DNA from: an uncultured Prevotellaceae bacterium
GTDB taxonomy: Bacteria; Bacteroidota; Bacteroidia; Bacteroidales; Bacteroidaceae
NCBI GenBank assembly: GCA_902790625.1
Contig: CADASP010000004.1
Location: forward strand, 1 to 64,000
Length of the DNA: 64,000 nt
Direction: 5' to 3'
Shown: positions 1 through 64,000 of the stretch, one piece after another
Numbering within the stretch: the first letter of the stretch is position 1
Layout of the letters: each line of letters starts with the position of its first letter
Notes under the pieces: model-generated
What the model was told of the DNA's origin: nothing
The model's input: the letters and a program-made list of their open reading frames with translations, nothing else
The model's database searches: none
Program-made: the position numbers and the translations under genes

Positions 1-71
1 TAGCTGCCATATACAAGTCCGACATCATGTGGAGAGATTACACCCAAATGTCAGAGGAAGAGGATATTTGA
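1..71 (+). CDS. C-terminal end of an unidentified protein (partial)
   Basis: From base 3 a reading frame is open for 22 codons and stops with TGA at 69-71; it ends in the acidic tail SEEEDI. The rest of the gene lies before the window. It would converge on the acetyltransferase gene read from the other strand. So short a frame could occur by chance, so only the existence of a gene tail is proposed. Confidence 0.35.
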   Translation, partial: AAIYKSDIMWRDYTQMSEEEDI

Positions 72-100
72 GGTTCGGGAACTCTTCACCATACGGATTT

Positions 101-154
101 CTATAGTATCTATAGTCTCTATAGTTTCTATAGAATCTATAGCATCTATAGCTA
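101..154. repeat. 9-bp tandem repeat, six units of CTATAGNNN
   Basis: Six consecutive 9-base units start with CTATAG followed by three variable bases. The last unit contains the stop codon of the acetyltransferase gene, so the array abuts that gene exactly. Two or three units of the same CTATAG repeat recur near 45129-45146. Confidence 0.9.
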
Positions 155-616
155 CAATATCACCTCCATCGTGGTCTTCTGCACTTGCATGCCCATGCTC
201 TGATAGAAGCGCAGGGCGGGGGTGTTGCCCTCCCAAACGTTCAGGGTGATGTGGTCGCAGCCGATGGAACGGGCATAGTCGACGACATGCTCGTAGAGCG
301 ACTTGCCCACATGCCGGCCCCGCGCTGCCTCGTCGACGCAGATGTCGTCGATATACAGCATCTTGATGTCTTGCAACAGCAGATGGTTCTTGACGTCACT
401 GACTTGGCAGAAGGCATAGCCCCACACCATCCCCTCATCATCGCAGACGAAGATGGGCTTGCTGTCGTCGCCGAGCAAGCCTTCCAGCTCCTGCTCGTTA
501 TACTTGGTGGTGTGGGGTTTGAACAGGTCGGGGCGCAGCACGTGGTGCACCATGTTCACCTGATGCAACAGCTCGATGATGCGCTTGATGTCTTCTTTCC
601 TTGCTCGTCTTATCAT
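152..616 (-). CDS. GNAT family N-acetyltransferase
   Basis: A 154-residue protein of normal length for a single-domain GNAT acetyltransferase, which moves an acetyl group from acetyl-CoA to an amine. The acetyl-CoA pyrophosphate-binding loop is visible as RGRHVG at residues 99-104, after the strand IDDICVDE. The C-terminal segment NTPALRFYQSMGM is the usual last helix and strand of the fold. It starts seven bases after the stop of the GH31 gene on the same strand, so the two are probably cotranscribed. The substrate cannot be told from the sequence. Confidence 0.85.
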   Translation of the reverse strand: MIRRARKEDIKRIIELLHQVNMVHHVLRPDLFKPHTTKYNEQELEGLLGDDSKPIFVCDDEGMVWGYAFCQVSDVKNHLLLQDIKMLYIDDICVDEAARGRHVGKSLYEHVVDYARSIGCDHITLNVWEGNTPALRFYQSMGMQVQKTTMEVIL

Positions 617-623
617 CGTGTCC

Positions 624-2996
624 CTATTTTTCTATGGTTTGTATCTTGGTGTCGCCAGGCTTGAAGAGCAGACCCGTGCAGCGGGTGGCGCTGGCCTTGT
701 ACTTCTTCAGTTCAATGGCGTTCCAGTTGATTTGGTCGGTGCGCTGTGCCAATGGGGCATGGGGGATGATGCTGCCATCGCGTACAAGGATGATGGCGGG
801 GATGGGTCCAGCCTCGATGGTCTGGAAGCCACTGTTGTAGACGCGCCCCGTCTGGTAGTCAATCCACTTGAGGCTCTTCCCCACCTCCTGCGAGGGGAGA
901 TACACCATGCGGCTGTTGCCACTCTCCATGAGCGGGGCCACGAGCATCTGACTGCCAAAGAGATACTCATCCTCCACCAGCCAGGCGCCTGGGTCGTGGG
1001 GGAACTCCACCAGCAGGGCACGCACCATGGGCAACCCTCGCTCGGAGCAGTCTTTCGCCTGGGCATAGACGTAGGGCATCAGCTTGTATTTCATCTCGGC
1101 ACACTGGCGGAAGGCATCGGTGAACGACTTGCTGATGAGCCACGGCTCGGTGGGCGGCGCGCCGTGGGCGCGGGTATGGCTCGACAGGAAGCCGAAGGGC
1201 AGCCAGCGGCGATAGATGTCCTCGGGCGAGGCGGTGACGAAGCCGCCCATGTCGTGACTCCAGAACGAGAAGCCGCTCAGGCCAAAGCTCAGACCGCCAC
1301 GCAGGTCGCCCAGCATACCAATATTATTGGTGGCCGCATCGCCGCCCCAGTGGAGGGCGTAGCGCTGACTGCCAGCCCAGGCCGAGCGCGCCCAGATGAT
1401 GCCTTCGCCGAAATACTGGCGGTTGACGGCCTCCCACAACGCCTTGTTGTAGCGCAGGGGATAGAGGTTGTGCTCATACAATCCGCCACGCCCGTTGTGG
1501 TAGATGCCATTATAGGGTGCGGCCTCGCCGAAGTCGCACTTGATGGTGGAGACACCCTGCTTCAGCAGACCCGCAATCTTCGACTGATACCAGCTGACGG
1601 TGGCGGGATTGGTGAAGTCGAGGATGGCATCTTCAACGGGCATACCGCCTGTGGCATTGCGGATGTGCAGATTGTTCTTGACTATCTCGGGGAAGAAGCG
1701 GTTCTTGGGCGTGAAGTAGGGCAACTGCCACAGACAGGTGTGGAAGCCGTCCTGCGCCAGCTGCTTCAGCATCTGTTCGGGCGAGGGGAAGCGGTCGTGG
1801 GCAAACTCATAGTCGCACTGCCAGTCGGTGCCAAACCAGCCGGTGTCGAAGTGGATGACATCGGCAGGGATGCGGTTTTCGCGAAGCTTCTTGGCAATGT
1901 CGAGGCCCTCCTGCTGCGAGAAGTAGGTGATGCGGCTCATCCATGTGCCGAAGCTCCAGAGTGGCAGCATGGGACTTTTGCCCGTGATGTTGGTGTACTC
2001 GTTGAGGATGTCCTTAGGTTCGCCGAAGAACACGAAGAGGTCTATCTGCTCATCGGCCATGAACAGGCGCTGGGCGCCGATATACGAGGCACCGAAGTCG
2101 GCGGTGACGGGTGCCGACGTGTGCATGAAGATGCCATAGCCACGGTTGCTGAAGTAGAAGGGCACGGGCTTGTACATGCCGTCGGTTTCAGGCCCCTGCG
2201 GGTCGGTGACGCTGAGGTGCACCTTCTGCCCCACCTTATTCAACGAGGTGAACGACTCGCCACAGCCATAGATGCGCTCGCCGGGCGAGAGCAGGAACAC
2301 GGGGTTGACGGAGCGCGAGTTGTCGCTGCCGCGCTTGATGAACGAGAAGGGCAGCAGCTTCACCTGCGTGGAGTCGTTGTCGATGATGTGGCGCGTCTGG
2401 GTGAGCACACGCCCACGGGCATCCTTCAGCACCAGACGGAAGGGGTGGCGCTGGATTTCGATGCTGCCGCAGTCGGATTTGTAGACGATGGCTCGGCCAT
2501 CGTCAGACGAGGGCCACGATGGCGTGGTGAGCTTCTTACCGTTGACGTCAGAGTAGTAGCGCACCGTGAACGCAGGGCCAAACATCGGGTCGTCGGCATC
2601 GGTGTTGTCGGGCACGATGGGGGTGGTGAGCATACGGATGCGCGCCGTGCGAGACGATATGAACTCGATGCTCAGGCGCAGTGCGGGGTCGTTGTCGTAG
2701 GCCGCATCGGGGAAGTCGAGCATCTGCATGCGCACCGGCCAATAGCCGTTCAGGTTGAAGGCTTGTCGGGGCGACAGGCGATAGCGCTTCCACTGCACCA
2801 GCCCTTCGCCCTTCGCCCGGTCGAAAGCGGCGAGTGAGTCGGCAAGGAAATAGGTGTTGCTGAGGTCGTTGAAATCGGTCGACACGTCCTTGGGCATGCA
2901 CTGCAGATACTGCACACCCGCATTGGTCTGAATCTGGGCTTCTGATGTTGCCACGGCCACCACGCAGAGCAGGGCCACAAATAATTGTCTTTTCAT
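624..2996 (-). CDS. GH31 alpha-glycosidase (alpha-xylosidase/alpha-glucosidase type), secreted
   Basis: A 790-residue protein of glycoside hydrolase family 31. The ATG at 2996 is chosen because it begins a clear signal peptide (MKRQLFVALLCVVAVATSEA). Family motifs are present: the nucleophile Asp488 in KCDFGE, the acid/base Asp582 in FWSHDMGG, and the substrate-site segment HFDTGWFGTDW. The KCDFGE form is closest to YicI-like alpha-xylosidases. A -7 box TAAATTTG at 3015-3022 lies just upstream. It probably acts in the periplasm on oligosaccharides. The exact sugar is uncertain. Confidence 0.9.
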   Translation of the reverse strand: MKRQLFVALLCVVAVATSEAQIQTNAGVQYLQCMPKDVSTDFNDLSNTYFLADSLAAFDRAKGEGLVQWKRYRLSPRQAFNLNGYWPVRMQMLDFPDAAYDNDPALRLSIEFISSRTARIRMLTTPIVPDNTDADDPMFGPAFTVRYYSDVNGKKLTTPSWPSSDDGRAIVYKSDCGSIEIQRHPFRLVLKDARGRVLTQTRHIIDNDSTQVKLLPFSFIKRGSDNSRSVNPVFLLSPGERIYGCGESFTSLNKVGQKVHLSVTDPQGPETDGMYKPVPFYFSNRGYGIFMHTSAPVTADFGASYIGAQRLFMADEQIDLFVFFGEPKDILNEYTNITGKSPMLPLWSFGTWMSRITYFSQQEGLDIAKKLRENRIPADVIHFDTGWFGTDWQCDYEFAHDRFPSPEQMLKQLAQDGFHTCLWQLPYFTPKNRFFPEIVKNNLHIRNATGGMPVEDAILDFTNPATVSWYQSKIAGLLKQGVSTIKCDFGEAAPYNGIYHNGRGGLYEHNLYPLRYNKALWEAVNRQYFGEGIIWARSAWAGSQRYALHWGGDAATNNIGMLGDLRGGLSFGLSGFSFWSHDMGGFVTASPEDIYRRWLPFGFLSSHTRAHGAPPTEPWLISKSFTDAFRQCAEMKYKLMPYVYAQAKDCSERGLPMVRALLVEFPHDPGAWLVEDEYLFGSQMLVAPLMESGNSRMVYLPSQEVGKSLKWIDYQTGRVYNSGFQTIEAGPIPAIILVRDGSIIPHAPLAQRTDQINWNAIELKKYKASATRCTGLLFKPGDTKIQTIEK

Positions 2997-3094
2997 GCTT
3001 ACAACTTTTGCGTGCAAATTTAACGATTATTTTTCGGAATAACATCATCCAAGGCAAAAAAATGAAGAAAAAAAAGATGCCGCCAAGGAAACAA

Positions 3095-3119
3095 AAAAAT
3101 CCCAGGGCGTGGGATTTTT
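3095..3119. terminator. Terminator-like hairpin between divergent genes
   Basis: AAAAATCCCA at 3095-3104 pairs perfectly with TGGGATTTTT at 3110-3119 around a five-base loop. It would end transcription in either direction, but no gene ends here, so it may insulate the two divergent promoters. Confidence 0.55.
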
Positions 3120-3139
3120 AAAAAGCGCCACCAAATTTT

Positions 3140-3180
3140 AAAAAGTCAACGCCAAATTTTCAAAAGTCAACGTCAATTTT
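3140..3180. repeat. GTCAACGCC repeat-family copy
   Basis: Bases 3140-3168 are identical to one arm (62113-62141) of the perfect palindrome near the right end of the window. A second, degenerate GTCAACG copy follows at 3165-3175. It lacks the complementary arm, so it is a half-element. Confidence 0.85.
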
Positions 3181-3346
3181 TAAAACGACATTGACCATCA
3201 TTCCCACCACCATCATCCTATGACATGCGGAGCCGCTTTTTGCCTGTTTTTTCTACGCAAACGAGCCTTCCCGCCGCTGCCACGGCCGCAGTGCGCCGAC
3301 CATCTCGTCGGCGGTGCCGAAAAAACCTATGTTCACAACGTAATTG

Positions 3347-3378
3347 TTTGGTGGTTTCGACGTTTTGCCGTAACTTTG
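3347..3378 (+). promoter_or_regulatory. Promoter of the M16 peptidase gene
   Basis: TTTG at 3347-3350 and TAACTTTG at 3371-3378 are separated by 20 bases, an exact match to the Bacteroidetes housekeeping promoter. The gene starts 28 bases downstream. Confidence 0.8.
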
Positions 3379-3406
3379 CACCCAACAATTCGTAACAACG
3401 AAAGCA

Positions 3407-6292
3407 ATGATGAGAAACAACATGCTATCCATGGCAGTGGCCCTGCTGGCTGCTGTCGCCGCATGGGGGCAGACGACAGTGCCCGCCCTGCAGGTGAAGG
3501 AGTACAAGCTGACGAACGGCATGACCGTGTGGCTGAACGAAGACCACTCGCAGCCTAAAATCTACGGCAGCGTGGTGGTGAATGCCGGCGGCAAGGACTG
3601 CCCCGACACGGGCATCGCCCACTACTTCGAGCACATCATGTTCAAAGGCACCGACCGCATGGGCACCGTCGACTACGCGGCAGAAAAGCCTTGGCTCGAC
3701 AGCATCTCGGCTCAATACGACCTGCTGAGCCAGACCACCGACGCCGCACGCCGCAGTGCCATTCAGCAGCACATCAACCAACTGAGCTTGCGCGCCGCCG
3801 AATATGCCATACCCAACGAGTTCAGCCGACTCATCGCGAAATACGGCGGAACCGGGCTGAACGCTGGCACCAGCACCGACATGACCGTCTACTACAACAC
3901 GTTTCTGCCCCAGTATATCGAGCAGTGGTGCTGGCTGTGCAGCGAGCGACTGATGCACCCCGTGTTCCGAGGCTTCCAGGGCGAGCTGGAGAACGTGTAT
4001 GAAGAGAAGAACCGTGCAGCCGACGGATTGCATGCCGCCTACAACGCCGTGATGCGCGCCGTGTTCAAGACGCAGCCCTACGCCTACCCCGTGCTCGGCT
4101 CGACTGAGAACCTGAAGAACCCGCGACTGAGCGACATGGAGGCGTTCTTCAAGAAATACTATGTGGCATCCAACATGTGCTTGATGCTGGTGGGCGACCT
4201 GCCCGCCGAATCGCTGCTGCCCCTGCTCGAACAGACCTTTGGACGGGTGCAGACGGGGCCGGTGCCTATCAGGCAGACATCGCCCATACCCCCATTCGGC
4301 AAGGGAGAGCAGGCGCAAATCAAACTGCCCATCCCCATCGTCAAGGCCGAGGCACTGGTATACCGGGCCCCCACCCCATTCGACCCAGATGCCGACGCGC
4401 TGGTGCTGGCCAACCGACTGCTGTCGGACGAGAAGGCCGGACTGCTCGACTCGCTGACCAACGAGCATGCCGTGATGGCTGCCGGGGCGCTGCACATGGC
4501 GATGAACGATGCCGGTGCCACCGCGCTCTACGTCGTTCCAAAGATTCCCTTCGGCAAGATGAAGAAGGCCGAGGGACTCGTCATGGCTCAGTTGGAAAAG
4601 GTGATGCAGGGTCATTTCACCGACGAACAATTAGAAACGCAGAAGCGCAACCTGCTGCTCGACATGGAGCAGGGCATCGAGACGGTGGAGGGGCGTGCCG
4701 AGGCAATGGTCGACGTGTTCTCGCAGGGACGCTCGTGGCAGGAGTATCTCGACCGCATAGAGCGGATACGCACCATCACAAAGGCCGACGTGGTGGCAGC
4801 CGCGAGGAAATACTATGGCGACGAGCACCTGACGCTGCGCAAGAAATATGGCACGGAGCACAAGGAGACGCTGAAGCAGCCCGGCTATCAGCCCGTGCAG
4901 CCGAAGAACGCCAACGCACAGTCGGAGTTTGCACAATGGCTGAGCCAACTGCCCACGGGCAACCAGCCCATACGCACCGTTGACCTCGACCGCGACGTGG
5001 AGCGCATCGCCCTGAACAGCCATGCCACACTCTACTACAAAGAGAATCCCGTGAACGACATCTTCACCTTCACCCTACGTTATTATAATGGTACGCGCGA
5101 GACACCCCTGCTCGCCTTGCTGGGCGAATACCTGGGCAGCATTGGCACCGACTCGCTGCGCAAGCAGCAGATGGAGGCCGCATGGCAGCGCATGGGCGTC
5201 AGCATGCTGGCCGAGGCGGGCGACGAGCGATTCACCTTCAAGTTGACGGGCCGCGACGCACAGTTAGAGCCAGCACTGAAGCTGCTGGCCCACTTCATGG
5301 CCCACGCCAAGGGCGACAAGGAGGCGCTGAAAGAACTGAAACAGGAAGCGAAAGTGAGTCAGAAGGCTTTTGGCAAACAGAAGGACGACGTGCTGGCGCC
5401 CATGCTGAACTATGTGGCTTATGGCCAGCAGAGCGACTATCTGCGACAGCCATCGCTGAAAGAGATACAGGCGCTGACCGACAACGACCTGCTGACCCTC
5501 CTTGGCGAGGTGCTGCGCCACGACTGCGACATGGTCTATGTGGGTCGTCTTCCCGCTATCCATGTGGCGAAGGCGGCTCAGCAGACCCTGCCCCTCGCGT
5601 TGTGCGAGAAACCAAAAGCCGACACGCATCGCACGCTGCAACCAACGAGCGAGCCGGTGGTCTATTTCTACCATGTGCCCAAGTCGCGCCAGAACTACGT
5701 CTGCTCCTACGAGCAGCTGCCCGCCCAACCCGAAGCCGACCGCCGCACGGCCGCACAGCTGTGGGCCCGATACATGGGCGGCGGCATGTCGGGGGTGCTT
5801 TTCCAGCACGTCCGCGAGTTCCGCTCGCTGGCCTATAGCACGCAGGGGGAGCTGATAGAACCCAACTATGCCCGCCACGCCGACGCGCCCCAGGCATTCA
5901 TCACCATCACTGGCACACAGGCCGACAAGACCCTGCAGGCGGTGGGAGCCGTAGACACGCTGCTGCGACAGATGCCCATGAAGCAGGAGAACCTCGACGC
6001 GGCCCGCCAGGAACTGCTCAGCAGCGTGCAGAACAGCTTCCCCTCGTTCCGCACCATCGGCTACTACGTGGCCAACCGTCTGCTACAGGGCTACACCGCC
6101 GACCCCAATCGTCAGCTGGTGAAGCTGCTGCCCAACACGAAACCGACCGATGTGGAGCAGTTCCACAAGGAGCATGTGGCAGACAACCACCGCGTGTGGA
6201 TGGTCATCGGCGACCGCAAGCTGACCGACCTACAGGCGCTGGCAAGATACGGGAAAGTGGTGGAACTGAAGAAAGAAGATATTTATCGGTAA
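3407..6292 (+). CDS. M16 family zinc peptidase, two-lobed, secreted
   Basis: A 961-residue insulinase-family peptidase. A signal peptide (residues 1-21, ending AAVAAWGQ) is followed by the inverted zinc motif HxxEH as HYFEH, His72-Glu75-His76. The downstream zinc-ligand region is in the segment VYEEKNRAADG. The C-terminal half repeats the fold without the zinc motif, as is usual for two-lobed M16 enzymes. Length and signal peptide fit Bacteroidales periplasmic M16 proteins, which degrade peptides. It has its own promoter and no cotranscribed neighbour. Confidence 0.93.
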   Translation: MMRNNMLSMAVALLAAVAAWGQTTVPALQVKEYKLTNGMTVWLNEDHSQPKIYGSVVVNAGGKDCPDTGIAHYFEHIMFKGTDRMGTVDYAAEKPWLDSISAQYDLLSQTTDAARRSAIQQHINQLSLRAAEYAIPNEFSRLIAKYGGTGLNAGTSTDMTVYYNTFLPQYIEQWCWLCSERLMHPVFRGFQGELENVYEEKNRAADGLHAAYNAVMRAVFKTQPYAYPVLGSTENLKNPRLSDMEAFFKKYYVASNMCLMLVGDLPAESLLPLLEQTFGRVQTGPVPIRQTSPIPPFGKGEQAQIKLPIPIVKAEALVYRAPTPFDPDADALVLANRLLSDEKAGLLDSLTNEHAVMAAGALHMAMNDAGATALYVVPKIPFGKMKKAEGLVMAQLEKVMQGHFTDEQLETQKRNLLLDMEQGIETVEGRAEAMVDVFSQGRSWQEYLDRIERIRTITKADVVAAARKYYGDEHLTLRKKYGTEHKETLKQPGYQPVQPKNANAQSEFAQWLSQLPTGNQPIRTVDLDRDVERIALNSHATLYYKENPVNDIFTFTLRYYNGTRETPLLALLGEYLGSIGTDSLRKQQMEAAWQRMGVSMLAEAGDERFTFKLTGRDAQLEPALKLLAHFMAHAKGDKEALKELKQEAKVSQKAFGKQKDDVLAPMLNYVAYGQQSDYLRQPSLKEIQALTDNDLLTLLGEVLRHDCDMVYVGRLPAIHVAKAAQQTLPLALCEKPKADTHRTLQPTSEPVVYFYHVPKSRQNYVCSYEQLPAQPEADRRTAAQLWARYMGGGMSGVLFQHVREFRSLAYSTQGELIEPNYARHADAPQAFITITGTQADKTLQAVGAVDTLLRQMPMKQENLDAARQELLSSVQNSFPSFRTIGYYVANRLLQGYTADPNRQLVKLLPNTKPTDVEQFHKEHVADNHRVWMVIGDRKLTDLQALARYGKVVELKKEDIYR

Positions 6293-6323
6293 TGACGGGG
6301 GGCGTCCTCAGCCCAGTGGCGAA

Positions 6324-7193
6324 TCAAGGAGCCTGATAGACTCTCACATAGTCTATCTCATAGCGCAAAGGGAAGGCGGCATCATCAATCACCCCGCCAT
6401 TGTCGCCACCCAAGGCCAAGTTCAAAAGGAGATACTGGGGACGATGAAATGGATTCTGATGGTTGCCAATCCGACCATTGACGGTGGTTTCAAGCGCCAC
6501 CTCATTCAATAGTTCATCGTCAAGATAGATGCGTATATACTGCTCGTCCCAGTCCATACGCCAGACATGGAATCGTTGGGCCCACGCCGCGTCGCGCTCG
6601 GTGAAATGGCTGAAAGGGATGCGGCGGGTGTTCCACACGGCATCATAGCGGCGGTCGTTGCCCCACGCCACGTTGGCCAGGATATGGGGGACGCCTTTGA
6701 CGCGGTAGTACTCCATCACGTCAATCTCACCGCACGACGGCCATCCCATCTCGCTGCCCAAGGTCCAAATGGCGGGCCACGACCCGCCGGCTGTGGGGAT
6801 GCGGGCGCAGACCTCTAAGCGACCATAGAGGAACTGATACTTCCCGTTTGTCTTGAGGCAAGCAGAGGTGTAGTCTATCGAGGGGCGTTGCTGACCCCAG
6901 TGGCGCCCGCCAGGTCGGTAGGTGGGATTGTCGCGATGCTCCTTGCGAGCCTCGATGATGAGCAGCCCATCCTCCTGCCAAGCGTTCTCAGCCTGGTACC
7001 ACTGGTCCTCGTGGTTGCGCACGAAGCCTTGCTCATAGTTCCAAATGGTGCTGTCGGGCCGTCCGGCGCGGTCGAACTCCTCGCTCCACACCAGCTGCCA
7101 GTTCTTGTCATGCTGTGCCAGACACATCAGAGGCATGGCCATCAGCATGAGCATCGTGGCCATTATCTTTGAGAGGAAGCCCTTCGTATTCAT
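6324..7193 (-). CDS. GH16 endo-beta-glucanase (laminarinase-like), secreted
   Basis: A 289-residue glycoside hydrolase family 16 protein. A signal peptide ends near MCLAQ. The catalytic motif ExDxxE reads EIDVME, with Glu156 as nucleophile, Asp158 and Glu161 as acid/base. Conserved aromatic segments follow (WRMDWDEQYIRIYLDD). Single-domain Bacteroidetes proteins of this kind usually cut beta-1,3 or mixed beta-1,3-1,4 glucans. It starts 14 bases after the stop of the gene at 7208-7813 and is probably cotranscribed with it. Confidence 0.92.
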   Translation of the reverse strand: MNTKGFLSKIMATMLMLMAMPLMCLAQHDKNWQLVWSEEFDRAGRPDSTIWNYEQGFVRNHEDQWYQAENAWQEDGLLIIEARKEHRDNPTYRPGGRHWGQQRPSIDYTSACLKTNGKYQFLYGRLEVCARIPTAGGSWPAIWTLGSEMGWPSCGEIDVMEYYRVKGVPHILANVAWGNDRRYDAVWNTRRIPFSHFTERDAAWAQRFHVWRMDWDEQYIRIYLDDELLNEVALETTVNGRIGNHQNPFHRPQYLLLNLALGGDNGGVIDDAAFPLRYEIDYVRVYQAP

Positions 7194-7207
7194 GCTTCAA
7201 ACTAAGG

Positions 7208-7813
7208 TTAATACGTCAAGTCTTCTTCGCCCAGTTTTTTCAGGGGTTTCTTGGGGATGGTCGACCATGTGCTCTTCGGTTTCACCTTTTCATCGAAAAC
7301 ATTCTCCTTGGTGCGAAGGCACTTATGGGTGAGGTAGTTGTAGCTGACGGTCTCGGCTTTGCCCGTCATCCGCGACATGCTGTGCTGCTCTTCGCCAATC
7401 TTGTAGAAATCACCGTCTTGGAAACGATAGGCATAATTGTTGTGAGAATTATAGCTGGTGCCGGCAGAGGCGAAACCGCCTACCGAGATGGTGAGCGTAC
7501 CTCGGTCGTTGATTTTCATGGTGATGTCTAAAAAGAAGGTGTCGTCCTCCTCGTCAGCGGGCAGCAGGTCGTCGTATTGTTTCCACTGCTCGTAGCCACC
7601 CGACGGCGTGGCAAAGTAAATGGCCAGCATGGATTTGGCACTAATCACCAAATCGCTGCGCCCGTCTTTGTTCAGGTCGCCCTCGACCTTGTCGTAGTTG
7701 ACACCCTGAGGCACGATTTCATCGGCACTCATTCCCTTTTTCGCCAGTTTCTGCGCGGAAGCCAAAAGGGGAAGGACTCCCATCAGCAAAAGAACTATTC
7801 TCTTCATAGCCAT
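7208..7813 (-). CDS. Secreted protein of unknown function with an FG-GAP-like segment
   Basis: A 201-residue protein beginning MAMKR with a signal peptide (IVLLLMGVLPLLASAQ). The ATG at 7813 (or 7807) is chosen over a longer frame because the promoter at 7832-7863 lies inside that extension. The segment VEGDLNKDGRSDLVIS resembles the calcium-binding FG-GAP repeat of beta-propellers, but only one is clear. It is the first gene of a likely two-gene operon with the GH16 enzyme. No function is assigned. Confidence 0.7.
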   Translation of the reverse strand: MAMKRIVLLLMGVLPLLASAQKLAKKGMSADEIVPQGVNYDKVEGDLNKDGRSDLVISAKSMLAIYFATPSGGYEQWKQYDDLLPADEEDDTFFLDITMKINDRGTLTISVGGFASAGTSYNSHNNYAYRFQDGDFYKIGEEQHSMSRMTGKAETVSYNYLTHKCLRTKENVFDEKVKPKSTWSTIPKKPLKKLGEEDLTY

Positions 7814-7831
7814 ATCTTCTATTATCGTCTG

Positions 7832-7863
7832 CAAATGTAATGTTTTTTTTCCTAAACGCCAAA
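7832..7863 (-). promoter_or_regulatory. Promoter of the 7208-7813 / GH16 operon
   Basis: On the minus strand TTTG (7860-7863) and TACATTTG (7832-7839) are separated by 20 bases, an exact promoter match. The ATG at 7813 lies 19 bases beyond. Confidence 0.8.
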
Positions 7864-7909
7864 ACAAATGAAGAATAATGAAACGAAATCGTTTCTCCAC
7901 CCCCATTTT

Positions 7910-8338
7910 CTACTCGTGATTCAAGGCAGAATAGTTGAGGATTCGCATTTCAGTAGCTTCGCAAATCTCTCTGACATAGTCGTTGAGCTGATGGAAACGG
8001 GAGTAGTCCGTCGCCCCGTCTATTACCCAAGGTGCAAGGATGAGCAGATGGCCAGCGGCACAGGCATAGAAACGACGCTGCGAGGGCTTCCAGTATTCGC
8101 CAATCGGTTCCTTCTGCACAAGAATCAGGGGGAGGTGGGCGTCAAGGGTGTCGCTGGCCACAAGGCTCTCGCCTTTCGAGATGCCCGGCGTGATGAGCAC
8201 CGTGCCTTCCTCGGCCATGGTGATCATATAAAGCCCTTTCTGGCGATAGTCGTGCCAGTACGACCGGCGGTGCTGGTTGTGTTTCGTCTCGCATCGCGAT
8301 TTCCCTGTACTATCATGGTTCTTTTTTTCGTCTTCCAT
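7910..8338 (-). pseudogene. Internally deleted REP-associated (Y1/RayT-type) transposase
   Basis: A 142-residue frame. Residues about 24-41 (RRSYWHDYRQKGLYMIT) look like the first strand of Y1 transposases of the RayT group. The sequence then jumps to a DprA-like Rossmann segment (TVLITPGISKGES to HLLILAPW and NDYVREICEA) that in Bacteroidales forms the C-terminal extension of longer RayT-like proteins. The HUH metal motif and catalytic Tyr region, about 150-200 residues, are missing. I infer an internal in-frame deletion. It could instead be a small protein that keeps only the C-terminal domain. Confidence 0.6.
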
Positions 8339-8348
8339 CGTATATCAT

Positions 8349-8388
8349 AAAAGGAGTACCACAAATAAATTTCTGTGGTACTCCTTTT
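8349..8388 (-). terminator. Terminator of the frd operon
   Basis: A perfect 15-bp hairpin (AAAAGGAGTACCACA at 8349-8363 with 8374-8388) has a 10-base loop and ends in a T-rich tract. It lies 17 bases past the frdB stop. Confidence 0.85.
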
Positions 8389-8405
8389 ATTATTTATAAT
8401 ACAAA

Positions 8406-9164
8406 TCAGTCGGCCAGCTTTGCCTTGATCATCTCGCGGTTCAGGCGAGCGATGTTGGCGATGGTCTCGTTCTTCGGGCAGACGGCCTCGCAGGCGCGGG
8501 TGTTGGTGCAGTTGCCGAAGCCGAGTTCATCCATCTTGGCAATCATGTTCTTCACACGACGGGCAGCCTCTACACGACCCTGGGGAAGGAGGGCGAGCTG
8601 ACTGACCTTCGACGACACGAAGAGCATGGCGGAGCCGTTCTTACAAGCAGCCACACAGGCGCCACAGCCGATGCAGCTGGCGCAGTCCATGGCCTCGTCG
8701 GCATCCTCCTTGGGGATGAGGATGGCGTTGGCATCCTGGGCCTGACCCGTGCGGATGGTGGTGTAGCCGCCAGCCTGGATAATCTTGTCGAAGGCGTTGC
8801 GGTCGACCATGCAGTCCTTAATCACGGGGAAGGCGGCCGAGCGCCAAGGCTCCACGGTGATGACATCGCCGTCGTTGAAGCGGCGCATGTAGAGCTGACA
8901 GGTGGTGGCACCGCGCTCGGTCTTGCCGTGGGGTGTACCATTAATATACAGGGAGCACATGCCGCAGATGCCCTCGCGGCAGTCGTGGTCGAACACGAAA
9001 GGCTCTTTGCCTTCGTTGATGAGACACTCATTAAGGATGTCCAACATCTCCAGGAAAGAGGTGTCGTCGGGAATGTCCTTCATTTCGTAAGAATCAAAGT
9101 GTCCCGCATCTTTCGGACCATTTTGTCTCCAAAACTTGATAGTGAAACTTATATTACGTGCCAT
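8406..9164 (-). CDS. frdB: Fumarate reductase/succinate dehydrogenase iron-sulfur subunit
   Basis: A 252-residue protein; the start MARNISFTI at 9164 is preferred to an upstream ATG that lies inside the repeat-rich gap. It has the [2Fe-2S] cysteines (CREGICGMC, then a fourth Cys in GATTCQLYM) and two clusters of ferredoxin-type cysteines ([14 protein letters not shown] and [12 protein letters not shown]) for the [4Fe-4S] and [3Fe-4S] centres. It passes electrons between the flavoprotein and cytochrome b subunits of the membrane complex. It is last in the C-A-B operon and is separated from frdA by an inserted gene. Confidence 0.96.
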
Positions 9165-9186
9165 AGTTATTTGGTCATTTGGGAGA

Positions 9187-9208
9187 TTAGTCGTTTGGTC
9201 GTTTGGGG
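9187..9208. repeat. Left inverted repeat flanking the four-helix-bundle gene
   Basis: This 22-base sequence, two TCGTTTG units, matches the reverse complement of 9605-9626 at 19 of 22 positions; all three differences are A/G. The pair brackets the gene at 9212-9595. Confidence 0.8.
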
Positions 9209-9211
9209 AAG

Positions 9212-9595
9212 TTAGAAAGGCAACAGGTCTTGTGAGTTGAGTCTCTTCTTTAAAGAGCTTATCAAAGCGTTCAACTGCTTCCATACTGATGTTACCCTTT
9301 CAGATAACTCATCGTACACTTCCTGACTTATATATCCTAAATTCAAACTCAGCATTAACTGGGTCTCTATTTCAGACATCGAACCAGAAGAGATACGCAG
9401 GAAATGTAGTTTCTCCCTGTCTGTGCCTCTTGCATAGCCTTCAGCTATATTAGAAGGGACGGAAACTGCGGCACGACGCATCTGAGATACCAATCCAAAA
9501 ACTTCGTCTTTTGGAAAGGCTTTGGTCATCATATATATTGATGTGACCAACTCAATCCCTTGTTGCCATACCCGCAAATCCTTATGGGTCTCCAT
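9212..9595 (-). CDS. Four-helix bundle protein (S23 / 23S rRNA intervening-sequence family)
   Basis: A 127-residue helical protein with the family hallmarks: N-terminal [11 protein letters not shown], then [21 protein letters not shown] and [15 protein letters not shown]. The family is named for proteins encoded in 23S rRNA intervening sequences, and relatives include the diversity-generating-retroelement accessory protein Avd. Its cellular role is unknown. Here it sits between frdA and frdB inside an otherwise conserved operon, flanked by inverted repeats 9187-9208 and 9605-9626. This suggests it arrived as a small mobile cassette. Confidence 0.88.
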
Positions 9596-9604
9596 ATCTA
9601 ATAT

Positions 9605-9626
9605 CCCTAAACGACTAAACGACCAA
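9605..9626. repeat. Right inverted repeat flanking the four-helix-bundle gene
   Basis: Partner of the repeat at 9187-9208, in opposite orientation, with 19 of 22 bases matching. Confidence 0.8.
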
Positions 9627-9643
9627 TATCCTAATTTACTAAA

Positions 9644-11623
9644 TTAATTCTTATAATTACGGGTTTGTACTTTAATAGCTTCGTACTCCAGCGGCTCCTT
9701 GATGAGCTCAGGCTCGTTGCCCTTGCCTTTGTACTCCCAGCAGCCTACGTAGAAGTAGTTCTCGTCGTCGCGCTTGGCCTCGCCTTCCTCGGTCTGGTAC
9801 TCCTCGCGGAAGTGACCACCGCAGGACTCGTTGCGGCTCAGGGCATCGAAGGCAACCAGCTGGCCCATGGTGAAGAAGTCGCGCAGGTGGATGGCCTTGT
9901 CGAGCTCGATGTTCAGGCCCTCCTTCGTTCCGGGAACGAACAGGTTGGTGTCGAACTCCTTCTCCAGGTCGTGCATCTTCTTCAAGCCCGTCTTCAGGCC
10001 CTCGGCGGTGCGGGCCATGCCCACATACTCCCACATGATGTGGCCCAGCTCCTTGTGGATGCTGTCCACAGAGCGCTTGCCCTTGATGTTGAGCAGACGA
10101 TCCATCTCGGCGTCCACCTTCTTCTCGGCCTCGTCAAACTCCTTGCGGTCGGTGCTGATCTTGCCCCAGATGCTCTGGTCGGCCAGATAGTTCTGGATGG
10201 TGTAGGGCAGCACGAAGTAGCCGTCGGCCAGACCCTGCATCAGAGCCGAAGCACCCAGACGGTTGGCACCATGGTCGGAGAAGTTGCACTCGCCGATGGC
10301 GAACAGGCCGGGGATAGAGGTCTGCAGCTCGTAGTCGACCCAGATGCCGCCCATGGTGTAGTGGATGGCGGGGTAGATCATCATCGGCTTGTAGTACTTC
10401 ACGCCGTTGATCTCGTTGGCCACGTCGCCGGGGAACACGTCGGTAATCTCCTCGTACATCTCGAAGAGGTTGCCATAGCGCTGCATGATGACATCGAGAC
10501 CGAGGCGGTTGATAGACTCCGAGAAGTCGAGGAACACAGCCAGACCGGTGTTGTTCACGCCGAAGCCCTTGTCGCAGCGCTCCTTGGCGGCACGCGAAGC
10601 CACGTCGCGGGGAACGAGGTTACCGAATGCCGGGTAGCGGCGCTCCAGATAGTAGTCGCGGTCTTCCTCAGGAATCTCCCAGCCCTGCTTGGTTCCAGCC
10701 TGCAGTGCTTTGGCGTCCTCAATCTTCTTGGGCACCCAGATGCGGCCATCGTTGCGCAGCGACTCCGACATCAGCGTCAGCTTCGACTGCTTGTCGCCAT
10801 GCACGGGGATGCAGGTGGGGTGAATCTGCACATAGGAGGGATTGGCAAAGTAGGCTCCCTTGCGATAGCACTGCACGGCAGCCGAGCAGTTGCAGCCCAT
10901 GGCGTTGGTCGAGAGGAAGTAGGTGTTGCCATAGCCGCCAGTGGCGATGACCACGGCATTGGCCGAGAAACGCTCCAGCTTGCCAGTGACGAGGTTCTTG
11001 GCGATGATGCCACGGGCGCGGCCATCGACGATGACCACATCCTCCATCTCGTAGCGGGTGTAGAGCTTCACCTTCTTGGCCTGCACCTGACAGCTCAGCG
11101 AGCTGTAGGCACCGAGCAGCAGCTGCTGACCCGTCTGACCCTTGGCATAGAACGTGCGGCTCACCTGGGCACCACCAAACGAGCGGTTGGCCAGCATGCC
11201 ACCATACTCACGGGCAAAGGGAACACCCTGGGCCACGCACTGGTCGATGATGTTGTTCGACACCTCTGCCAGACGATAGACGTTGGCCTCGCGGGCACGA
11301 TAGTCGCCACCCTTCACGGTGTCGTAGAACAGACGGTAGACGGAGTCACCATCGTTCTGATAGCACTTGGCGGCGTTGATACCACCCTGGGCAGCGATGG
11401 AGTGGGCGCGACGGGGCGAGTCCTGAATGCAGAAATTATACACATTGAAGCCCATCTCACCCAGTGAAGCGGCTGCCGATGCACCAGCCAAGCCAGTGCC
11501 AACAACGATGATGTCGAGCTTCAGCTTGTTCTTCGGGTTTACCAGACGCTGGTGGGCTTTATATTCCTTCCATTTCTCAGGTACTGGACCTGCGGGAATC
11601 TTAGAATCAATTACTTTTGCCAT
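9644..11623 (-). CDS. frdA: Fumarate reductase/succinate dehydrogenase flavoprotein subunit
   Basis: A 659-residue FAD protein of the length seen in Bacteroidales. The dinucleotide-binding motif [17 protein letters not shown] is near residue 41. The segment [11 protein letters not shown] contains the His that carries FAD covalently in this family. The catalytic subunit interconverts fumarate and succinate; in anaerobic Bacteroidales it works mainly as fumarate reductase. It is the second gene of the frdCAB operon, 49 bases after frdC. Confidence 0.97.
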
Positions 11624-11672
11624 TTGTTCAAAATTTAAGCAATTAAAAATTGAAGATTAAATAACTTAACGG

Positions 11673-12662
11673 TTAGCACTTGCAGTCCGTACACTGGCAG
11701 GGGTCGCATTTGCAACCCACCTTCTCAGCACACTGGCAGGGGTCGCACTGACAGGGGTTGCACTGGCAGGCCTTTTCCTTGCCACACTGGCAGGGGTCGC
11801 ACTTGCAGTCCTCGCATTTGCAGGCCTTTTCCTTGCCACACTGGCAGGGGTCGCACTTGCAGTCCTCGCATTTGCAAGCCTTCATCATGTCGCAGCAGTC
11901 GGCAGAAGCCTTGTCGCAGGGAGCCTTCATCATGCACTCTGTCTTTGCCTTGCAGCAATCGGCCTTGTCGCCATCGCAGCAGAGGCTGGGAGCGCACTTG
12001 AAAGCGAAAGCGAGCACCACCACCAAGAAGCCGAGCATGAGCAGAGTGGAATAGATGAATCCAATCACCTTCCAGCGGCAGAACCATGTCTTGCCGTTCC
12101 AGCCCAGCGTCTGCATGGCGCTCCAGAAGCCGTGGCTCAGGTGGAACCAGATGGCCACAATCCAAATGATGTAGAGCACTACATAGACCGGACACGAGAA
12201 GGTCTCTACAATCCAGCCGAAGCCATCGCCAGGAGCGTGTGCCAGTCCTTCGAGGCCCAGCAGCTCGGCAAACATCATGTTGTACCAGAAGTTGAACAGG
12301 TGGAGCAACAGTCCCAGCAGGATGATGATGCCCAGCACAAGCATGTTCTTCGAAGCCCATTCCACCTTTCCAGCGTTCACCGTGGTCGAAACCTCATAGC
12401 GGTTGTCGCCACGAGCCTTGCGGTTTTGCGCCGTGAGGATGAAAGCGTAAACAATGTGGACAACGGCCAAGAAGGCCAAGCCCATAGTAGCCAGCACGGC
12501 ATACCAATTGGCGCCGAGCAGTTCGCAGATGGTGTTGTAGGCCGAGCCCGAGAAAAGCGCAACAATGTTCATGGCGCAGTGGAACGTCAGGAACAAGATG
12601 AGCGCAACGCCCGTGACGGACATCACTACCTTCCTGCCAATAGAAGAATTAAATAACCACAT
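11673..12662 (-). CDS. frdC: Fumarate reductase cytochrome b subunit with a cysteine-rich C-terminal tail
   Basis: A 329-residue protein. Residues 1 to about 220 form the usual five-helix membrane anchor of the Bacteroidetes diheme type, with family segments such as LTFHCAMNIVALF and WFHLSHGFWSAM carrying candidate haem histidines. Relatives normally end there. This one continues for about 108 residues with 33 cysteines, including an 18-residue tandem unit of the type CKCEDCKCDPCQCGKEKA. The tail resembles a metallothionein and may bind metal. The reading frame is uninterrupted to a normal stop. First gene of frdCAB. Confidence 0.93.
   Translation of the reverse strand: MWLFNSSIGRKVVMSVTGVALILFLTFHCAMNIVALFSGSAYNTICELLGANWYAVLATMGLAFLAVVHIVYAFILTAQNRKARGDNRYEVSTTVNAGKVEWASKNMLVLGIIILLGLLLHLFNFWYNMMFAELLGLEGLAHAPGDGFGWIVETFSCPVYVVLYIIWIVAIWFHLSHGFWSAMQTLGWNGKTWFCRWKVIGFIYSTLLMLGFLVVVLAFAFKCAPSLCCDGDKADCCKAKTECMMKAPCDKASADCCDMMKACKCEDCKCDPCQCGKEKACKCEDCKCDPCQCGKEKACQCNPCQCDPCQCAEKVGCKCDPCQCTDCKC
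11685..11880. repeat. 54-bp in-frame tandem repeat encoding the FrdC cysteine tail
   Basis: Near-identical 54-base units (18 codons) follow one another around 11770-11880, with shorter CDPCQC-coding copies to the left. The high DNA identity between units suggests recent duplication. Confidence 0.8.
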
Positions 12663-12779
12663 AAAGTTTTAAAAATTAATGAATTAATATTGATTATGAT
12701 TTACTGCTAACAATTGCCCGTCCTTCGCGGATGGGGGAGAAATATTTAATAATAAGTATGCGCATGCGCTATATGGCCA

Positions 12780-12811
12780 CAAAATTAATGAAAAATTGTG
12801 AAACCCGCAAA
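12780..12811 (-). promoter_or_regulatory. Promoter of frdCAB
   Basis: On the minus strand TTTG (12808-12811) and TAATTTTG (12780-12787) are separated by 20 bases. A 12-bp palindrome GCAAACGTTTGC at 12807-12818 overlaps the -33 box and could be an operator. The leader of about 110 bases contains a small hairpin at about 12719-12735. Confidence 0.75.
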
Positions 12812-12867
12812 CGTTTGCGAAAAAAAAAGTGAAAATCTGCCAAATTGTGCCTCGCCACGCCGTGGGA

Positions 12868-13449
12868 TTAACGTTGCATCAGGTGCACGTAGCGCATGCC
12901 CTCGGCCACCTGTTGGGCCGTTTCCTCGTTGGTGAGCAGGGCCAGCAGCTTGTAGGCGAAGGGGAATGCGGCGGCAGGTCCCTCGGCGGTGATGATGTGG
13001 CCGTCGTGGGTGCACAGGTCACCCGTATAGGTGGCTCCACTCAGCAGTTGCTCGAAGCCAGGGTAGCAGGTGGCCTGTTTGCCGCGCAGCACACCCAGCT
13101 GGCCCAGCACCACGGCAGGAGCAGCACAGATGGCGGCTATCATGCGCCCCGCCTTGTGCTGACGAAGCACGGCGAGCCCCACGCCGTCGTGGTCGTAGAG
13201 GTTCTTGGCACCAGGCATGCCGCCAGGCAGCAACAGCAAGTCGGCACCCACGAAGTCGTCGTCGTGGATGTCCTCACGATACGTGCGGTCGGCCACCACC
13301 TGCACACCGTGTGCCGACGTCACAATACTACTGCCCTCCACCACGCTCACGGTGGTCACGTCCACACCGCCGCGACGCAGCACATCAATGGGAATCAAAG
13401 CCTCGACATCCTCGAAGCCGTCGGCCAAGAACACAAAAACTTTTGCCAT
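12868..13449 (-). CDS. DJ-1/PfpI family protein
   Basis: A 193-residue protein of the DJ-1/ThiJ/PfpI superfamily, starting MAKVFVFLADGFEDVEALIP. The nucleophile elbow has the conserved cysteine in AAICAAPAVVLG (about residue 107), and the acidic partner is in the DGFEDVEA segment. Such proteins act as deglycases, chaperones or in thiazole-related roles; the particular activity cannot be read from sequence. No operon partner is evident; a repeat-filled gap lies upstream. Confidence 0.9.
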   Translation of the reverse strand: MAKVFVFLADGFEDVEALIPIDVLRRGGVDVTTVSVVEGSSIVTSAHGVQVVADRTYREDIHDDDFVGADLLLLPGGMPGAKNLYDHDGVGLAVLRQHKAGRMIAAICAAPAVVLGQLGVLRGKQATCYPGFEQLLSGATYTGDLCTHDGHIITAEGPAAAFPFAYKLLALLTNEETAQQVAEGMRYVHLMQR

Positions 13450-13503
13450 ATTCGTTTAGTATTTAATGGTTATATGATAATGAACGATGGTTTCGCCAGG
13501 CAA

Positions 13504-13632
13504 TGCCATTCGGCCCATTCGTTGTTCACAAACAGCCAAATGCCATTCGTCTAATTCGTCCCATTCGTTTTCATTCGTTGTTCACAAGATGCCCACCGCC
13601 ACTCGTCCCATTCGTTTTCATTCGTTGCTCAC
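13504..13632. repeat. CATTCGT heptamer repeat cluster
   Basis: Multiple CATTCGT or ATTCGT units fill the gap between the DJ-1 and DUF2264 genes. A 29-base block at 13557-13585 recurs at 13604-13632 with one mismatch. Confidence 0.85.
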
Positions 13633-13659
13633 GAAAAGGACAATCGGCTAACCATGTTG

Positions 13660-15033
13660 TCACCAGCGGTCTCTGGTCTGTATGTCGTCGGCCCAGCGGT
13701 GGTCCTTGGGGAAGGGTTGTCCGCCCCAGGCCTTCACCTGTGTCCAAGGCTCGGCGGCGTCGGTCCAGAAGGGATGGTCGGCGGGCAGTCCGAGTGGCAT
13801 CAGCGAGAGGCTGGTCATGTAGAGCGAGCCGTTGTTGGTGTACCAGTCGGCGATGTCGGGCTGCGAGCCGCAGAAACCGATGGTGAGGAAGCCGCCCTCG
13901 TTGTAGTTCTGCTGATGGTCGTACATGCGGTGCATCACGGCGGTGAGTGCCGAGCGCACCTGCCCGTTGCTCAGCTCCTTGGGCAACGTCTGTTTCCACG
14001 CCATCAGGGCCAGCGGCTGCAGGGCTGCCATGCGGTAGGTGCTGCTGCGCCCAAAGACGGGGAAGGTGCCATCGGGCGAGATGAAACGCTCGAGGATGAT
14101 GCTGAACTTCTGCGCACGCTTCAAGGCACGGTCGAAGTATTTCTTATACTCCAGACGGGTGTTGGCCTTGGCATCGATCATGTTCTGCAGCGTCTCCAAA
14201 TACATGGCGTGGAAGACATAGCTGCTGTAGTAGTCGAAGGCGAAGACGGGGCCGTCGGCATACCAGCCGTCGCCCACATACCACTCCTCAACCTTGCGGA
14301 TGGTCATCATCACGCGGAAGTCGTCGTACTCTCGCAGTCCCTCGGCCTTGGCGATGAAGCTCTCGATGATGCTGCTGAAGAGAAACCAGTTGGTGTAGGG
14401 TGGTTCTATGCTGCGCAATTTCTTGAACTCGTTGATATAGCGCTTCTTCGTCACGTCGTCGAGGGGCACCCACAGGGCATCGTAGGCACGGATGAACGAC
14501 TCGGCGATGTAGGCGGCATCCACCAGGTTCTGCCCCGACACGCCCCAGCACAGGTAGTCGGGACTCTGTGGGTCAACGCTGTTTTTATACGCAGCCAGTG
14601 CCCATTGGCGCAGCTGGGCCACCATCTCTGCCTCGGAACCCCCTGAGGCCCTCGAAGCCCCTGAAGCCCCCCCTACTGCCCCCGAGGGGGCTTCTTTAGT
14701 CTTGCGGGCCTTGGGGTCTATCGTGCCCCCCTCGGGGGGCGAAAGGGGGGCCTTGTCTGTTGCCAGCCACGGGGCGATGCCCGCCATCAAGCGGCCGAAG
14801 GTCTCCATATACACCACCTTGCGGTTGCGGTTGTCGAAGCTGGGGCTGAACTCCGTCTGCATGTTCTTCTGCAGCTCGCCCTTGGCCATGTTCTCCAGCA
14901 CGGGCTGCGCCATGCGCCACGCCTCCTGGCACCAGTATTCGCGGTCGCTGAGGGGTTTCACTTGCTTTTTCTTGGCGGCTGCCACGGGCAGGGCCAGCAG
15001 GGCAGCGGCGAGGATGACGAGAATCTTCTTCAT
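13660..15033 (-). CDS. DUF2264 domain protein, secreted
   Basis: A 457-residue protein with a signal peptide (KKILVILAAALLALPVAAA) and the features of DUF2264: an early REYWCQEAWRMAQPVLENM, a SFIRAYDALW helix and the later YADGPVFAFDYYSSYVFH. In Bacteroidetes, DUF2264 genes lie in polysaccharide-use loci and the fold resembles alpha/alpha barrels of lyases and hydrolases. The start codon overlaps the GH43 stop by four bases (ATGA), so the two are translationally coupled. A low-complexity stretch near residues 93-132 is encoded by a GC-rich repeat. Confidence 0.85.
   Translation of the reverse strand: MKKILVILAAALLALPVAAAKKKQVKPLSDREYWCQEAWRMAQPVLENMAKGELQKNMQTEFSPSFDNRNRKVVYMETFGRLMAGIAPWLATDKAPLSPPEGGTIDPKARKTKEAPSGAVGGASGASRASGGSEAEMVAQLRQWALAAYKNSVDPQSPDYLCWGVSGQNLVDAAYIAESFIRAYDALWVPLDDVTKKRYINEFKKLRSIEPPYTNWFLFSSIIESFIAKAEGLREYDDFRVMMTIRKVEEWYVGDGWYADGPVFAFDYYSSYVFHAMYLETLQNMIDAKANTRLEYKKYFDRALKRAQKFSIILERFISPDGTFPVFGRSSTYRMAALQPLALMAWKQTLPKELSNGQVRSALTAVMHRMYDHQQNYNEGGFLTIGFCGSQPDIADWYTNNGSLYMTSLSLMPLGLPADHPFWTDAAEPWTQVKAWGGQPFPKDHRWADDIQTRDRW
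14637..14757. repeat. GC-rich repeat inserted in the DUF2264 coding sequence
   Basis: This stretch has runs such as GCCCCCCCTACTGCCCCCGA and CCCCCCTCGGGGGGC. It codes for a Gly/Ala/Ser/Pro-rich loop between the ATDK and EAEMVAQLR segments. It looks like an in-frame repeat insertion similar to the one in obg. Confidence 0.65.
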
Positions 15034-17870
15034 AGTTTTACGGTTTTTTTGCCATTGATGATGTAGATACCTTTTTTCAATGCAGTGGGCAGCACCTTGC
15101 GGCCTTGCAGGTCGTAGACATCTTTAATTATTTGGTCATTATTCATTAGCGTAGCGCCAATGCCATTGGTGAGCGATGCGAAGCTGAACACGCGGTCCAT
15201 CATCTGATAGAGGGCGGTGGCCTCGGTGCTGCGGGTGAAGGCACGGTCGTAGACAATCACGTCGTCGAAGCTGGCATCGGGCGACCCCCAGAACGAGCCA
15301 TTGCCCAGATAGAGCATCGGGCTGGAGGCGATGAGGTCGACGATGGCGTTGTAGTCGAAGGCCGATTTCGTGCTCACCTTCTTGCCGCCCTGCTCGCCGT
15401 TGATGCGGTCGTTGCTGTGGGCCACTCCGTCGACATACATGGTGATGCCTCGCGATGCCTGACGCGAATAACTGATGGTGAGCTGGTGCCAGTGGCCTAC
15501 AGTCAGGTTGGTGGTGGCGACGGTCTCGGGGTGGTTGATGTCAATCCAGTTGCCATGGCCGTCGTTGTAGCCGGTGTAGAGGTTGCCGGTGGTGTAGAGG
15601 TGGGCATCGCCGCCCTCGAAGCCGCAGAGCGCATCCCACAGGTTGGCATCGGTGCGGCGCACCCAGAAGGCCAGCGTGGCACCATCGGCCAGTTCCTTGC
15701 CGTAGAGGGGGTTGGGGATGGCCACATAGCTTTCCTTCTTGTTGCCACCAGCACTGAGGCGCACATAGCCACCATTGCGCAGGGGGTCGTCGTCATACAA
15801 CGAGGGGGCTTTGGTGGCACCCTTACGCAAAAATTGCGCCATTTCATCGGCATTGAAGGTGTTGGCCAGCGAGCCGTCGTCGAAGCCATAGTGGGCCACA
15901 ATGCCCTCCTGCCAACCGTCGACGAGGGGCTGCGAGTTCTGCTCCGACAAGGCCCTCACCGTGTAGTCCTGCTGCCAATAGTAGTTGGCCGACGCGATGC
16001 GGGCGGTGAGCGTCACGTTGGTGTTCTCCTGCAGCCCGGCGGGGTTGTAGCGCCCCGTGTTGCTGATGATGTCGGGGTGGCTGCTCACCCATTCGGCGCT
16101 GACGTTGGGTTCGCCATCCACCAGGATGCTGTATAGATCCACGTTGTGGTTCACCGTCTGACCATCCTTCACGGGCACCGTCTGGTGGTTCAGCTGCCAT
16201 GCCACGGCATATTTGGGATGCTTCTTGTAAGCCCATAGTCCCACGCCCTGGGTGTTGGTGGCTGTGATGGCCACGGCGTGCAGGTTCTGCTCGTCCATCG
16301 TCTCTTCCAGTACCACACCTTCGTATTTCAGGGCCGACAGCGTCAGGTTGATGTAGCCGGTGCCTGCTTCCAGGCTCCACGTGCCGGTCTTGTCGCCGCT
16401 CACCTTGCCGTCGGCATCCAGTGTGATGACGATGGGCGTCACCTGCTCCAGGTTCTTATGGTCGTTGGCAAACTTGTGCAGCAGCACCTCGTAGGTGCCA
16501 GCCACCTGCTCGGAGGTGAGCAGCTGCTGCGTGGCGATGTCAGCGTCGGTGATGCTCTCGCCGTTATACTCGAAGGGGGCGGCCAGCAGCCATCCGTTTT
16601 TGCTCAGCAGCACTTGGTGGACGCGCACCTGATGGCCCTCGTCGGGGCGTTGCTCGTCGTTGCAGAAGCGGGTGTGATACACCAGATAGGTGCGCCCGTC
16701 GGGGGCGGCGATGATGCTGTTGTGGCCCTGCGAGCGCTCGCCCTGCGGCATGAAGCCCCAGTGGCTGTAGGGACCCAGCAGTTTCTGCCCGCGCGCCGGG
16801 GCTTTGGGGCCAAAGTTCAGGCTGTAGCTGGTGAAGATGGCATTGCGGTTGCCGGGGTCGAGATAGGGGCCGTCGGGCTTCTTCGAGCGGAAGACGCGCA
16901 TCTCGTAGCCGCCCTTCTGATCCAGTCCGCCATAGCTCATGAAGAGGTAGTAGTACTCTCCGATGTGCTCGATATAGGCACCCTCGCCCGACACGTAGTG
17001 GCCACCGGCAATCTTCTTGCCAAAGTAGGGGTCGGTGGTGATGTCGTCGCCACTGCCCACCAGGTTATAGGTCACATCATAGTCGCGCAGGCCGTTCTCT
17101 GCATTCAGGCGCAGCATCCAGATGCCTCCGCTCCACGAGCCGTAGGCCATCCACAGCAGTCCGTCTTCGTCGAAGAACACGCAGGGGTCGATGTTGTTGG
17201 GATAGCGGTTGCCCCAGCCGTTGCCAGTGTTGTAGCGCGAGGGCAGCGTGTTTTGAGCGCCAATGACCAATTCCAGGTCGGTGTCTTTCCAAGTATGCTG
17301 ACTGTCGTAGAAACCGCTGATGACCACTGGCCCCTGATAGAGATAGGGGCCTTCCACGTTGTTGCTGGTGAGCAGGATGATGCTCGAGTGCCAGCGGTCG
17401 CCGTTCACGCTGAGGTATTGGCACCACTTCTGCATTGTGGGGTTCCACAGCACATCGGGGGCCCACATGTTGCCGTTCACATTGTAGGAGGCATCGGTGC
17501 GGGCAGCCCACTCCAAGGCGTTGAAGGATGGAAAATCCACCATTTCACCGCCTTTGGGCACCTTGGTAACGGCAGGGGTGACAAAGGCTTGGTCGTTGCT
17601 GGCGTTGTTGTTGCCGCCCACCTTCCAGGGTGAGCTGAAGTGCGTCCAATTCTGCATGTCGCTGGTCCAAGCACAAGCACGGTGCGAGCCAAAAATGTAG
17701 TAGCGACCGCTGTTGGGGTCGTAAACCACCGACGGGTCGTGCACCGACACGCGCTTCTTTGTGGTGGTCTTGTAGAGCGTCCTCGCCTCTTGCTGGGTGA
17801 TGGCGGTCTCCTGAGCGTGCAGCGTGGGCAGGGGCAGCAGGGCTAATAGCAGTAATGTTAGTTTGTTCAT
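15030..17870 (-). CDS. GH43 family arabinanase-like enzyme with C-terminal LamG domain
   Basis: A 946-residue secreted protein; the ATG at 17870 begins the signal peptide MNKLTLLLLALLPLPTLHAQ. The N-terminal half is a GH43 beta-propeller with the base Asp45 in HDPSVVYD, a later FDEDGLLWMAYGSW, and the acid Glu in VSGEGAYIEHIGEYY, typical of endo-arabinanases. The C-terminal part (about 640-890) is a concanavalin-like LamG domain. The end, VYDLQGRKV...KKGIYIINGKK, is the C-terminal tail seen in other secreted proteins here. It probably cuts arabinan side chains of pectin. First gene of the pair with DUF2264. Confidence 0.9.
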   Translation of the reverse strand: MNKLTLLLLALLPLPTLHAQETAITQQEARTLYKTTTKKRVSVHDPSVVYDPNSGRYYIFGSHRACAWTSDMQNWTHFSSPWKVGGNNNASNDQAFVTPAVTKVPKGGEMVDFPSFNALEWAARTDASYNVNGNMWAPDVLWNPTMQKWCQYLSVNGDRWHSSIILLTSNNVEGPYLYQGPVVISGFYDSQHTWKDTDLELVIGAQNTLPSRYNTGNGWGNRYPNNIDPCVFFDEDGLLWMAYGSWSGGIWMLRLNAENGLRDYDVTYNLVGSGDDITTDPYFGKKIAGGHYVSGEGAYIEHIGEYYYLFMSYGGLDQKGGYEMRVFRSKKPDGPYLDPGNRNAIFTSYSLNFGPKAPARGQKLLGPYSHWGFMPQGERSQGHNSIIAAPDGRTYLVYHTRFCNDEQRPDEGHQVRVHQVLLSKNGWLLAAPFEYNGESITDADIATQQLLTSEQVAGTYEVLLHKFANDHKNLEQVTPIVITLDADGKVSGDKTGTWSLEAGTGYINLTLSALKYEGVVLEETMDEQNLHAVAITATNTQGVGLWAYKKHPKYAVAWQLNHQTVPVKDGQTVNHNVDLYSILVDGEPNVSAEWVSSHPDIISNTGRYNPAGLQENTNVTLTARIASANYYWQQDYTVRALSEQNSQPLVDGWQEGIVAHYGFDDGSLANTFNADEMAQFLRKGATKAPSLYDDDPLRNGGYVRLSAGGNKKESYVAIPNPLYGKELADGATLAFWVRRTDANLWDALCGFEGGDAHLYTTGNLYTGYNDGHGNWIDINHPETVATTNLTVGHWHQLTISYSRQASRGITMYVDGVAHSNDRINGEQGGKKVSTKSAFDYNAIVDLIASSPMLYLGNGSFWGSPDASFDDVIVYDRAFTRSTEATALYQMMDRVFSFASLTNGIGATLMNNDQIIKDVYDLQGRKVLPTALKKGIYIINGKKTVKL

Positions 17871-17902
17871 TGTTGTTAGGGTTAAATCATGGCAATGATG
17901 TG

Positions 17903-17934
17903 CAAAGGTACGAAGAAAACCGCGAACATCCAAA
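17903..17934 (-). promoter_or_regulatory. Promoter of the GH43-DUF2264 operon
   Basis: TTTG (17931-17934, minus strand) and TACCTTTG (17903-17910) are separated by 20 bases. The start codon is 33 bases downstream. Confidence 0.8.
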
Positions 17935-18088
17935 TTTCGGCCGCTTTTTTTCAGGGCAATCGCAAAACATGGCAGACAAAGAACGCACTATCATCAACAA
18001 AACAGGCGACGTAGCCGATAAGACAAGTGCAAAAGGATGTGAAAAGGAAATTCCAGAATTCTTACAAAAAAATTTTTCATTCTAGAAC

Positions 18089-18455
18089 AAAACAGCGCAC
18101 ACTTTAGGCTGTTTGAGCAACGCGAAAGATGAGGGAAAATCGACTGCCGACACGATTTTTGCACAACCTCGCAGGTTTTGTGCAGGTTTTTAGCCGTTTT
18201 TTAGGCCATTTTTCGTTTCTGCGGGAACGCCAAAAAAGAAAAAGGCAACGCCAAATTTTTTTTCGGCGTTGACTTTTTTGAGCCGCCCATGGCTTTTTAT
18301 CGCCAAATCGAGCCTATATACCTGAAAACCAGAGGTTTGTCAAAACCCCTCAAAACTCGCTTATTTTCGGCCAATAATTTTTTTGTGGAAAACAAGCGAG
18401 TTTTGAAGGCCTTCGGCCGTTTTGAGGCGTCTTCAGCCTTAACAATTTTTATTTG
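18089..18455. repeat. About 370-bp intergenic repeat, copy A
   Basis: This block is repeated in inverted orientation at about 40828-41183. It contains a GGCAACGCC...GGCGTTGAC palindrome at 18243-18279 and a hairpin of CAAAACTCGCTT with AAGCGAGTTTTG. Small frames inside both copies differ mostly by amino-acid-changing substitutions, so the conserved thing is DNA or RNA, not protein. It fills most of the 17.9-18.8 kb gap. Nothing else is seen there apart from the promoter at 18702-18733. Confidence 0.85.
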
Positions 18456-18701
18456 TTTTGCTAACGAATGTTTATGCACTTTTGAAAAAAAACTGGATGC
18501 AGCGGTTGGGTGGGCGGTGTATTCACCGCCATGAATAAGAGAGCAAAGATCCTTCCCCTCTCATTGATCAAGTGGACACATTCTTTGTTTTTTCCAGTAG
18601 GCGACACCCACTTTTCCCCTCTTCTAAATGAAACCACGGCTTGTTTTGTTTCTTACGCAAAAAAAGATTCTGCGGCTTATGTAAAAAAAGGTGCCAAAAA
18701 A

Positions 18702-18733
18702 TTTGGCCGTTAAACAAAAACATCGTAACTTTG
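18702..18733 (+). promoter_or_regulatory. Promoter of the large surface-protein gene
   Basis: TTTG (18702-18705) and TAACTTTG (18726-18733) are separated by 20 bases. A leader of about 55 bases precedes the ATG at 18795. Confidence 0.8.
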
Positions 18734-18794
18734 CAAATTGAAATATCTATCTACCTTATTATTAACTTTATTTATTAACTAAAACAAAACGCTT

Positions 18795-21700
18795 ATGAAA
18801 AAATTACTCACCTTCATTGCTGCGTTGTTGTGCGCAGCAAACATTTCGGCACAGGACAACTGGGTCGAACTGTTGGCCAGTGGTGACTTGGAAGGCGGCC
18901 GCGTTGAGTTTAATGCGGCAAATTTCACTTTCCACAACTACGACGGTTGGGGAGCTGATGCCGCCGAGACTGGCACCATGCCAGGCGGTTTCCTGCTTAA
19001 CGAATCCAATGGCTGTCCCATCGGCGACCCCAGCTGCAATGCATGGGTTGACCTGACGGACTACTCAAAGCTCTATGTGAAGATGGCCGGTTGCGACGGC
19101 GATGGCAATCTGAACGGTTCCAACCCCCGTATCTTCATCAACCGCACAGCCGACAACGGTCAGTTCAATGCCGACAAGGATGCATCGCAGTGCATCGTAT
19201 TGCCTAACGGCGGATGGGCTGCCGAGTATTACACACAAGAGGAGGACGGCACCTACGTCATCGACCTGAAGAAGATTGCCGACGAGTGGGGATTTGTGCA
19301 TTTCCACTCCATCAAGGGTTCTGCTTGGAACACCCAGGCCATCGTCTACAGCATCGAGGTAGAGAAAGAAATTGACTTGAAGAACTTTGCCGTCAAAGAG
19401 AACAACGTTGGGCCAATGGCTCCCACCATCACCGAAGGTGTAGGCAAAGATGGCACCAATGGCATCAAGGTCACGTCGCCCGCCGGTGCTGCCCAAGATT
19501 GGGACACCCAGTTCTGGATTGTATTCGATGAGGTGTTGCCAGAGGGCACCAAAATCAAAGTGGAGTTCGACTACAAAGCTTCAACAAATGTCGGCGAAAT
19601 CGACGCACAGGCACACCACAATCCTGGTGAGTATCTGACTTGGTATTCCATCGCAAAGCCTAATTTCACCACCGTGTGGCAGCACTACTCCAACGAAGTC
19701 ACTGTCGACAGTGAAATGACTATCGGTCAAAGTGGCGCCGGAGAAGGATTCAAGAGCATCGCCTTCAACCTTTCAAAGGACAAAGCTAACGATGTGGAGT
19801 TCTTCTTCGACAATTTCTCCGTCAAGAAAGAAGACGCGCCCATCGTGGAACCCGACATGGTGAACATTGTCAACAACGACTGTTTCTTCTCAAAGGAGAG
19901 CAATGGAGAAATCCTGCCATCGACCATTGACGAAGAGGGTGTCATCGCCGTGACTTCGCTCGCTGGTGCTTCACAGGATTGGGACACCCAGTTCTGGATT
20001 CGCACTCCGGGCATCATCCCACAAGGGGCAAGCATCAAGGTGACCTTCGACTACAAGGCCAGCATCAACGCTTCTGCCGACACACAAATTCACAATGAGC
20101 CGGGGCAGTATGTGCACTGGTCAGCCATCGGTTCGCCCAACTTCACCACCGAGTGGCAAAGCTATAAGAGAACATTGACCATACCATCAGAGTGCAATGG
20201 AAACAAACACAGCGACACCGATAACTGGCTCAACCTGTTCCACTCCATCGCCTTCAACCTCTCGAAGGATAAAGCCAATGACGTGACCTTCTACTTCAAG
20301 AACATCAAGGTTGAGGTTCTTGAGGAAGACCTCACCGCCGGCATGCTCGGAATGCCCTTCGAGAGCGGTAAATACTACATCGGAAATGTATCTGCTGCTG
20401 ACGAGGGAAAGCCCGCATGGTGGGGAGCTGGCAACGATTGGGGCACAAAGGCTTCGCTGCTGAAGAATCCTGACTACGTCACACTACACTTCCAGACCGA
20501 CGGCACCTACCTCATGGAGTCGCAGGTTTCAAACGGTGGCACCAGCTACTACTTCAACGGCGCCTGGATGGACCAAACACCACCACTGAAGCTGAAGATT
20601 AAGAGAGGCGAATTGATGGGCTATGAGGATGACGACGAAACCATACCCGTCTACACTTATTATATTTACGATGCTAATCCTAATGCTGATGGACTCGGAT
20701 TCTTCGGATGGGACGGTTCGAGCACCGTGCTGGCTTCCAAACTGGCCGCTGACAATCCCAACGCAGCTTGGATGATTGTTACAGAGGAGGAGCTTATCAA
20801 GGGATTGAACGAAGCTTCGGTTAGAGAGCCTGGTGACGCTACCTTCCTCATCACCGACCACACCTTCGGACGCAACAACCGCAACGTGAGCGCTTGGAAT
20901 GTCAGTGCAGACTGCACCAACAGCAACCTGACGGGCGGCAACAGCAACAAGCACAGCGCAGAGAGCTATCACTCAACATTCACCATCTGGCAGGATCTGA
21001 CCAATGTACCCAACGGTGTCTACAGCTTCACCGCACAAGGATTCTATCGCCAAGATGGAAGCGACAACGAGAACCTGGCCGAGTTCTTCGTCAACGAGGA
21101 AACAGCCCTCGTGCCCTTGAAGACTGGTACCGAGAACAGCATGGCCGATGCTTGCACTTCATTTGAGGCTGGCAAGTATAAGATTGAGCCTATCTTCTTC
21201 GAAGTGACCGACGGTTTGATCACCGTGGGCGTGAGGAATCCCAACAACACAAACCTCTGGGTGATTTGGGACAACTTTGAGCTTACCTACTACGGTGCCG
21301 ACTGCACCATCGAAGATGCAAAGAATGCCGCCATCTTCGACGAACTGGAAGAACTCATGGACGAAGCTGCTGAACTGATGAACCAAACAACCAATGTGGA
21401 CCTGATTATGGAACTTGGTGCTGCTTACTCACTAGCTACAAATGCAGAGACCGTTGAAGAGGCCAAGGCTGCCATAGAGGCACTGAAGGCTGCTATCATG
21501 AAGGCCAATGCTTACATCTATGCAGGAAACGTGCTGCCCAAGATGAAGGAGTTCACCGAAAGCACCAACTTCTACACCATGGAAGCTCTTGAAGAGTACT
21601 ACACCAAGTGGCAAATCAAGTACGATGCTGGCACACTGACCGCCGATGAGGCTAACGCACTGCAGGATCCCTCTATTACCACTGACTGGCGCGCCGACAA

Positions 21701-22292
21701 CAAAGTGGACGACCTGCTGATGAGCGTCTGGGATGCAGAGCCCATGAATTGGGACACCTATCACGTGAACACCTGGAGCACCGAGGGCAACAACGACGGT
21801 ACCAATTTCGTGGTTCCATTCATTGAGTACTGGACTGGCGATGGCGACCGTCTGGCTGAGAAGGCCCTCACCGCCACCATCACCGACCTGCCCAACGATG
21901 AGTACTTTGTAAGCGCTTGGGTGCGCGTGCGCCTGCAGAACGGTGCCACTGATCCTTACGGAATCACCGCACAGGTCAACGATGGCGAAGAGGTGAACGT
22001 TACCGATGGTGAGCCCATCGTAACCAATAATGGCACATTCGCTCTGAAGGAAATCAACGCCGCCGGCAATGTCACCGACGGAGTGCTGAAGTTCAAGTTC
22101 AACGTGGCTGCTGACAACAACATCAGCTGGCTCTCGTTCAAGAACGTGAAGTACGTATCCAAGACCACCGTCGGCATCGACGAGGTGAAGGCTAACACAG
22201 CCGACAACACCGTCTACAACCTCGGCGGACAGAAGGTGAAGAATGCTCAGAAGGGCATCTACATCGTGGGTGGAAAGAAGATCGTGAAGTAA
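18795..22292 (+). CDS. Large secreted protein with repeated carbohydrate-binding-like domains
   Basis: A 1165-residue protein with a signal peptide ending near NISAQ. Two homologous jelly-roll-like modules follow (about residues 205-355 and 365-515); both contain the block AQDWDTQFWI or SQDWDTQFWI and a later FDYKAS. A third region around 690-850 resembles another binding module. An acidic helical region follows near 850-960, and the C-terminal tail is VYNLGGQKV...KGIYIVGGKK. No catalytic motif was recognised. It probably binds polysaccharide at the cell surface. Strong promoter and terminator frame it as a single gene. Confidence 0.7.
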   Translation: MKKLLTFIAALLCAANISAQDNWVELLASGDLEGGRVEFNAANFTFHNYDGWGADAAETGTMPGGFLLNESNGCPIGDPSCNAWVDLTDYSKLYVKMAGCDGDGNLNGSNPRIFINRTADNGQFNADKDASQCIVLPNGGWAAEYYTQEEDGTYVIDLKKIADEWGFVHFHSIKGSAWNTQAIVYSIEVEKEIDLKNFAVKENNVGPMAPTITEGVGKDGTNGIKVTSPAGAAQDWDTQFWIVFDEVLPEGTKIKVEFDYKASTNVGEIDAQAHHNPGEYLTWYSIAKPNFTTVWQHYSNEVTVDSEMTIGQSGAGEGFKSIAFNLSKDKANDVEFFFDNFSVKKEDAPIVEPDMVNIVNNDCFFSKESNGEILPSTIDEEGVIAVTSLAGASQDWDTQFWIRTPGIIPQGASIKVTFDYKASINASADTQIHNEPGQYVHWSAIGSPNFTTEWQSYKRTLTIPSECNGNKHSDTDNWLNLFHSIAFNLSKDKANDVTFYFKNIKVEVLEEDLTAGMLGMPFESGKYYIGNVSAADEGKPAWWGAGNDWGTKASLLKNPDYVTLHFQTDGTYLMESQVSNGGTSYYFNGAWMDQTPPLKLKIKRGELMGYEDDDETIPVYTYYIYDANPNADGLGFFGWDGSSTVLASKLAADNPNAAWMIVTEEELIKGLNEASVREPGDATFLITDHTFGRNNRNVSAWNVSADCTNSNLTGGNSNKHSAESYHSTFTIWQDLTNVPNGVYSFTAQGFYRQDGSDNENLAEFFVNEETALVPLKTGTENSMADACTSFEAGKYKIEPIFFEVTDGLITVGVRNPNNTNLWVIWDNFELTYYGADCTIEDAKNAAIFDELEELMDEAAELMNQTTNVDLIMELGAAYSLATNAETVEEAKAAIEALKAAIMKANAYIYAGNVLPKMKEFTESTNFYTMEALEEYYTKWQIKYDAGTLTADEANALQDPSITTDWRADNKVDDLLMSVWDAEPMNWDTYHVNTWSTEGNNDGTNFVVPFIEYWTGDGDRLAEKALTATITDLPNDEYFVSAWVRVRLQNGATDPYGITAQVNDGEEVNVTDGEPIVTNNGTFALKEINAAGNVTDGVLKFKFNVAADNNISWLSFKNVKYVSKTTVGIDEVKANTADNTVYNLGGQKVKNAQKGIYIVGGKKIVK

Positions 22293-22321
22293 GCTTCCGA
22301 ACCTTATCCAACCAAACAACC

Positions 22322-22366
22322 AAAGCGACGCACAACGCCACAACGGTGGCCGAGTGCGTCGCTTTT
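22322..22366 (+). terminator. Terminator of the large surface-protein gene
   Basis: AAAGCGACGCAC (22322-22333) pairs perfectly with GTGCGTCGCTTT (22354-22365), followed by T and C. It lies 30 bases after the stop codon. Confidence 0.85.
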
Positions 22367-22418
22367 CCCATCAAATAACAAATTTTAACTGCTTCAGCAA
22401 AAAAAACACCCAAAAAGC

Positions 22419-22450
22419 TTGCACAATAAGAAAAATCATCGTACCTTTGC
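22419..22450 (+). promoter_or_regulatory. Promoter of tRNA-Asn
   Basis: TTG (22419-22421) and TACCTTTG (22443-22450) are separated by 21 bases, about 45 bases before the tRNA. Confidence 0.7.
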
Positions 22451-22496
22451 ACCCGCAAATCAGTTGAAGCCGCAAGGAACACAGCTGATAGCCCTG

Positions 22497-22570
22497 CTTC
22501 AGTAGCTCAGTTGGTTAGAGCACCTGACTGTTAATCAGGGGGTCGTTGGTTCAAGCCCATCCTGAAGCGC
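22497..22570 (+). tRNA. tRNA-Asn (anticodon GTT)
   Basis: A 74-base cloverleaf. The acceptor stem GCTTCAG pairs with CTGAAGC, the D arm is GCTCAGTTGGTTAGAGC, and the anticodon arm is CCTGA-CTGTTAA-TCAGG with anticodon GTT. The T arm contains TTCAAGC with one imperfect pair. The discriminator base is G and CCA is not encoded. The AT-rich island with an integrase fragment starts just downstream, so this tRNA is the likely integration target. Confidence 0.95.
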
Positions 22571-22571
22571 A

Positions 22572-22602
22572 AGAATCCCAAGAGCAATCTTGGGATTCTT
22601 TG
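22572..22602 (+). terminator. Terminator of tRNA-Asn
   Basis: A perfect 13-bp stem (22572-22584 with 22589-22601) with loop GCAA starts two bases after the tRNA. Confidence 0.85.
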
Positions 22603-22712
22603 TGTCTATAAAGTCCTTATTTTAAAGGCTTTCCGCGATACTAAGGTGATTCCAATTATACTGGTTCTACTTTTCCTCAAAACTCCAGATTCTCAAAAAT
22701 CAGCGCATTTTT

Positions 22713-22752
22713 AACCAAATGTTGACCGCATGTTGACCGCAAGTTGACCGCT
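22713..22752. repeat. TTGACCGC direct repeats upstream of the integrase fragment
   Basis: Three TTGACCGC units (ATGTTGACCGC, ATGTTGACCGC, AAGTTGACCGC) lie directly before the integrase start. Similar repeats precede Bacteroidetes tyrosine integrases and could be arm-type sites. Confidence 0.6.
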
Positions 22753-22777
22753 GTTAGCACTAAAAAACAAAATTGCT

Positions 22778-22930
22778 ATGCTGACAATCAAAGCAGAAGT
22801 CCAAAAGGACAGGAAAAGAACGGATGGAACGTACAACTATATTTCAAGGGCTGTTAATGCTACAGAAGTGGCTACAGGCATAAACAACGCCCTACACGGT
22901 GACGAGAAATATTCTTGGTTCTTAGGTTAA
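22778..22930 (+). pseudogene. Truncated tyrosine integrase (N-terminal fragment)
   Basis: A 50-codon frame whose first 20 residues, MLTIKAEVQKDRKRTDGTYN, are the characteristic start of Bacteroidetes tyrosine recombinases, which are normally about 400 residues. After TYN the sequence no longer resembles an integrase and soon stops. No catalytic core (R-H-R-Y) is present. It sits 208 bases from the tRNA-Asn 3' end. It is best read as the remnant of an element that integrated at the tRNA and then lost its recombinase. Confidence 0.75.
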
Positions 22931-22937
22931 ACAACTT

Positions 22938-22973
22938 GGGGAACATTCCAACTTAAAGGAGTGTTTCCCTTTT
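22938..22973 (+). terminator. Hairpin after the integrase fragment
   Basis: GGGGAACATTCC (22938-22949) pairs, with small mismatches, with GGAGTGTTTCCC (22958-22969), followed by TTTT. Confidence 0.5.
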
Positions 22974-22986
22974 AATATCACAAACT

Positions 22987-23343
22987 ATGGAGAAAAGAAA
23001 GATAAGACTTTACCCTACAGATTCACTAATACATCATTTTCACGCTCGCATTAGTGCCATTAGCTATTTATATAGCAAAAAGGAGAACAGATGTTTAGAC
23101 GGATGGGAAAGAGTAAGATTAGACAATCCTTTTACAAGAAATTGCCAAATAGAAATTAAGGCAATAGAAGTGATAGAGGACAAAACTATTACCAGCGGAA
23201 TCTTTGAGGGAATGAAGTATATCAAGTATGAAGTAAAGAAAAACGTTTGGGGTATCAAGTATCTGGAATATATAAAAGGAGAAGGATTCTATATACTTGG
23301 TGACAAATTAACCCTCTACGCTAGACTACCATGCAGTTGGTAG
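22987..23343 (+). CDS. Hypothetical protein, island gene
   Basis: A 118-residue protein beginning MEKRKIRLYPTDSLIHHF. I do not recognise the family. It is basic, has no signal peptide or membrane helix, and alternates predicted strands (WGIKYLEYIKGEGFYILGDKL). Codon use is AT-rich like the island genes. A terminator at 23390-23423 follows it, so it is probably transcribed alone. Confidence 0.55.
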   Translation: MEKRKIRLYPTDSLIHHFHARISAISYLYSKKENRCLDGWERVRLDNPFTRNCQIEIKAIEVIEDKTITSGIFEGMKYIKYEVKKNVWGIKYLEYIKGEGFYILGDKLTLYARLPCSW

Positions 23344-23389
23344 GCTGATAGTGTAATCAAAATGGAAGTGTACCAAAATGAATCTATAG

Positions 23390-23423
23390 AGAGGGATAGG
23401 GGCTTAGACCTCTATCTCTTTTT
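23390..23423 (+). terminator. Terminator after the 118-residue gene
   Basis: AGAGGGATAGGGG (23390-23402) pairs with CCTCTATCTCTTT (23409-23421) including G-U pairs, and runs into TTTTT. Confidence 0.7.
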
Positions 23424-23489
23424 ATTGTATGTATGTGGTGCTAATTATTAAAAATGATGGTTAAAATGCAGATTTTTGAATAAAAATGC

Positions 23490-23519
23490 TTGTTATGTGA
23501 AAAATAATACCTATATTTG
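23490..23519 (+). promoter_or_regulatory. Promoter with long leader for the WG-like gene
   Basis: TTG (23490-23492) and TATATTTG (23512-23519) are separated by 19 bases. The first good ATG is 23816, which leaves a leader of nearly 300 bases with no recognised gene. The leader may be structured or hold a small RNA; nothing specific is seen. Confidence 0.65.
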
Positions 23520-23815
23520 CCACTGAGTTTCAAGTACCCATAGAGTTTGGCGTGCGTTATAAAGGGCTCAGATAAAAACAGGAGCAAATGGATATTATCC
23601 TTCACTGAAATCTGGACAATTTCAATCATCAAGGGTAATGGCAGTATGCTCATGGTGGGATTATTATATCATTAATATATCTCACGCATGGGTTGTTGTC
23701 TTTATTTGATGATTGGCAGTCCAGAGCCACAGTGAGATAGATTCAGCAGTCCCATGCTTCTTTAACTATAAATCCGCTATTCATCTTGGGAACTGATAGC
23801 ATTTACGCAAATAAA

Positions 23816-25951
23816 ATGAATATTAGCAATAATACTATCAAAGAACTCTTAAAATCACAAGGGAAATTGGATTTTAAGCCATGTATTTGTGACGGATTAA
23901 ATAAAGAGATATGGGCTTACAGAACAGAAGATGACTCATTTTATTTCTGTGATAATGAATTAAATATATTAGAAGGATTGGACCTAATTGACCTAAGACT
24001 TGGATGGGGAGTTAAAATCATTCTAAGCAATCCTAACGAATATAGAATTATTTCGGAAGGATTTGAAATCTCAGATAATTGTGTAGAGGAAACTAATGAC
24101 TATTCACAAAATGAAGGATGGATAATAGATTGCAATGATAAGATTACGAAAAGAATACCTAATTTCATCGGGTATAAAGTAATCGACTATTATTATGTTT
24201 TTAATGCTTCAAGACCTATATACCGAATTTCCAATGGTAACGAAAACTATTGGTTGCCAACAGATAAAGCTCAATGCTTTATTGAGGAAGAGGGCGTGTT
24301 GAAAGAAACTGACACATATTATTGTGGAACATACTCAAAATTTGACTTGTTCTTTTGTAATGATCAATTTTATATAAAAGCAGACCCCAATTTACCATAC
24401 GAGAATCATTATTTATATTTTGACAATCCTGTGTTCTGGTTTGCACACAACACAGCTCGGATAATTGACATACACAAAAAGTTAGAATCGTATGAATTGT
24501 GTGTATACAAATTAATTGTTGAAAAAGAACGGTTTAATACTTATAAAGGAAAAAGGGAATACTATCAAGTAGACGAATGTGAATGCATAGATAATTATGA
24601 TTTACGAATAGAATCGGCTCCAAATAAATGTTATTATTATTCTGATACTAAATTCTTTCTTGTGCGCATGTCTGTCAATAATAGAGATTTCTATTTGTTC
24701 ACTATTAGCTGGGAAGGTAAGATGTGGCGTACTGAAAAAAGTAAAAATGATAATTTCATGTCTTATAATAATGGCATAATTAAATTAAAAGTCCAATCAA
24801 AAGAACAATCAAAAAAGGACAGTATTTTTTCGAATTTATTATCTAAAGAAATTGATTACGAATTCATTGATTTTAGAGGGAATCATATAGCGTCTTTAGA
24901 CGAGTATACGAATTTTTTTGTTGTTTCAAAGGTGTTAGATACAACTATTATTGGAGCAGAATACTATGACAATCCTCAAAATGAAAGGATTTGTTTTTAC
25001 GGAATCGTTAATGGAATGACTGGTGAATTGGTCGTACCGATTAAATATGACTACTTGCAACTATATGACGGCTTTAATTATTTTTATGCAATAGTGAAAG
25101 CAAACTATTTAGACGAAAAAGGGGAAAATAAAGAACGATATGGCTTAATGTATAATGGTAAAATGATTTTGCCATGTAACAATTCAGAAATTCAAGTATT
25201 TAACAAAAATCTATATATTATAAATGATGGAGTAAAATATAAAATTATATCCAATGGAAAAATCTGCATTGAGGATAATTTTGATGAAATATTGCCAGAC
25301 CACAAATCAGGTAAAAAATACCTTCCAACGGGTAAGAATTCTGCCAGATTAACTAATAATGATTTTTATTGGGCAGTTATTCTTCGAGATGGACTAAAAG
25401 GACTTTTTTCGCCTGACTGGAACTTATACATCAAACCTCAATTCACGACGATGACCCCTCTAATAGAAGAAAAGTTCCTGCTGGCGGACAAAAAATTATA
25501 CAAGATAGATGGTGAACATTTTTCCCTTGTAAAGGACATGTCTGAATATTGCTATATCGGAGGATTCTGTCAGTATCATCTATTTGTGTTAGAAAATGGT
25601 GACCGAAACTGTTTGGATAATTATGTATGTTATCACCTTAATAATGCACAATTGAATGAACAATTGATTGAAAATGTGAGAGAGTGCTATGATATAAATT
25701 CAGAAATATTTAAACACATTGATTTATGGGTATACGAACCCATTTTGTGTATTGGAGATATTTTCTATAGTATCGGAAAAGCTATTTTTGAAAAGAGTAT
25801 AGATGATTTTATTTCATATCCAAGTCCAGATCCTGATGCAGGTCGGAATTATGAACGTGATACCTATTATGCTTTAGGAGGTACGGACTATGATAAATTT
25901 AAAGAAGAAGGAGGGGACATTGATTCCATGATGGACGGAATGGGTTTTTAG
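23816..25951 (+). CDS. WG-repeat-like protein with acidic MGF C-terminus
   Basis: A 711-residue protein; the ATG at 23816 is chosen over a TTG 30 bases earlier. Several degenerate units resemble the WG/beta-strand repeat of bacterial WG proteins, for example YGLMYNGKMILPCNN, KGLFSPDWNLYIKPQFTTM and FYGIVNGMTGELVVPIKYD. These repeats usually form propeller-like binding surfaces. There is no signal peptide. The last 25 residues hold TDYDKFKEEGGDIDSMMDGMGF-type sequence, matching the end of the small acidic protein at 49859. No enzyme motif is seen. It is AT-rich and island-borne, possibly a conflict-related sensor. Confidence 0.6.
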   Translation: MNISNNTIKELLKSQGKLDFKPCICDGLNKEIWAYRTEDDSFYFCDNELNILEGLDLIDLRLGWGVKIILSNPNEYRIISEGFEISDNCVEETNDYSQNEGWIIDCNDKITKRIPNFIGYKVIDYYYVFNASRPIYRISNGNENYWLPTDKAQCFIEEEGVLKETDTYYCGTYSKFDLFFCNDQFYIKADPNLPYENHYLYFDNPVFWFAHNTARIIDIHKKLESYELCVYKLIVEKERFNTYKGKREYYQVDECECIDNYDLRIESAPNKCYYYSDTKFFLVRMSVNNRDFYLFTISWEGKMWRTEKSKNDNFMSYNNGIIKLKVQSKEQSKKDSIFSNLLSKEIDYEFIDFRGNHIASLDEYTNFFVVSKVLDTTIIGAEYYDNPQNERICFYGIVNGMTGELVVPIKYDYLQLYDGFNYFYAIVKANYLDEKGENKERYGLMYNGKMILPCNNSEIQVFNKNLYIINDGVKYKIISNGKICIEDNFDEILPDHKSGKKYLPTGKNSARLTNNDFYWAVILRDGLKGLFSPDWNLYIKPQFTTMTPLIEEKFLLADKKLYKIDGEHFSLVKDMSEYCYIGGFCQYHLFVLENGDRNCLDNYVCYHLNNAQLNEQLIENVRECYDINSEIFKHIDLWVYEPILCIGDIFYSIGKAIFEKSIDDFISYPSPDPDAGRNYERDTYYALGGTDYDKFKEEGGDIDSMMDGMGF

Positions 25952-26124
25952 TAATTATAATATATCGTAAATTCGATGAGGTCATCATTAACAGTGAAGC
26001 CCCAACAAATATACTTTGAGATAACAAAACAAGATTGTTATTCTATTATACTTTCATTTGAAATTGGCACAATAATTGCTATAAAGGAATTGGAAGTCTC
26101 ATCTTTAAAAGAGTCAATAGCCCA

Positions 26125-26448
26125 ATGAACGAAAGAATGACAGAATTTGAAGAAAAAATCATTAGACACTTACTTGGTGGACTTTATGGACCCCTAATAA
26201 TAGAGGTACAAGCTAAATTAAATAATCCATGTGCATACCCACCTGTTAAATTGATTCGCACAGACATGAGGGTAGATTCATACATTGTATACGAAATGAC
26301 CTGTTGTGGTTGTAAGAAAGGTGGTTGTGTTCCAGAAGCTTATATTAAGGTAATAGATGATATTGAAAATGGAAAGATTCTTCAATCAGATGCAGACCCA
26401 AACCTGAGAATTGAGTATATAAAAAGTTACGAAGCATATAATAGTTGA
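26125..26448 (+). CDS. Hypothetical protein with a Cys-rich motif
   Basis: A 107-residue protein of unknown family. It has a clustered MTCCGCKKGGCVPE motif near residue 56-68 that could bind a metal. There is no signal peptide. It lies four bases before the next gene and is probably cotranscribed with 26453-26767 and 26764-27246. Confidence 0.6.
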   Translation: MNERMTEFEEKIIRHLLGGLYGPLIIEVQAKLNNPCAYPPVKLIRTDMRVDSYIVYEMTCCGCKKGGCVPEAYIKVIDDIENGKILQSDADPNLRIEYIKSYEAYNS

Positions 26449-26452
26449 GAAT

Positions 26453-26767
26453 ATGCCGAAAGTCTTATATATAAAGAAGCACCCATTTGGAAAGAATTTC
26501 TTGGCCATTACGCTAACAGAGTTCATACTTACTGTGGCACCTCTTAATCAATATGATTTGAACCACGAAATGATTCACGTTAAGCAACAGCGTGAACTAC
26601 TCTATCTGCCTTTCTTTATTTGGTACGGTATAGAATGGCTGATACTCTATTTCAAGTATCGTGATTGGAACAAAGCCTATTTCCACATAAGATTTGAGAA
26701 AGAGGCGTATAGACATCAAGGCGACCTATCCTATTTAAAATGGAGAAGACACTACAATTACCTATGA
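26453..26767 (+). CDS. Small HExxH protein, putative metallopeptidase-like
   Basis: A 104-residue protein. The motif NHEMIHVKQQREL (about residues 37-49) is an HExxH zinc signature, followed by the hydrophobic stretch YLPFFIWYGIEWLILYF and a basic, Glu-containing AYFHIRFEKEAYRHQ. Short Bacteroidetes proteins of this pattern are annotated as putative peptidases, but activity is unproven. Its stop overlaps the start of the next gene (ATGA at 26764-26767), so translation is coupled. Confidence 0.65.
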   Translation: MPKVLYIKKHPFGKNFLAITLTEFILTVAPLNQYDLNHEMIHVKQQRELLYLPFFIWYGIEWLILYFKYRDWNKAYFHIRFEKEAYRHQGDLSYLKWRRHYNYL

Positions 26768-27246
26768 ACTACTTATTCCTTGGCATAGAAGGCGTACTTG
26801 ACACAGAACGCTATAGGAACATTCTTGCTGAAAACGGATTGAGCGGGAAAGATTCAGAAGGAGAACAGTATGACCCAGAAGCCCTACAGAATCTGGAACG
26901 TATAATAGAAGCTACTGACGCCAAAATTGTCATTGCTTCAACGTTTCGTTCTGATGATTACATGCAAGACTTATGGAAAAGAAAGGACTTGCCAGGTAAG
27001 GTGATAGGAATTACACAAACCTTATATAGGGAGAAATCTATTGGAGATATCATCGTTTTTACTAACGACCGAGGAATGGAAGTAGAAGCATGGTTAGAAG
27101 ATAACGCGACCTTCCCATTTAAATATGCCATACTTGATGATGAAGACTGTTACCTTGAAGCGCATTCTGACCACCTCGTTTTAACCGACCCGATGACAGG
27201 AATCACAAAAGAAGTAGCTGATAAGGTGATAAACCTATTAGATTAG
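26764..27246 (+). CDS. HAD-like domain protein lacking the catalytic Asp
   Basis: A 160-residue protein; the ATG at 26764 is chosen for its ATGA overlap with the preceding stop, although an earlier ATG at 26740 exists. It follows the HAD-like fold of small Swiss-army-knife RNA-repair-associated HAD domains: strand one LFLGIEGVL, motif II IVIASTFRSDD, and motif IV AILDDEDCY. The normal first motif is DxDGVL. Here it is GxEGVL, so the nucleophile Asp is Gly. The protein is likely inactive as a phosphatase and may be a binding protein. Confidence 0.7.
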   Translation: MNYLFLGIEGVLDTERYRNILAENGLSGKDSEGEQYDPEALQNLERIIEATDAKIVIASTFRSDDYMQDLWKRKDLPGKVIGITQTLYREKSIGDIIVFTNDRGMEVEAWLEDNATFPFKYAILDDEDCYLEAHSDHLVLTDPMTGITKEVADKVINLLD

Positions 27247-27533
27247 GCTATATGTGAAAAATCGGACTTTAGAACTGTTTTTGTTCGATTTTTCAAGAAA
27301 GTGCGAATAGACTTTGAACTATCGAAATAATCACTTATATTCGTCTTACAAGATTAGAGATAGGTACAGGATATAAGAGGTGAATCAACATATACTTTCC
27401 AAGTCCGAGAAAGGACAAAGGGAGGTAAGTAAAGGATACAGATAGATGTGTCCTTTCTTTTTGGATTCAGATGTAACCATATTCAGCAAATTATACTCTT
27501 TAACATAAGGATATAAACGCCAGTTACATCACC
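27247..27533. other. Intergenic region with a terminator
   Basis: About 290 bases without a gene. It contains a terminator at 27431-27462 and an AT-rich stretch. No promoter of the standard form was found before the next frame. Confidence 0.6.
27431..27462 (+). terminator. Terminator
   Basis: AAAGGATAC (27431-27439) pairs with GTGTCCTTT (27448-27456, one G-U pair), loop of 8, followed by CTTTTT. Confidence 0.8.
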
Positions 27534-27974
27534 TTGATTCTGTATTTCCAAGATTATCTGTATTTGCAGAGGCGACAAGAGAAAGAACGGAAGCGTTTGG
27601 AGGCTGAGGAACAGGCTCGGATTGAGGCAAGACGTGAAGAAGAAAGACGCCTCGTGACAGATTTGCTACTTGAAGCAGAACGCACCAGAACGGCTGCAAT
27701 GATTCGCGAATATGCCAACCAATATGAGATTGTAATGGCAGGTCGAATGGATGCTGAGCAACTGCAAACAAAACTACAATGGATGAGACAAAAAGCAGAT
27801 TATATCGACCCCTTCATCAACTGCGAAGATGAATGGCTTCAGCCTGCAGATATCAGAAAACTATTAAGTCCAGAGATTATTAAAACCACCGAAGAGCATC
27901 GGCCCTCCTATGGTTACGGAAAAGAAACCACATATTCTTACTGGCAAATCAAGAACATGTGGTGGAGGAGGTAG
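27534..27974 (+). CDS. Hypothetical charged helical protein, possibly a 5'-truncated gene
   Basis: A 146-codon frame with no ATG start; TTG at 27534 is the best available. Residues 10-60 are a charged coiled coil (RRQEKERKRLEAEEQARIE...). The middle has MRQKADYIDPFINCEDEWL, a KAD-x-x-DP segment I associate with the C-termini of several larger Bacteroidetes proteins. The lack of a start codon and the overlap of its 3' end with the helicase stop on the other strand suggest a remnant of a longer gene. Confidence 0.45.
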   Translation: MILYFQDYLYLQRRQEKERKRLEAEEQARIEARREEERRLVTDLLLEAERTRTAAMIREYANQYEIVMAGRMDAEQLQTKLQWMRQKADYIDPFINCEDEWLQPADIRKLLSPEIIKTTEEHRPSYGYGKETTYSYWQIKNMWWRR

Positions 27975-30822
27975 CATTAAGCGCTATATGTAACGTATCT
28001 AATAAGTTTGTGGCTATTTCTGCATTTTGGAATCTAATGAGATTATCCTCGGTAGACTGATAGCCAAGAATATTCACACTACCATACCAGATGGTACTCT
28101 TGTCGATGATGGCTGCATGAAGAGATAGTTGGGGGGTTGTAATGACTACGACACCTTGATGCTGCAAATGAAGTGTGTCTTCATTCTCTCCTCTTGTGTG
28201 GAGAATGACCTCGATACCTTTTGCTGCTATGTCTACAAGTCTATCAGCAATCCGCTGATGTCGACCAAGCCTAACTTTGGGACAGGAAATCACGACGGAT
28301 CGTTTACACTTAGACAGGTCTGAAATAAATGGTGATTCAAAATTATGCCCATCATAAATAACATCGGTTGTTGGGAACAAACTACCGAACATCTCGTTAT
28401 TCCTGATTCTGTAACCGATAGAGGCATAGCCTTTCAGACGCTTGCGGTACATAGACTCACAAACAGGAACATGGATATCGATATAGTCATAGATTTGTAC
28501 GTCTTGTTTGCCTTTATATTCGCGATGCAAACGTCCTGCATATTGGACAACAATGCCTTTCCATGCTACGGGCAAGACAAGAAATAATGTATCGAGACGC
28601 GCATAATCAAAGCCCTCACCAACGTATTTTCCTGTCGCAACGATGACAAGTGGCTCTGTAGATGGTATGGATTGCAGGCATTCCATCTTCTGGCGTTTCT
28701 CCTTGGCACTTTCAGAACCAACAAGAGTAATGACATTCGGACAATGTGGTTTGAGGAGTCCCGCCAAAGTAGAAACATGTGAAGTTCTGCTGGCCAGTAT
28801 GATAGGCGAACGCCCTTCTTTCAGCACCTCAATGACATCTTTGACGATAAATATGTTACGATACTCATCCTCTGCCAACTGTTGGGTAACCTTTGCAAAC
28901 GAAAGATCTTCACCATTTACAGGTCTAAATGGAGTAAAACGAGGAACCAACAGACGTTGAAACGTCTGACTCTGCATTTGTGCCTTGGCATCAGCGGCAA
29001 ATCTGATTGGACCACACTGCATAAAGATAATGGGCTGATGACCGTCCTTACGGATTGGTGTTGCCGTCAAGCCATAGACATATCGGGCATTGACGGCTTT
29101 CAATATCTGCTCGAAGTTTATAGCCGATACATGGTGGCACTCATCTGCAATGACCATACCATAATCTTTGACGAATTCCTTCACTTCGTTATTATTGATG
29201 CACGACTGCATTAATGCAATGTCTATGATACCATGAAGTTTATTCCCTATTGAGGAGAGGGTGCCAATAGGCGAGAGTACCTTTTTCCGTTTGCGTTTAC
29301 TATCTTCAATTACGGGAATGTCATCTATTTCAAGGAATTGCTCCAACCTCTGAACCCATTGGTCGAGCAATGCTTTTGTATGAACAAGTATCAGCGTATT
29401 GACCCTCTGTTTGGCAATGAGCCCAATAGCGGTCACCGTCTTGCCAAATGCAGTTGTTGCAGAAAGAACACCGGTGTTGTTTGTAGCCAATTTGTTGACT
29501 GCCTCTTGCTGATGATCCCTCAACGAGCCACTGAAATGAACTGAAATTGGCCTGCCATGATTCGTTTTGTCCTCAACAAGAAAATCCACCTTCTTCTCTT
29601 TGAGTAATGCGATGACAGCATCTTCACACCCACGAGGCAAGCCAAGATAATCATCTGTCAAATCTGCACAGGAGATGATTCGTGGTGTTGAATAAGTGGA
29701 TAGGCGAAGTGCCTGTTTGCTGTAGAACTCAGGATTGCGGAAAGATGCGATACGCCTGAGGTGATTGAGAACTTTCGATGATAAGTTGCTTAATGGGATA
29801 TAGAGCATGTTCGACCTCGTAACAACAATCTCTGGCGGAAAGTCCCATTTCTCAATTTTGGTTGCCATCGGCACTTCCCAAGGTCTGGTTTCGCTGGTCT
29901 TTGACAAATCTCCAAGCGGAAGAATATTGGCTGTCCGTTTCAATATCTCATCCATTGTGACCTCAGAGAGTTTGCCCACATTTAGTAGATATTCCCACTG
30001 ATCATCGTATGGCTCGAAATATTCGTTTACAAATACGCTGTTGCCATTTTTGCGGGCCTGTCCCTGTAGTGGCAGTGCAACCAGATTTCCAAGTCCTCCT
30101 TCTGGCAAAGTGTCTTGATTTGGAAAGAACCGGTCGTATGACTTAAAGTCAATCCTTCCGTTTCTGTTCATCGCTTCCGTAAGGATGGCGTTGCCTATCC
30201 TGCGAGCTTTGACTGATAGCACTGGAGTCTTAAAGAATACCCACACATGGGCGCCATTGCCTGAACGAGAACGTTCAATAGAGTATGGTATATTCCAGCT
30301 CTTACATACATCAACAAAAGCAAGTACATCTTCTTGATAGCCATGCTCACAATTCTTATCGTCGAAATCCGTACATAGTAAATGGCAGCTGTTGTCCTCA
30401 TTCAACACATAAAGGCCGATGACATCCCGACCATCAGCATCCTTTCCTTCCAAGTGACGATAGAAATCGTTATCAGTCAGTGGTGAGAACTTGCGATTAG
30501 GACATTCTGCACATTTGAATTTCCGCTTATCGCATAGCTGACCCCACTCATTCTGACAGACAGGCTGATAACCAGCTTTCCCTGTCGCTTTGCTGAACCA
30601 GCGTCTGGCAAACACATCCTCTCTACCTTTGAATAGAATTCGGAACAGATTCACTTTTTCTAGAAGAGACAGCTTTTGCATGGCTTTTGGCTCCTGGGCA
30701 ACATGCATGACATGCTCGCCAAGCCGTTTCCTCAACTCAACATTCTCCTCTTCCAACTCCTTGATACGTTCAAGAAGATGCTGTCGCTCAACAATCAATT
30801 CTTGAAAATTACTTAACTCCAT
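27949..30822 (-). CDS. TOTE-type primase-helicase with C-terminal PLD-like domain
   Basis: A 957-residue protein. Residues 1-40 form a coiled coil. A Cys4 cluster (C89, C97, C104, C107) follows. Then comes an archaeo-eukaryotic-type primase domain of the TOTE conflict-system kind, with acidic pair Asp152/Asp154 in TDFDD and SRSGNGAHVW at 185-194. The SF2 helicase core has Walker A GKT at 460-462, DECH at 560-563, GLTATP, and motif VI in AGRLHREYKG. A phospholipase-D-like domain closes the protein (His902 in LHAAIIDK) but the usual HxK Lys is Ala. Such proteins are linked to mobile-element conflict. It follows the AAA ATPase gene by 39 bases. Confidence 0.85.
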   Translation of the reverse strand: MELSNFQELIVERQHLLERIKELEEENVELRKRLGEHVMHVAQEPKAMQKLSLLEKVNLFRILFKGREDVFARRWFSKATGKAGYQPVCQNEWGQLCDKRKFKCAECPNRKFSPLTDNDFYRHLEGKDADGRDVIGLYVLNEDNSCHLLCTDFDDKNCEHGYQEDVLAFVDVCKSWNIPYSIERSRSGNGAHVWVFFKTPVLSVKARRIGNAILTEAMNRNGRIDFKSYDRFFPNQDTLPEGGLGNLVALPLQGQARKNGNSVFVNEYFEPYDDQWEYLLNVGKLSEVTMDEILKRTANILPLGDLSKTSETRPWEVPMATKIEKWDFPPEIVVTRSNMLYIPLSNLSSKVLNHLRRIASFRNPEFYSKQALRLSTYSTPRIISCADLTDDYLGLPRGCEDAVIALLKEKKVDFLVEDKTNHGRPISVHFSGSLRDHQQEAVNKLATNNTGVLSATTAFGKTVTAIGLIAKQRVNTLILVHTKALLDQWVQRLEQFLEIDDIPVIEDSKRKRKKVLSPIGTLSSIGNKLHGIIDIALMQSCINNNEVKEFVKDYGMVIADECHHVSAINFEQILKAVNARYVYGLTATPIRKDGHQPIIFMQCGPIRFAADAKAQMQSQTFQRLLVPRFTPFRPVNGEDLSFAKVTQQLAEDEYRNIFIVKDVIEVLKEGRSPIILASRTSHVSTLAGLLKPHCPNVITLVGSESAKEKRQKMECLQSIPSTEPLVIVATGKYVGEGFDYARLDTLFLVLPVAWKGIVVQYAGRLHREYKGKQDVQIYDYIDIHVPVCESMYRKRLKGYASIGYRIRNNEMFGSLFPTTDVIYDGHNFESPFISDLSKCKRSVVISCPKVRLGRHQRIADRLVDIAAKGIEVILHTRGENEDTLHLQHQGVVVITTPQLSLHAAIIDKSTIWYGSVNILGYQSTEDNLIRFQNAEIATNLLDTLHIALNATSSTTCS

Positions 30823-30861
30823 CCATTATTTTTGCAAGTTCATTTAGAAGGTCACGTAACA

Positions 30862-32178
30862 CTACATGTCATCAAGCGACAGAGAACCAAGGTGGATAGT
30901 CATCTTACGGAGTTCGGGAGTCTGTTCCAGAACCTTATCCACCTTCTCTCTGAACTCGTTTTCCTTATATCTGTACCCTTGCTTCTTTAGTTCGTATATC
31001 CAAGCTTCTTTCTGAATTGGGTCAACAACGATGAGATCAATCTCGTTTTCTCCCTTTCTATCCCACCATTTACCAATAATATAACGCCCTTCCTCCTGGA
31101 ATTTCTTCATGTAATAACGCTCCATCATCAGGCCAGACACTCCGCTGTAGTCCCTTTGGATGATTTCGCCAAGAGCTTTCAGGGCCTTATTCTCTACAAG
31201 AGCCTGATACTTGTAAAAGAAGCGGAACCAGAATATAAGGAAACAGTCATTGAGTTGATACCTCACTTTCTTGCTGTTCTCCTTGGCAAAGATGGGTAGT
31301 GATTTGGTGATGACCTTGTAGTAATCTTCCAACTTCACCAGATAAGGCCCGATATTGTTGTTATGAAGTTCGTTCTCTATCTCCGAACGGGTTTTCATGC
31401 CACTGGCTATGCAGGTCAGAATGGAGAAATAGGTCACGTAGTCAGTGCCAAACTCTTCTATCAGGATGTTTTTTCCCTCGTTGATAAATGGCGAGTTCTC
31501 CTCTGTCAGTGCTGCGAGCATTTTACGTCTGTTCGTCTTGCCCTTGTCGAGTAACAGCGTTACATACCAAGGCACACCGCCTGTAATGCTATACAAAGCC
31601 AACAGGTCTTCAGAAGTGTAGTTCGGATTGAAGTCCCCTAGGATCTGTTTCAGCACGTCGGTCGTGAATGGTTCGAGAGTAATCATCTCATCGGCACGCC
31701 CGAACAGAGGTTCTTCCTTGTCTTCGAATATCTTTGTCATCAGTGTAAACACCGACCCACTGATAATCAGATTCAGATGACTAGTGCGCTTGTGCAAGTC
31801 CCAGTCGCGCTGGATATCACTGAAGATAGATGGATTTATCTTCAAGAAATTCTGAAACTCGTCGATGATGAGAGTGAACGAACGACTTTCTGACAACTGG
31901 AGTACAAACATGAACACTTCAGAAAAGGAGGTTGGCGTTCCAAGGATTGGCGCATCTAACTTCTCACGTATCTCACGTACATAGTCCTGGCACAACAACG
32001 TTTCAGCTTTCTTACCCACAAAGAAATACAGCACGATGTCATCACCGCACCGCTGTGAGAGTTCTGTCTTACCAATACGTCTGCGTCCCATCAGCACAGT
32101 CATCCGTGCTTCGCGTTTACTTTGCATGAGCATTTCGCCAAGCACCTTCTTCTCTTTTTCTCTGTTGTAGAATTTCAT
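30862..32178 (-). CDS. AAA ATPase of the DUF234/archaeal-ATPase type with a C-terminal nuclease-like domain
   Basis: A 438-residue protein; the ATG at 32178 is chosen because the promoter at 32226-32256 lies within the longer frame. Walker A is GRRRIGKTEL at 31-40 and Walker B is LIIDEFQNF. A winged-helix region follows, then a C-terminal DUF234 segment with the PD-(D/E)xK-like pattern ENEIDLIVVD...IYELKK. These proteins are common in Bacteroidetes and are of uncertain role, likely defence or signalling. It heads a probable operon with the TOTE helicase. Confidence 0.85.
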   Translation of the reverse strand: MKFYNREKEKKVLGEMLMQSKREARMTVLMGRRRIGKTELSQRCGDDIVLYFFVGKKAETLLCQDYVREIREKLDAPILGTPTSFSEVFMFVLQLSESRSFTLIIDEFQNFLKINPSIFSDIQRDWDLHKRTSHLNLIISGSVFTLMTKIFEDKEEPLFGRADEMITLEPFTTDVLKQILGDFNPNYTSEDLLALYSITGGVPWYVTLLLDKGKTNRRKMLAALTEENSPFINEGKNILIEEFGTDYVTYFSILTCIASGMKTRSEIENELHNNNIGPYLVKLEDYYKVITKSLPIFAKENSKKVRYQLNDCFLIFWFRFFYKYQALVENKALKALGEIIQRDYSGVSGLMMERYYMKKFQEEGRYIIGKWWDRKGENEIDLIVVDPIQKEAWIYELKKQGYRYKENEFREKVDKVLEQTPELRKMTIHLGSLSLDDM

Positions 32179-32225
32179 ATCCTTAAAATAGTATTCTTTA
32201 TTACTGTAATAGCCATTACTTTTTG

Positions 32226-32256
32226 CAAAGGTACGAATTATATTCAAACAGCCAAA
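32226..32256 (-). promoter_or_regulatory. Promoter of the AAA ATPase-TOTE operon
   Basis: TTTG (32253-32256, minus strand) and TACCTTTG (32226-32233) are separated by 19 bases. The ATG at 32178 lies about 48 bases beyond. Confidence 0.8.
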
Positions 32257-32276
32257 CAAAAACGGCAATAATTTTA

Positions 32277-32746
32277 TTATTTTAATGTTTGCGGATAGTA
32301 CAACTTGTTTTCTAAAATGGTGTTACGTTTGAATGTCACCCAAACAAAAGATGCGTTCTGGTTGTAATCGGGCTCGGGAAGGTTGGCTTCTCAACAAGCA
32401 TCCATAATGCGACCAATGCCACTGCCCCAATTCTCCAAGAATGTGGTCTTGAAAAGTACGTCGGCAATGGTTGGGTTCTGTGGGAAGGAATGATGCGACT
32501 GTTTAATGGTCTCAGTAGTCAACTCCTCTGGCAAATGACCAGAGTTTTCAATCTCTATACGGTCATCATAGATGGCAATGCCAACAGAACTGCTTGTATT
32601 GTGGAAAAAACGATGGCAGAGCGCATTCGTCAAGGCTTCTCGTAGGGCTTCAACAGGTACTTCAAGTTTTTCCTGCGTCGGAAGTCGTAAGTTTCAATTT
32701 CTCGACGAGGCTTTCCGTTGTTTCCATCAAAGATGATGTGTTGAGA
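32277..32746 (-). pseudogene. AlbA_2/RecG-like ATP-binding regulator, decayed
   Basis: Read from the minus strand, IIFDGNNGKPRREIETYDF is followed by a one-base frameshift (an expected C missing), then PTQEKLEVPVEALREALTNAL and IAIYDDRIEIENSGHLPEEL of the HATPase-like domain of AlbA_2 regulators. A TGA replaces an expected Arg codon after IMDAC (32394-32402), after which EANLPEPDYNQNASFVWVTF continues to a stop at 32277. The N-terminal DNA-binding half is missing. Three lesions make this a clear pseudogene. Confidence 0.85.
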
Positions 32747-32785
32747 ATCAGGGGGACAGGTCACGCGACCTGCCCCCCTGATTCT
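32744..32785. repeat. GGGGGACAGGTC palindrome
   Basis: Two 19-base arms (32744-32762 and 32767-32785) are complementary at 18 positions around a four-base loop. It ends the pseudogene and lies 24 bases after the LRR gene stop. It may act as that gene's terminator although there is no T tract, or be a REP-like palindrome. Confidence 0.7.
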
Positions 32786-32809
32786 GATGTCAAAAGGGAT
32801 GCGGCTCCT

Positions 32810-35002
32810 TTAATCCTCTGACGTCGGACTCTTCATCTTATCGATGATGATGGTCACATCGGCGATGGTGATTCTGCCGTCGCCGTTGACGTCGGCAGCA
32901 ATCTGGTCGAATCCGGGATACTGGTCGGGGACGTAACCCAGGATGTAGTCCGACACGATCTGCAAGTCCCATTCATCCAGCGTGGTGCTCATGTCAGCAT
33001 CGCCCGAGCCTATCACTGGGTCGCTACCCTCGTAGATTTGGTTGTTTTGATTCACCACTTGCCAGCCCTTTGCCTCGGCCTCAGCCACCTGCGACGTATA
33101 GATGGTATTGGTTCTGTTTGGATTGATAGTAGCTGTCATCACCATCAGCTTACCTGGCATGTTGTTGGGCAGCTGCGGCAGAGCATCTACCACCTTGCCC
33201 ATCTGGATGGCGTTCAGGAAGTTTCCCTGGCATTGCACTTGTCTCAGGTCCGGGTGGCTGCCCATCTTCAGCGACGAGAGGTAGTTTTGGTCGCAATACA
33301 GCGTCTGCAGGTTGGGCAGCATCGACACGTCGAGCGATTGCAAACGGTTTCCACTGCACTTCAGATGGCGCAGCTTCTTGTTGTTCGACAGGTCAAGTAC
33401 ATTCAGTCCCCTGTTGCTGGTACAATCCAAGAGTTCCAATTCCGGCAGCATCGACACGTCGAGCCTACTCAACACAATCCCGTAAGTGACGAACTGATGC
33501 AGGTTCGTCAAGTACTGATAGCCCGTGATGTCGGTGACGCCACTATTCTTGAGGTTTAACACCACAATTCTATTGATGATCTCATCGGTCAGTTCGTCGC
33601 CCTCGGTCAGATGATTGATCGAGGCGATGTGACTACGCAATGCTGCATCGGGGAAGAAGTTTGCGTTGAGGTAGATGTAAGACTTCTTGCCCTCGTAATG
33701 TGAAAACGCGCTGTTCACCCATTGGTACACCGTCCAGCCTTTATTACTGAGGGTTGCCACCTGCTCGGGCGACATCACGTTGCCATCCTCCCCCTCGTCG
33801 GTATAGAAGAGCAGGTTACCGTCGTTGTTTGGCCTTCTGGGCAGGTTGGTTATAAACGTCCACATGGCGGGCACCTTCAGCTGGTTGCCCCTGCAGAACA
33901 CATTCATCAGCTGGTGGTTGTTGCTGTTGTCGATGCTGGTCAGCAGGTTGTTTTCGCAACTCAGGGTTTTCAAGTTGGGGATTTCCTTCAGGTCAAGCTG
34001 CGTCAGCAGGTTGTTGCTGCAAGTTAATACCTCTAACTTGGGGTTGCCCGTCAGGTGAAGCTGACTCAGCTTGTTGTTACTACAATTCAGCAACTCCAGA
34101 TTGGGGAAGAACTCTACACCCTGCATGTTCTCTATCTTCTCATGGTTTTCTGAAACTAACAAGCTCGTCACGCCGTTCCGTTCCTCGTCAGAGAGATAGC
34201 CATCTTGGTTCTGGTCATAACTGCCGCGTACGTGGGCGCGGAAGTAGTCGTCGGGGAAGTGTTGCGCGTCGATTGGCACTACACCCTTGTAATCCCCAGG
34301 CAGACCGTTCACCCATTTGACCACCTTCCAGCCCTTATCATTGAGGGCAGCCACCTGCTCGATCGTCATCACGTTGCCGTCCTCCACCCCGTCGGTCCAA
34401 AAGTATAGCATACCGTCGTTGTCTGGCCATTCGGGCAGGTTGCTTATAAACGTCTGCATGGAGGACACCTTCAGCTGGTTGCCCTCGCAGGACACAAGCT
34501 TCAGTTTGCTGTTGTTGCTGATGGAGATGCTGGTCAGCTGGTTTTTGCTGCAAGTCAGAGACCACAGTTCGGGGTTGCCCGTCAGGTCAAGCTGCGTCAG
34601 CTGGTTTTTGCTGCAAGTCAGGTCAGTCAGATTGGGGTTGTCCGTCAGGTTAAGCTCAGTCAGCAGGTTGTCTTTACAAGACAAAACACTCAGATTGGGG
34701 AAGAACTCCACGCCCCGCAGGTTCCTTATCTTTTCCGGAAAGGTGTAGGCCAGACTGTTGTAGGCAGAAATCGACGTCACGCTGTTCCGTTCCTCGTCAG
34801 AGAAAAAGCCGTCCTCGTTCTTGTCATAAATTTTACGGCTTATGTAGTCGCGGAATTGTTTGTCGGGGAAGTGTTGCTCGTCAATCGGCACGCCTCCCGC
34901 AGACGGCGCTCTCTGCCACTCCTTTGCACTTAATTCACTGAGGGTAGCTCCTCCCAAAAGGAGAAAAGCGGCCACAGCCGCTAAAATGACTGTACGTTTC
35001 AT
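32810..35002 (-). CDS. Secreted leucine-rich-repeat protein with EF-hand segments and dockerin-like C-terminus
   Basis: A 730-residue protein; the ATG at 35002 begins a signal peptide (MKRTVILAAVAAFLLLGGA). Three blocks of bacterial leucine-rich repeats follow, with NxLTxLDLTxNPxL-type units. The first two are each introduced by an EF-hand-like loop (YDKNEDGFFSDEE, YDQNQDGYLSDEE). The C-terminal 65 residues form a dockerin-type pair (GDADMSTTLDEWDL, DVNGDGRITIADV). Such proteins bind partners at the cell surface; no cohesin is seen nearby. A -7 box TAACTTTG is at 35041-35048. Confidence 0.87.
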   Translation of the reverse strand: MKRTVILAAVAAFLLLGGATLSELSAKEWQRAPSAGGVPIDEQHFPDKQFRDYISRKIYDKNEDGFFSDEERNSVTSISAYNSLAYTFPEKIRNLRGVEFFPNLSVLSCKDNLLTELNLTDNPNLTDLTCSKNQLTQLDLTGNPELWSLTCSKNQLTSISISNNSKLKLVSCEGNQLKVSSMQTFISNLPEWPDNDGMLYFWTDGVEDGNVMTIEQVAALNDKGWKVVKWVNGLPGDYKGVVPIDAQHFPDDYFRAHVRGSYDQNQDGYLSDEERNGVTSLLVSENHEKIENMQGVEFFPNLELLNCSNNKLSQLHLTGNPKLEVLTCSNNLLTQLDLKEIPNLKTLSCENNLLTSIDNSNNHQLMNVFCRGNQLKVPAMWTFITNLPRRPNNDGNLLFYTDEGEDGNVMSPEQVATLSNKGWTVYQWVNSAFSHYEGKKSYIYLNANFFPDAALRSHIASINHLTEGDELTDEIINRIVVLNLKNSGVTDITGYQYLTNLHQFVTYGIVLSRLDVSMLPELELLDCTSNRGLNVLDLSNNKKLRHLKCSGNRLQSLDVSMLPNLQTLYCDQNYLSSLKMGSHPDLRQVQCQGNFLNAIQMGKVVDALPQLPNNMPGKLMVMTATINPNRTNTIYTSQVAEAEAKGWQVVNQNNQIYEGSDPVIGSGDADMSTTLDEWDLQIVSDYILGYVPDQYPGFDQIAADVNGDGRITIADVTIIIDKMKSPTSED

Positions 35003-35164
35003 AGCTATATGGTTTTTATATTTATCAAAAAAAGTGCTTACAAAGTTACGCATATTTTTTTACATTCCGCCTCATTTTCCAGAAAAAGCGATGCACCACC
35101 CCCAATTATTCTTAAAAGCTGACATTTATGGGGCATAACCACCACATCTTACGCACTTTTAGCA

Positions 35165-35277
35165 AGGCAATGACATAGCAGTTGACCTAAGATAGGGGAC
35201 ACTCCGCAAGGCACTCCCCTGCCCTTGAGGGGAGGGGAGCGCCTGCGCATAAATAGGTCAACTGCTATATTATTGCC
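35165..35277. repeat. Intergenic cruciform element with nested GGGGAGGGG repeat
   Basis: Arms ATAGCAGTTGACCTA (35175-35189) and TAGGTCAACTGCTAT (35254-35268) are perfect complements. Weaker pairing (GGCAAT with ATTGCC) extends outside them. The loop contains CTCCCCTGCCCTTGAGGGGA, related to the GC-rich repeat in obg. It looks like a small non-coding mobile repeat in the 35.0-35.4 kb gap. Confidence 0.8.
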
Positions 35278-35501
35278 AAGTCTTTTTTGATGGTTCCTGC
35301 AAGAACTTCATCGTAATAACAAGTTTTTTGTTACCTTTGCAACAAAAAATCGTTGGCATGACGTCACCTTTTGCTTTCCAGAGCTGTTATATTTATGAGT
35401 GGCGGAGCAACGAGCGCCGATGACGGCCTCATCGCTGCGGTACTCGATGAAACCAGCTGGTGGAAAGAAAAGGAAACAAAACGTCAAAACAACAAACTAA
35501 G

Positions 35502-35753
35502 ATGGCCATGGTAGCCGCCTTCGTGGTGGGCATCGTCAGCGGAGCCGCCACACTGGCATTTGTCCTCTCCATGCCTGCCGACGTGCCGCTGTTCACCGTT
35601 CATGTGCAATCGGGCATGCTCCTGTGGCTCGCCGACAATTCGCGCACCATCTCCGCCACCGTCCTCGCCCTGCTGATGTGCCTCGGCCTGATGAGCATTG
35701 TCAGCAATGTGCACGACATCTTGCGCATCCAGAAAACTACTATTGCAGAATAA
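35502..35753 (+). CDS. Small two-helix membrane protein
   Basis: An 83-residue protein if it starts at the ATG 35502; a GTG at 35460 would add 14 residues. Two hydrophobic helices are clear (VAAFVVGIVSGAATLAFVL and ISATVLALLMCLGLMSIV), with charged ends. A frame at 35395-35514 overlaps its start, and a shorter one is at 35358-35423. They may be coupled leader frames or parts of one frameshifted gene. A -7 box TACCTTTG lies at 35332-35339. Its end overlaps the subtilase stop on the other strand by 14 bases. Confidence 0.55.
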   Translation: MAMVAAFVVGIVSGAATLAFVLSMPADVPLFTVHVQSGMLLWLADNSRTISATVLALLMCLGLMSIVSNVHDILRIQKTTIAE

Positions 35754-38700
35754 TGCTGATGACGGCGGCGGCATCGGCGATGGTGATGCCGTCGTCGAGG
35801 TTGACATTGGCTGTCTTCTCGTCGAAAATGCCTTCAGCGGGCTCACCGAGGATGTGGCGAACGATGGCCAAGGCATCGGCAATGGTCACTTCGCCGTCGT
35901 GGTTGACATCACCCAGCTGGTATTTCTTCGGCAAAGATGTCTGGAAGGCAATCTCGTAGAGGTAGCCACGTGCCTGACTGGCAACGACCTTATACACCTT
36001 CTCCTTATCCAAGTCGGCAATCGAAAGGCTGGCTTTTCCTGCCGTTGTATGGGTTATGCTCTCAACGGCCATTTCTGAAGCAGTTAACGACCCATCTTCG
36101 TCAACATCGCATTCATAGATGTTCAACGTTGTGGGGTATTGCGTCGGTTGATTGCTTCCCTGATTGATATAAAGCTTAATTGCTGTCGTATTGGTCACGT
36201 AGAAGGTCACTGTTTTTGCTGATTTGCTGTTCTTACTATTCGTTCCCACAGCTTTGGCATCAACTGAAGTAAAGTAGCTGCTGCTGCCTAAATATACATC
36301 AGTGTTTCCCCATGGCGTACTTCCACATTGATTTGTATTTGTCACCCCGCTTTCTATCCACGCTTGTGGATGTCCACTGCCAAGTGTTGTTTTGTCTGGA
36401 GCGTAACTGGCTCCAACGAATGCTCCGTAGATGGGCAGGGTGAGCCAAGCCACCTCGTCGTCCTCGTACTCAGTATATTTATAGAGGTTGTTGACGTAGG
36501 AAGTGTTCCATCCGGCATCGTCGATGGTGGCATACTTGGAGATATTCAGGTAGACATCGCTGGCGGTGCCGCCGTCGTTGGCTGTTGCCGTGAGGCTGAT
36601 GGCCACCGGCTCGGCTCCCTCGCTGGCCAGGGTGAGCGTGGCATTGTAGGTGCCCTCCTCGGAGGCATTGAAGGTGACGGCGACTGGTGCGCCCTCTCCG
36701 TCCTCGGTTATCTGGTCGGCGGCGAGCGTAGCGGGATTGACACTAAACACGTGGCTGTCGCCAGAGAGCGTGAAGGTGACGTTGCTATGGATGAAGCGCC
36801 CATTGACGCGGAAGGCCTGGCTCTGGTCGGTGTCGAGGCTGGCAACGAAGGTGAGTTCCTGCTCGTCGACAAGGATGGTGGGCGTGGCAGGCTCGGCGGT
36901 GCCGATGATGCTGACGCTGACGGGCGCTGCCCCCTCGCTGGTCAGGGTGAGCGTGGCGCTGAACGTGCCTGCCTCGGCAGGATGGAAGCTGACAGCTATG
37001 GCAGCCCCTGCGGCGGCTTCGACGGCCGACACCTCGCTCTTGTCGATGCTGAAGGCACCGCTCTCATCGCTGAGGGCGAGGGTCACCTTGTCGGTGAGGT
37101 ATTTGCCCTTCAGCGTGAAGGTCTGCGTGGCCTCTGTAGTGGCATAGATAGGTTCGAAGGTCAGCTCGGTAGGCTCGGCCTTGATGGTGGGAATCTTCTC
37201 CACATCGAGGGGTGTCTGGAAGGCAATCTCGTAGAGGTAGCCCTGATAGATGCTGGCATCAACCTTGTAAATCTTCGATGCGTCGAGGTCGGCCACGCCA
37301 ATGTTGAAGGTAGCCTTGGCTGTGGCGTTCTGCGCACTCTTGACGGCTTCGGTGCCCACGGTGAGTGTTCCGTCGCCGTTGATGGTGCACTCATACACCT
37401 TCAGCGATGTGGGGTAGCTACTGTTCACATTCTTCGTGTTCTTGCCATAGAGCTTCGCCCCGGTAATGTTGCTGACATAGAACGAAACGGTCTGCTTGGT
37501 GCTGCCGCCAGTATTTCCATAGCTGCGGGCTGTCGCTGATGTGAAATAGCTGCTGCTGCCTGCATAGACGTCGGTCGAAGTCCATGGGGTGCCGGAATAA
37601 TTCGTTCCATTGTAGGCTATCCAGTTCTGTGCCTTTGGCTCGAAAGCCTTTGAGGCGTAAGCGCCATAGACGGGCATGGTGAGCCAAGCCACCTCGTCGT
37701 CTTCATACTCCGTATATTTATAGAGGTTGTTGACGTAGGTGGTGCTCCATCCTGCCTCGTCGATGGTGGCATAGTTGGCGATATTCAGGAAGTTGTCGCT
37801 GGCTGTGCCGCCATCTCTTGCGATAGCGCTGAGGCTGATGGTGATGCTGTTGGCGCCTTCGCTGGCCAGCAGGAGCGATGCGGTGTAGGAGCCTTCGACG
37901 TCGGCGCTGAAGGTGACGGCGATGTCGACGCCCTCGTCAGCGACGGCGAAGCTGCTGTTGCTGATGCTGAACACGCCATTGTCGTCGGCGAGTGTGGCTG
38001 TCACCTCCTGCGTCAGGAAGCGTCCGCCCACCTTCACCGTCTGGGTAGTGCTGCTGCCCAGCTGAGCCGAGAACGCCAGTTCCTGCTTGTCGGCCAAGAT
38101 GGTGGGCGTGGCGGCCTCGGCGATGCCGGTGATGCTGATGGTGACGCTCTCGGCATTCTGGCTCGCGAGGGTGATGGTGGCGGTGTGTGTGCCTGCCTCG
38201 GTGGGAGCATAGCCGATGGTGAGCGTGGCCGATACCGAGCCGTCGGTCTGCTCAATGGTGGTCTGGTCTACGCTGAAGGCATCGTCGCCCGCCATCGTCA
38301 CGCTGATGTCGCCCTCAAGGTTGAAGCCCGTCACGCCGACCGTCTGCTGGTAGCTGAGCGTGGCATAGCCCTCGAAGCTCAGCTCCTGATGGTCGGTCCT
38401 GATGGTCGGCTCGCTGGTGGCTCCCAGGATATACTTGATGCCGGCCAGCGCGTCGATTTTGCCATTGCCGAAGTGCGAGGCATTGGGGCCATTAGTGGTG
38501 TAGTCGTCGTTGATGGCCGTGGCCGCCATGATTTGCTTCACGTCGTTCACGGTCAGGTTCTTGTGCAGCGCATGCTCGTCCATCGATGCCTGCAGCCACA
38601 ATGCCACGATGCCCGCCGCCACTGGCGTTGCCATCGAGGTGCCTTCCATCATGGCGTAGGGGTTTTTGGTGCTGTTCACCACGAGGTCGCTGTTGTGTTT

Positions 38701-40563
38701 GCTGCCATAGTAGCTGTATTCGTCGACCGATGTCGTGTGGTTATGGTTCACTCCCGCCGCCAGACGTGCGCCGGGAGCCGTAACCCAGGGATAGCGCTGG
38801 CCGTTGGGGCTGGCGGCGGCGGTGGCATAGCTCGAGAAGCTGGCGATGTCGCCGATGGTGTATTCGTCGGCCATGCTGTGCGTCGTGCCCTGATAGTCCT
38901 TCCACGTATTGGCCGAGACGTAGGCCCCGATGCTGATGGCGTTGGGCACCATCGCCTCGTCGCTCACGCACATGTCGTCTGAGCCTGCCATCCAGTTGTA
39001 GCCGCTGGTGGAGAGGTGGTTGGTGAAGTAGCCGTAATCGCCGCCCCAGATGTCGACCACCGAGCTGCCGCTGGTAGGATAGACCTGAATGGCCAGTGTG
39101 TAATTGCTCTTGTAATAGTTCTCGCCATTCTTGGTGGTAGTGGTTGAGCTCATTGTTTCGATTCCGTTTTCTGAATAGAGTACAACCTGAGTCTTGTCGG
39201 ACTCTACTTCATCATAATACACATTGAGCGTACCATCGTAATACGTGCTGAGCCCACTCACGGTGCCCGTCTGAGTTATCGTTCCGGTGGTTAGCACCTC
39301 TCCCGTCGAGGCATCGAGCACCAGAATCTTGATGCCCAGCTTGCTCACGCTGGTGGAGCGCGCCCAGGCATTGGCGATGAGACCTTTGTAGAAATAACCA
39401 CCGTCGGTGTTAGTATAGTAGTCGGCACGCACAATGGTGCTCAGCGGACTGCTACTGCTGGCCGTACCACTGATATGATAGCCGCCGCCCTCGCCATCCT
39501 TGCTTTTGGCTCCGTCGTTGGAAGCGGCAAAGAGTGCAATATGGTTAGGATGGTTGTCGCCAAACAGGTCTTTATATACGTCGGCCACGTCGCCCGTTCC
39601 GTCGTGCGGTCCCCATTGCGAGCCCCAGCTGTTGCTCACCACCACGGGCATATTGTTGTCGTCGGCATACTGCACGATTTTCTTCACGGCGTTCGACAAA
39701 TATGTGTCGTTAAGATCATAGATGCCAGCCAGGTAGAGGTCGCTACCGGGCGCCATTCCGCCATAGGTGGCATTGGCGTGGTCGTCGGTGACGGTGACGG
39801 TGGTGCCATTCACCCGCACGCTCGAGCCGCCGGCTGTAGTGGAAGTATGCGTGCCGTGGTCTTCTGCGTTGTCGTCGGTCAACGTGGTGCTCGTAATGGA
39901 AGTATATTCCTGTGCTTCGTAGCCATTATAGACGTATGCCCGCTTGATGCGCGAGTTGCCGTCCTTGTCCTTGAAGGCGATGTGGCCGAAGTCGATGCCG
40001 GTGTCGATGATGCCGAGCACCACTCCCGTTCCATCGTATTTCTGAGTGAGTCCTTCACCGATGGCATCGGCCGAGAGCGTCAGCAGGTCGTCGACGTTGG
40101 TGGTGGCGCGGGCGGTCTTCGTCGTGATGCGCTTCAGCGACGACACGTTGACGCGCTTCACGTTGCCGATGGCTGCCACGTCCATCACCTTGTCCACGGG
40201 GATGAGCGTGGTGAAGAGGCCGTTGCTGAACTCCTCCTGAACGATGACGCCTTGCGCCTCTATCTCGCCGCGGCGGCTGGGGTCGGCCAGACGCACGTAG
40301 GCTGCGATGTAGGCCTTGCCGTCGATGGTGTCGGGGGCGGCATAGATGCGCCCCGCGTTCTTGTGGTTGCGCTGCCACCGCTTGTCAACGGGCGTCAGTC
40401 CCAGCTGTTTCTCAGCTTGGGTGCTGCGCTTAGGACCGATGTTTCCCGCCATCTCGTCGAGAAACATCTGTGTGGTGGTCGACAACTTCTTGCTTGCATC
40501 CTCTTGTGCGAATCCTGCCAGCGTGCCTGCCGCGAGGATAAGGGCAAATAAAAATCTTTTCAT
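35740..40563 (-). CDS. S8 subtilisin-like peptidase with duplicated C-terminal modules and dockerin-like end
   Basis: A 1607-residue secreted protease; the ATG at 40563 begins the signal peptide MKRFLFALILAAGTLAGFAQ. The catalytic triad is Asp187 (IIDTGID), His236 (DHGTHTS) and Ser643 (EGTSMATP). After the catalytic domain come several Ig-like anchor domains (repeats of LxFxxxLGSSTTQTVKVGG type) and a roughly 200-residue module present twice (YATIDEAGW...EYEDDEVAWL). It ends in a dockerin-like pair (DVNHDGEVTIADA, NVNLDDGITIADA). It is likely an extracellular protein-degrading enzyme. A -7 box TACCTTTG is at 40589-40596. Confidence 0.92.
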   Translation of the reverse strand: MKRFLFALILAAGTLAGFAQEDASKKLSTTTQMFLDEMAGNIGPKRSTQAEKQLGLTPVDKRWQRNHKNAGRIYAAPDTIDGKAYIAAYVRLADPSRRGEIEAQGVIVQEEFSNGLFTTLIPVDKVMDVAAIGNVKRVNVSSLKRITTKTARATTNVDDLLTLSADAIGEGLTQKYDGTGVVLGIIDTGIDFGHIAFKDKDGNSRIKRAYVYNGYEAQEYTSITSTTLTDDNAEDHGTHTSTTAGGSSVRVNGTTVTVTDDHANATYGGMAPGSDLYLAGIYDLNDTYLSNAVKKIVQYADDNNMPVVVSNSWGSQWGPHDGTGDVADVYKDLFGDNHPNHIALFAASNDGAKSKDGEGGGYHISGTASSSSPLSTIVRADYYTNTDGGYFYKGLIANAWARSTSVSKLGIKILVLDASTGEVLTTGTITQTGTVSGLSTYYDGTLNVYYDEVESDKTQVVLYSENGIETMSSTTTTKNGENYYKSNYTLAIQVYPTSGSSVVDIWGGDYGYFTNHLSTSGYNWMAGSDDMCVSDEAMVPNAISIGAYVSANTWKDYQGTTHSMADEYTIGDIASFSSYATAAASPNGQRYPWVTAPGARLAAGVNHNHTTSVDEYSYYGSKHNSDLVVNSTKNPYAMMEGTSMATPVAAGIVALWLQASMDEHALHKNLTVNDVKQIMAATAINDDYTTNGPNASHFGNGKIDALAGIKYILGATSEPTIRTDHQELSFEGYATLSYQQTVGVTGFNLEGDISVTMAGDDAFSVDQTTIEQTDGSVSATLTIGYAPTEAGTHTATITLASQNAESVTISITGIAEAATPTILADKQELAFSAQLGSSTTQTVKVGGRFLTQEVTATLADDNGVFSISNSSFAVADEGVDIAVTFSADVEGSYTASLLLASEGANSITISLSAIARDGGTASDNFLNIANYATIDEAGWSTTYVNNLYKYTEYEDDEVAWLTMPVYGAYASKAFEPKAQNWIAYNGTNYSGTPWTSTDVYAGSSSYFTSATARSYGNTGGSTKQTVSFYVSNITGAKLYGKNTKNVNSSYPTSLKVYECTINGDGTLTVGTEAVKSAQNATAKATFNIGVADLDASKIYKVDASIYQGYLYEIAFQTPLDVEKIPTIKAEPTELTFEPIYATTEATQTFTLKGKYLTDKVTLALSDESGAFSIDKSEVSAVEAAAGAAIAVSFHPAEAGTFSATLTLTSEGAAPVSVSIIGTAEPATPTILVDEQELTFVASLDTDQSQAFRVNGRFIHSNVTFTLSGDSHVFSVNPATLAADQITEDGEGAPVAVTFNASEEGTYNATLTLASEGAEPVAISLTATANDGGTASDVYLNISKYATIDDAGWNTSYVNNLYKYTEYEDDEVAWLTLPIYGAFVGASYAPDKTTLGSGHPQAWIESGVTNTNQCGSTPWGNTDVYLGSSSYFTSVDAKAVGTNSKNSKSAKTVTFYVTNTTAIKLYINQGSNQPTQYPTTLNIYECDVDEDGSLTASEMAVESITHTTAGKASLSIADLDKEKVYKVVASQARGYLYEIAFQTSLPKKYQLGDVNHDGEVTIADALAIVRHILGEPAEGIFDEKTANVNLDDGITIADAAAVISIILQ

Positions 40564-40827
40564 TGGGTTAGAGTCATAAAAAAGTATGCAAAGGTAGTGA
40601 TAATACTGCATTTAGAAGAAAACAGCCACAGAGATTTATAGTTTTTTTGCACTCTCGCATCCCCAGGGTTTCAGTTTAGTTCGCCACGAGTGTCCTCCCG
40701 CTCACCAGCATAACGGGGATTACAAGTTTGCAATACAGGAGTCTTCTGTTGTTCAGCAACGTTTTTCACGAATAATGATTCCCAAAGAAGTGCAACCGTC
40801 TTTTCTACCGCATTAGGTCGTAAAATT

Positions 40828-41183
40828 TGTTAAGACGGAAGGCACCTCAAAACAGCTGAAAGCCCTCAAAACTCGCTTGCTTTCCACGAAAAAATAATTG
40901 GACGAAAATAAGCGAGTTTTGAGGGGGGGTGACAAACCTTTGGTTTTCAGGCGTATTGGCTCGATTTGGCGATAAAAACCCATGGTTGGCTCCAAAAAGT
41001 CAACGCCGAAAAAAAATTTGGCGTTGACTTTTTCTTTTTTGGCGTGCTCGCAGAAACGAAAAATGGCCTAAAAAATGGCTAAAATCATGCACAAAACGGC
41101 CATGGTTGTGCAAAAATCGCCTCAGAAATCGATTTCCCTTCCTCGCTCGCCTTGCTCAAACAGCCCAAAATGTGCGTTGTTTT
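40828..41183. repeat. About 370-bp intergenic repeat, copy B (inverted)
   Basis: The reverse complement of this block matches 18089-18455 over its whole length with scattered substitutions, including the CAAAACTCGCTT hairpin and the GGCGTTGAC palindrome. Confidence 0.85.
40994..41033. repeat. GGCGTTGACTTTTT palindrome inside copy B
   Basis: AAAAAGTCAACGCC (40994-41007) and GGCGTTGACTTTTT (41020-41033) are perfect complements with a 12-base loop. Confidence 0.9.
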
Positions 41184-41244
41184 CATCCTTCCATTCAGTT
41201 TTACCAAGAAAAAACAAATCACAACCCTTGTGAAAGGCCTTATC

Positions 41245-41260
41245 GTGGGAAACTTTAGTT
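41245..41260. repeat. Scar of an IS terminal repeat
   Basis: GTGGGAAACTTTAGTT is identical to the right end (53198-53213) of the IS at 52280-53212, in the same orientation, without any IS body next to it. It marks the left edge of the second island. Confidence 0.7.
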
Positions 41261-41332
41261 CTTTTATACAAAAAATCAAAAAAGGCAACCGACTCTGCAA
41301 AAAAATATGTAACTTTGCAAAAACATTTTGCC

Positions 41333-44300
41333 ATGAAAAGGTTTGCAGTTATTTTAGGGATAACACTCTTCTTTATGAATTGTGTTGCCCAAAACAAAAT
41401 TGTCGAAAATCCCATTTTCGATAGAACGAGCAATATCTCATTGCGTGTTGTTAAAGTCGTATGTGGTGAAGACACGACATTTGTTCATTGTGAGTATTCT
41501 GCGGTACCTCAGTCTTGGGCGAATATCTCTGATCGAACTTATCTTGCAAACGAATATACAGGTGAACATTTGACTTTGCTAAGATGTGAAGGTCTTCCGT
41601 TTTCCCCAGATAAACGCCACTTTGCTAATTCTGAGAAAATCGAAGTTGTTTTTTGTTTCCCCTCCATAACATCTGATAGTTTCAGTTTTATTGAAGGTGA
41701 TGAAGATGATGGCTTTAACATACATGGGATTCATTTGAATGAAAGCTATTTCAATGAGTTTTCTGAGAGTGATTATAACCGTTACGTAAATATGGCCTCT
41801 TTCTACACTGAAAGCAATAACATTGGGAAAGCCATAGAGTATAAACTGAAAGAATTGGAAGCTTCCAACTATTTATATGGAATGAAGTCAGAAATGTCTT
41901 CTACGGCATGCTTACAACTTGCCATTCTTTACGATGATTACGGTGATTACGGCAAGGCAATAATGTATGGTAAAGAAGCTTTGCAAAGTAGCTCCGAACT
42001 ATATGGAATTATAAATAAAGAATTGCCAGTTTATGTAGGTAACCTACGGTGTTTGGCTGGCTTTTTGAGAGATGCAGGACGTTATTCGGAAGCTGTTGAT
42101 TATTATTCTAAGTCTGCAGATTTGTACAAGGAAATGTTTGGAACTGATCACGAAGATTATAGTGCTACTTTACATCTTTTATCCGCTACTTATAATGAAT
42201 GTGACAGTCTGGATAAAGCAATTGAGATAATGAGTGAGACAGTAGAATTGCAGATGAAGAATCTCGGCATTGATCATTCTAACACTTTAATGTCATTAAA
42301 TAACTTAGCTGGATATCTATCCAAAAAAGGAGAATATGTTAAGGCAATAGAAATCGCTTCCAAAATTGCGGAAGCAGAAGAACGCAAAGGAGACAAAGAA
42401 GCGCTAGCATTATTCTATAATAATTTGGCAGGTTATTATGCAAAATTGAACGATTATGAAAATGCTATCAGAAATGGAGATAAAGCGGTAAACATTCGTA
42501 AAATAATATACGGAGAAGAGTCGATAGAATATGCTAGCTCCCTCTCAAACCTCGCAATGTACTATTTGAATTCGCCTACGGGAAGTAAAGATAAAGCAGA
42601 AGAAGCCTGTCTGAAGGCTCTATCTATAAAAAGGTTGTTATTTGGCCCAATGCATATACAAAATACTTCAACCATGTCTGTTCTTGCCGATATTTATGCA
42701 CATGAAGGTAGGTATTATGATGCTATTGAAGTGTCTAAAGAAGCTTTAGCTATCATTGATAATGAAAAGGGAACAAACTGCAATGAATATGCTATTACTC
42801 TGAGCAACATTTCTCTTTACTATTCAGATTTAAATGATATGAATAATGCTATTGAAAAAGGCAAAGAAGTCTGCATCATATATAAAAATCTGTTTGGGGA
42901 TGAAAATGTTATTTATGCTGAGAATCTTGCCTATTTGGCTAATACATACGCGAAATTTCGGCAATTTGAAAAAGCTTTAGAGTGCATGGAACAGGGACTT
43001 AAGATTCTACAAAAAAACTGTATAGGCCAATTAGAATCAACTGATGAAACATGGAGATCATTGTTTTGGAGTAAGTATAGCTCTTTCTTTGATTTGAATT
43101 ATCCATATATTGTGGCTAATTGCAACACTAATAGCTCTGTGGCTAATTTATATAACATGAGATTGTTCACTAAAGGACTCCTTTATTATCAGAGCAATCA
43201 GTCATCTTATGATATTACCTGGCAAGATGTTCGTAATAATCTTGGACAGGATGATATGGCTATTGAATTTGTCACTTCATCAAACTACACTAAGGGAGAC
43301 AGCTTGAATGCCTCTTTCTATGCCCTTTGCATTACAAAAGACCAGCCGTTTCCCAAAATGAAAAAGCTATTTGGACTCAATACAATTATTGGTAAAATTG
43401 ATGATTATCTATCACTATTAGACAATATAGGTAATAGATTGTGGGGAGAATTACATGAAGAAATAGCGGGGAAAAATAACATCTATTTTTCTGCTTCAAA
43501 TTTCTTGAATTCTATAAATATAGAAGATTTATTTGTAGATGGTATCGGAAACATTTCGGATAAATACAACATTTACAGACTAACTTCAACTAAAGAAATA
43601 GTTTTAAAAAGGAGTGGGTCAAATAGCAAGAATGCGGTTTTGTTCGGAGGGCTTAATTATGATGAGAAGGATTGTTCAACAACAAACAGTAAAGAGGCTT
43701 CTTATAAAAGGAGCGGATATGATTTTCTATATAATTCCAAGATTGAGATTGATACATTAGCTTCTATTCTAACTAGGTCTGGGTATGTATGTGAGAGTTA
43801 TAGTGGGACGAATGGCACAGAGGATATTTTCAAAAACCTATCATCACGCAATTGTCAAATACTTCATATTGCAACACATGGCGCTAATATGGATATCGGT
43901 AATAATACCGAATTATATTTGCAGGGGCATAAGGCTTTGAGCGATGATTCAAAGCAAGGCAATCAATATGAAAAGAGTGGGCTTGTTCGTTCTTATCTTG
44001 TGCTTTCTGGAGGAAATTTGTTGTTAAGACGAGAACAGCCAATATCTGGTGATGACGGAATCTTAACATCAGAGGAGATTTCAAAATTGGATCTAAAGTC
44101 CGTAGACCTTGTTGTGCTATCAGCATGTGAAACAGGACAGGGCGAATATGGCGTTGATGATAGTATGCTAGGACTTCAAAGGGGATTTAAGTATGCAGGG
44201 GTAAATACCATAATAATGAGTATGTGGGATATTGATGACAAAGCAACCCAACTTTTAATGGTAGAGTTTTACAAGAATTTAATGGCAGGCAAGAGTAAAT

Positions 44301-44407
44301 ACCAATCTCTTAAAAATGCCAAAAAGTATCTTCGGCAAGTTGAAAATGGCAAATATGACAAGCCTGAATACTGGGCTTCGTTTATAATGTTGGATGGGTT
44401 GAACTAA
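41333..44407 (+). CDS. TPR protein with C-terminal CHAT protease domain
   Basis: A 1024-residue protein; the ATG at 41333 gives a signal-like start (MKRFAVILGITLFFMNCVAQ). Residues about 140-560 are kinesin-light-chain-like tetratricopeptide repeats (for example SLSNLAMYYLNSPTGSKDKA). The C-terminal 250 residues are a CHAT domain, a caspase-fold protease, with His849 in HIATHG and Cys932 in LSACETG. CHAT proteases cleave partner proteins after activation in signalling or defence systems. The signal sequence would put this one outside the cytoplasm. It lies in the same AT-rich island as the caspase gene and may work with it. Confidence 0.9.
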   Translation: MKRFAVILGITLFFMNCVAQNKIVENPIFDRTSNISLRVVKVVCGEDTTFVHCEYSAVPQSWANISDRTYLANEYTGEHLTLLRCEGLPFSPDKRHFANSEKIEVVFCFPSITSDSFSFIEGDEDDGFNIHGIHLNESYFNEFSESDYNRYVNMASFYTESNNIGKAIEYKLKELEASNYLYGMKSEMSSTACLQLAILYDDYGDYGKAIMYGKEALQSSSELYGIINKELPVYVGNLRCLAGFLRDAGRYSEAVDYYSKSADLYKEMFGTDHEDYSATLHLLSATYNECDSLDKAIEIMSETVELQMKNLGIDHSNTLMSLNNLAGYLSKKGEYVKAIEIASKIAEAEERKGDKEALALFYNNLAGYYAKLNDYENAIRNGDKAVNIRKIIYGEESIEYASSLSNLAMYYLNSPTGSKDKAEEACLKALSIKRLLFGPMHIQNTSTMSVLADIYAHEGRYYDAIEVSKEALAIIDNEKGTNCNEYAITLSNISLYYSDLNDMNNAIEKGKEVCIIYKNLFGDENVIYAENLAYLANTYAKFRQFEKALECMEQGLKILQKNCIGQLESTDETWRSLFWSKYSSFFDLNYPYIVANCNTNSSVANLYNMRLFTKGLLYYQSNQSSYDITWQDVRNNLGQDDMAIEFVTSSNYTKGDSLNASFYALCITKDQPFPKMKKLFGLNTIIGKIDDYLSLLDNIGNRLWGELHEEIAGKNNIYFSASNFLNSINIEDLFVDGIGNISDKYNIYRLTSTKEIVLKRSGSNSKNAVLFGGLNYDEKDCSTTNSKEASYKRSGYDFLYNSKIEIDTLASILTRSGYVCESYSGTNGTEDIFKNLSSRNCQILHIATHGANMDIGNNTELYLQGHKALSDDSKQGNQYEKSGLVRSYLVLSGGNLLLRREQPISGDDGILTSEEISKLDLKSVDLVVLSACETGQGEYGVDDSMLGLQRGFKYAGVNTIIMSMWDIDDKATQLLMVEFYKNLMAGKSKYQSLKNAKKYLRQVENGKYDKPEYWASFIMLDGLN

Positions 44408-44437
44408 TATCGGAGAGGGGAATCCCTCTCTCCGATA
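44408..44437. terminator. Shared terminator between CHAT and zinc-ribbon genes
   Basis: TATCGGAGAG (44408-44417) pairs with CTCTCCGATA (44428-44437), with further GGG/CCC pairing inside. It lies between two converging genes and can serve both. Confidence 0.85.
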
Positions 44438-44440
44438 ACA

Positions 44441-44587
44441 TTAGTACTCATAAGGTCTGTCAAGGACTTTTGTGTTTCCGCAATTGGGGCACTTGTACTC
44501 TGTTAGTTGACGAGCAACACAATTTCGAATTTCAGTTCTTGTCCCTGTCTCGACCATCTGACTGTTACAAAAAAAACATTTTTCCAT
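44441..44587 (-). CDS. Small zinc-ribbon protein
   Basis: A 48-residue protein starting MEKCFFCNSQMV at 44587, next to an upstream ATG that is less likely. Two CxxC pairs (CFFC and CPNC) spaced 31 residues apart form a probable zinc ribbon. Such small proteins are common in Bacteroidetes and of unknown role (YgiT-like zinc-finger proteins are one related group). It has its own full promoter at 44700-44731 and a leader of about 100 bases. Confidence 0.75.
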   Translation of the reverse strand: MEKCFFCNSQMVETGTRTEIRNCVARQLTEYKCPNCGNTKVLDRPYEY

Positions 44588-44699
44588 AAATGAATCTTTT
44601 TTGTTAATACTATGCGGTTCTCCCTGCACCGCGTTGTCAAGCTACTAACATTGGTTCAAGACTCGAGTATGGAGCAGAAACCGGAGTTGTTTCTGGCTG

Positions 44700-44731
44700 C
44701 AAAGTTACAAATAATATCGGGAAGTGCCAAA
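44700..44731 (-). promoter_or_regulatory. Promoter of the zinc-ribbon gene
   Basis: TTTG (44728-44731, minus strand) and TAACTTTG (44700-44707) are separated by 20 bases. Confidence 0.75.
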
Positions 44732-44979
44732 TCTTTTCCGAGATTTTTGCGTGCGTTTGAAACTTGTCGATAGATTTTACGGCAACGGATAAACACGGAA
44801 AGACATGGAGTCACCGTAGGCTGTTAAACTGATTAGCTCACATTATTCACCGAGATTGCTTTTTTTCTTCGACACTACGTACCGCAGTTGTTTCCGGGTG
44901 AAGGCAGAGGGAGAAAAGCATGGGAGAGAGGAAGAGAAACGTTGGATAACAGGGGAAGAAGGGCTGCGTTGACAGTTTC

Positions 44980-45057
44980 GGGCGGCCGCCCTGATTCATG
45001 CGGGCGGCCGCCCTTATATAGTGGAGCGACCGCCCCGATATGTTGGAGCGGCCGCCC
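44980..45057. repeat. GGGCGGCCGCCC palindrome array
   Basis: Four GC-rich units lie about 22 bases apart: GGGCGGCCGCCC at 44980-44991 and 45002-45013, then degenerate GGAGCGACCGCCC and GGAGCGGCCGCCC. They stand out in an AT-rich gap and could form hairpins. The rest of the 44.6-45.1 kb gap shows no gene. Confidence 0.8.
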
Positions 45058-45128
45058 AAAATCAGTTTTTATTCCTCCTCAATGGCCTTGAATAATATCT
45101 TACGGATTTGTGCTGCTTCCATATAAAT

Positions 45129-45146
45129 TCTATAGAGTCTATAGAG
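45129..45146. repeat. CTATAG repeat, short copy
   Basis: Two TCTATAGAG units, nine bases apart, of the same type as the six-unit array at 101-154, here at the end of the anti-sigma-like fragment. Confidence 0.6.
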
Positions 45147-45297
45147 CTTGGCTATGGATTCTCAATATGACCGCCACGATACAGGCACATGAACGCAAGT
45201 GCGTATCTGTTGTCAATCTTGTTATGAATGCGCCCTCTTCCTCCTGGCTCATCTGCCCTCTTAGGAACTTCTCTACCAGATCAATATGTTCTTCCAT
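45139..45297 (-). pseudogene. Truncated second copy of the anti-sigma-like N-terminus
   Basis: A 52-codon frame beginning MEEHIDLVEKFLRGQMSQEE. Residues 8-30 align with residues 16-38 of the anti-sigma-like protein at 45392-46144 (IEAFLRGEMSAEEEAAF), after which the sequence diverges and stops inside a CTATAG repeat. No transmembrane helix or TPR region remains. It appears to be a duplicated and truncated gene, or a short free form of the sigma-binding segment. Confidence 0.55.
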
Positions 45298-45346
45298 TTG
45301 GCATCTGTTTTTACCCTTGATACACTATACTGGGAAGAAGGTAATC

Positions 45347-45382
45347 GAAAAAGCAGGAGGACAACCTTGTGATTGTCCTCCT
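45347..45382 (-). terminator. Terminator of the caspase-sigma operon
   Basis: AGGAGGACAA (45355-45364) pairs perfectly with TTGTCCTCCT (45373-45382), and on the minus strand the hairpin is followed by GCTTTTT. Confidence 0.85.
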
Positions 45383-45391
45383 AATGAGTCT

Positions 45392-46144
45392 CTATAGGTC
45401 TTGCAGTTTCTTTATCAGTGCGTCTGCCTTTATATATATAGGTGTATCTGGATTATCCGCTTTAAGTTTTTGCAGAATGGTGATGGCCTTGTCTATCTGG
45501 TCATCTTTTACGTATGCCAAGGCGAGGTTCCATGCGATGTCGTTGGTATAAGCATTATATGTATAGTCGTCATCAAAGGAATTGTAAATAGGCTCCAGTT
45601 CTTTGATAATATCTGAAACACTTCTGCTTTCTTGTATCTGATTGAAAAGGTCATATAGATGGGCTGTTGTGGCTGAGTCCAAATCGCCACGAGAAACCTC
45701 ATCCAGAGCATAATGTGTATAATACGGAGAAAGAGTATCGTTCAACACTTTGAATCTCTTATCTATCTGAATACCAAAGAAGAGTGCAAAGACTGCAGCA
45801 ATAGAGCAGGCCCAGCCAATGACAGAACGGGCTTTTGAATTACTGTCTTTTTCTTTGGAGTCATTACTCCCAATGTCATTTGATGCCGCTTTTTCAAGGC
45901 GAAAAGATGCTGTTTCTTTATATTTTTTTTCTACAGATTTAATAGCAGCCACTTCTTTCCTTTCCTCTTTTTCTCGTATTCCCTTGATGAGTGAAGTCAT
46001 TGCCATAGCACGGTTGCGCAATTCAGGATTCTTGCGTATCTCCTGCTTGAAGGCTGCCTCTTCCTCAGCACTCATTTCGCCACGAAGGAATGCTTCTATC
46101 CGCTCATCGATGCCATCCATCAATATATCTTCATTCTTATCCAT
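45392..46144 (-). CDS. Anti-sigma-like membrane protein with a C-terminal TPR-like region
   Basis: A 250-residue protein. The N-terminal segment (about 10-60, IEAFLRGEMSAEEEAAFKQE...) is the kind of short helical domain found at the start of Bacteroidetes anti-sigma-like proteins. One membrane helix lies near 108-124 (VIGWACSIAAVFALFFGI). The C-terminal part (about 190-250, DIAWNLALAYVKDDQIDKAITILQKL) looks like one or two tetratricopeptide units. Its start overlaps the sigma gene by eight bases. I infer that it holds the sigma factor at the membrane. Confidence 0.75.
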   Translation of the reverse strand: MDKNEDILMDGIDERIEAFLRGEMSAEEEAAFKQEIRKNPELRNRAMAMTSLIKGIREKEERKEVAAIKSVEKKYKETASFRLEKAASNDIGSNDSKEKDSNSKARSVIGWACSIAAVFALFFGIQIDKRFKVLNDTLSPYYTHYALDEVSRGDLDSATTAHLYDLFNQIQESRSVSDIIKELEPIYNSFDDDYTYNAYTNDIAWNLALAYVKDDQIDKAITILQKLKADNPDTPIYIKADALIKKLQDL

Positions 46145-46721
46145 AGATTCTGTTCATTAGTTCGTTATACTTGCTGCGGAATTTCTGTAGGCACTTGTAT
46201 TTCTGCGTTTTGACAGAGTTGGCATTGGCAAAGCCAAACATGTCCGCTATGGTTGTGGTTGTAAGATTGTCCCAATAGTACCCTTGAAAAATGTTCTTAC
46301 AGGTGTCGGGCATGGACTCGATGATACTTTGGACTATCTTTTCTGAGCGGGATACTTTCTCTGTATCTTCATCCTCAGTACAGAGTTTATACAGTTCGTC
46401 AATCTTGTCGGAACGGAAAGTGTCCTTATTGGTAATCCTGCTGTCATCAAACAATGGTACCACTTTCTTCTGTTTGCCAATAAACTTCAGCGTCTGATTG
46501 ATACAGATGCGAAGGAAGTAAGTGGAAAGTGTACTTGTAAGGTTTGACAGCTTGCCGTCACGAACATTCAGAAACAATGCCGTAGATGACTCCTGATAGA
46601 TGTCATAGAGATCATCATCCGATAGAGAAAAGGTCTTTCTCAAATATGACAGCACCTTCCCTCGTTCATCTGCAATGAACCTATTGAGTTCTGTGTTTTG
46701 TAACGTAATTTCCTTAACCAT
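46137..46721 (-). CDS. ECF-type RNA polymerase sigma factor
   Basis: A 194-residue protein with the two sigma domains: region 2 (VLSYLRKTFSLSDDDLYDIYQESSTALF) and region 4 (IIESMPDTCKNIFQGYYWDNLTTTTIADMFGFANANSVKTQKYKCLQKF). Size and lack of other domains fit an extracytoplasmic-function sigma factor. It sits between the caspase gene (one-base gap) and the anti-sigma-like gene (eight-base overlap), so the three are one operon. It probably controls its own cluster; the target promoter is unknown. Confidence 0.88.
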   Translation of the reverse strand: MVKEITLQNTELNRFIADERGKVLSYLRKTFSLSDDDLYDIYQESSTALFLNVRDGKLSNLTSTLSTYFLRICINQTLKFIGKQKKVVPLFDDSRITNKDTFRSDKIDELYKLCTEDEDTEKVSRSEKIVQSIIESMPDTCKNIFQGYYWDNLTTTTIADMFGFANANSVKTQKYKCLQKFRSKYNELMNRIYG

Positions 46722-46722
46722 A

Positions 46723-47595
46723 TTAGAAACTCGTTTCTATTACAAGATTCTGATTGTTTGGCCAGCAGCCATTCCGAAGAATAGAATTCTTGACCTGCTT
46801 CAGAAATCCTTCGTAATCTGTCGTAAGAGTACAAACAGAAAGAGCCTGCACAATATTATATGATAGTGGGCCATAACGCTTCCCGTCTATCTTTATCTCT
46901 TTGTTTACCTGGTCTGGTCGGCAAGCCTCAAGGAACAGCACATCAGCCAGTTTCTTGGAAGCATCAATCCTGTAATGGGACTTTTTATTTGTTGAAGGTT
47001 TGAAAATCTTATTGTTAAATGTAAAGCCGACGTTGGTTCCACGGATAGTTTCGTCGTTGGCCCTTGATGATGTGCCTGCATGACAAGCGTCAATGGTAAC
47101 ATACAAGAAGCCAATGGGGCCGATTCTTTCACGAAGTTTCTTGATGTATTTGTTGAGTTTGTCATCCGTTAGGTGCTTGTCCCCCTCGTATGTACCTTTC
47201 TTATATAGTTTATAAGCATCTATTGGAACGATGGCTTCGTCCCAGCCATCCTCCTCATCGCCATCCATGTCTTCTACGGGTTGCCCATGAGTAGAGAAAT
47301 GCAAATAAACAATGTCGCCTTTCTTCGTGTCGGTTGTGAACTGAGAAAGTTGGCTGACGATATGATTATAGGTGGCATCATTGTCCAATAGCGTGGTTAT
47401 AGAGAAACCTTGTGCACTCAACACAGGGCTAAGCAGGTTAATGTCTTCCACTCCATTAATGTTGTTCCACTGATAGCCAGTAAGGGCAGTGTCATAATGT
47501 GAGATTCCAACAAGAAATGCCCGTTTCCGCTGAGCGAATCCAACGGAAGGAAACAGTATTACTGCCAGAAACAGGCATAGTCTAAATCTCATCAT
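46723..47595 (-). CDS. Caspase-family (metacaspase-like) protease, secreted or membrane-targeted
   Basis: A 290-residue protein. ATGs at 47595 and 47592 both give a signal peptide (MMRFRLCLFLAVILFPSVGFAQ). The peptidase C14 p20 fold follows: RKRAFLVGISHY, catalytic His103 in LHFSTHGQ and catalytic Cys171 in TIDACHAGTSS. The acidic loop MDGDEEDGWDEAI resembles the calcium or substrate loop of metacaspases. First gene of an operon with a sigma and anti-sigma-like gene. The signal sequence suggests it acts outside the cytoplasm. Confidence 0.9.
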   Translation of the reverse strand: MMRFRLCLFLAVILFPSVGFAQRKRAFLVGISHYDTALTGYQWNNINGVEDINLLSPVLSAQGFSITTLLDNDATYNHIVSQLSQFTTDTKKGDIVYLHFSTHGQPVEDMDGDEEDGWDEAIVPIDAYKLYKKGTYEGDKHLTDDKLNKYIKKLRERIGPIGFLYVTIDACHAGTSSRANDETIRGTNVGFTFNNKIFKPSTNKKSHYRIDASKKLADVLFLEACRPDQVNKEIKIDGKRYGPLSYNIVQALSVCTLTTDYEGFLKQVKNSILRNGCWPNNQNLVIETSF

Positions 47596-47699
47596 AGATA
47601 TTTTTGGCAAAATTACAACTTTTTTTTGATTTAGCAGTTACCTTTTCACTTTTTCGAGTATAAAATGGCAAAGAAACAACAATTTAATCACAATAGAAG

Positions 47700-48254
47700 A
47701 TGAAAAGAGTTATATTACATGCCAAAAGAATAATCAGAAAGTTCTGGATGTTCTTACTGTTAGTTTGCGCTGGTTCTCCTTTTATTGGAATACCTGTTTT
47801 TGTCTTGATGCTCTCAATATCGTTGCTGTTCTTCAGGGATCCTTTCGATATAGACGAGAAAGCCCTCTTAAAGAATTTCACGAAAGAGGAATTGGATGTC
47901 CTTAACGCTACAGAAATAGATGAAAGTATTTCAGATGATGACTATCTGGAACTGTACGCAAGGGCGCAGAACTTCATTTGTCCTCAAAGAGTTGACAGAG
48001 CCACGGTCTTGAAACGTGTGAGTCTTGCAAATAATGCATACATCTATGAATATGACCTGAACGAACAGGACAGCCGGGTGAAAGATAATTACGAGGTTGA
48101 ACTAAAGAAAGAACTCCTTTCTAATATTGATAGAAAGGACGTACGCACTATGAGAATGATTCGGTCTAAACGAAATTTCATTTACCGCTACTGGAATAAC
48201 AATTCAGATGGCTATAAAGATATTGTCATTACTCCAGAAGAACTTAATTCGTAA
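47700..48254 (+). CDS. Membrane protein of unknown function, first gene of the divergent operon
   Basis: A 184-residue protein. A basic start (MKRVILHAKRIIRKF) precedes a long hydrophobic hairpin (WMFLLLVCAGSPFIGIPVFVLMLSISLLFF), that is, one or two membrane helices. The rest (about 50-184) is charged and soluble. The family was not recognised. It begins the seven-gene operon divergent from the caspase gene, 104 bases from its start. Confidence 0.65.
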   Translation: MKRVILHAKRIIRKFWMFLLLVCAGSPFIGIPVFVLMLSISLLFFRDPFDIDEKALLKNFTKEELDVLNATEIDESISDDDYLELYARAQNFICPQRVDRATVLKRVSLANNAYIYEYDLNEQDSRVKDNYEVELKKELLSNIDRKDVRTMRMIRSKRNFIYRYWNNNSDGYKDIVITPEELNS

Positions 48255-48261
48255 ACAAATT

Positions 48262-48828
48262 ATGGCACTATTAAAATGGTTTGGCCTAACGCCAAGAAGG
48301 AATAAAGTCCAGGAACAGTCAGCGGCATCTCCGATAGAAGACAATAAAGGGAATGTCAGTCCTGATGAGGAAAATAATGTAGCAGAAGACAAGGAAAAGC
48401 TACTAACCATCACCTGGGGGACAGGGATGCCCATAGATGTCATCTTCAATTTCATTCACAAGAACTTTGAGGAAGAAGGCTATCAAGATGCATTGGTTAA
48501 TACTGACATCAACTATCGCGAGACAAAGGTGGGCATTATCCGCAACGATTTGGAAATGCTGTTCAAGCGGATTTCACTGCGATATAAGAACGACATTCGG
48601 GAGTTGGATGTCCAGATGGAGAACGCAAGAAACGCTTATGCGCTTTCAAGTGCTGCACTGTTACAAGCCAGACACGACACTTACGAAGAGCATTTGTCTG
48701 AAATTGCCAATATGGAAAAACTGCTTGAAGCAGAAGATCCAAAGATGATGACTATGATAGAATCTTATCGGCGTGGGTTCATGAAAGGCATTGCTGCTAT
48801 GGCACTGAAATTCATTAACAACGAATAA
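48262..48828 (+). CDS. Hypothetical coiled-coil protein
   Basis: A 188-residue protein; the ATG at 48262, seven bases after the previous stop, is preferred over one at 48208. The first 50 residues are charged and low in structure. Residues about 95-170 form a long helical segment (YKNDIRELDVQMENARNAYAL) likely to be a coiled coil. No signal peptide or known domain. It is cotranscribed with the DUF4407 gene 13 bases downstream. Confidence 0.6.
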   Translation: MALLKWFGLTPRRNKVQEQSAASPIEDNKGNVSPDEENNVAEDKEKLLTITWGTGMPIDVIFNFIHKNFEEEGYQDALVNTDINYRETKVGIIRNDLEMLFKRISLRYKNDIRELDVQMENARNAYALSSAALLQARHDTYEEHLSEIANMEKLLEAEDPKMMTMIESYRRGFMKGIAAMALKFINNE

Positions 48829-48841
48829 GGAGGAAAGAAAC

Positions 48842-49825
48842 ATGAAAACATTAACAAATATCGGTTGTTTCCTAATTGGATGGGACAAGAATATCTTGAA
48901 GGAGTGTGGAGAGGCAAGCTATCGGCAATTCAGGAAACTGTTATCAGCCATTTGCATCATGATGATACTTTGGGGTACGATTGGCTTTTGTTTCGCAGAC
49001 AGGTATATCAATGTGGAGTCCTGGATATTAAAGATATGTATAGCTATGGCTTTCATGTTCATTGTGCTGTGTGTTGAACGGGTTATCATCTTAACAGTCG
49101 GGAAGGCCCGTCTGATGGGTTTTATGAGAGTGCTTCTTGCATTATGTATGGCACTTCTTGGTTCCTGCATATTCGATCAAATCATTTTCCGCAATGATAT
49201 TCAACAGGCAATACAGGAACACAGGGAGGATGTTATAAAAGAATCTATAACCAAGCGGCTCTCTATTTATGATAGCGACATCCAACGTATATCGCAGGAA
49301 ATGGATTCGTTAAGTCTGGCTACGATAGCCCTGAATGAAGAATTGCAGAAAAGGCCAGTTATAAAAGGGACAAATGTGACAACCCAAGAGCAAATCATAG
49401 GAATTGATGAGAACGGGAAGCCACAGAAGGTGAAGACTCAAACCGTTAATACCGTTACTTTGGCAAATCCCCTTGCTGAACAGCTGAAGGCCAACAATGA
49501 CCAGATTCAGATATACTCAACCCAGCTTGAGCAGCTTCGACAAGACAAAAAAGAAGTGGCAGAAACTGTACGAGCAGAAGTCGGCCAGCGTGCACCTGGC
49601 TTTATTGAAGAATTGGAAGCCACTCTGAAAGTGGTGTCGAAAAGTCCGGTTTCTCTGGTGTTCTACATTATCCTGTTCTGTTTCCTTACTTTTCTGGAAT
49701 TGTTTGTGCTTACAATCAAGATAGGTGAAAACAAATGTGATTACGAGCTAATCGTAGAAAACCAGCTCTATTTGAAGAGAAACCTCATGGAGCAGGCGGC
49801 GCAAAGCGCGTTAGTTAGAAAATGA
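48842..49825 (+). CDS. DUF4407 membrane protein
   Basis: A 327-residue protein matching DUF4407: two N-terminal helices (LLSAICIMMILWGTIGFCF and ICIAMAFMFIVLCV), a third (MRVLLALCMALLGSCIFDQIIF), a long coiled-coil loop with KESITKRLSIYDSDIQRISQEM, and a last helix (VFYIILFCFLTFLELFVLTIKI). DUF4407 proteins occur in mobile or conflict loci and have no known function. The loop could transmit a signal between the membrane and the soluble partners in the operon. Confidence 0.8.
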   Translation: MKTLTNIGCFLIGWDKNILKECGEASYRQFRKLLSAICIMMILWGTIGFCFADRYINVESWILKICIAMAFMFIVLCVERVIILTVGKARLMGFMRVLLALCMALLGSCIFDQIIFRNDIQQAIQEHREDVIKESITKRLSIYDSDIQRISQEMDSLSLATIALNEELQKRPVIKGTNVTTQEQIIGIDENGKPQKVKTQTVNTVTLANPLAEQLKANNDQIQIYSTQLEQLRQDKKEVAETVRAEVGQRAPGFIEELEATLKVVSKSPVSLVFYIILFCFLTFLELFVLTIKIGENKCDYELIVENQLYLKRNLMEQAAQSALVRK

Positions 49826-49858
49826 ACTTAGTATCTATATTTCAAAAAATTAAAAACT

Positions 49859-50032
49859 ATGGAAGATTTTGATTATGATGACTCTTATGAAGAGTATGAT
49901 GATGACTCTGAGTGTGGTGGTTATGAGTGGACAGAAGAAGATTCTTGGGACGCTCTGACGGATGGAATGTATGGTGATATGCCAAGGAATCCTCTGGAAT
50001 ACGATGCGATGATAGACGCAATGGGCTTTTAA
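49859..50032 (+). CDS. Small acidic protein with MGF C-terminus
   Basis: A 57-residue protein, too short for many gene finders, starting at the ATG 49859, 33 bases after the DUF4407 stop and 16 bases before the next gene. Its first half is strongly acidic (MEDFDYDDSYEEYDDDSE). The last nine residues DAMIDAMGF match the end of the WG-like protein of the first island (DSMMDGMGF). In-operon spacing and the shared tail support a real gene. The tail could be a recognition tag. Confidence 0.7.
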   Translation: MEDFDYDDSYEEYDDDSECGGYEWTEEDSWDALTDGMYGDMPRNPLEYDAMIDAMGF

Positions 50033-50048
50033 CAGAAAGGGTATTTGT

Positions 50049-50621
50049 ATGAATGAGCAATTGAAGGAAGACATCTCGAAAGAGTTGGAGCAGTTTCATT
50101 GCTCCATCCTTCTGGATGAAGTAAAAGAGAATGTCCGAAAGTTAAGGTCTTACGGAGTGGAGAATGCTGATATAGTAGCAGCAATGAACGAAGAGGAACT
50201 ATTCCCCCAATTGATAGTGACTAAGGATTACAAAATTATTTTGTCAGGGGAGCAACCAATAGAGGTAAAGATGGAGCCACTGATAAAGGCGGTCTACCTG
50301 CTCTTTCTCTCTCATCCTGAAGGCATCTTCCTGAAATGTCTGCCTGACTATAAGAACGATTTGACAAGTCTCTATCTTCTATTAAGACCATCTGGACTGA
50401 CAGACAGGGTTGAGAAGAGTATTATGGATGTTATCAATCCTACGCTCAACTCTATCAACGAGAAGTGTGCCAGAATCAGGAAGGTATTCTCAGGTGTACT
50501 ACCAAGTAGTGTAGCCCGCTACTATGCTATATCAGGCAGACGTGGTGAGGTTAAGAAAATCGAACTTGTTCGGGCTAATGTGATTTGGGAGTGCAAAATG
50601 CCAATTTCACAAGGCTTGTGA
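50049..50621 (+). CDS. Hypothetical protein, conserved in Bacteroidales
   Basis: A 190-residue protein of a conserved but unnamed type. It has the segments TKDYKIILSGEQPIEVKMEPL and YLLFLSHPEGIFLKCLPDYKNDL, and ends with RYYAISGRRGEVKKIELVRANVIWE. It is a helical, soluble protein with no signal peptide. It is cotranscribed with the acidic protein. No function is known. Confidence 0.65.
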   Translation: MNEQLKEDISKELEQFHCSILLDEVKENVRKLRSYGVENADIVAAMNEEELFPQLIVTKDYKIILSGEQPIEVKMEPLIKAVYLLFLSHPEGIFLKCLPDYKNDLTSLYLLLRPSGLTDRVEKSIMDVINPTLNSINEKCARIRKVFSGVLPSSVARYYAISGRRGEVKKIELVRANVIWECKMPISQGL

Positions 50622-50695
50622 ATGGATAATCAGAATGAGAAAGGATTATAAGATGTAACTTTGCAACTGCAAAGAAACCTTTAATTGTAACGATC

Positions 50696-51865
50696 ATGAA
50701 ACAAAAAGAAAAAGTGGCGTACACGCCAGAGTATGTTGAAAGCCTCGAAGAGAAACAGGTATTTGTGTTTGGTAGCAATCTGGTAGGGTGCCATTCAGGG
50801 GGAGCCGCTTTGCTGGCTGTCAGAGCATTTGGAGCAGTATGGGGGCAGGCCGAGGGGCCACAAGGACGGTGCTATGCCATTCCCGTGGACATCAGAGGAG
50901 AGAGCGTAGAAAATGTATCGACGTACATGAAGCGTCATATTGACAAGTTTCTGGCTTATGCTAAGGCTCACAGAGAGTCGTTCTTCCTGGTTCCGAGGAT
51001 AGGTTGTGGTGCTGCAGGGTTCGATGAGGAGTTCATTGCTCCATTCTTCAAGGATGCCCTTGACATGGAGAACGTAAGTCTGCCGAAGTCGTTTGTGAAC
51101 ATACTGACAGACGAGGAAAAGGACGAGGAAGACATGAAAAGAGACGGGACACAAAGAGTGTTCAACCTGATTATCCTTGATGAGAGCGGCTCGATGACTA
51201 CAATAGCCAAGCAGGCTGTAAACGGACTGAACGAGACGTTCCTGACTATCGAAACCGCCCAAAAGGAACATGAGGAGCAGCAACACTTCATCTCTCTTGT
51301 AGCCTTTAACAGCGCGAGAATCAGAAAGATAATGGACATAGTGGCAGTCCGCAAATCAGGTCAGTTGAGGTGGACTAACTATAATCCTGGTGCTTGTACA
51401 CCGTTGTTTGACGCTATGGGGCGGTCGCTGAATGAGCTACGCCAACATGTCACCGATGAGGATGTCGTGCTGGTCACAATCATCACTGATGGATATGAAA
51501 ACGCATCACGAGAATACAGTGGGCATGACATCAAGAGGTTGGTGGCCGACCTGAAAGCACAGGGATGGGTGTTTGCATATATTGGTACCAACCAGGATGT
51601 GGATGTCGTGGCCGATGACATGGGCATTCATAGCCGCATGAGCTACGACTATTCGCCAGAAGGCGCAAACGACATGTTTGAGAATGAGCGACGTAGCAGG
51701 AGTTTTTTCTTTTCCAAGCTTTCCCACGAAGGGAAACAGTTCATTATGGCTGACGACTTCGACTATTTCAATGTCGACGAAGGTAGTGAAAAGGAACATA
51801 CGGAAGACGAGTTAAAAGACCCAAAAGGATTCTGGAGCAGGATAAAGGGCAAAATAACAGGATGA
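50696..51865 (+). CDS. Macro-like (A1S_2505-type) domain fused to a von Willebrand factor A domain
   Basis: A 389-residue protein. Residues about 15-135 resemble the phage-type A1S_2505 / macro-like fold (QVFVFGSNLVGCHSGGAALLAV, GRCYAIPVD, LVPRIGCGAAGF). Residues about 155-350 are a von Willebrand A domain with the metal site DESGSM, a central TNYNPGACTPLFDAM and the last ITDGYENAS. Macro-like domains bind or remove ADP-ribose; vWA domains bind proteins through a metal ion. A -7 box TAACTTTG at 50656-50663 may add a second promoter. The fusion is unusual. Confidence 0.8.
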   Translation: MKQKEKVAYTPEYVESLEEKQVFVFGSNLVGCHSGGAALLAVRAFGAVWGQAEGPQGRCYAIPVDIRGESVENVSTYMKRHIDKFLAYAKAHRESFFLVPRIGCGAAGFDEEFIAPFFKDALDMENVSLPKSFVNILTDEEKDEEDMKRDGTQRVFNLIILDESGSMTTIAKQAVNGLNETFLTIETAQKEHEEQQHFISLVAFNSARIRKIMDIVAVRKSGQLRWTNYNPGACTPLFDAMGRSLNELRQHVTDEDVVLVTIITDGYENASREYSGHDIKRLVADLKAQGWVFAYIGTNQDVDVVADDMGIHSRMSYDYSPEGANDMFENERRSRSFFFSKLSHEGKQFIMADDFDYFNVDEGSEKEHTEDELKDPKGFWSRIKGKITG

Positions 51866-51889
51866 ACTATTACGGACTACGGGTATATA

Positions 51890-52249
51890 ATGGCTCAATG
51901 CCGGAAGTTCCATTTCACAAAGTGGGATGAGAGCATATTAATGGATTGCCAGTCGTTCTTGTCGAACCTTACAAGGGAGGAGATGATAAACGTCTGCAGA
52001 AGCAGGTTTTTAGACGAGAAGCATCCACTGAAGCAAACAACATTCAAAGTGTTGTTTGCTGACAAGGTGGGTAAACGCGAAGAGCGTATCAAAAATCTGC
52101 CTACCGACCAGCTGAAAGAGGAATTCAAGTACAAGAAGAGGGGCAATGTTGCGTTAATTCGCGGGGAACTGCGTGAACGCTACAAAGCTAATAGGGACAG
52201 GGCGATGGTTGAAATGGCTTTCAACGCATCAACCAAAATCGGCAAGTAA
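51890..52249 (+). CDS. Hypothetical protein, last gene of the operon
   Basis: A 119-residue basic protein beginning MAQCRKFHFTKWDESILMDC. The middle RFLDEKHPLKQTTFKVLFADKVGKREERIK suggests a helical nucleic-acid or protein-binding role, but no family was recognised. It follows the macro-vWA gene by 24 bases. Its end overlaps the read-through end of the truncated transposase frame on the other strand by 21 bases. Confidence 0.6.
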   Translation: MAQCRKFHFTKWDESILMDCQSFLSNLTREEMINVCRSRFLDEKHPLKQTTFKVLFADKVGKREERIKNLPTDQLKEEFKYKKRGNVALIRGELRERYKANRDRAMVEMAFNASTKIGK

Positions 52250-53098
52250 TGCCCCTTTTATTACAATTAGGTGTCTGTGACTAAAGTTTCCCACCCCTGC
52301 CTTTACCGGGATTATGTGATGCTTCAATCGGCAGAAGTCTATACCATCAAACCAGCTGTCAGCCAGGAAGTATGCCGCGCGTATCCAGCGCTTCCATGAG
52401 CGGCGCACCATTTCGAGGGCGACCTGCGTCTTCACCTTGTCGAGTTCCTTCTTCCTCTTGTATCCCACACTGTCGGTGTCGCGCTCCTTCCTGGACAGCC
52501 CCTTCCGCTCCTCCGCTGAGAGGCTGTAGTCCTTCTTACTGCCCTTCTCGCGATGCAGGGAACAGTCCAGCGGTATAGTGCTCTTTCCGTCGCAGTAGCT
52601 CAGCGTCAGCATCTTGTAACCGAGCACATGCCGTCCACTGGTATGGTCATGCACGCGACTGAGACCCTCGAAATGACGGACGGTCTTCTCCAGCGTGGTG
52701 TCGTCCACAATATAAAAGTCCGGCGTGCCGGCACTCTCCCCACCGCGCCGCTCCACGATGCGCAGGAACTGCTTTGCCACTCCAAGCAGCAGGCCGCGCC
52801 AGTTGTAGGAGGCGTTGGCGAGAAAGCGGTAGAAACAATTCTTACCAATGCCTTCGTCAAGCAACCCATACCATTTCTCCTTATAGAAGCGGAACACACT
52901 TACTTCAAGGATGCGGATGAGCAGAAGGTAAAGCAACAGCACTGAGCACGGTACGCCCTGCTGCTTGGTGATACCGGACATCTGCATAATATTGCCCAGC
53001 CGGAACTCACGACCTACGGCCACTATTTTCTGCCCAAGACTCTCTTTTTCGCACAAAAATTTGCTCAGCTCACAGATTTTGCCTAATTTTGCATTCAT
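52229..53098 (-). pseudogene. Truncated IS4-family transposase
   Basis: A 289-codon frame. Residues 1 to about 255 are an IS4-type transposase: LLLYLLLIRILEVSVFRFYKE, the first catalytic Asp in FYIVDDTTLEKT and a second in YFLADSWFDG. Then the sequence runs directly into the IS terminal repeat and out into flanking DNA. The C-terminal part with the catalytic Glu is missing, so it cannot transpose by itself. A -7 box TATCTTTG at 53145-53152 would be its promoter. Confidence 0.9.
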
Positions 53099-53212
53099 AA
53101 CGGTTTCTGTTAATTCGTTGCGTCTGTTGTACTTTTAGCGAATACAAAGATACAACAAATTTTCGAGAAACCGCTATTTTATTGGAATTTACTAAAGGTG
53201 GGAAACTTTAGT
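52280..53212 (-). mobile_element. Internally deleted IS4-family insertion sequence
   Basis: The element is bounded by ACTAAAGTTTCCCACC (52280-52295) and its exact complement (53197-53212), the terminal inverted repeats. At 933 bases it is shorter than expected for a full IS of this family, consistent with loss of the 3' part of the transposase. No clear target-site duplication was seen. It forms the right edge of the second island. Confidence 0.9.
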
Positions 53213-53254
53213 TAAAAAAGATATTCGTACAAATGAGCGCTCCCATTTTCAAGC

Positions 53255-53268
53255 GGCGTTGACTTTTT
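53255..53268. repeat. GGCGTTGACTTTTT half-element
   Basis: One arm of the palindrome family, without its complementary arm, upstream of the M6 gene. Confidence 0.75.
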
Positions 53269-53353
53269 CGTTCCACCATCGCCCTCGAAGAATGGGAAGT
53301 CCTTGCAGAAAGCCGCATCAGAGCCAATCTTTCCAAGAAAAAGCGCCCAATCC

Positions 53354-53384
53354 TTTGCCAGTTCGCATAAAATGCGTATATTTG
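53354..53384 (+). promoter_or_regulatory. Promoter of the M6 peptidase gene
   Basis: TTTG (53354-53357) and TATATTTG (53377-53384) are separated by 19 bases. The ATG at 53415 is 30 bases downstream. Confidence 0.85.
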
Positions 53385-53414
53385 CAAGCTGAAAACAAAC
53401 GAACTACGATAGGA

Positions 53415-56400
53415 ATGAAGAAAACAACCCTTATTCTGTTGTCGGTGCTGCTTGGCGTAGCATCGGCATGGGCACGCCCCGCCCTTCGCGGCACGGTGAG
53501 CGTGAGTCAGCCCGACGGCTCCCGCCTGAGCCTTCGACTGGTGGGCGACGAGTATCTGCACTACAACACCACCGCCGACGGCTTCGCCCTGGTGAAGGAC
53601 GACGCCAGCGGTGCCTACGTCTATGCCCAAATAGGCAGCGACGGCCAGCTGGCCCCCACCACGCTGGTGGCTCACAATGCCACCGAGCGCTCGGCCCAAG
53701 AGCGGGCCTACCTGGAACTGACGGGGCGCCTGAAGCCCGAGATGACCCAGCAGATGAAGCTGATGAAGCAGCGCAACGCCGAGAGCCAGCGACGCGCCGC
53801 CGAGCAGCGACGCGCCCAGCGCTACAACTACGATGCATTCAAGGGACTGGTGCTGCTGGTGGAATACAACGACTGTCAGTTCCGCTACGACGACTACCAC
53901 GACATCATGGAGCAGATGATCAACCAGGAGAACTACACGGGCGAGGCACGCACCAACCCCACACTGCCCAGTTGGCTCGGCGGTCGCACCATGCACTGCA
54001 CGGGCAGCATGCACGACTACTTCACCGACAACAGCAACGGCATATTCTCGCCTACCTTCGACGTGGTGGGACCCGTGCAAATCAACCGCAGCCAATACTA
54101 TCCCGGCGGCAAGGAATTCTCTGGCGTCAACCAGATGCTCTACGATGCCTGCACAGCTGCCGACCAATTGGTGAACTTCAAGGACTACGACGTGGACAAC
54201 AACGGCACGGTAGACATGATTTACTTCATCTTCGCCGGCAACGCCGCCTACATACAGGGCAACGACGAGCGCCTGCTGTGGCCCCACCAGTCGGACTTGA
54301 GCTACTACAACTACCGTAAAGACGGTGTGCGCCTGGGCCGCTATGCCTGCAGCACCGAGCTCTTTGGCTATCAGAGCTACAACTGGAGCATCCTGGAGGG
54401 CATCGGCACGATGTGCCATGAGTTCAGCCATGTGCTGGGACTGCCCGACTTCTACGACACCGGCAACAGGTATGACGGGGTGTGCATCGACCCCGGCGAA
54501 TGGTCGGTGATGGCGAACGGCGCCGACTTCAACTACGGCCGCACACCCTGCGGCTTCTCGCTCTTTGAGCGCTACGCCCTGGGCTTCGCCAACCCAGAAG
54601 TCATCGAGGAGCCAGGCAGCTTCAGCATAGAGACCATCAGCGAGAGCAATGCCGGATACCGCATCAACTCGCAACTGAAGAAAGAGTATTTCCTGATAGA
54701 GAACCGACAGAAACAGAAATGGGATGCTGAGCTGCCAGGCCACGGCATGCTCGTCTTCCGCGTGGACAGCACCAGCAACGACATGTGGGTATCCAACTGC
54801 GTGAACGACAACCCCGACCACCCCTACTATGAGCTGTTGCGCGCCGGAGGAGTGAAACGTAACAACTACGGCGTCTATGCCGCCGACAGCGACCCCTACC
54901 CTGGCACAAATCAAGTGCGCCGCCTCGACAACCTGTCAACCCCCACCGACCTGCGCTCGTGGACGGGACGCATCACCCCGCTGGGACTGGACAATATCCA
55001 GGAGAGCAATGGCGTGGTGAGCTTCGACGTATTCGATGCCAACGTGCTCCTCTCCATCAGCCTCGACGAGCAGGTGCTGCTTGGCGTGGGCACCAGCTTG
55101 CAGCTCACACCCGAGCGCTATCCCGACTACGCTCCCTACACCCTGGCATGGAGCAGCGACAACGAGCAGGTGGCCACCGTGAACGATAAAGGATTGGTGA
55201 CGGGCGTCAGCGTGGGCACCGCCCACATCACCGTGACGGCCAACGAGACGCTACAGGCCACCTGCACCGTCACAGTGAAGCAGCTGGCCTCGGCCGACGG
55301 CATCGCCAACTTCCTGCAACTCAACGATGGCGACGACGCCATGCTGATGCTCACCAATGCACAGGTGCTCTACAGCGGCAAGGGCGACATCTATCTGCGC
55401 GATGCCACAGGAACCATCGTCTTGCGCGGAACGGGCATCGAAGCCAGCGCGGGCGACCTGCTCAACGGCAACATCTACGGACAGAAGAGCACACCCAACA
55501 AGATGCCCGTGCTGAGCAGCGTGGAGGGGCTGACCATGGCATCGGGCATCACCGTGAGCGAGGGCGGCGAGGTGGAACCCGTGAGTCTGCACATCAGCCA
55601 GCTGAGCGAAGCGTATTATGCCAACATGGTGGAGCTGGAGAAGGTGCAACTGGTGAAGGACGGCAACGTCTTTGCCGTTTTAGGCGACAAGCGCTACCGC
55701 CTGTTCAACACGTTGGGCATCACCAACCCCCGCATCACCGTGCCCAGCAACCTGAACCGACGCTACGATATCACCGCCATCTTTGGCACCAACACGCTGA
55801 ATGGCGAAGTCATCGACGAGCTGTATCTGCTGAAGACACCCACAGCCACCACCTACACCGAGCTGACAGCCATCAGTCTGCCACCCACCATGCAGCTGCC
55901 CGTAGACAGGTTTAAGCCCCTGATGCCTGAACTGACACCCGAAAATGCCGACGTGTTCCTCACCTACGCCTCGAGCGACGAGCAGGTGGCAACAGTGGAT
56001 GCCGACGGCATACTGCGCACCATAAGCAAAGGCATCGCCACCATCACCGTGACGAACATGAACAACGGGCTGACGGCCACCACCACGCTCAACGTGACCG
56101 ACCGCATCACCGTGGAGGACATCGCACACTTCAAGGCACTGCCGATAGGCGGCGAGGCCGACCTGCTGCTCAACAATGCCGAGGTGATATATGCGCAGAA
56201 GAACAACATCTACGTGCGCGATGCCAGCGGAGCCATCCGCTTTGCCTACACAGGACTGCAACTGAAGCGCGGCGACGTGCTCAACGGGCGCGTCTATGGA
56301 TGCTACATCAAGAATACGATGATGCCCGAACTAAGACCCATCGAGGGCAGCACCACCGCCGACAACATCAGCATCAGCCAGGGCGGCGACATGGAACCCA

Positions 56401-57674
56401 TCACCCTGCACATCAGCCAGCTGGGCGAGCAGTATTATGCCAACATGGTGCGCGTGGAGAAGGTGCAACTGATGAAGGATGGCAGTGTCTTTGCCGTTTT
56501 AGGCGACAAGCGCTATCGGCTCTACAACACCCTGGGCATCACCAATCCGCGCATCACCGTGCCCTCCGACCTGAGCAAGCGCTATGACATCAACGCCATC
56601 TTGGGCACCAACACCCTGAACGGACAGGTGATAGACGAGCTGTATCTGCTGCAGTCGCCCACAGCGACCACCTACACCGAGCTGACGGCCATCGGCCTGC
56701 CCGAGACCATGAAGCTCACCATAGGACAGCAGGTGCTCCTCGCCCCACAGCTGACGCCCGCCAATGCCGACGTGTTCCTCACCTTCGCATCGAGCGATGA
56801 GCAGGTGGCCACCGTCAGCGCCGACGGCACCCTGCTCGCACTGGCCAACGGCAGCGCCACCATCACCGTGACGAACATCGACAACGGACTGCAGGCAACG
56901 ACCGAGGTCATCGTGGGCAAAGAGCCAACCATCGTCAGCGACATCGCACACTTCAAGGCCCTGCAGCCTGGCGACGAGGCCGTGCTGCTGCTCAGCGACG
57001 CGCAGGTGCTCTATGTGTATAAGAACGACGCCTACGTGCGCGACGCCAGCGGCACCATCCGCTTCGCCTCGACAGGACTGCAGCTGAAGACGGGCGACGT
57101 GCTCAACGGTCGCATCTGCGGCAGCTTCGCGCTGACCGATGAGATGCCTGAGCTGAAGCCCGTGGAGGGCAGCACCAGCGCCAACGAGCTGAGCATCGCC
57201 AACGGAGAGCAGCCCGAGCCACGACAGACCACCGTGAGCCAGCTCACCCTGGCCGACCTGGCCGACCTGATAGTGCTGCGCAACGTGATGATGCAGAGCG
57301 TGGAGGGACTGGCAGGACTCTATGTCGTAGAGGGCGACAACTATGTGCGCATCAACAACACCTTCGACATTGAGCAGCCCTTCGAAGGCGGCACCGCCTA
57401 CAGATACTTCGACATCACCGGCATCCTGACCACCGCCGTGCTGAACGGACGGACGGTGAAGAACCTGGCCATGACCACGAAGCCCGTGATGGTGCAAGAC
57501 TTCAGCGGCATCGATGGCTTGGCACTGAACGCTGAAGAGACGGTGACCGTGTTTGATGCCATGGGAAAGAAAATGGCCGACATACCCGCTGGGCATATCG
57601 GCCAATTGCAGTTGCCACGTGGCATCTACCTGTTGAAGACGGCCACGGCAACCTTCAAGATGGTGAGGCGCTAA
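53415..57674 (+). CDS. M6 family metallopeptidase with repeated Ig-like and OB-like domains
   Basis: A 1419-residue secreted protein; the ATG at 53415 starts a signal peptide ([19 protein letters not shown]). The M6 (immune-inhibitor-A-like) domain has the zinc motif [14 protein letters not shown] with His335, Glu336 and His339. From about residue 530 three BIG2-like Ig domains (DEQVATVxxDG) alternate with three modules of about 100 residues (IAHFKAL...[17 protein letters not shown]). A tail with RGIYLLK ends the protein. It probably degrades host or food proteins. Its stop overlaps the obg stop on the other strand. Confidence 0.92.
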
Positions 57675-59068
57675 GCCTCATCGTCTTGAACGTCATCGTA
57701 TTCGAAGTCTTCAAGTTCTTCTATCTCGCCGTCGTCGACATACTCTATGTCGTCGGCGGCGTCTTCGTCTATCAGCTCTTGGGCAAAGACGGTCATGTCC
57801 TTGTCGCGGTGCACCAGCCGGTCGTCGGCCTGTATGGTCTGCAGCTTGTTGCTCTCGCTGTTCAGTTCGCGCCACAGCACGTCCTTCAGCTCGTCCAAGC
57901 CGAAGCCCGTGACAGCAGAGATAAAGACGATAGGGATGGAAGCGGACCCACCAACAGCAGACCCACCAACAGCAGACCCACCCCCTGCCCCTCCCTGAGA
58001 GGAAAGAAAAGACCCACCCCCTGCCCCTCCCTGTGAGGAAAGGAAAGACCCACCCCCTGCCCCTCCCTGAGAGGGAGGGGAGTATATAGACTTGCTATCG
58101 GTATTTTCGTCAGCAGAACTATCTGCTCCCCTCCCTCCAGGGAGGGGCTGGGGGAGGGTCTGCTGGGCTTCCAATTCTTCCTTGAGCATCGCTATCAGCT
58201 CCTCGTCGAGCAGGTCGCACTTCGTGATGGCCAGCACGCGCTGCTTCGACAGCAGTTCGGGGTTGAACCTGCGCAGCTCGTCGAGCAGGATGTTGTATTC
58301 GCGCAGGATGTTGTCGGTATCGCCAGGCACCATGAAGAGCAACAGCGAGTTGCGCTCGATATGGCGCAGGAAGCGCAGACCCAGGCCACGGCCCTCGGCG
58401 GCACCCTCGATGATGCCGGGGATGTCGGCCATGACGAACGACTTGCCCTCACGGTAGCCCACGATGCCCAACGAGGGTTCCATCGTGGTGAAGGGGTAGT
58501 TGGCAATCTTCGGCTTGGCATTGCTCAAGGCGCTCACCAGCGTCGACTTGCCCGCATTGGGAAATCCCACCAGGCCCACGTCGGCCAGCAGCTTCAGCTC
58601 CATGATGATGGTCATCTCCTGCATAGGCTCGCCCGGCTGGGCATAGCGTGGTGCCTGGTTGGTGGCCGAGCGGAACTGGAAATTGCCCAGTCCACCGCGA
58701 CCGCCCTTCAGCAGCATCACCTCCTGACCGTCGTAGGTGATGTCGCACACATATTTGCCCGTCTCGGCATTGTAGACCACGGTGCCGCAGGGCACATCGA
58801 TATAGACATCCTTGCCGTCGGTGCCGTGGCACTTGTCTTTGCCGCCATTGCCCCCGTGCCCAGCAAAGATGTGGCGCTCGTAGCGCAGGTGCAGCAGCGT
58901 CCAGTAGTTGTGGTTGCCACGCAGGATGATGTTGCCGCCACGCCCGCCGTCGCCGCCATCGGGACCACCCAGCGGGTTGTACTTCACGTGGCGCAGGTGC
59001 ATGGAGCCACGGCCGCCCTTGCCCGAGCGGCACAGTATCTTCACATAATCAACGAAATTCGATTCCAC
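57671..59068 (-). CDS. obg: GTPase Obg/CgtA with a repeat-derived insertion
   Basis: A 465-residue essential ribosome-assembly GTPase. The glycine-rich Obg fold ([27 protein letters not shown]) is followed by the G domain: G1 [10 protein letters not shown]3 DIPG, G4 TKCD (usually NKxD) and G5 FISAVTG. The acidic C-terminal tail ([21 protein letters not shown]) is typical for the phylum. Residues 304-377, between G4 and G5, are a 74-residue Gly/Ser-rich loop encoded by a GC-rich tandem repeat. The flanking G-domain motifs remain intact. Probably cotranscribed after the S9 peptidase gene. Confidence 0.95.
57938..58159. repeat. GC-rich tandem repeat inside obg
   Basis: Repeated units such as CCCTCCCTGAGAGGGAGGGG and CACCCCCTGCCCCTCCCTG (plus strand), about three copies of 36 bases, then GCAGACCCACCAACA copies. 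They insert 74 codons in frame without a stop. A related repeat lies in the loop of the cruciform at 35165-35277. Confidence 0.85.
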
Positions 59069-59118
59069 AGCAAAATAATATAACAGAATAATGAATAATT
59101 AAAAAAGCAGAAATCCCC

Positions 59119-59153
59119 AACTCCCAACTCCTAACTCCTAACTCCTAACTCAC
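59119..59153. repeat. AACTCCT heptamer array, left of S9 peptidase
   Basis: Five units, mostly AACTCCT, end at the stop codon of the S9 gene. The array at 61317-61360 is the same unit in reverse orientation. Confidence 0.9.
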
Positions 59154-61315
59154 CTCAGTTCGCTCCACTTGGGCGGCTCCACGCCGAGCAGATGGCGCAC
59201 GAAGAAGTCGGCGCGCTTGTGCTCGCCAAAGGTCTCGCCCATGGTGTGGTGTGCTCCGGGGATGACCACCAGCTCGAAGTCCTTGCCCGCCCTTTGCAGC
59301 GCTGCCACCACCTGCATGGTGGAGGCCGGGTCTACGTTGTCGTCGAGCTCACCCACGACGAGCATCAGCGGACGCTCTAAGCGCCAGGCGTTCTCCAGGT
59401 TGCTGCACTCCACATAGCTGCTGTCGATGGGATACGACATCCACTGCTCGTTCCACCAAATCTTGTCCATGCGGTTATCGTGGCAGCCACAGGCAGCATA
59501 GGCGCACTTGTAGAAATCGCCATGCCACAGCACAGCCGCCATGGCGTTCTGTCCACCGGCCGAGCAGCCATAAATACCCACGCGGTCGATGTCCATATAG
59601 GGATACTTGGCGGCGGCCGCCTTGATCCACGCGATGCGGTCGGGCAGTCCGGCATCCTTCAGGTTCTTGTAGCACACCTCCTCAAACTGGCGGGAGCGGA
59701 ACGACGTGGTCATGGCGTCGAGCTGCACCACGATGAAGCCCAGCTCGGCGATGTCCTGCAGATAATAGAGCCAGGGGGTGAACGTCTTGGGCACATACTG
59801 GTCGCCGGGACCGCTGTAGATGTACTCGATGATGGGGTATTTCTTCGCAGGGTCGAAGTTCGAGGGCCGCTGGATGAGTCCCCACATCGGTGTGATGCCG
59901 TCGCGACCGGGAGCCACGAACACCTCGGGTGCCTTCCAGCCCTGCGCCTCCAAGCGCGAGATGTCGGCCGTCTCTAACGTGCGCATCACCTTGCCGTCCT
60001 TGGCGCTACGCAGCACGCTGACGGGCGGTGTCAGCACGGTGCTGTAGGTGTCGATGAGGTACTGCATGTCTTCGGTGAAGGTGGCGCGATGGTTGCCTTC
60101 CTCAGGCGTCAGACAGGTAAGCCCCTTGCCGTCGAGCCTTATCTTATAATAATGTATCAGGTAGGGGTCTTCTTCGCGTTCAGGGGCTTTCGCCTTGTCG
60201 CTGTCGCGCAGCCCGGTCTTGCCGTTGGCGGTGAAGTAAACGATGCCCTTCTTCTCGTCGATGTGCACGATGTCGCGAACGTAGAACTCGCCTTTCGTCA
60301 CCTGCCTCACCAGTCGTCCCTTCTGCTCACCCATCGGCGTGCGCTCGTAGAGGTAGATGTGGTTGTAGCCGTCGCGCTCGCTGGTCCACAGGATGCGGCG
60401 CCCATCGCTGAAGTCGTGGCGATAGAGGCGGTTGTAGTTCACATACTTGTCGTTCGTCTCCTCGATGATGGTGCCCACCTGCCCCGTCTCGGCATCCAGC
60501 TCCAGCAGACGGTAGGTGTGGTGTCCGCGCTCGTTGAAGGTGAAGGTGAGCGTGCGGTTGTTCTTGTCCCAGCGGGGGGCGCTCACCTCATACTGATGCT
60601 TGAAGAGGTCGGTCGCCGGCTCCACCACACGCCCCGTGGCCACCTCCACCACCACGGGCACGCGGTAGTTGAGCGAGTCGCCGGGCTTGGCATATTCCTG
60701 CTTGTGCAGCACCGGCTCGGTGCGCAGCAGGTTGGGGGCTGTCGTCCTGCCCGTGCGCGGCAGGTTCTCCACATAATACACGTAGTGCTTGGGAGCGGGC
60801 TTGATGCGCACGGTGGCATAGTAGCGCCCATCAGGCGAGAACCGCCCCCAGGCCGAGTAGTAGTTGGTGCTGTCGCCGTTGGTGGTGAGGGGCTTCACCT
60901 CGTCGCCACGGCGCGTCCACAGGTTGCCATCGCGGTGAAACACGCTGAGCGTGCTGTCGGTGGGCGAGCGCTGCCAGCCGTCTTTCTCGTCGGGCACCTC
61001 CATCCAGTGGCGCTGAGGACCTCTGTTACCCTGCCAGCGGCGCTGGCGCGGCGGCTCGGGGTTGCCGGGCAGCATGGTCACCGTGTTGCGGTCGGCATCC
61101 ACCTCTTTATAGATAGTGGAGTCGCCGTTCCATACGGAGTACCAGAATTTGTGACCCTCGCCACGCATCAGGCGCACATTGACATCGCCATAGGTCATCT
61201 TGTTGGAATACTTGCCACGCACAGCGTTGGCGCGCTTGTAGTCGGCCACGGTGCCCTGGGCCAAGGCGTTGCTGCTGATAGCTGCCAGCAGCATCATTGT
61301 GAGTAGTCGTTTCAT
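59150..61315 (-). CDS. S9 family peptidase (dipeptidyl-peptidase IV type)
   Basis: A 721-residue secreted serine peptidase. A signal peptide (MKRLLTMMLLAAISSNALAQ) is followed by an N-terminal beta-propeller (DPPIV_N), then the alpha/beta-hydrolase domain with nucleophile Ser in GIYGCSAGGQNA, acid Asp in GELDDNVDP and His in PGAHHTMGE. The enzymes release dipeptides after proline or alanine, or process oligopeptides. The start codon abuts a heptamer array that fills the place of a normal leader. Likely cotranscribed with obg downstream. Confidence 0.93.
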   Translation of the reverse strand: MKRLLTMMLLAAISSNALAQGTVADYKRANAVRGKYSNKMTYGDVNVRLMRGEGHKFWYSVWNGDSTIYKEVDADRNTVTMLPGNPEPPRQRRWQGNRGPQRHWMEVPDEKDGWQRSPTDSTLSVFHRDGNLWTRRGDEVKPLTTNGDSTNYYSAWGRFSPDGRYYATVRIKPAPKHYVYYVENLPRTGRTTAPNLLRTEPVLHKQEYAKPGDSLNYRVPVVVEVATGRVVEPATDLFKHQYEVSAPRWDKNNRTLTFTFNERGHHTYRLLELDAETGQVGTIIEETNDKYVNYNRLYRHDFSDGRRILWTSERDGYNHIYLYERTPMGEQKGRLVRQVTKGEFYVRDIVHIDEKKGIVYFTANGKTGLRDSDKAKAPEREEDPYLIHYYKIRLDGKGLTCLTPEEGNHRATFTEDMQYLIDTYSTVLTPPVSVLRSAKDGKVMRTLETADISRLEAQGWKAPEVFVAPGRDGITPMWGLIQRPSNFDPAKKYPIIEYIYSGPGDQYVPKTFTPWLYYLQDIAELGFIVVQLDAMTTSFRSRQFEEVCYKNLKDAGLPDRIAWIKAAAAKYPYMDIDRVGIYGCSAGGQNAMAAVLWHGDFYKCAYAACGCHDNRMDKIWWNEQWMSYPIDSSYVECSNLENAWRLERPLMLVVGELDDNVDPASTMQVVAALQRAGKDFELVVIPGAHHTMGETFGEHKRADFFVRHLLGVEPPKWSELR

Positions 61316-61316
61316 T

Positions 61317-61360
61317 GGAGTTAGGAGTTAGGAGTTAGGAGTTAGGAGTTGAGGAGTTGA
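61317..61360. repeat. GGAGTTA heptamer array, right of S9 peptidase
   Basis: Five units of GGAGTTA or GGAGTTG followed by a partial one. The array runs from one base before the S9 start into the last codons of the phosphatase gene, whose stop codon is part of it. Confidence 0.9.
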
Positions 61361-62004
61361 TGGGGGTTGTCAACAAGACGTGTGGCGCCATGCTGCAACA
61401 GGAAGTGGCGACTGCGGAATCCCCAGAGCACGCTGATGCAGGGCAGCTGGGCGTTGCGGGCAGTGAGGATGTCGACATCGCTGTCGCCCACGTAGACGGC
61501 TCCCTCGGCAGTCACCCCCAAGCGGCGCAACGCTTCTATCACCGTGTCGGGGGCGGGCTTGCGGTGGATGCCGGCAGCCTCGTTCTCGCCGATGGCCACC
61601 TCGATGGTGTCGGCAAAGAAATGACGGCACAGTTGCTCGGTGGCTGTCTGAAACTTATTGCTCACCACCGCTACTCGGCAACCACGCCCACGCAACTGGT
61701 GCAACATCTCTTCGATGCCAGGGTAAGGGCGCGTGGTGTCCATCTGGTGCTCCAAGTAGTAGGTCCGAAACGCCTCCAGCGCCTGAGGGAAGAGCGGGTT
61801 CTCCTCTCCCTGGGGCACGGCTCGCTGCATCAGCCGCCGCACGCCATTGCCCACGAAGCAGCGCACTTCGTCAACCGTGCGTTCGGGCATGCCGTGGCAG
61901 CGCAGCGCATGGTTCACCGCCGCTGCCAGGTCGCCCAGCGTGTCGAGCAGCGTGCCGTCGAGGTCGAAGATATAGGTAGAGAAAAATTCGTTAGCCGTAT
62001 GCAT
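61342..62004 (-). CDS. HAD hydrolase, phosphoglycolate-phosphatase-like
   Basis: A 220-residue HAD phosphatase. Motif I is FDLDGTLLDTLGDL (residues about 14-27), motif II is VVSNK, motif III lies in HRKPAPDTV, and motif IV is YVGDSDVDILTA. A helical cap lies after motif I. The best match is the Gph/PGP group that removes phosphate from phosphoglycolate or similar small molecules. The ATG at 62004 falls six bases from the -7 box, so the mRNA may be leaderless. Its stop is inside a heptamer array. Confidence 0.9.
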   Translation of the reverse strand: MHTANEFFSTYIFDLDGTLLDTLGDLAAAVNHALRCHGMPERTVDEVRCFVGNGVRRLMQRAVPQGEENPLFPQALEAFRTYYLEHQMDTTRPYPGIEEMLHQLRGRGCRVAVVSNKFQTATEQLCRHFFADTIEVAIGENEAAGIHRKPAPDTVIEALRRLGVTAEGAVYVGDSDVDILTARNAQLPCISVLWGFRSRHFLLQHGATRLVDNPHQLLNS

Positions 62005-62009
62005 GGATG

Positions 62010-62040
62010 CAAAATTACACATTTGCGGGCAAAAGGCAAA
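62010..62040 (-). promoter_or_regulatory. Promoter of the phosphatase gene
   Basis: TTTG (62037-62040, minus strand) and TAATTTTG (62010-62017) are separated by 19 bases. The predicted start of transcription coincides with the ATG at 62004. Confidence 0.75.
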
Positions 62041-62080
62041 GAAAAACGACTGAAAAAGTGAGCGTTTCGAAAAAATAATA

Positions 62081-62142
62081 CGACTTTTGAAAATTTGGCG
62101 TTGACTTTTTGGAAAAAGTCAACGCCAAATTTTCAAAAGTCG
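62081..62142. repeat. Perfect 30-bp palindrome of the GGCGTTGAC family
   Basis: Two 30-base arms (62081-62110 and 62113-62142) are exact complements around GG. It lies 13 bases after the stop of the next gene on the minus strand, so it is probably its terminator. Half-copies occur at 3140, 18265, 40994 and 53255. Confidence 0.95.
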
Positions 62143-62154
62143 CGCTCCTTTGCT

Positions 62155-64000
62155 TTACTTGATTACCACCTTCCTGTTTCCGTGGATATACAGACCCTTG
62201 CCGGTGGGCTTGCCTTGCCGCTTCAAGCCATCCAATGTAAACCAGGCGTCCTCACGTTGAACGTTCATCGTTGAACGTTGAACGTCTTTGATGCCCGAAG
62301 CCTCGCTGCCAGCGAAATACAGGCGGGCTTCACTCACGTCGCCAGCTTCGATGCCGTTCAGCTGGAAGTAGGCGCGGAAGGCTCCGATGGTCATCTCGCC
62401 GTTGGGATAGAAGAGCTTGACTTCCTCATCTTCCTCATCTTTACTGAGGTATAGCATCGTCTTGTCCTCGCCATCAATCTCCATAGCGCTGAAGATTCCT
62501 TTGAAGGTCACCTTTTCATCTGCACTGGTCACAGCATGATCCCCATCGGCTGGGTCAACGTTTTGGATGGTCACATTGTAGAAAATGGGGTTCTCGATGT
62601 AGTCATCCTCATCTTCCCACTTGACGATGTAGGGCTTGCCAGCTTCCATCGTCCCGGTGTCCACTTCCTTGAAGTTCAGGTAGAGACTTCCGCCATCGAA
62701 GCCTGTCTCATGCTCAAATTCTTCGCTTTCCTCGGTGTCCAGTTCCATCACCGTAGCATTCTGGAATTCGCTGTCTTCTATCGACACTTCGAAGGGCAGG
62801 CAAATCGTGTTCCAGTGTCCGTTCTTCCAAAGTGTACGGCCATCCAGCTTCACGTTCATCTCTTCGCCATTGTCGTTCACACTGATAAGGGCTGTGTTAT
62901 TCTCCTCATCGCCCTTTTCCGAGTCATCGTCAGCAAGCACCAAATCGTCAAAGGGAGGAGGCGTCGGTGTGGTAAACCTCAGAATAATGGGGTTTTCGGG
63001 GTCACAATACCCTTCCGTGTGATCCTCACCTGTGTAGATGAAATTTAGTTCGCCCTCATAGAGAACCTCACAATTCTCATAAAAGACATCATTCAAGTGG
63101 TCATACATCTTGAAAGAGACCGGTTCGTCAGGGGTACTATAATAGATGGGAAGCCCATTCAGCATCGGGAACGGCTCCCCCCATTCCAAAACATACTCAT
63201 CAGTCAAAGACATCTCATTAGCCCTACATTCGTCATCAACAAAGGCGGCCACCTCAAGGGCATCCCAGTTTTCACGGTCGTGAGTGATGATTTCACCATC
63301 AATCATAATGGCGGCGACGAAAGGCCGGTTAAATTGAAAAGCATGGTAATCGAAGTCAGGCCAATATGTTTCATACAAAACATTATTATCATTGCCTCCT
63401 GCTTCAGATTGGACTTCGGGGAATGTAAATGATATATTCTCAGAAGCAGAATAGTAAATATAGCCTTGTCCAGGCTCAAGGGTGGTTAGCTCCCCTCTCC
63501 AACTAAGATCAGTAAAGACAGCGGACGCGGTCTGGGATATAACCATGTCACCAGAAGCAGGGAAATCAGCAAAGGCCTCGTTGACAGACATTGTCTCACT
63601 TAGCGGGAACGCCATCCAGTTGTCACCGTTGTTGATGGTGGCGGGGTGCTCGGCTGGGTCGATGGGCATGCCTTCCAGCATTATCTCACAATCAGCTACA
63701 ACCTTTATTTGGTACATCTGGGTTAAATCAAGGCTATGCAACTGTCCTCTCCATCTACTACCGTTGTAAGTGGTACTGCCGCTCTGCGAATTGATGGTAA
63801 TATTGGGCTCAGGCAACGCCTCAAAAAGGGCAGTCTTCAGGTCATCAAGAGTAATTTCGACGTAGAACGACACCCAGTTCCAGCCTGCTGCAAGCTGAAT
63901 GGTCTGAGTTAGGGTGGTTGGTTGTGTGGTAAAGTTCAGGATAATGGGATTCTCGGGATCATACCTTCCCTCAATGTGATCATAACCTGTTAGGATGCGT
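62155..64000 (-). CDS. Large secreted protein, partial at the 5' end
   Basis: At least 614 residues; the frame stays open to the end of the window, so the start is not seen. A GTG at 63873 is not a plausible start because the upstream sequence GWNWVSFYV continues the same repeat. Two segments recur (DHTEGYCDPENPIIL and DHIEGRYDPENPIIL; WRGQLHSLDL and WRGELTTLEP), pointing to tandem adhesin or binding modules. The end has a GKGLYIHGNRKVVIK tail. It contains a heptamer repeat near its C-terminus. Function unknown; probably surface-located. Confidence 0.75.
   Translation of the reverse strand, partial: RILTGYDHIEGRYDPENPIILNFTTQPTTLTQTIQLAAGWNWVSFYVEITLDDLKTALFEALPEPNITINSQSGSTTYNGSRWRGQLHSLDLTQMYQIKVVADCEIMLEGMPIDPAEHPATINNGDNWMAFPLSETMSVNEAFADFPASGDMVISQTASAVFTDLSWRGELTTLEPGQGYIYYSASENISFTFPEVQSEAGGNDNNVLYETYWPDFDYHAFQFNRPFVAAIMIDGEIITHDRENWDALEVAAFVDDECRANEMSLTDEYVLEWGEPFPMLNGLPIYYSTPDEPVSFKMYDHLNDVFYENCEVLYEGELNFIYTGEDHTEGYCDPENPIILRFTTPTPPPFDDLVLADDDSEKGDEENNTALISVNDNGEEMNVKLDGRTLWKNGHWNTICLPFEVSIEDSEFQNATVMELDTEESEEFEHETGFDGGSLYLNFKEVDTGTMEAGKPYIVKWEDEDDYIENPIFYNVTIQNVDPADGDHAVTSADEKVTFKGIFSAMEIDGEDKTMLYLSKDEEDEEVKLFYPNGEMTIGAFRAYFQLNGIEAGDVSEARLYFAGSEASGIKDVQRSTMNVQREDAWFTLDGLKRQGKPTGKGLYIHGNRKVVIK
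62254..62285. repeat. GTTGAAC heptamer repeat inside a coding sequence
   Basis: About four GTTGAAC/CGTTCAA units lie in frame within the C-terminal region of the large secreted protein, coding for DVQRSTMNVQRED. Confidence 0.8.

Follow-up and report, generated by a model that had tools for sequence, protein, structure and literature searches.

Genes for two proteases of the CHAT and caspase types, an ECF-type sigma factor and a putative anti-sigma factor lie beside a divergent operon in an uncultured Prevotellaceae bacterium (GCA_902790625.1, contig CADASP010000004.1), which raises the question of what the proteases cut and what the sigma factor turns on. The window, i.e. the whole stretch of DNA that was analyzed, comprises 64,000 nucleotides (positions 1-64,000, forward strand). 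The CHAT protease, the caspase, the sigma factor, the anti-sigma-like protein and the seven divergent genes of a preliminary description were all confirmed with their coordinates. The first four form a cassette that recurs across loci:

41333..44407, plus strand: TPR-CHAT protease, 1024 aa, with a hydrophobic signal-like N-terminus and the CHAT domain at residues 696-1019
45392..46144, minus strand: anti-sigma-like protein with a cytoplasmic N-terminal part, one transmembrane helix and an outer TPR-like C-terminal part
46137..46721, minus strand: ECF-type sigma factor, 194 aa, TIGR02937 at 3.3e-12, with an 8-base overlap with the anti-sigma start
46723..47595, minus strand: metacaspase-type caspase, 290 aa, with His103/Cys171, linker Arg185-Gly186 and a signal-like N-terminus

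The divergent operon consists of a conserved pair, the coiled-coil protein D2 and the DUF4407 membrane protein D3, plus swappable cargo; the start of D2 is most likely 48262 (MALLKW...) and not 48208:

47700..48254, plus strand: d1, small protein whose N-terminus carries a membrane segment; its slot is variable and holds other genes in relatives
48262..48828, plus strand: D2, helical-bundle protein that immediately precedes D3 wherever both were seen
48842..49825, plus strand: D3, DUF4407 membrane protein, PF14362 at 5.3e-35
49859..50032, plus strand: d4, 57-aa acidic protein
50049..50621, plus strand: d5, paralogue of a protein whose gene lies next to that for a second FtsZ
50696..51865, plus strand: d6, fusion of an A1S_2505 and a vWA domain
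51890..52249, plus strand: d7, shortened version of a protein conserved in the operon

After removal of 15 of 102 collected loci, which were the same contigs under another name, 87 non-redundant loci remained, with the caspase in 42, the sigma factor in 43, the anti-sigma in 44, CHAT in 43, D3 in 73 and D2 in 70. Caspase, sigma and anti-sigma form one gene run in 31 loci with D2, and likewise where D2-D3 is absent. Among 251 genomes of the host's family, including its own, D3 occurs in 17 and a relative of the sigma factor in 18 (E <= 1e-18, a cut-off chosen after the list was seen). Both occur together in six genomes versus 1.2 expected (hypergeometric 4.4e-4), and in all six they are neighbors. 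Co-occurrence thus exceeds chance, and together with the gene orders it bears out the earlier proposal that the protease-sigma set goes with the divergent operon. Caspase-sigma loci lacking the D2-D3 pair, which had been named as a sign that the operon is only an incidental neighbor, do exist (L143-L148, L150-L153), yet the operon is not incidental, as a conserved motif lies upstream of it. Conversely, some loci have D2-D3 and no cassette; in 15 of the 87 the pair accompanies an HNH protein, and in five it sits in a Ter-type operon. The Ter-type surroundings (TerD, vWA, PP2C, kinase) were recognized by Pfam in L097 and by clustering in L071, L098, L100 and L103; the window itself holds only the vWA fusion of these components. 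Since each occurs apart from the other, the cassette and D2-D3 are two modules that are often joined. In some genomes, the loci lie near restriction genes (L028, by reading).

The motif is found at both outer edges of the cassette:

41263..41289, minus strand: left outward promoter-like motif GTTGCC-N14-GTATAAA, pointing away from the cassette
47637..47664, plus strand: right promoter-like motif GTTACC-N15-GTATAAA, facing outward, 35 bp upstream of the d1 start codon ATG

A pattern covering both sites matches the 4.14-Mb own genome exactly twice (reversed control 0), at these two outward-facing sites; it had been broadened once a local scan revealed the left site, and an earlier, stricter pattern with fixed spacing matched the right site only. 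Across loci, all 29 with cassette and D2 in divergent orientation carry the main motif or a clade-specific version, the latter being TTTACC-N15-CGATAAA in L034, L083, L088 and L110; the version changes with the sigma clade, and the motif is absent from the three co-directional loci (L030, L106, L109). Scored over 13 fixed bases with a threshold of at least 11, it precedes the D operon in 24 of 31 loci with caspase, sigma and D2 versus three of 37 loci without that set (Fisher 3e-9), and one of these three (L073) has a cassette with a split sigma gene. In 25 related genomes, 36 sites were found in 22 (reversed control 1), and where two sites lie on one contig, as in 13 genomes, all 13 pairs face outward. 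Inspection of 30 of the 36 sites placed 15 before the d1/D2/d4 operon and 15 before genes for secreted repeat proteins or S152 genes, three of these latter assignments (L158, L173, L182) being made by reading the translation. The motif is thus nearly confined to cassette edges in the genomes searched, and we infer that it is the promoter recognized by the cassette's sigma factor. Activation of the divergent operon by this factor, as suggested earlier, has become the preferred interpretation, because the conserved motif before the operon tracks the presence of the cassette.

It is very unlikely that a different regulator uses the motif and that cassette and operon merely sit at a common hot spot, whether by chance or through selection for joint gain. 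The separate occurrence of D2-D3 and cassette and the nearby restriction genes would fit such an explanation, but the motif goes with the cassette, its version differs between sigma clades, and L143 and L144 retain the motif before an operon without D2-D3. The remaining cassette loci that lack D2-D3 (L145-L153) yielded no copy of the main motif.

ECF/anti-sigma pairs are numerous in Bacteroidales, and the cassette might accordingly hold a conventional ECF regulator of stress responses, with a housekeeping protease cutting its anti-sigma and with caspase and CHAT serving as outputs or for clean-up. Cutting of the RseA/DegS type needs no caspase, as far as the consulted part of the literature goes (PMC10028731). 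This explanation is nevertheless unlikely given the arrangement of the locus: the motif has no copy before the sigma's own operon, i.e. the caspase operon, nor before CHAT in CHAT's own direction, and the caspase-sigma-anti-sigma run is kept with and without D2-D3. Upstream of the caspase operon, the alignment shows instead, by reading, what we take to be a TAnnTTTG-like element.

The proteases may control the sigma factor. The CHAT protein consists of TPR and CHAT only (PF12770 at 4.9e-43), and the Pfam domain search detected no SAVED domain. The caspase (PF00656 at 9.7e-20) has metacaspases as its closest solved structures and is of the Arg/Lys-cutting type; His103, Cys171, Arg185 and Gly186 are kept in 41 of 41 aligned sequences. 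The signal sequences postulated earlier for both proteases are reflected in hydrophobic N-termini in 39 of 41 caspases and 40 of 44 CHAT relatives, as judged by hydrophobicity only, and both proteases are predicted to be exported; the caspase counts cover sequences of 240-340 aa. A second, non-cassette caspase in the same genome also has Arg-Gly in its linker, so this may be a family trait.

The anti-sigma was identified by its gene place, its transmembrane helix (at about residues 107-126, topology by reading) and a weak N-terminal profile match (NF052375, E 0.026). Its profile gave 14 matches among solved structures, all TPR-type by name or motif-like helix repeats and none Csx30, and a PDB sequence search with the sigma factor gave no match at 0.1. 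Within the extracytoplasmic linker, 42 of 44 sequences of 190-290 aa share Arg152, the remaining two lacking an adjacent sigma gene, and 41 of 44 share Gly153; the candidate site for the cut is Arg152-Gly153 (codon 152 at 45689-45691), although Arg152 may be structural instead. Sigma and membrane anti-sigma are encoded together, as in protease-released switches of the RseA/DegS type. As the anti-sigma crosses the membrane and keeps an arginine in its outer linker, and as the caspase is of the Arg/Lys-cutting type, the anti-sigma appears to be the likelier substrate.

The preliminary description had the proteases cut products of the divergent operon, D3 or d1 becoming an active pore or scaffold while the sigma factor only raises the dose. 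Nothing points to these products as substrates, and such a mechanism is quite unlikely. Protease-activated membrane effectors such as gasdermins are known, and D3, with four predicted transmembrane helices, has a long predicted coiled-coil/beta-hairpin stalk (residues 117-248) with a nearly invariant Arg139, which keeps a cut in D3 conceivable. Against this, D2-D3 occurs without caspase or CHAT in the HNH and Ter types, and neither d1 nor D3 of the window contains Arg-Gly. No gasdermin was found at the locus among Pfam matches up to E 1.

On the preferred reading, which we consider slightly more probable than its negation, the locus encodes a self-contained protease-sigma switch. The exported proteases would sense a signal outside the cytoplasm, with CHAT probably acting before the caspase. 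The anti-sigma would bind and hold the sigma factor until the caspase, whose own linker has the invariant Arg-Gly, cuts it at Arg152-Gly153; later processing would presumably fall to host proteases. The freed, private sigma factor would then act on the two outward-facing promoters, and the response would consist of the D2-D3 membrane module and its cargo, which may act at the envelope in stress or defence. A more specific version is tentative and somewhat less than an even bet: a CRISPR-free envelope relay, in which CHAT activates the metacaspase at Arg-Gly, the metacaspase cuts the anti-sigma at the same motif, and the sigma factor fires just two promoters in the genome, supplying D2-D3 to the membrane and secreted repeat proteins to the surface. 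Such a relay would wire a caspase cascade directly to transcription, as an innate alarm with swappable cargo. If the switch is real, it is a case of caspase-fold proteases governing a bacterial sigma factor at the envelope and outside CRISPR systems, with a regulon small enough to be read from sequence alone, which makes the old question of the role of secreted bacterial metacaspases and CHAT proteases directly testable.

The proposed switch would operate in the manner of Csx29-Csx30-CASP-sigma and of RseA/DegS, but with proteases predicted to be exported. The SAVED-CHAT cascade of Steens et al. 2024 reportedly includes caspase and sigma/inhibitor steps, and would thus share CHAT protease, caspase, sigma factor and inhibitor with the cassette. 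This type III-B CRISPR system is described, in the part of the source consulted, as a "cascade of proteolytic activity" (PMC11229360); in contrast to it, CHAT here has no SAVED domain and the predicted location is the envelope. Cmr2-type Cas10, the type covered by the search, was found in none of 11 genomes tested, while the control matched in four of 14. In Craspase (Csx29-Csx30-CASP-sigma, type III-E CRISPR), protease cutting of an inhibitor has been proposed to free a sigma factor, and the portion of the paper available describes TPR-CHAT protease, inhibitor and ECF-like sigma in one locus with sigma motifs inside it (PMC10028731), as here. The present cassette differs by having no recognized Cas7-11 gene among its own genes, proteases predicted to be exported, the caspase as a second protease and a membrane anti-sigma that matched TPR proteins only, and not Csx30, among solved structures. 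According to the excerpts used, a protease also cuts an anti-sigma and frees an ECF sigma in defence in CalpL-CalpT-CalpS, with a Lon-type protease and cyclic oligoadenylate input (PMC11417357, PMC11229360); here the cut is only proposed. Sigma-E/RseA/DegS likewise has a membrane anti-sigma first cut on the outer side, as predicted here, but by a trypsin-fold PDZ protease (PMC10028731, in part), whereas caspase-fold proteases are encoded with the sigma factor in the cassette. A candidate sigma promoter motif before the target operon, with sigma binding inferred, is a further likeness to protease-released switches. Operons of metacaspase and sigma-70 (PMC3501461) and EACC2/caspase/ECF neighborhoods (PMC8195603) are already in print; the parts covered describe no CHAT/anti-sigma/promoter link or DUF4407 module. 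A known defence system is not claimed, because PADLOC gave only weak matches (caspase 4.3e-5; D3 to PDC-S06 2.1e-4).

If the switch is real, the D2-D3 pair also gives DUF4407 a setting, as a membrane module common to caspase, Ter-type and HNH systems. None of three papers that mention DUF4407 concerns its function, judged by title and abstract. Fold searches of the PDB with models of D3 and D2 gave no match at E <= 0.001, and weaker matches to generic coiled coils were set aside. A phage origin of D3 was dropped, with no phage record, one plasmid record at 27% and one viral contig. The cargo in relatives includes a second FtsZ, a DnaB paralogue, vWA and an ADP-ribosyl hydrolase. The acidic peptide d4 is real, having homologues of at least 60 aa in 23 of the 87 loci. 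For d6, described earlier as a macro-like/vWA fusion, the vWA half holds (phrog_7371, 1.1e-33), but the other half is better assigned to the A1S_2505 family (NF049995, 5.1e-35); in L034 the two domains come in the opposite order, and a PDB sequence search gave no match at 0.1.

Both edges of the locus carry traces of an insertion sequence:

41245..41259, minus strand: 15-base insertion-sequence end repeat ACTAAAGTTTCCCAC, abutting the left promoter-like motif
52280..53212, no strand assigned: insertion sequence with 15-base terminal repeats and a DDE_5 transposase (52229-53098, minus strand), closing the operon

The left 15-mer is identical to both ends of this element (three exact copies in the window, 0.00 expected). 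The target operon of the left motif is missing in the window; the corresponding copy in relatives precedes secreted repeat proteins. At the other edge, d7 has 119 aa versus 137-173 aa in 15 of 16 relatives compared and 318 in one; since it is short and adjoins the insertion sequence, the divergent operon was probably once longer. An Rfam search of 40000-53500 gave no match. The region 53259-57674, for which the label "C10" was wrong, shows a weak M6 peptidase match and Big_2 repeats in Pfam.

The protease and sigma genes and the divergent seven-gene operon of the preliminary description are present, and its TPR and CHAT domains, caspase and sigma factor were confirmed by domain scans. The locus comprises the following features.

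Features of the locus
41333-44407, plus strand: TPR-CHAT protease (TPR and CHAT by domain scan)
47595-45392, minus strand: gene run of caspase, ECF sigma factor and anti-sigma factor (caspase and sigma by domain scan)
47700-52249, plus strand: divergent operon (D operon) d1, D2, D3, d4, d5, d6, d7
52280-53212: insertion sequence with 15-base terminal repeats, right of the D operon; a lone repeat copy lies at the left promoter-like motif

According to domain scans in the window, D3 is a DUF4407 protein and d6 an A1S_2505-vWA fusion; family scans gave no convincing family for d1, D2, d4, d5 and d7. The two domains stand in reversed order in a d6 homologue (L034:8342-9481). The D3 model (mean pLDDT 81) has a stalk in addition to four membrane helices, and the D2 model is a helical bundle with a pLDDT of about 98 from residue 61 onward; no matching solved fold was found for either in a fold search. 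In relatives, further genes of the D operon encode DnaB-type proteins, ADP-ribosylglycohydrolases and a WYL protein, as well as a second FtsZ that is accompanied by a d5 paralogue. In 13 of the 15 genomes tested, the own genome included, FtsZ_C was matched at least twice. A second FtsZ directly before a d5 paralogue is encoded on contig C18 of the own genome (L188:8305-10161), and this pair is also found within the D operon of several relatives. Full-length DnaB helicase paralogues lie within the D operon of relatives at L042:13584-15143, L063:12347-13858, and L044:12014-13573, with the housekeeping DnaB additionally present.

The cassette of CHAT protease, caspase, sigma, and anti-sigma and the D2-D3 pair are two modules. 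A scan of named genome contigs yielded 71 D3 loci, all or nearly all from Bacteroidota by record title (one is titled Clostridiales, others merely 'bacterium'). Together with the sigma neighbourhoods and after removal of 15 duplicates, 87 loci were compared, encoding D3 in 73, D2 in 70, the caspase in 42, the sigma factor in 43, the anti-sigma factor in 44, and the CHAT protease in 43 cases. D3 occurs without D2 in three loci: L029 and L084, both of which start at a contig end, and L111, a partial match. D2-D3 is directly preceded by an HNH-like protein in 15 loci (in L032, the only one tested, the Pfam HNH match was below cut-off) and lies within Ter-type operons in five. In one of these (L097:285-16169), Pfam matches around D2-D3 comprise three TerD proteins, vWA, PP2C, a protein kinase, a PrsW protease, a P-type ATPase, and an ADP-ribosylglycohydrolase. 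The preliminary description had proposed that caspase-sigma loci with unrelated neighbours would mark the D operon as only incidentally adjacent. Cassettes without D2-D3 do exist (L143-L148, L150-L153; CHAT adjoins the caspase in L146, L147, and L152), yet joint occurrence, for which a comparison with chance had been suggested, exceeds expectation. Among 251 genomes of the host's family, 17 encode D3 and 18 a close sigma relative; both occur together in 6 genomes against 1.2 expected (4.4e-4), and they are neighbours in all 6.

Alignment of the intergenic regions of 32 loci revealed a bipartite promoter-like motif directed toward the D operon, GTTACC-N15-GTATAAA, which is repeated in L048 and L064. 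When its 13 bases were scored up to 250 bp upstream, a score of 11 or more was reached in 24/31 loci with caspase, sigma, and D2 versus 3/37 loci without (Fisher 3e-9); one of these three, L073, nonetheless carries a cassette in which the sigma gene is split. An alternative version, TTTACC-N15-CGATAAA, is common to L034, L083, L088, and L110, where it precedes the first gene and again D2. In three of these four genomes, its only two sites are those at the locus, and the fourth genome, of 7.1 Mb, contains one exact copy there plus four sites with one mismatch in other places; the reversed control gave 3 sites in one genome. No version was found upstream in L030, L106, and L109. Since the cassette is co-directional with D2 in these three, all 29 divergent loci keep the motif in some version. 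It is also kept before an operon without D2-D3 in L143 and L144; in the cassette loci L145-L153, the main motif was not found. A protein resembling the Exonuclease VII large subunit and bearing a membrane segment at its C-terminus has the motif upstream at L045:1472-2731, L143:3459-4718, and L144:4190-5461.

Searching 25 related genomes with GTTACCTTTTN11GTATAAA (one mismatch allowed) gave 36 sites in 22 genomes and one with the reversed control. In thirteen genomes, the same contig carries a pair of sites, separated by 5-13 kb and outward-facing in every case, and eight genomes have a single site. The three genomes without a site show a spacing of 14 (L027), two mismatches (L050), or a locus without the cassette (L042). 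Among 30 sites inspected, 15 stand before d1, D2, or d4, and the other 15 before genes left of CHAT that are of the secreted repeat or S152 type. In the own genome, a first, stricter pattern found a single site (47637-47664), and a local scan found a second one on the minus strand just before CHAT (41263-41289). The pattern GTTRCCTTTTN{10,12}GTATAAA, widened after this left site was known, matches only these two sites in the 4.14-Mb genome (reversed control 0). The left promoter-like motif directly abuts ACTAAAGTTTCCCAC (41245-41259), which is the terminal repeat of the insertion sequence; an insertion sequence event apparently removed the left operon. The right operon is probably truncated, at d7, by the same kind of element.

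Metacaspases are the solved structures closest to the caspase, whose His103 and Cys171 are conserved in 41/41 relatives. By pattern match, the CHAT His motif is kept in 43/44 and the Cys motif in 40/44 sequences. Judged by hydrophobicity, the N-terminus is signal-like in 39/41 caspases and 40/44 CHAT proteases. The anti-sigma factor has a predicted membrane helix and outer TPR-like part. About 26 residues outside the membrane, Arg152 is kept in 42/44 and Gly153 in 41/44 sequences; the two without Arg152 (L085, L095) have no adjacent sigma gene. An Arg-Gly is also found in the caspase linker, 14 residues past Cys171, in 41/41 sequences, although a second caspase elsewhere in the own genome carries it too. 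For orthocaspases, the prokaryotic relatives, cleavage after positively charged residues has been described (PMC6426788). From these conserved residues and this preference, we infer that both anti-sigma factor and caspase would be cut at Arg-Gly.

Protease-freed sigma factors are known from Csx29-Csx30-CASP-sigma and RseA/DegS (PMC10028731) and from CalpL-CalpT-CalpS (PMC11417357). Operons that combine a metacaspase with a sigma gene were reported in 2012 (PMC3501461), and neighbourhoods of EACC2, caspase and ECF genes in 2021 (PMC8195603). A SAVED-CHAT cascade has also been described (PMC11229360), but differs in that Cmr2-type Cas10 was found in 0/11 genomes searched here. A literature search, with most subscription papers outside its reach, found no description of the present gene set. 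The locus would therefore be a variant, undescribed in the literature searched, of a known kind of switch. Two more caspase matches of the own genome (L040; C22:38232-42917), one of them called with an in-frame stop, lie close to a sigma-like gene, amid a series of secreted proteins. The locus itself is flanked by a secreted S8 subtilase with dockerin (35740-40611) and a secreted M6-peptidase-like protein with Big_2 repeats (53259-57674).
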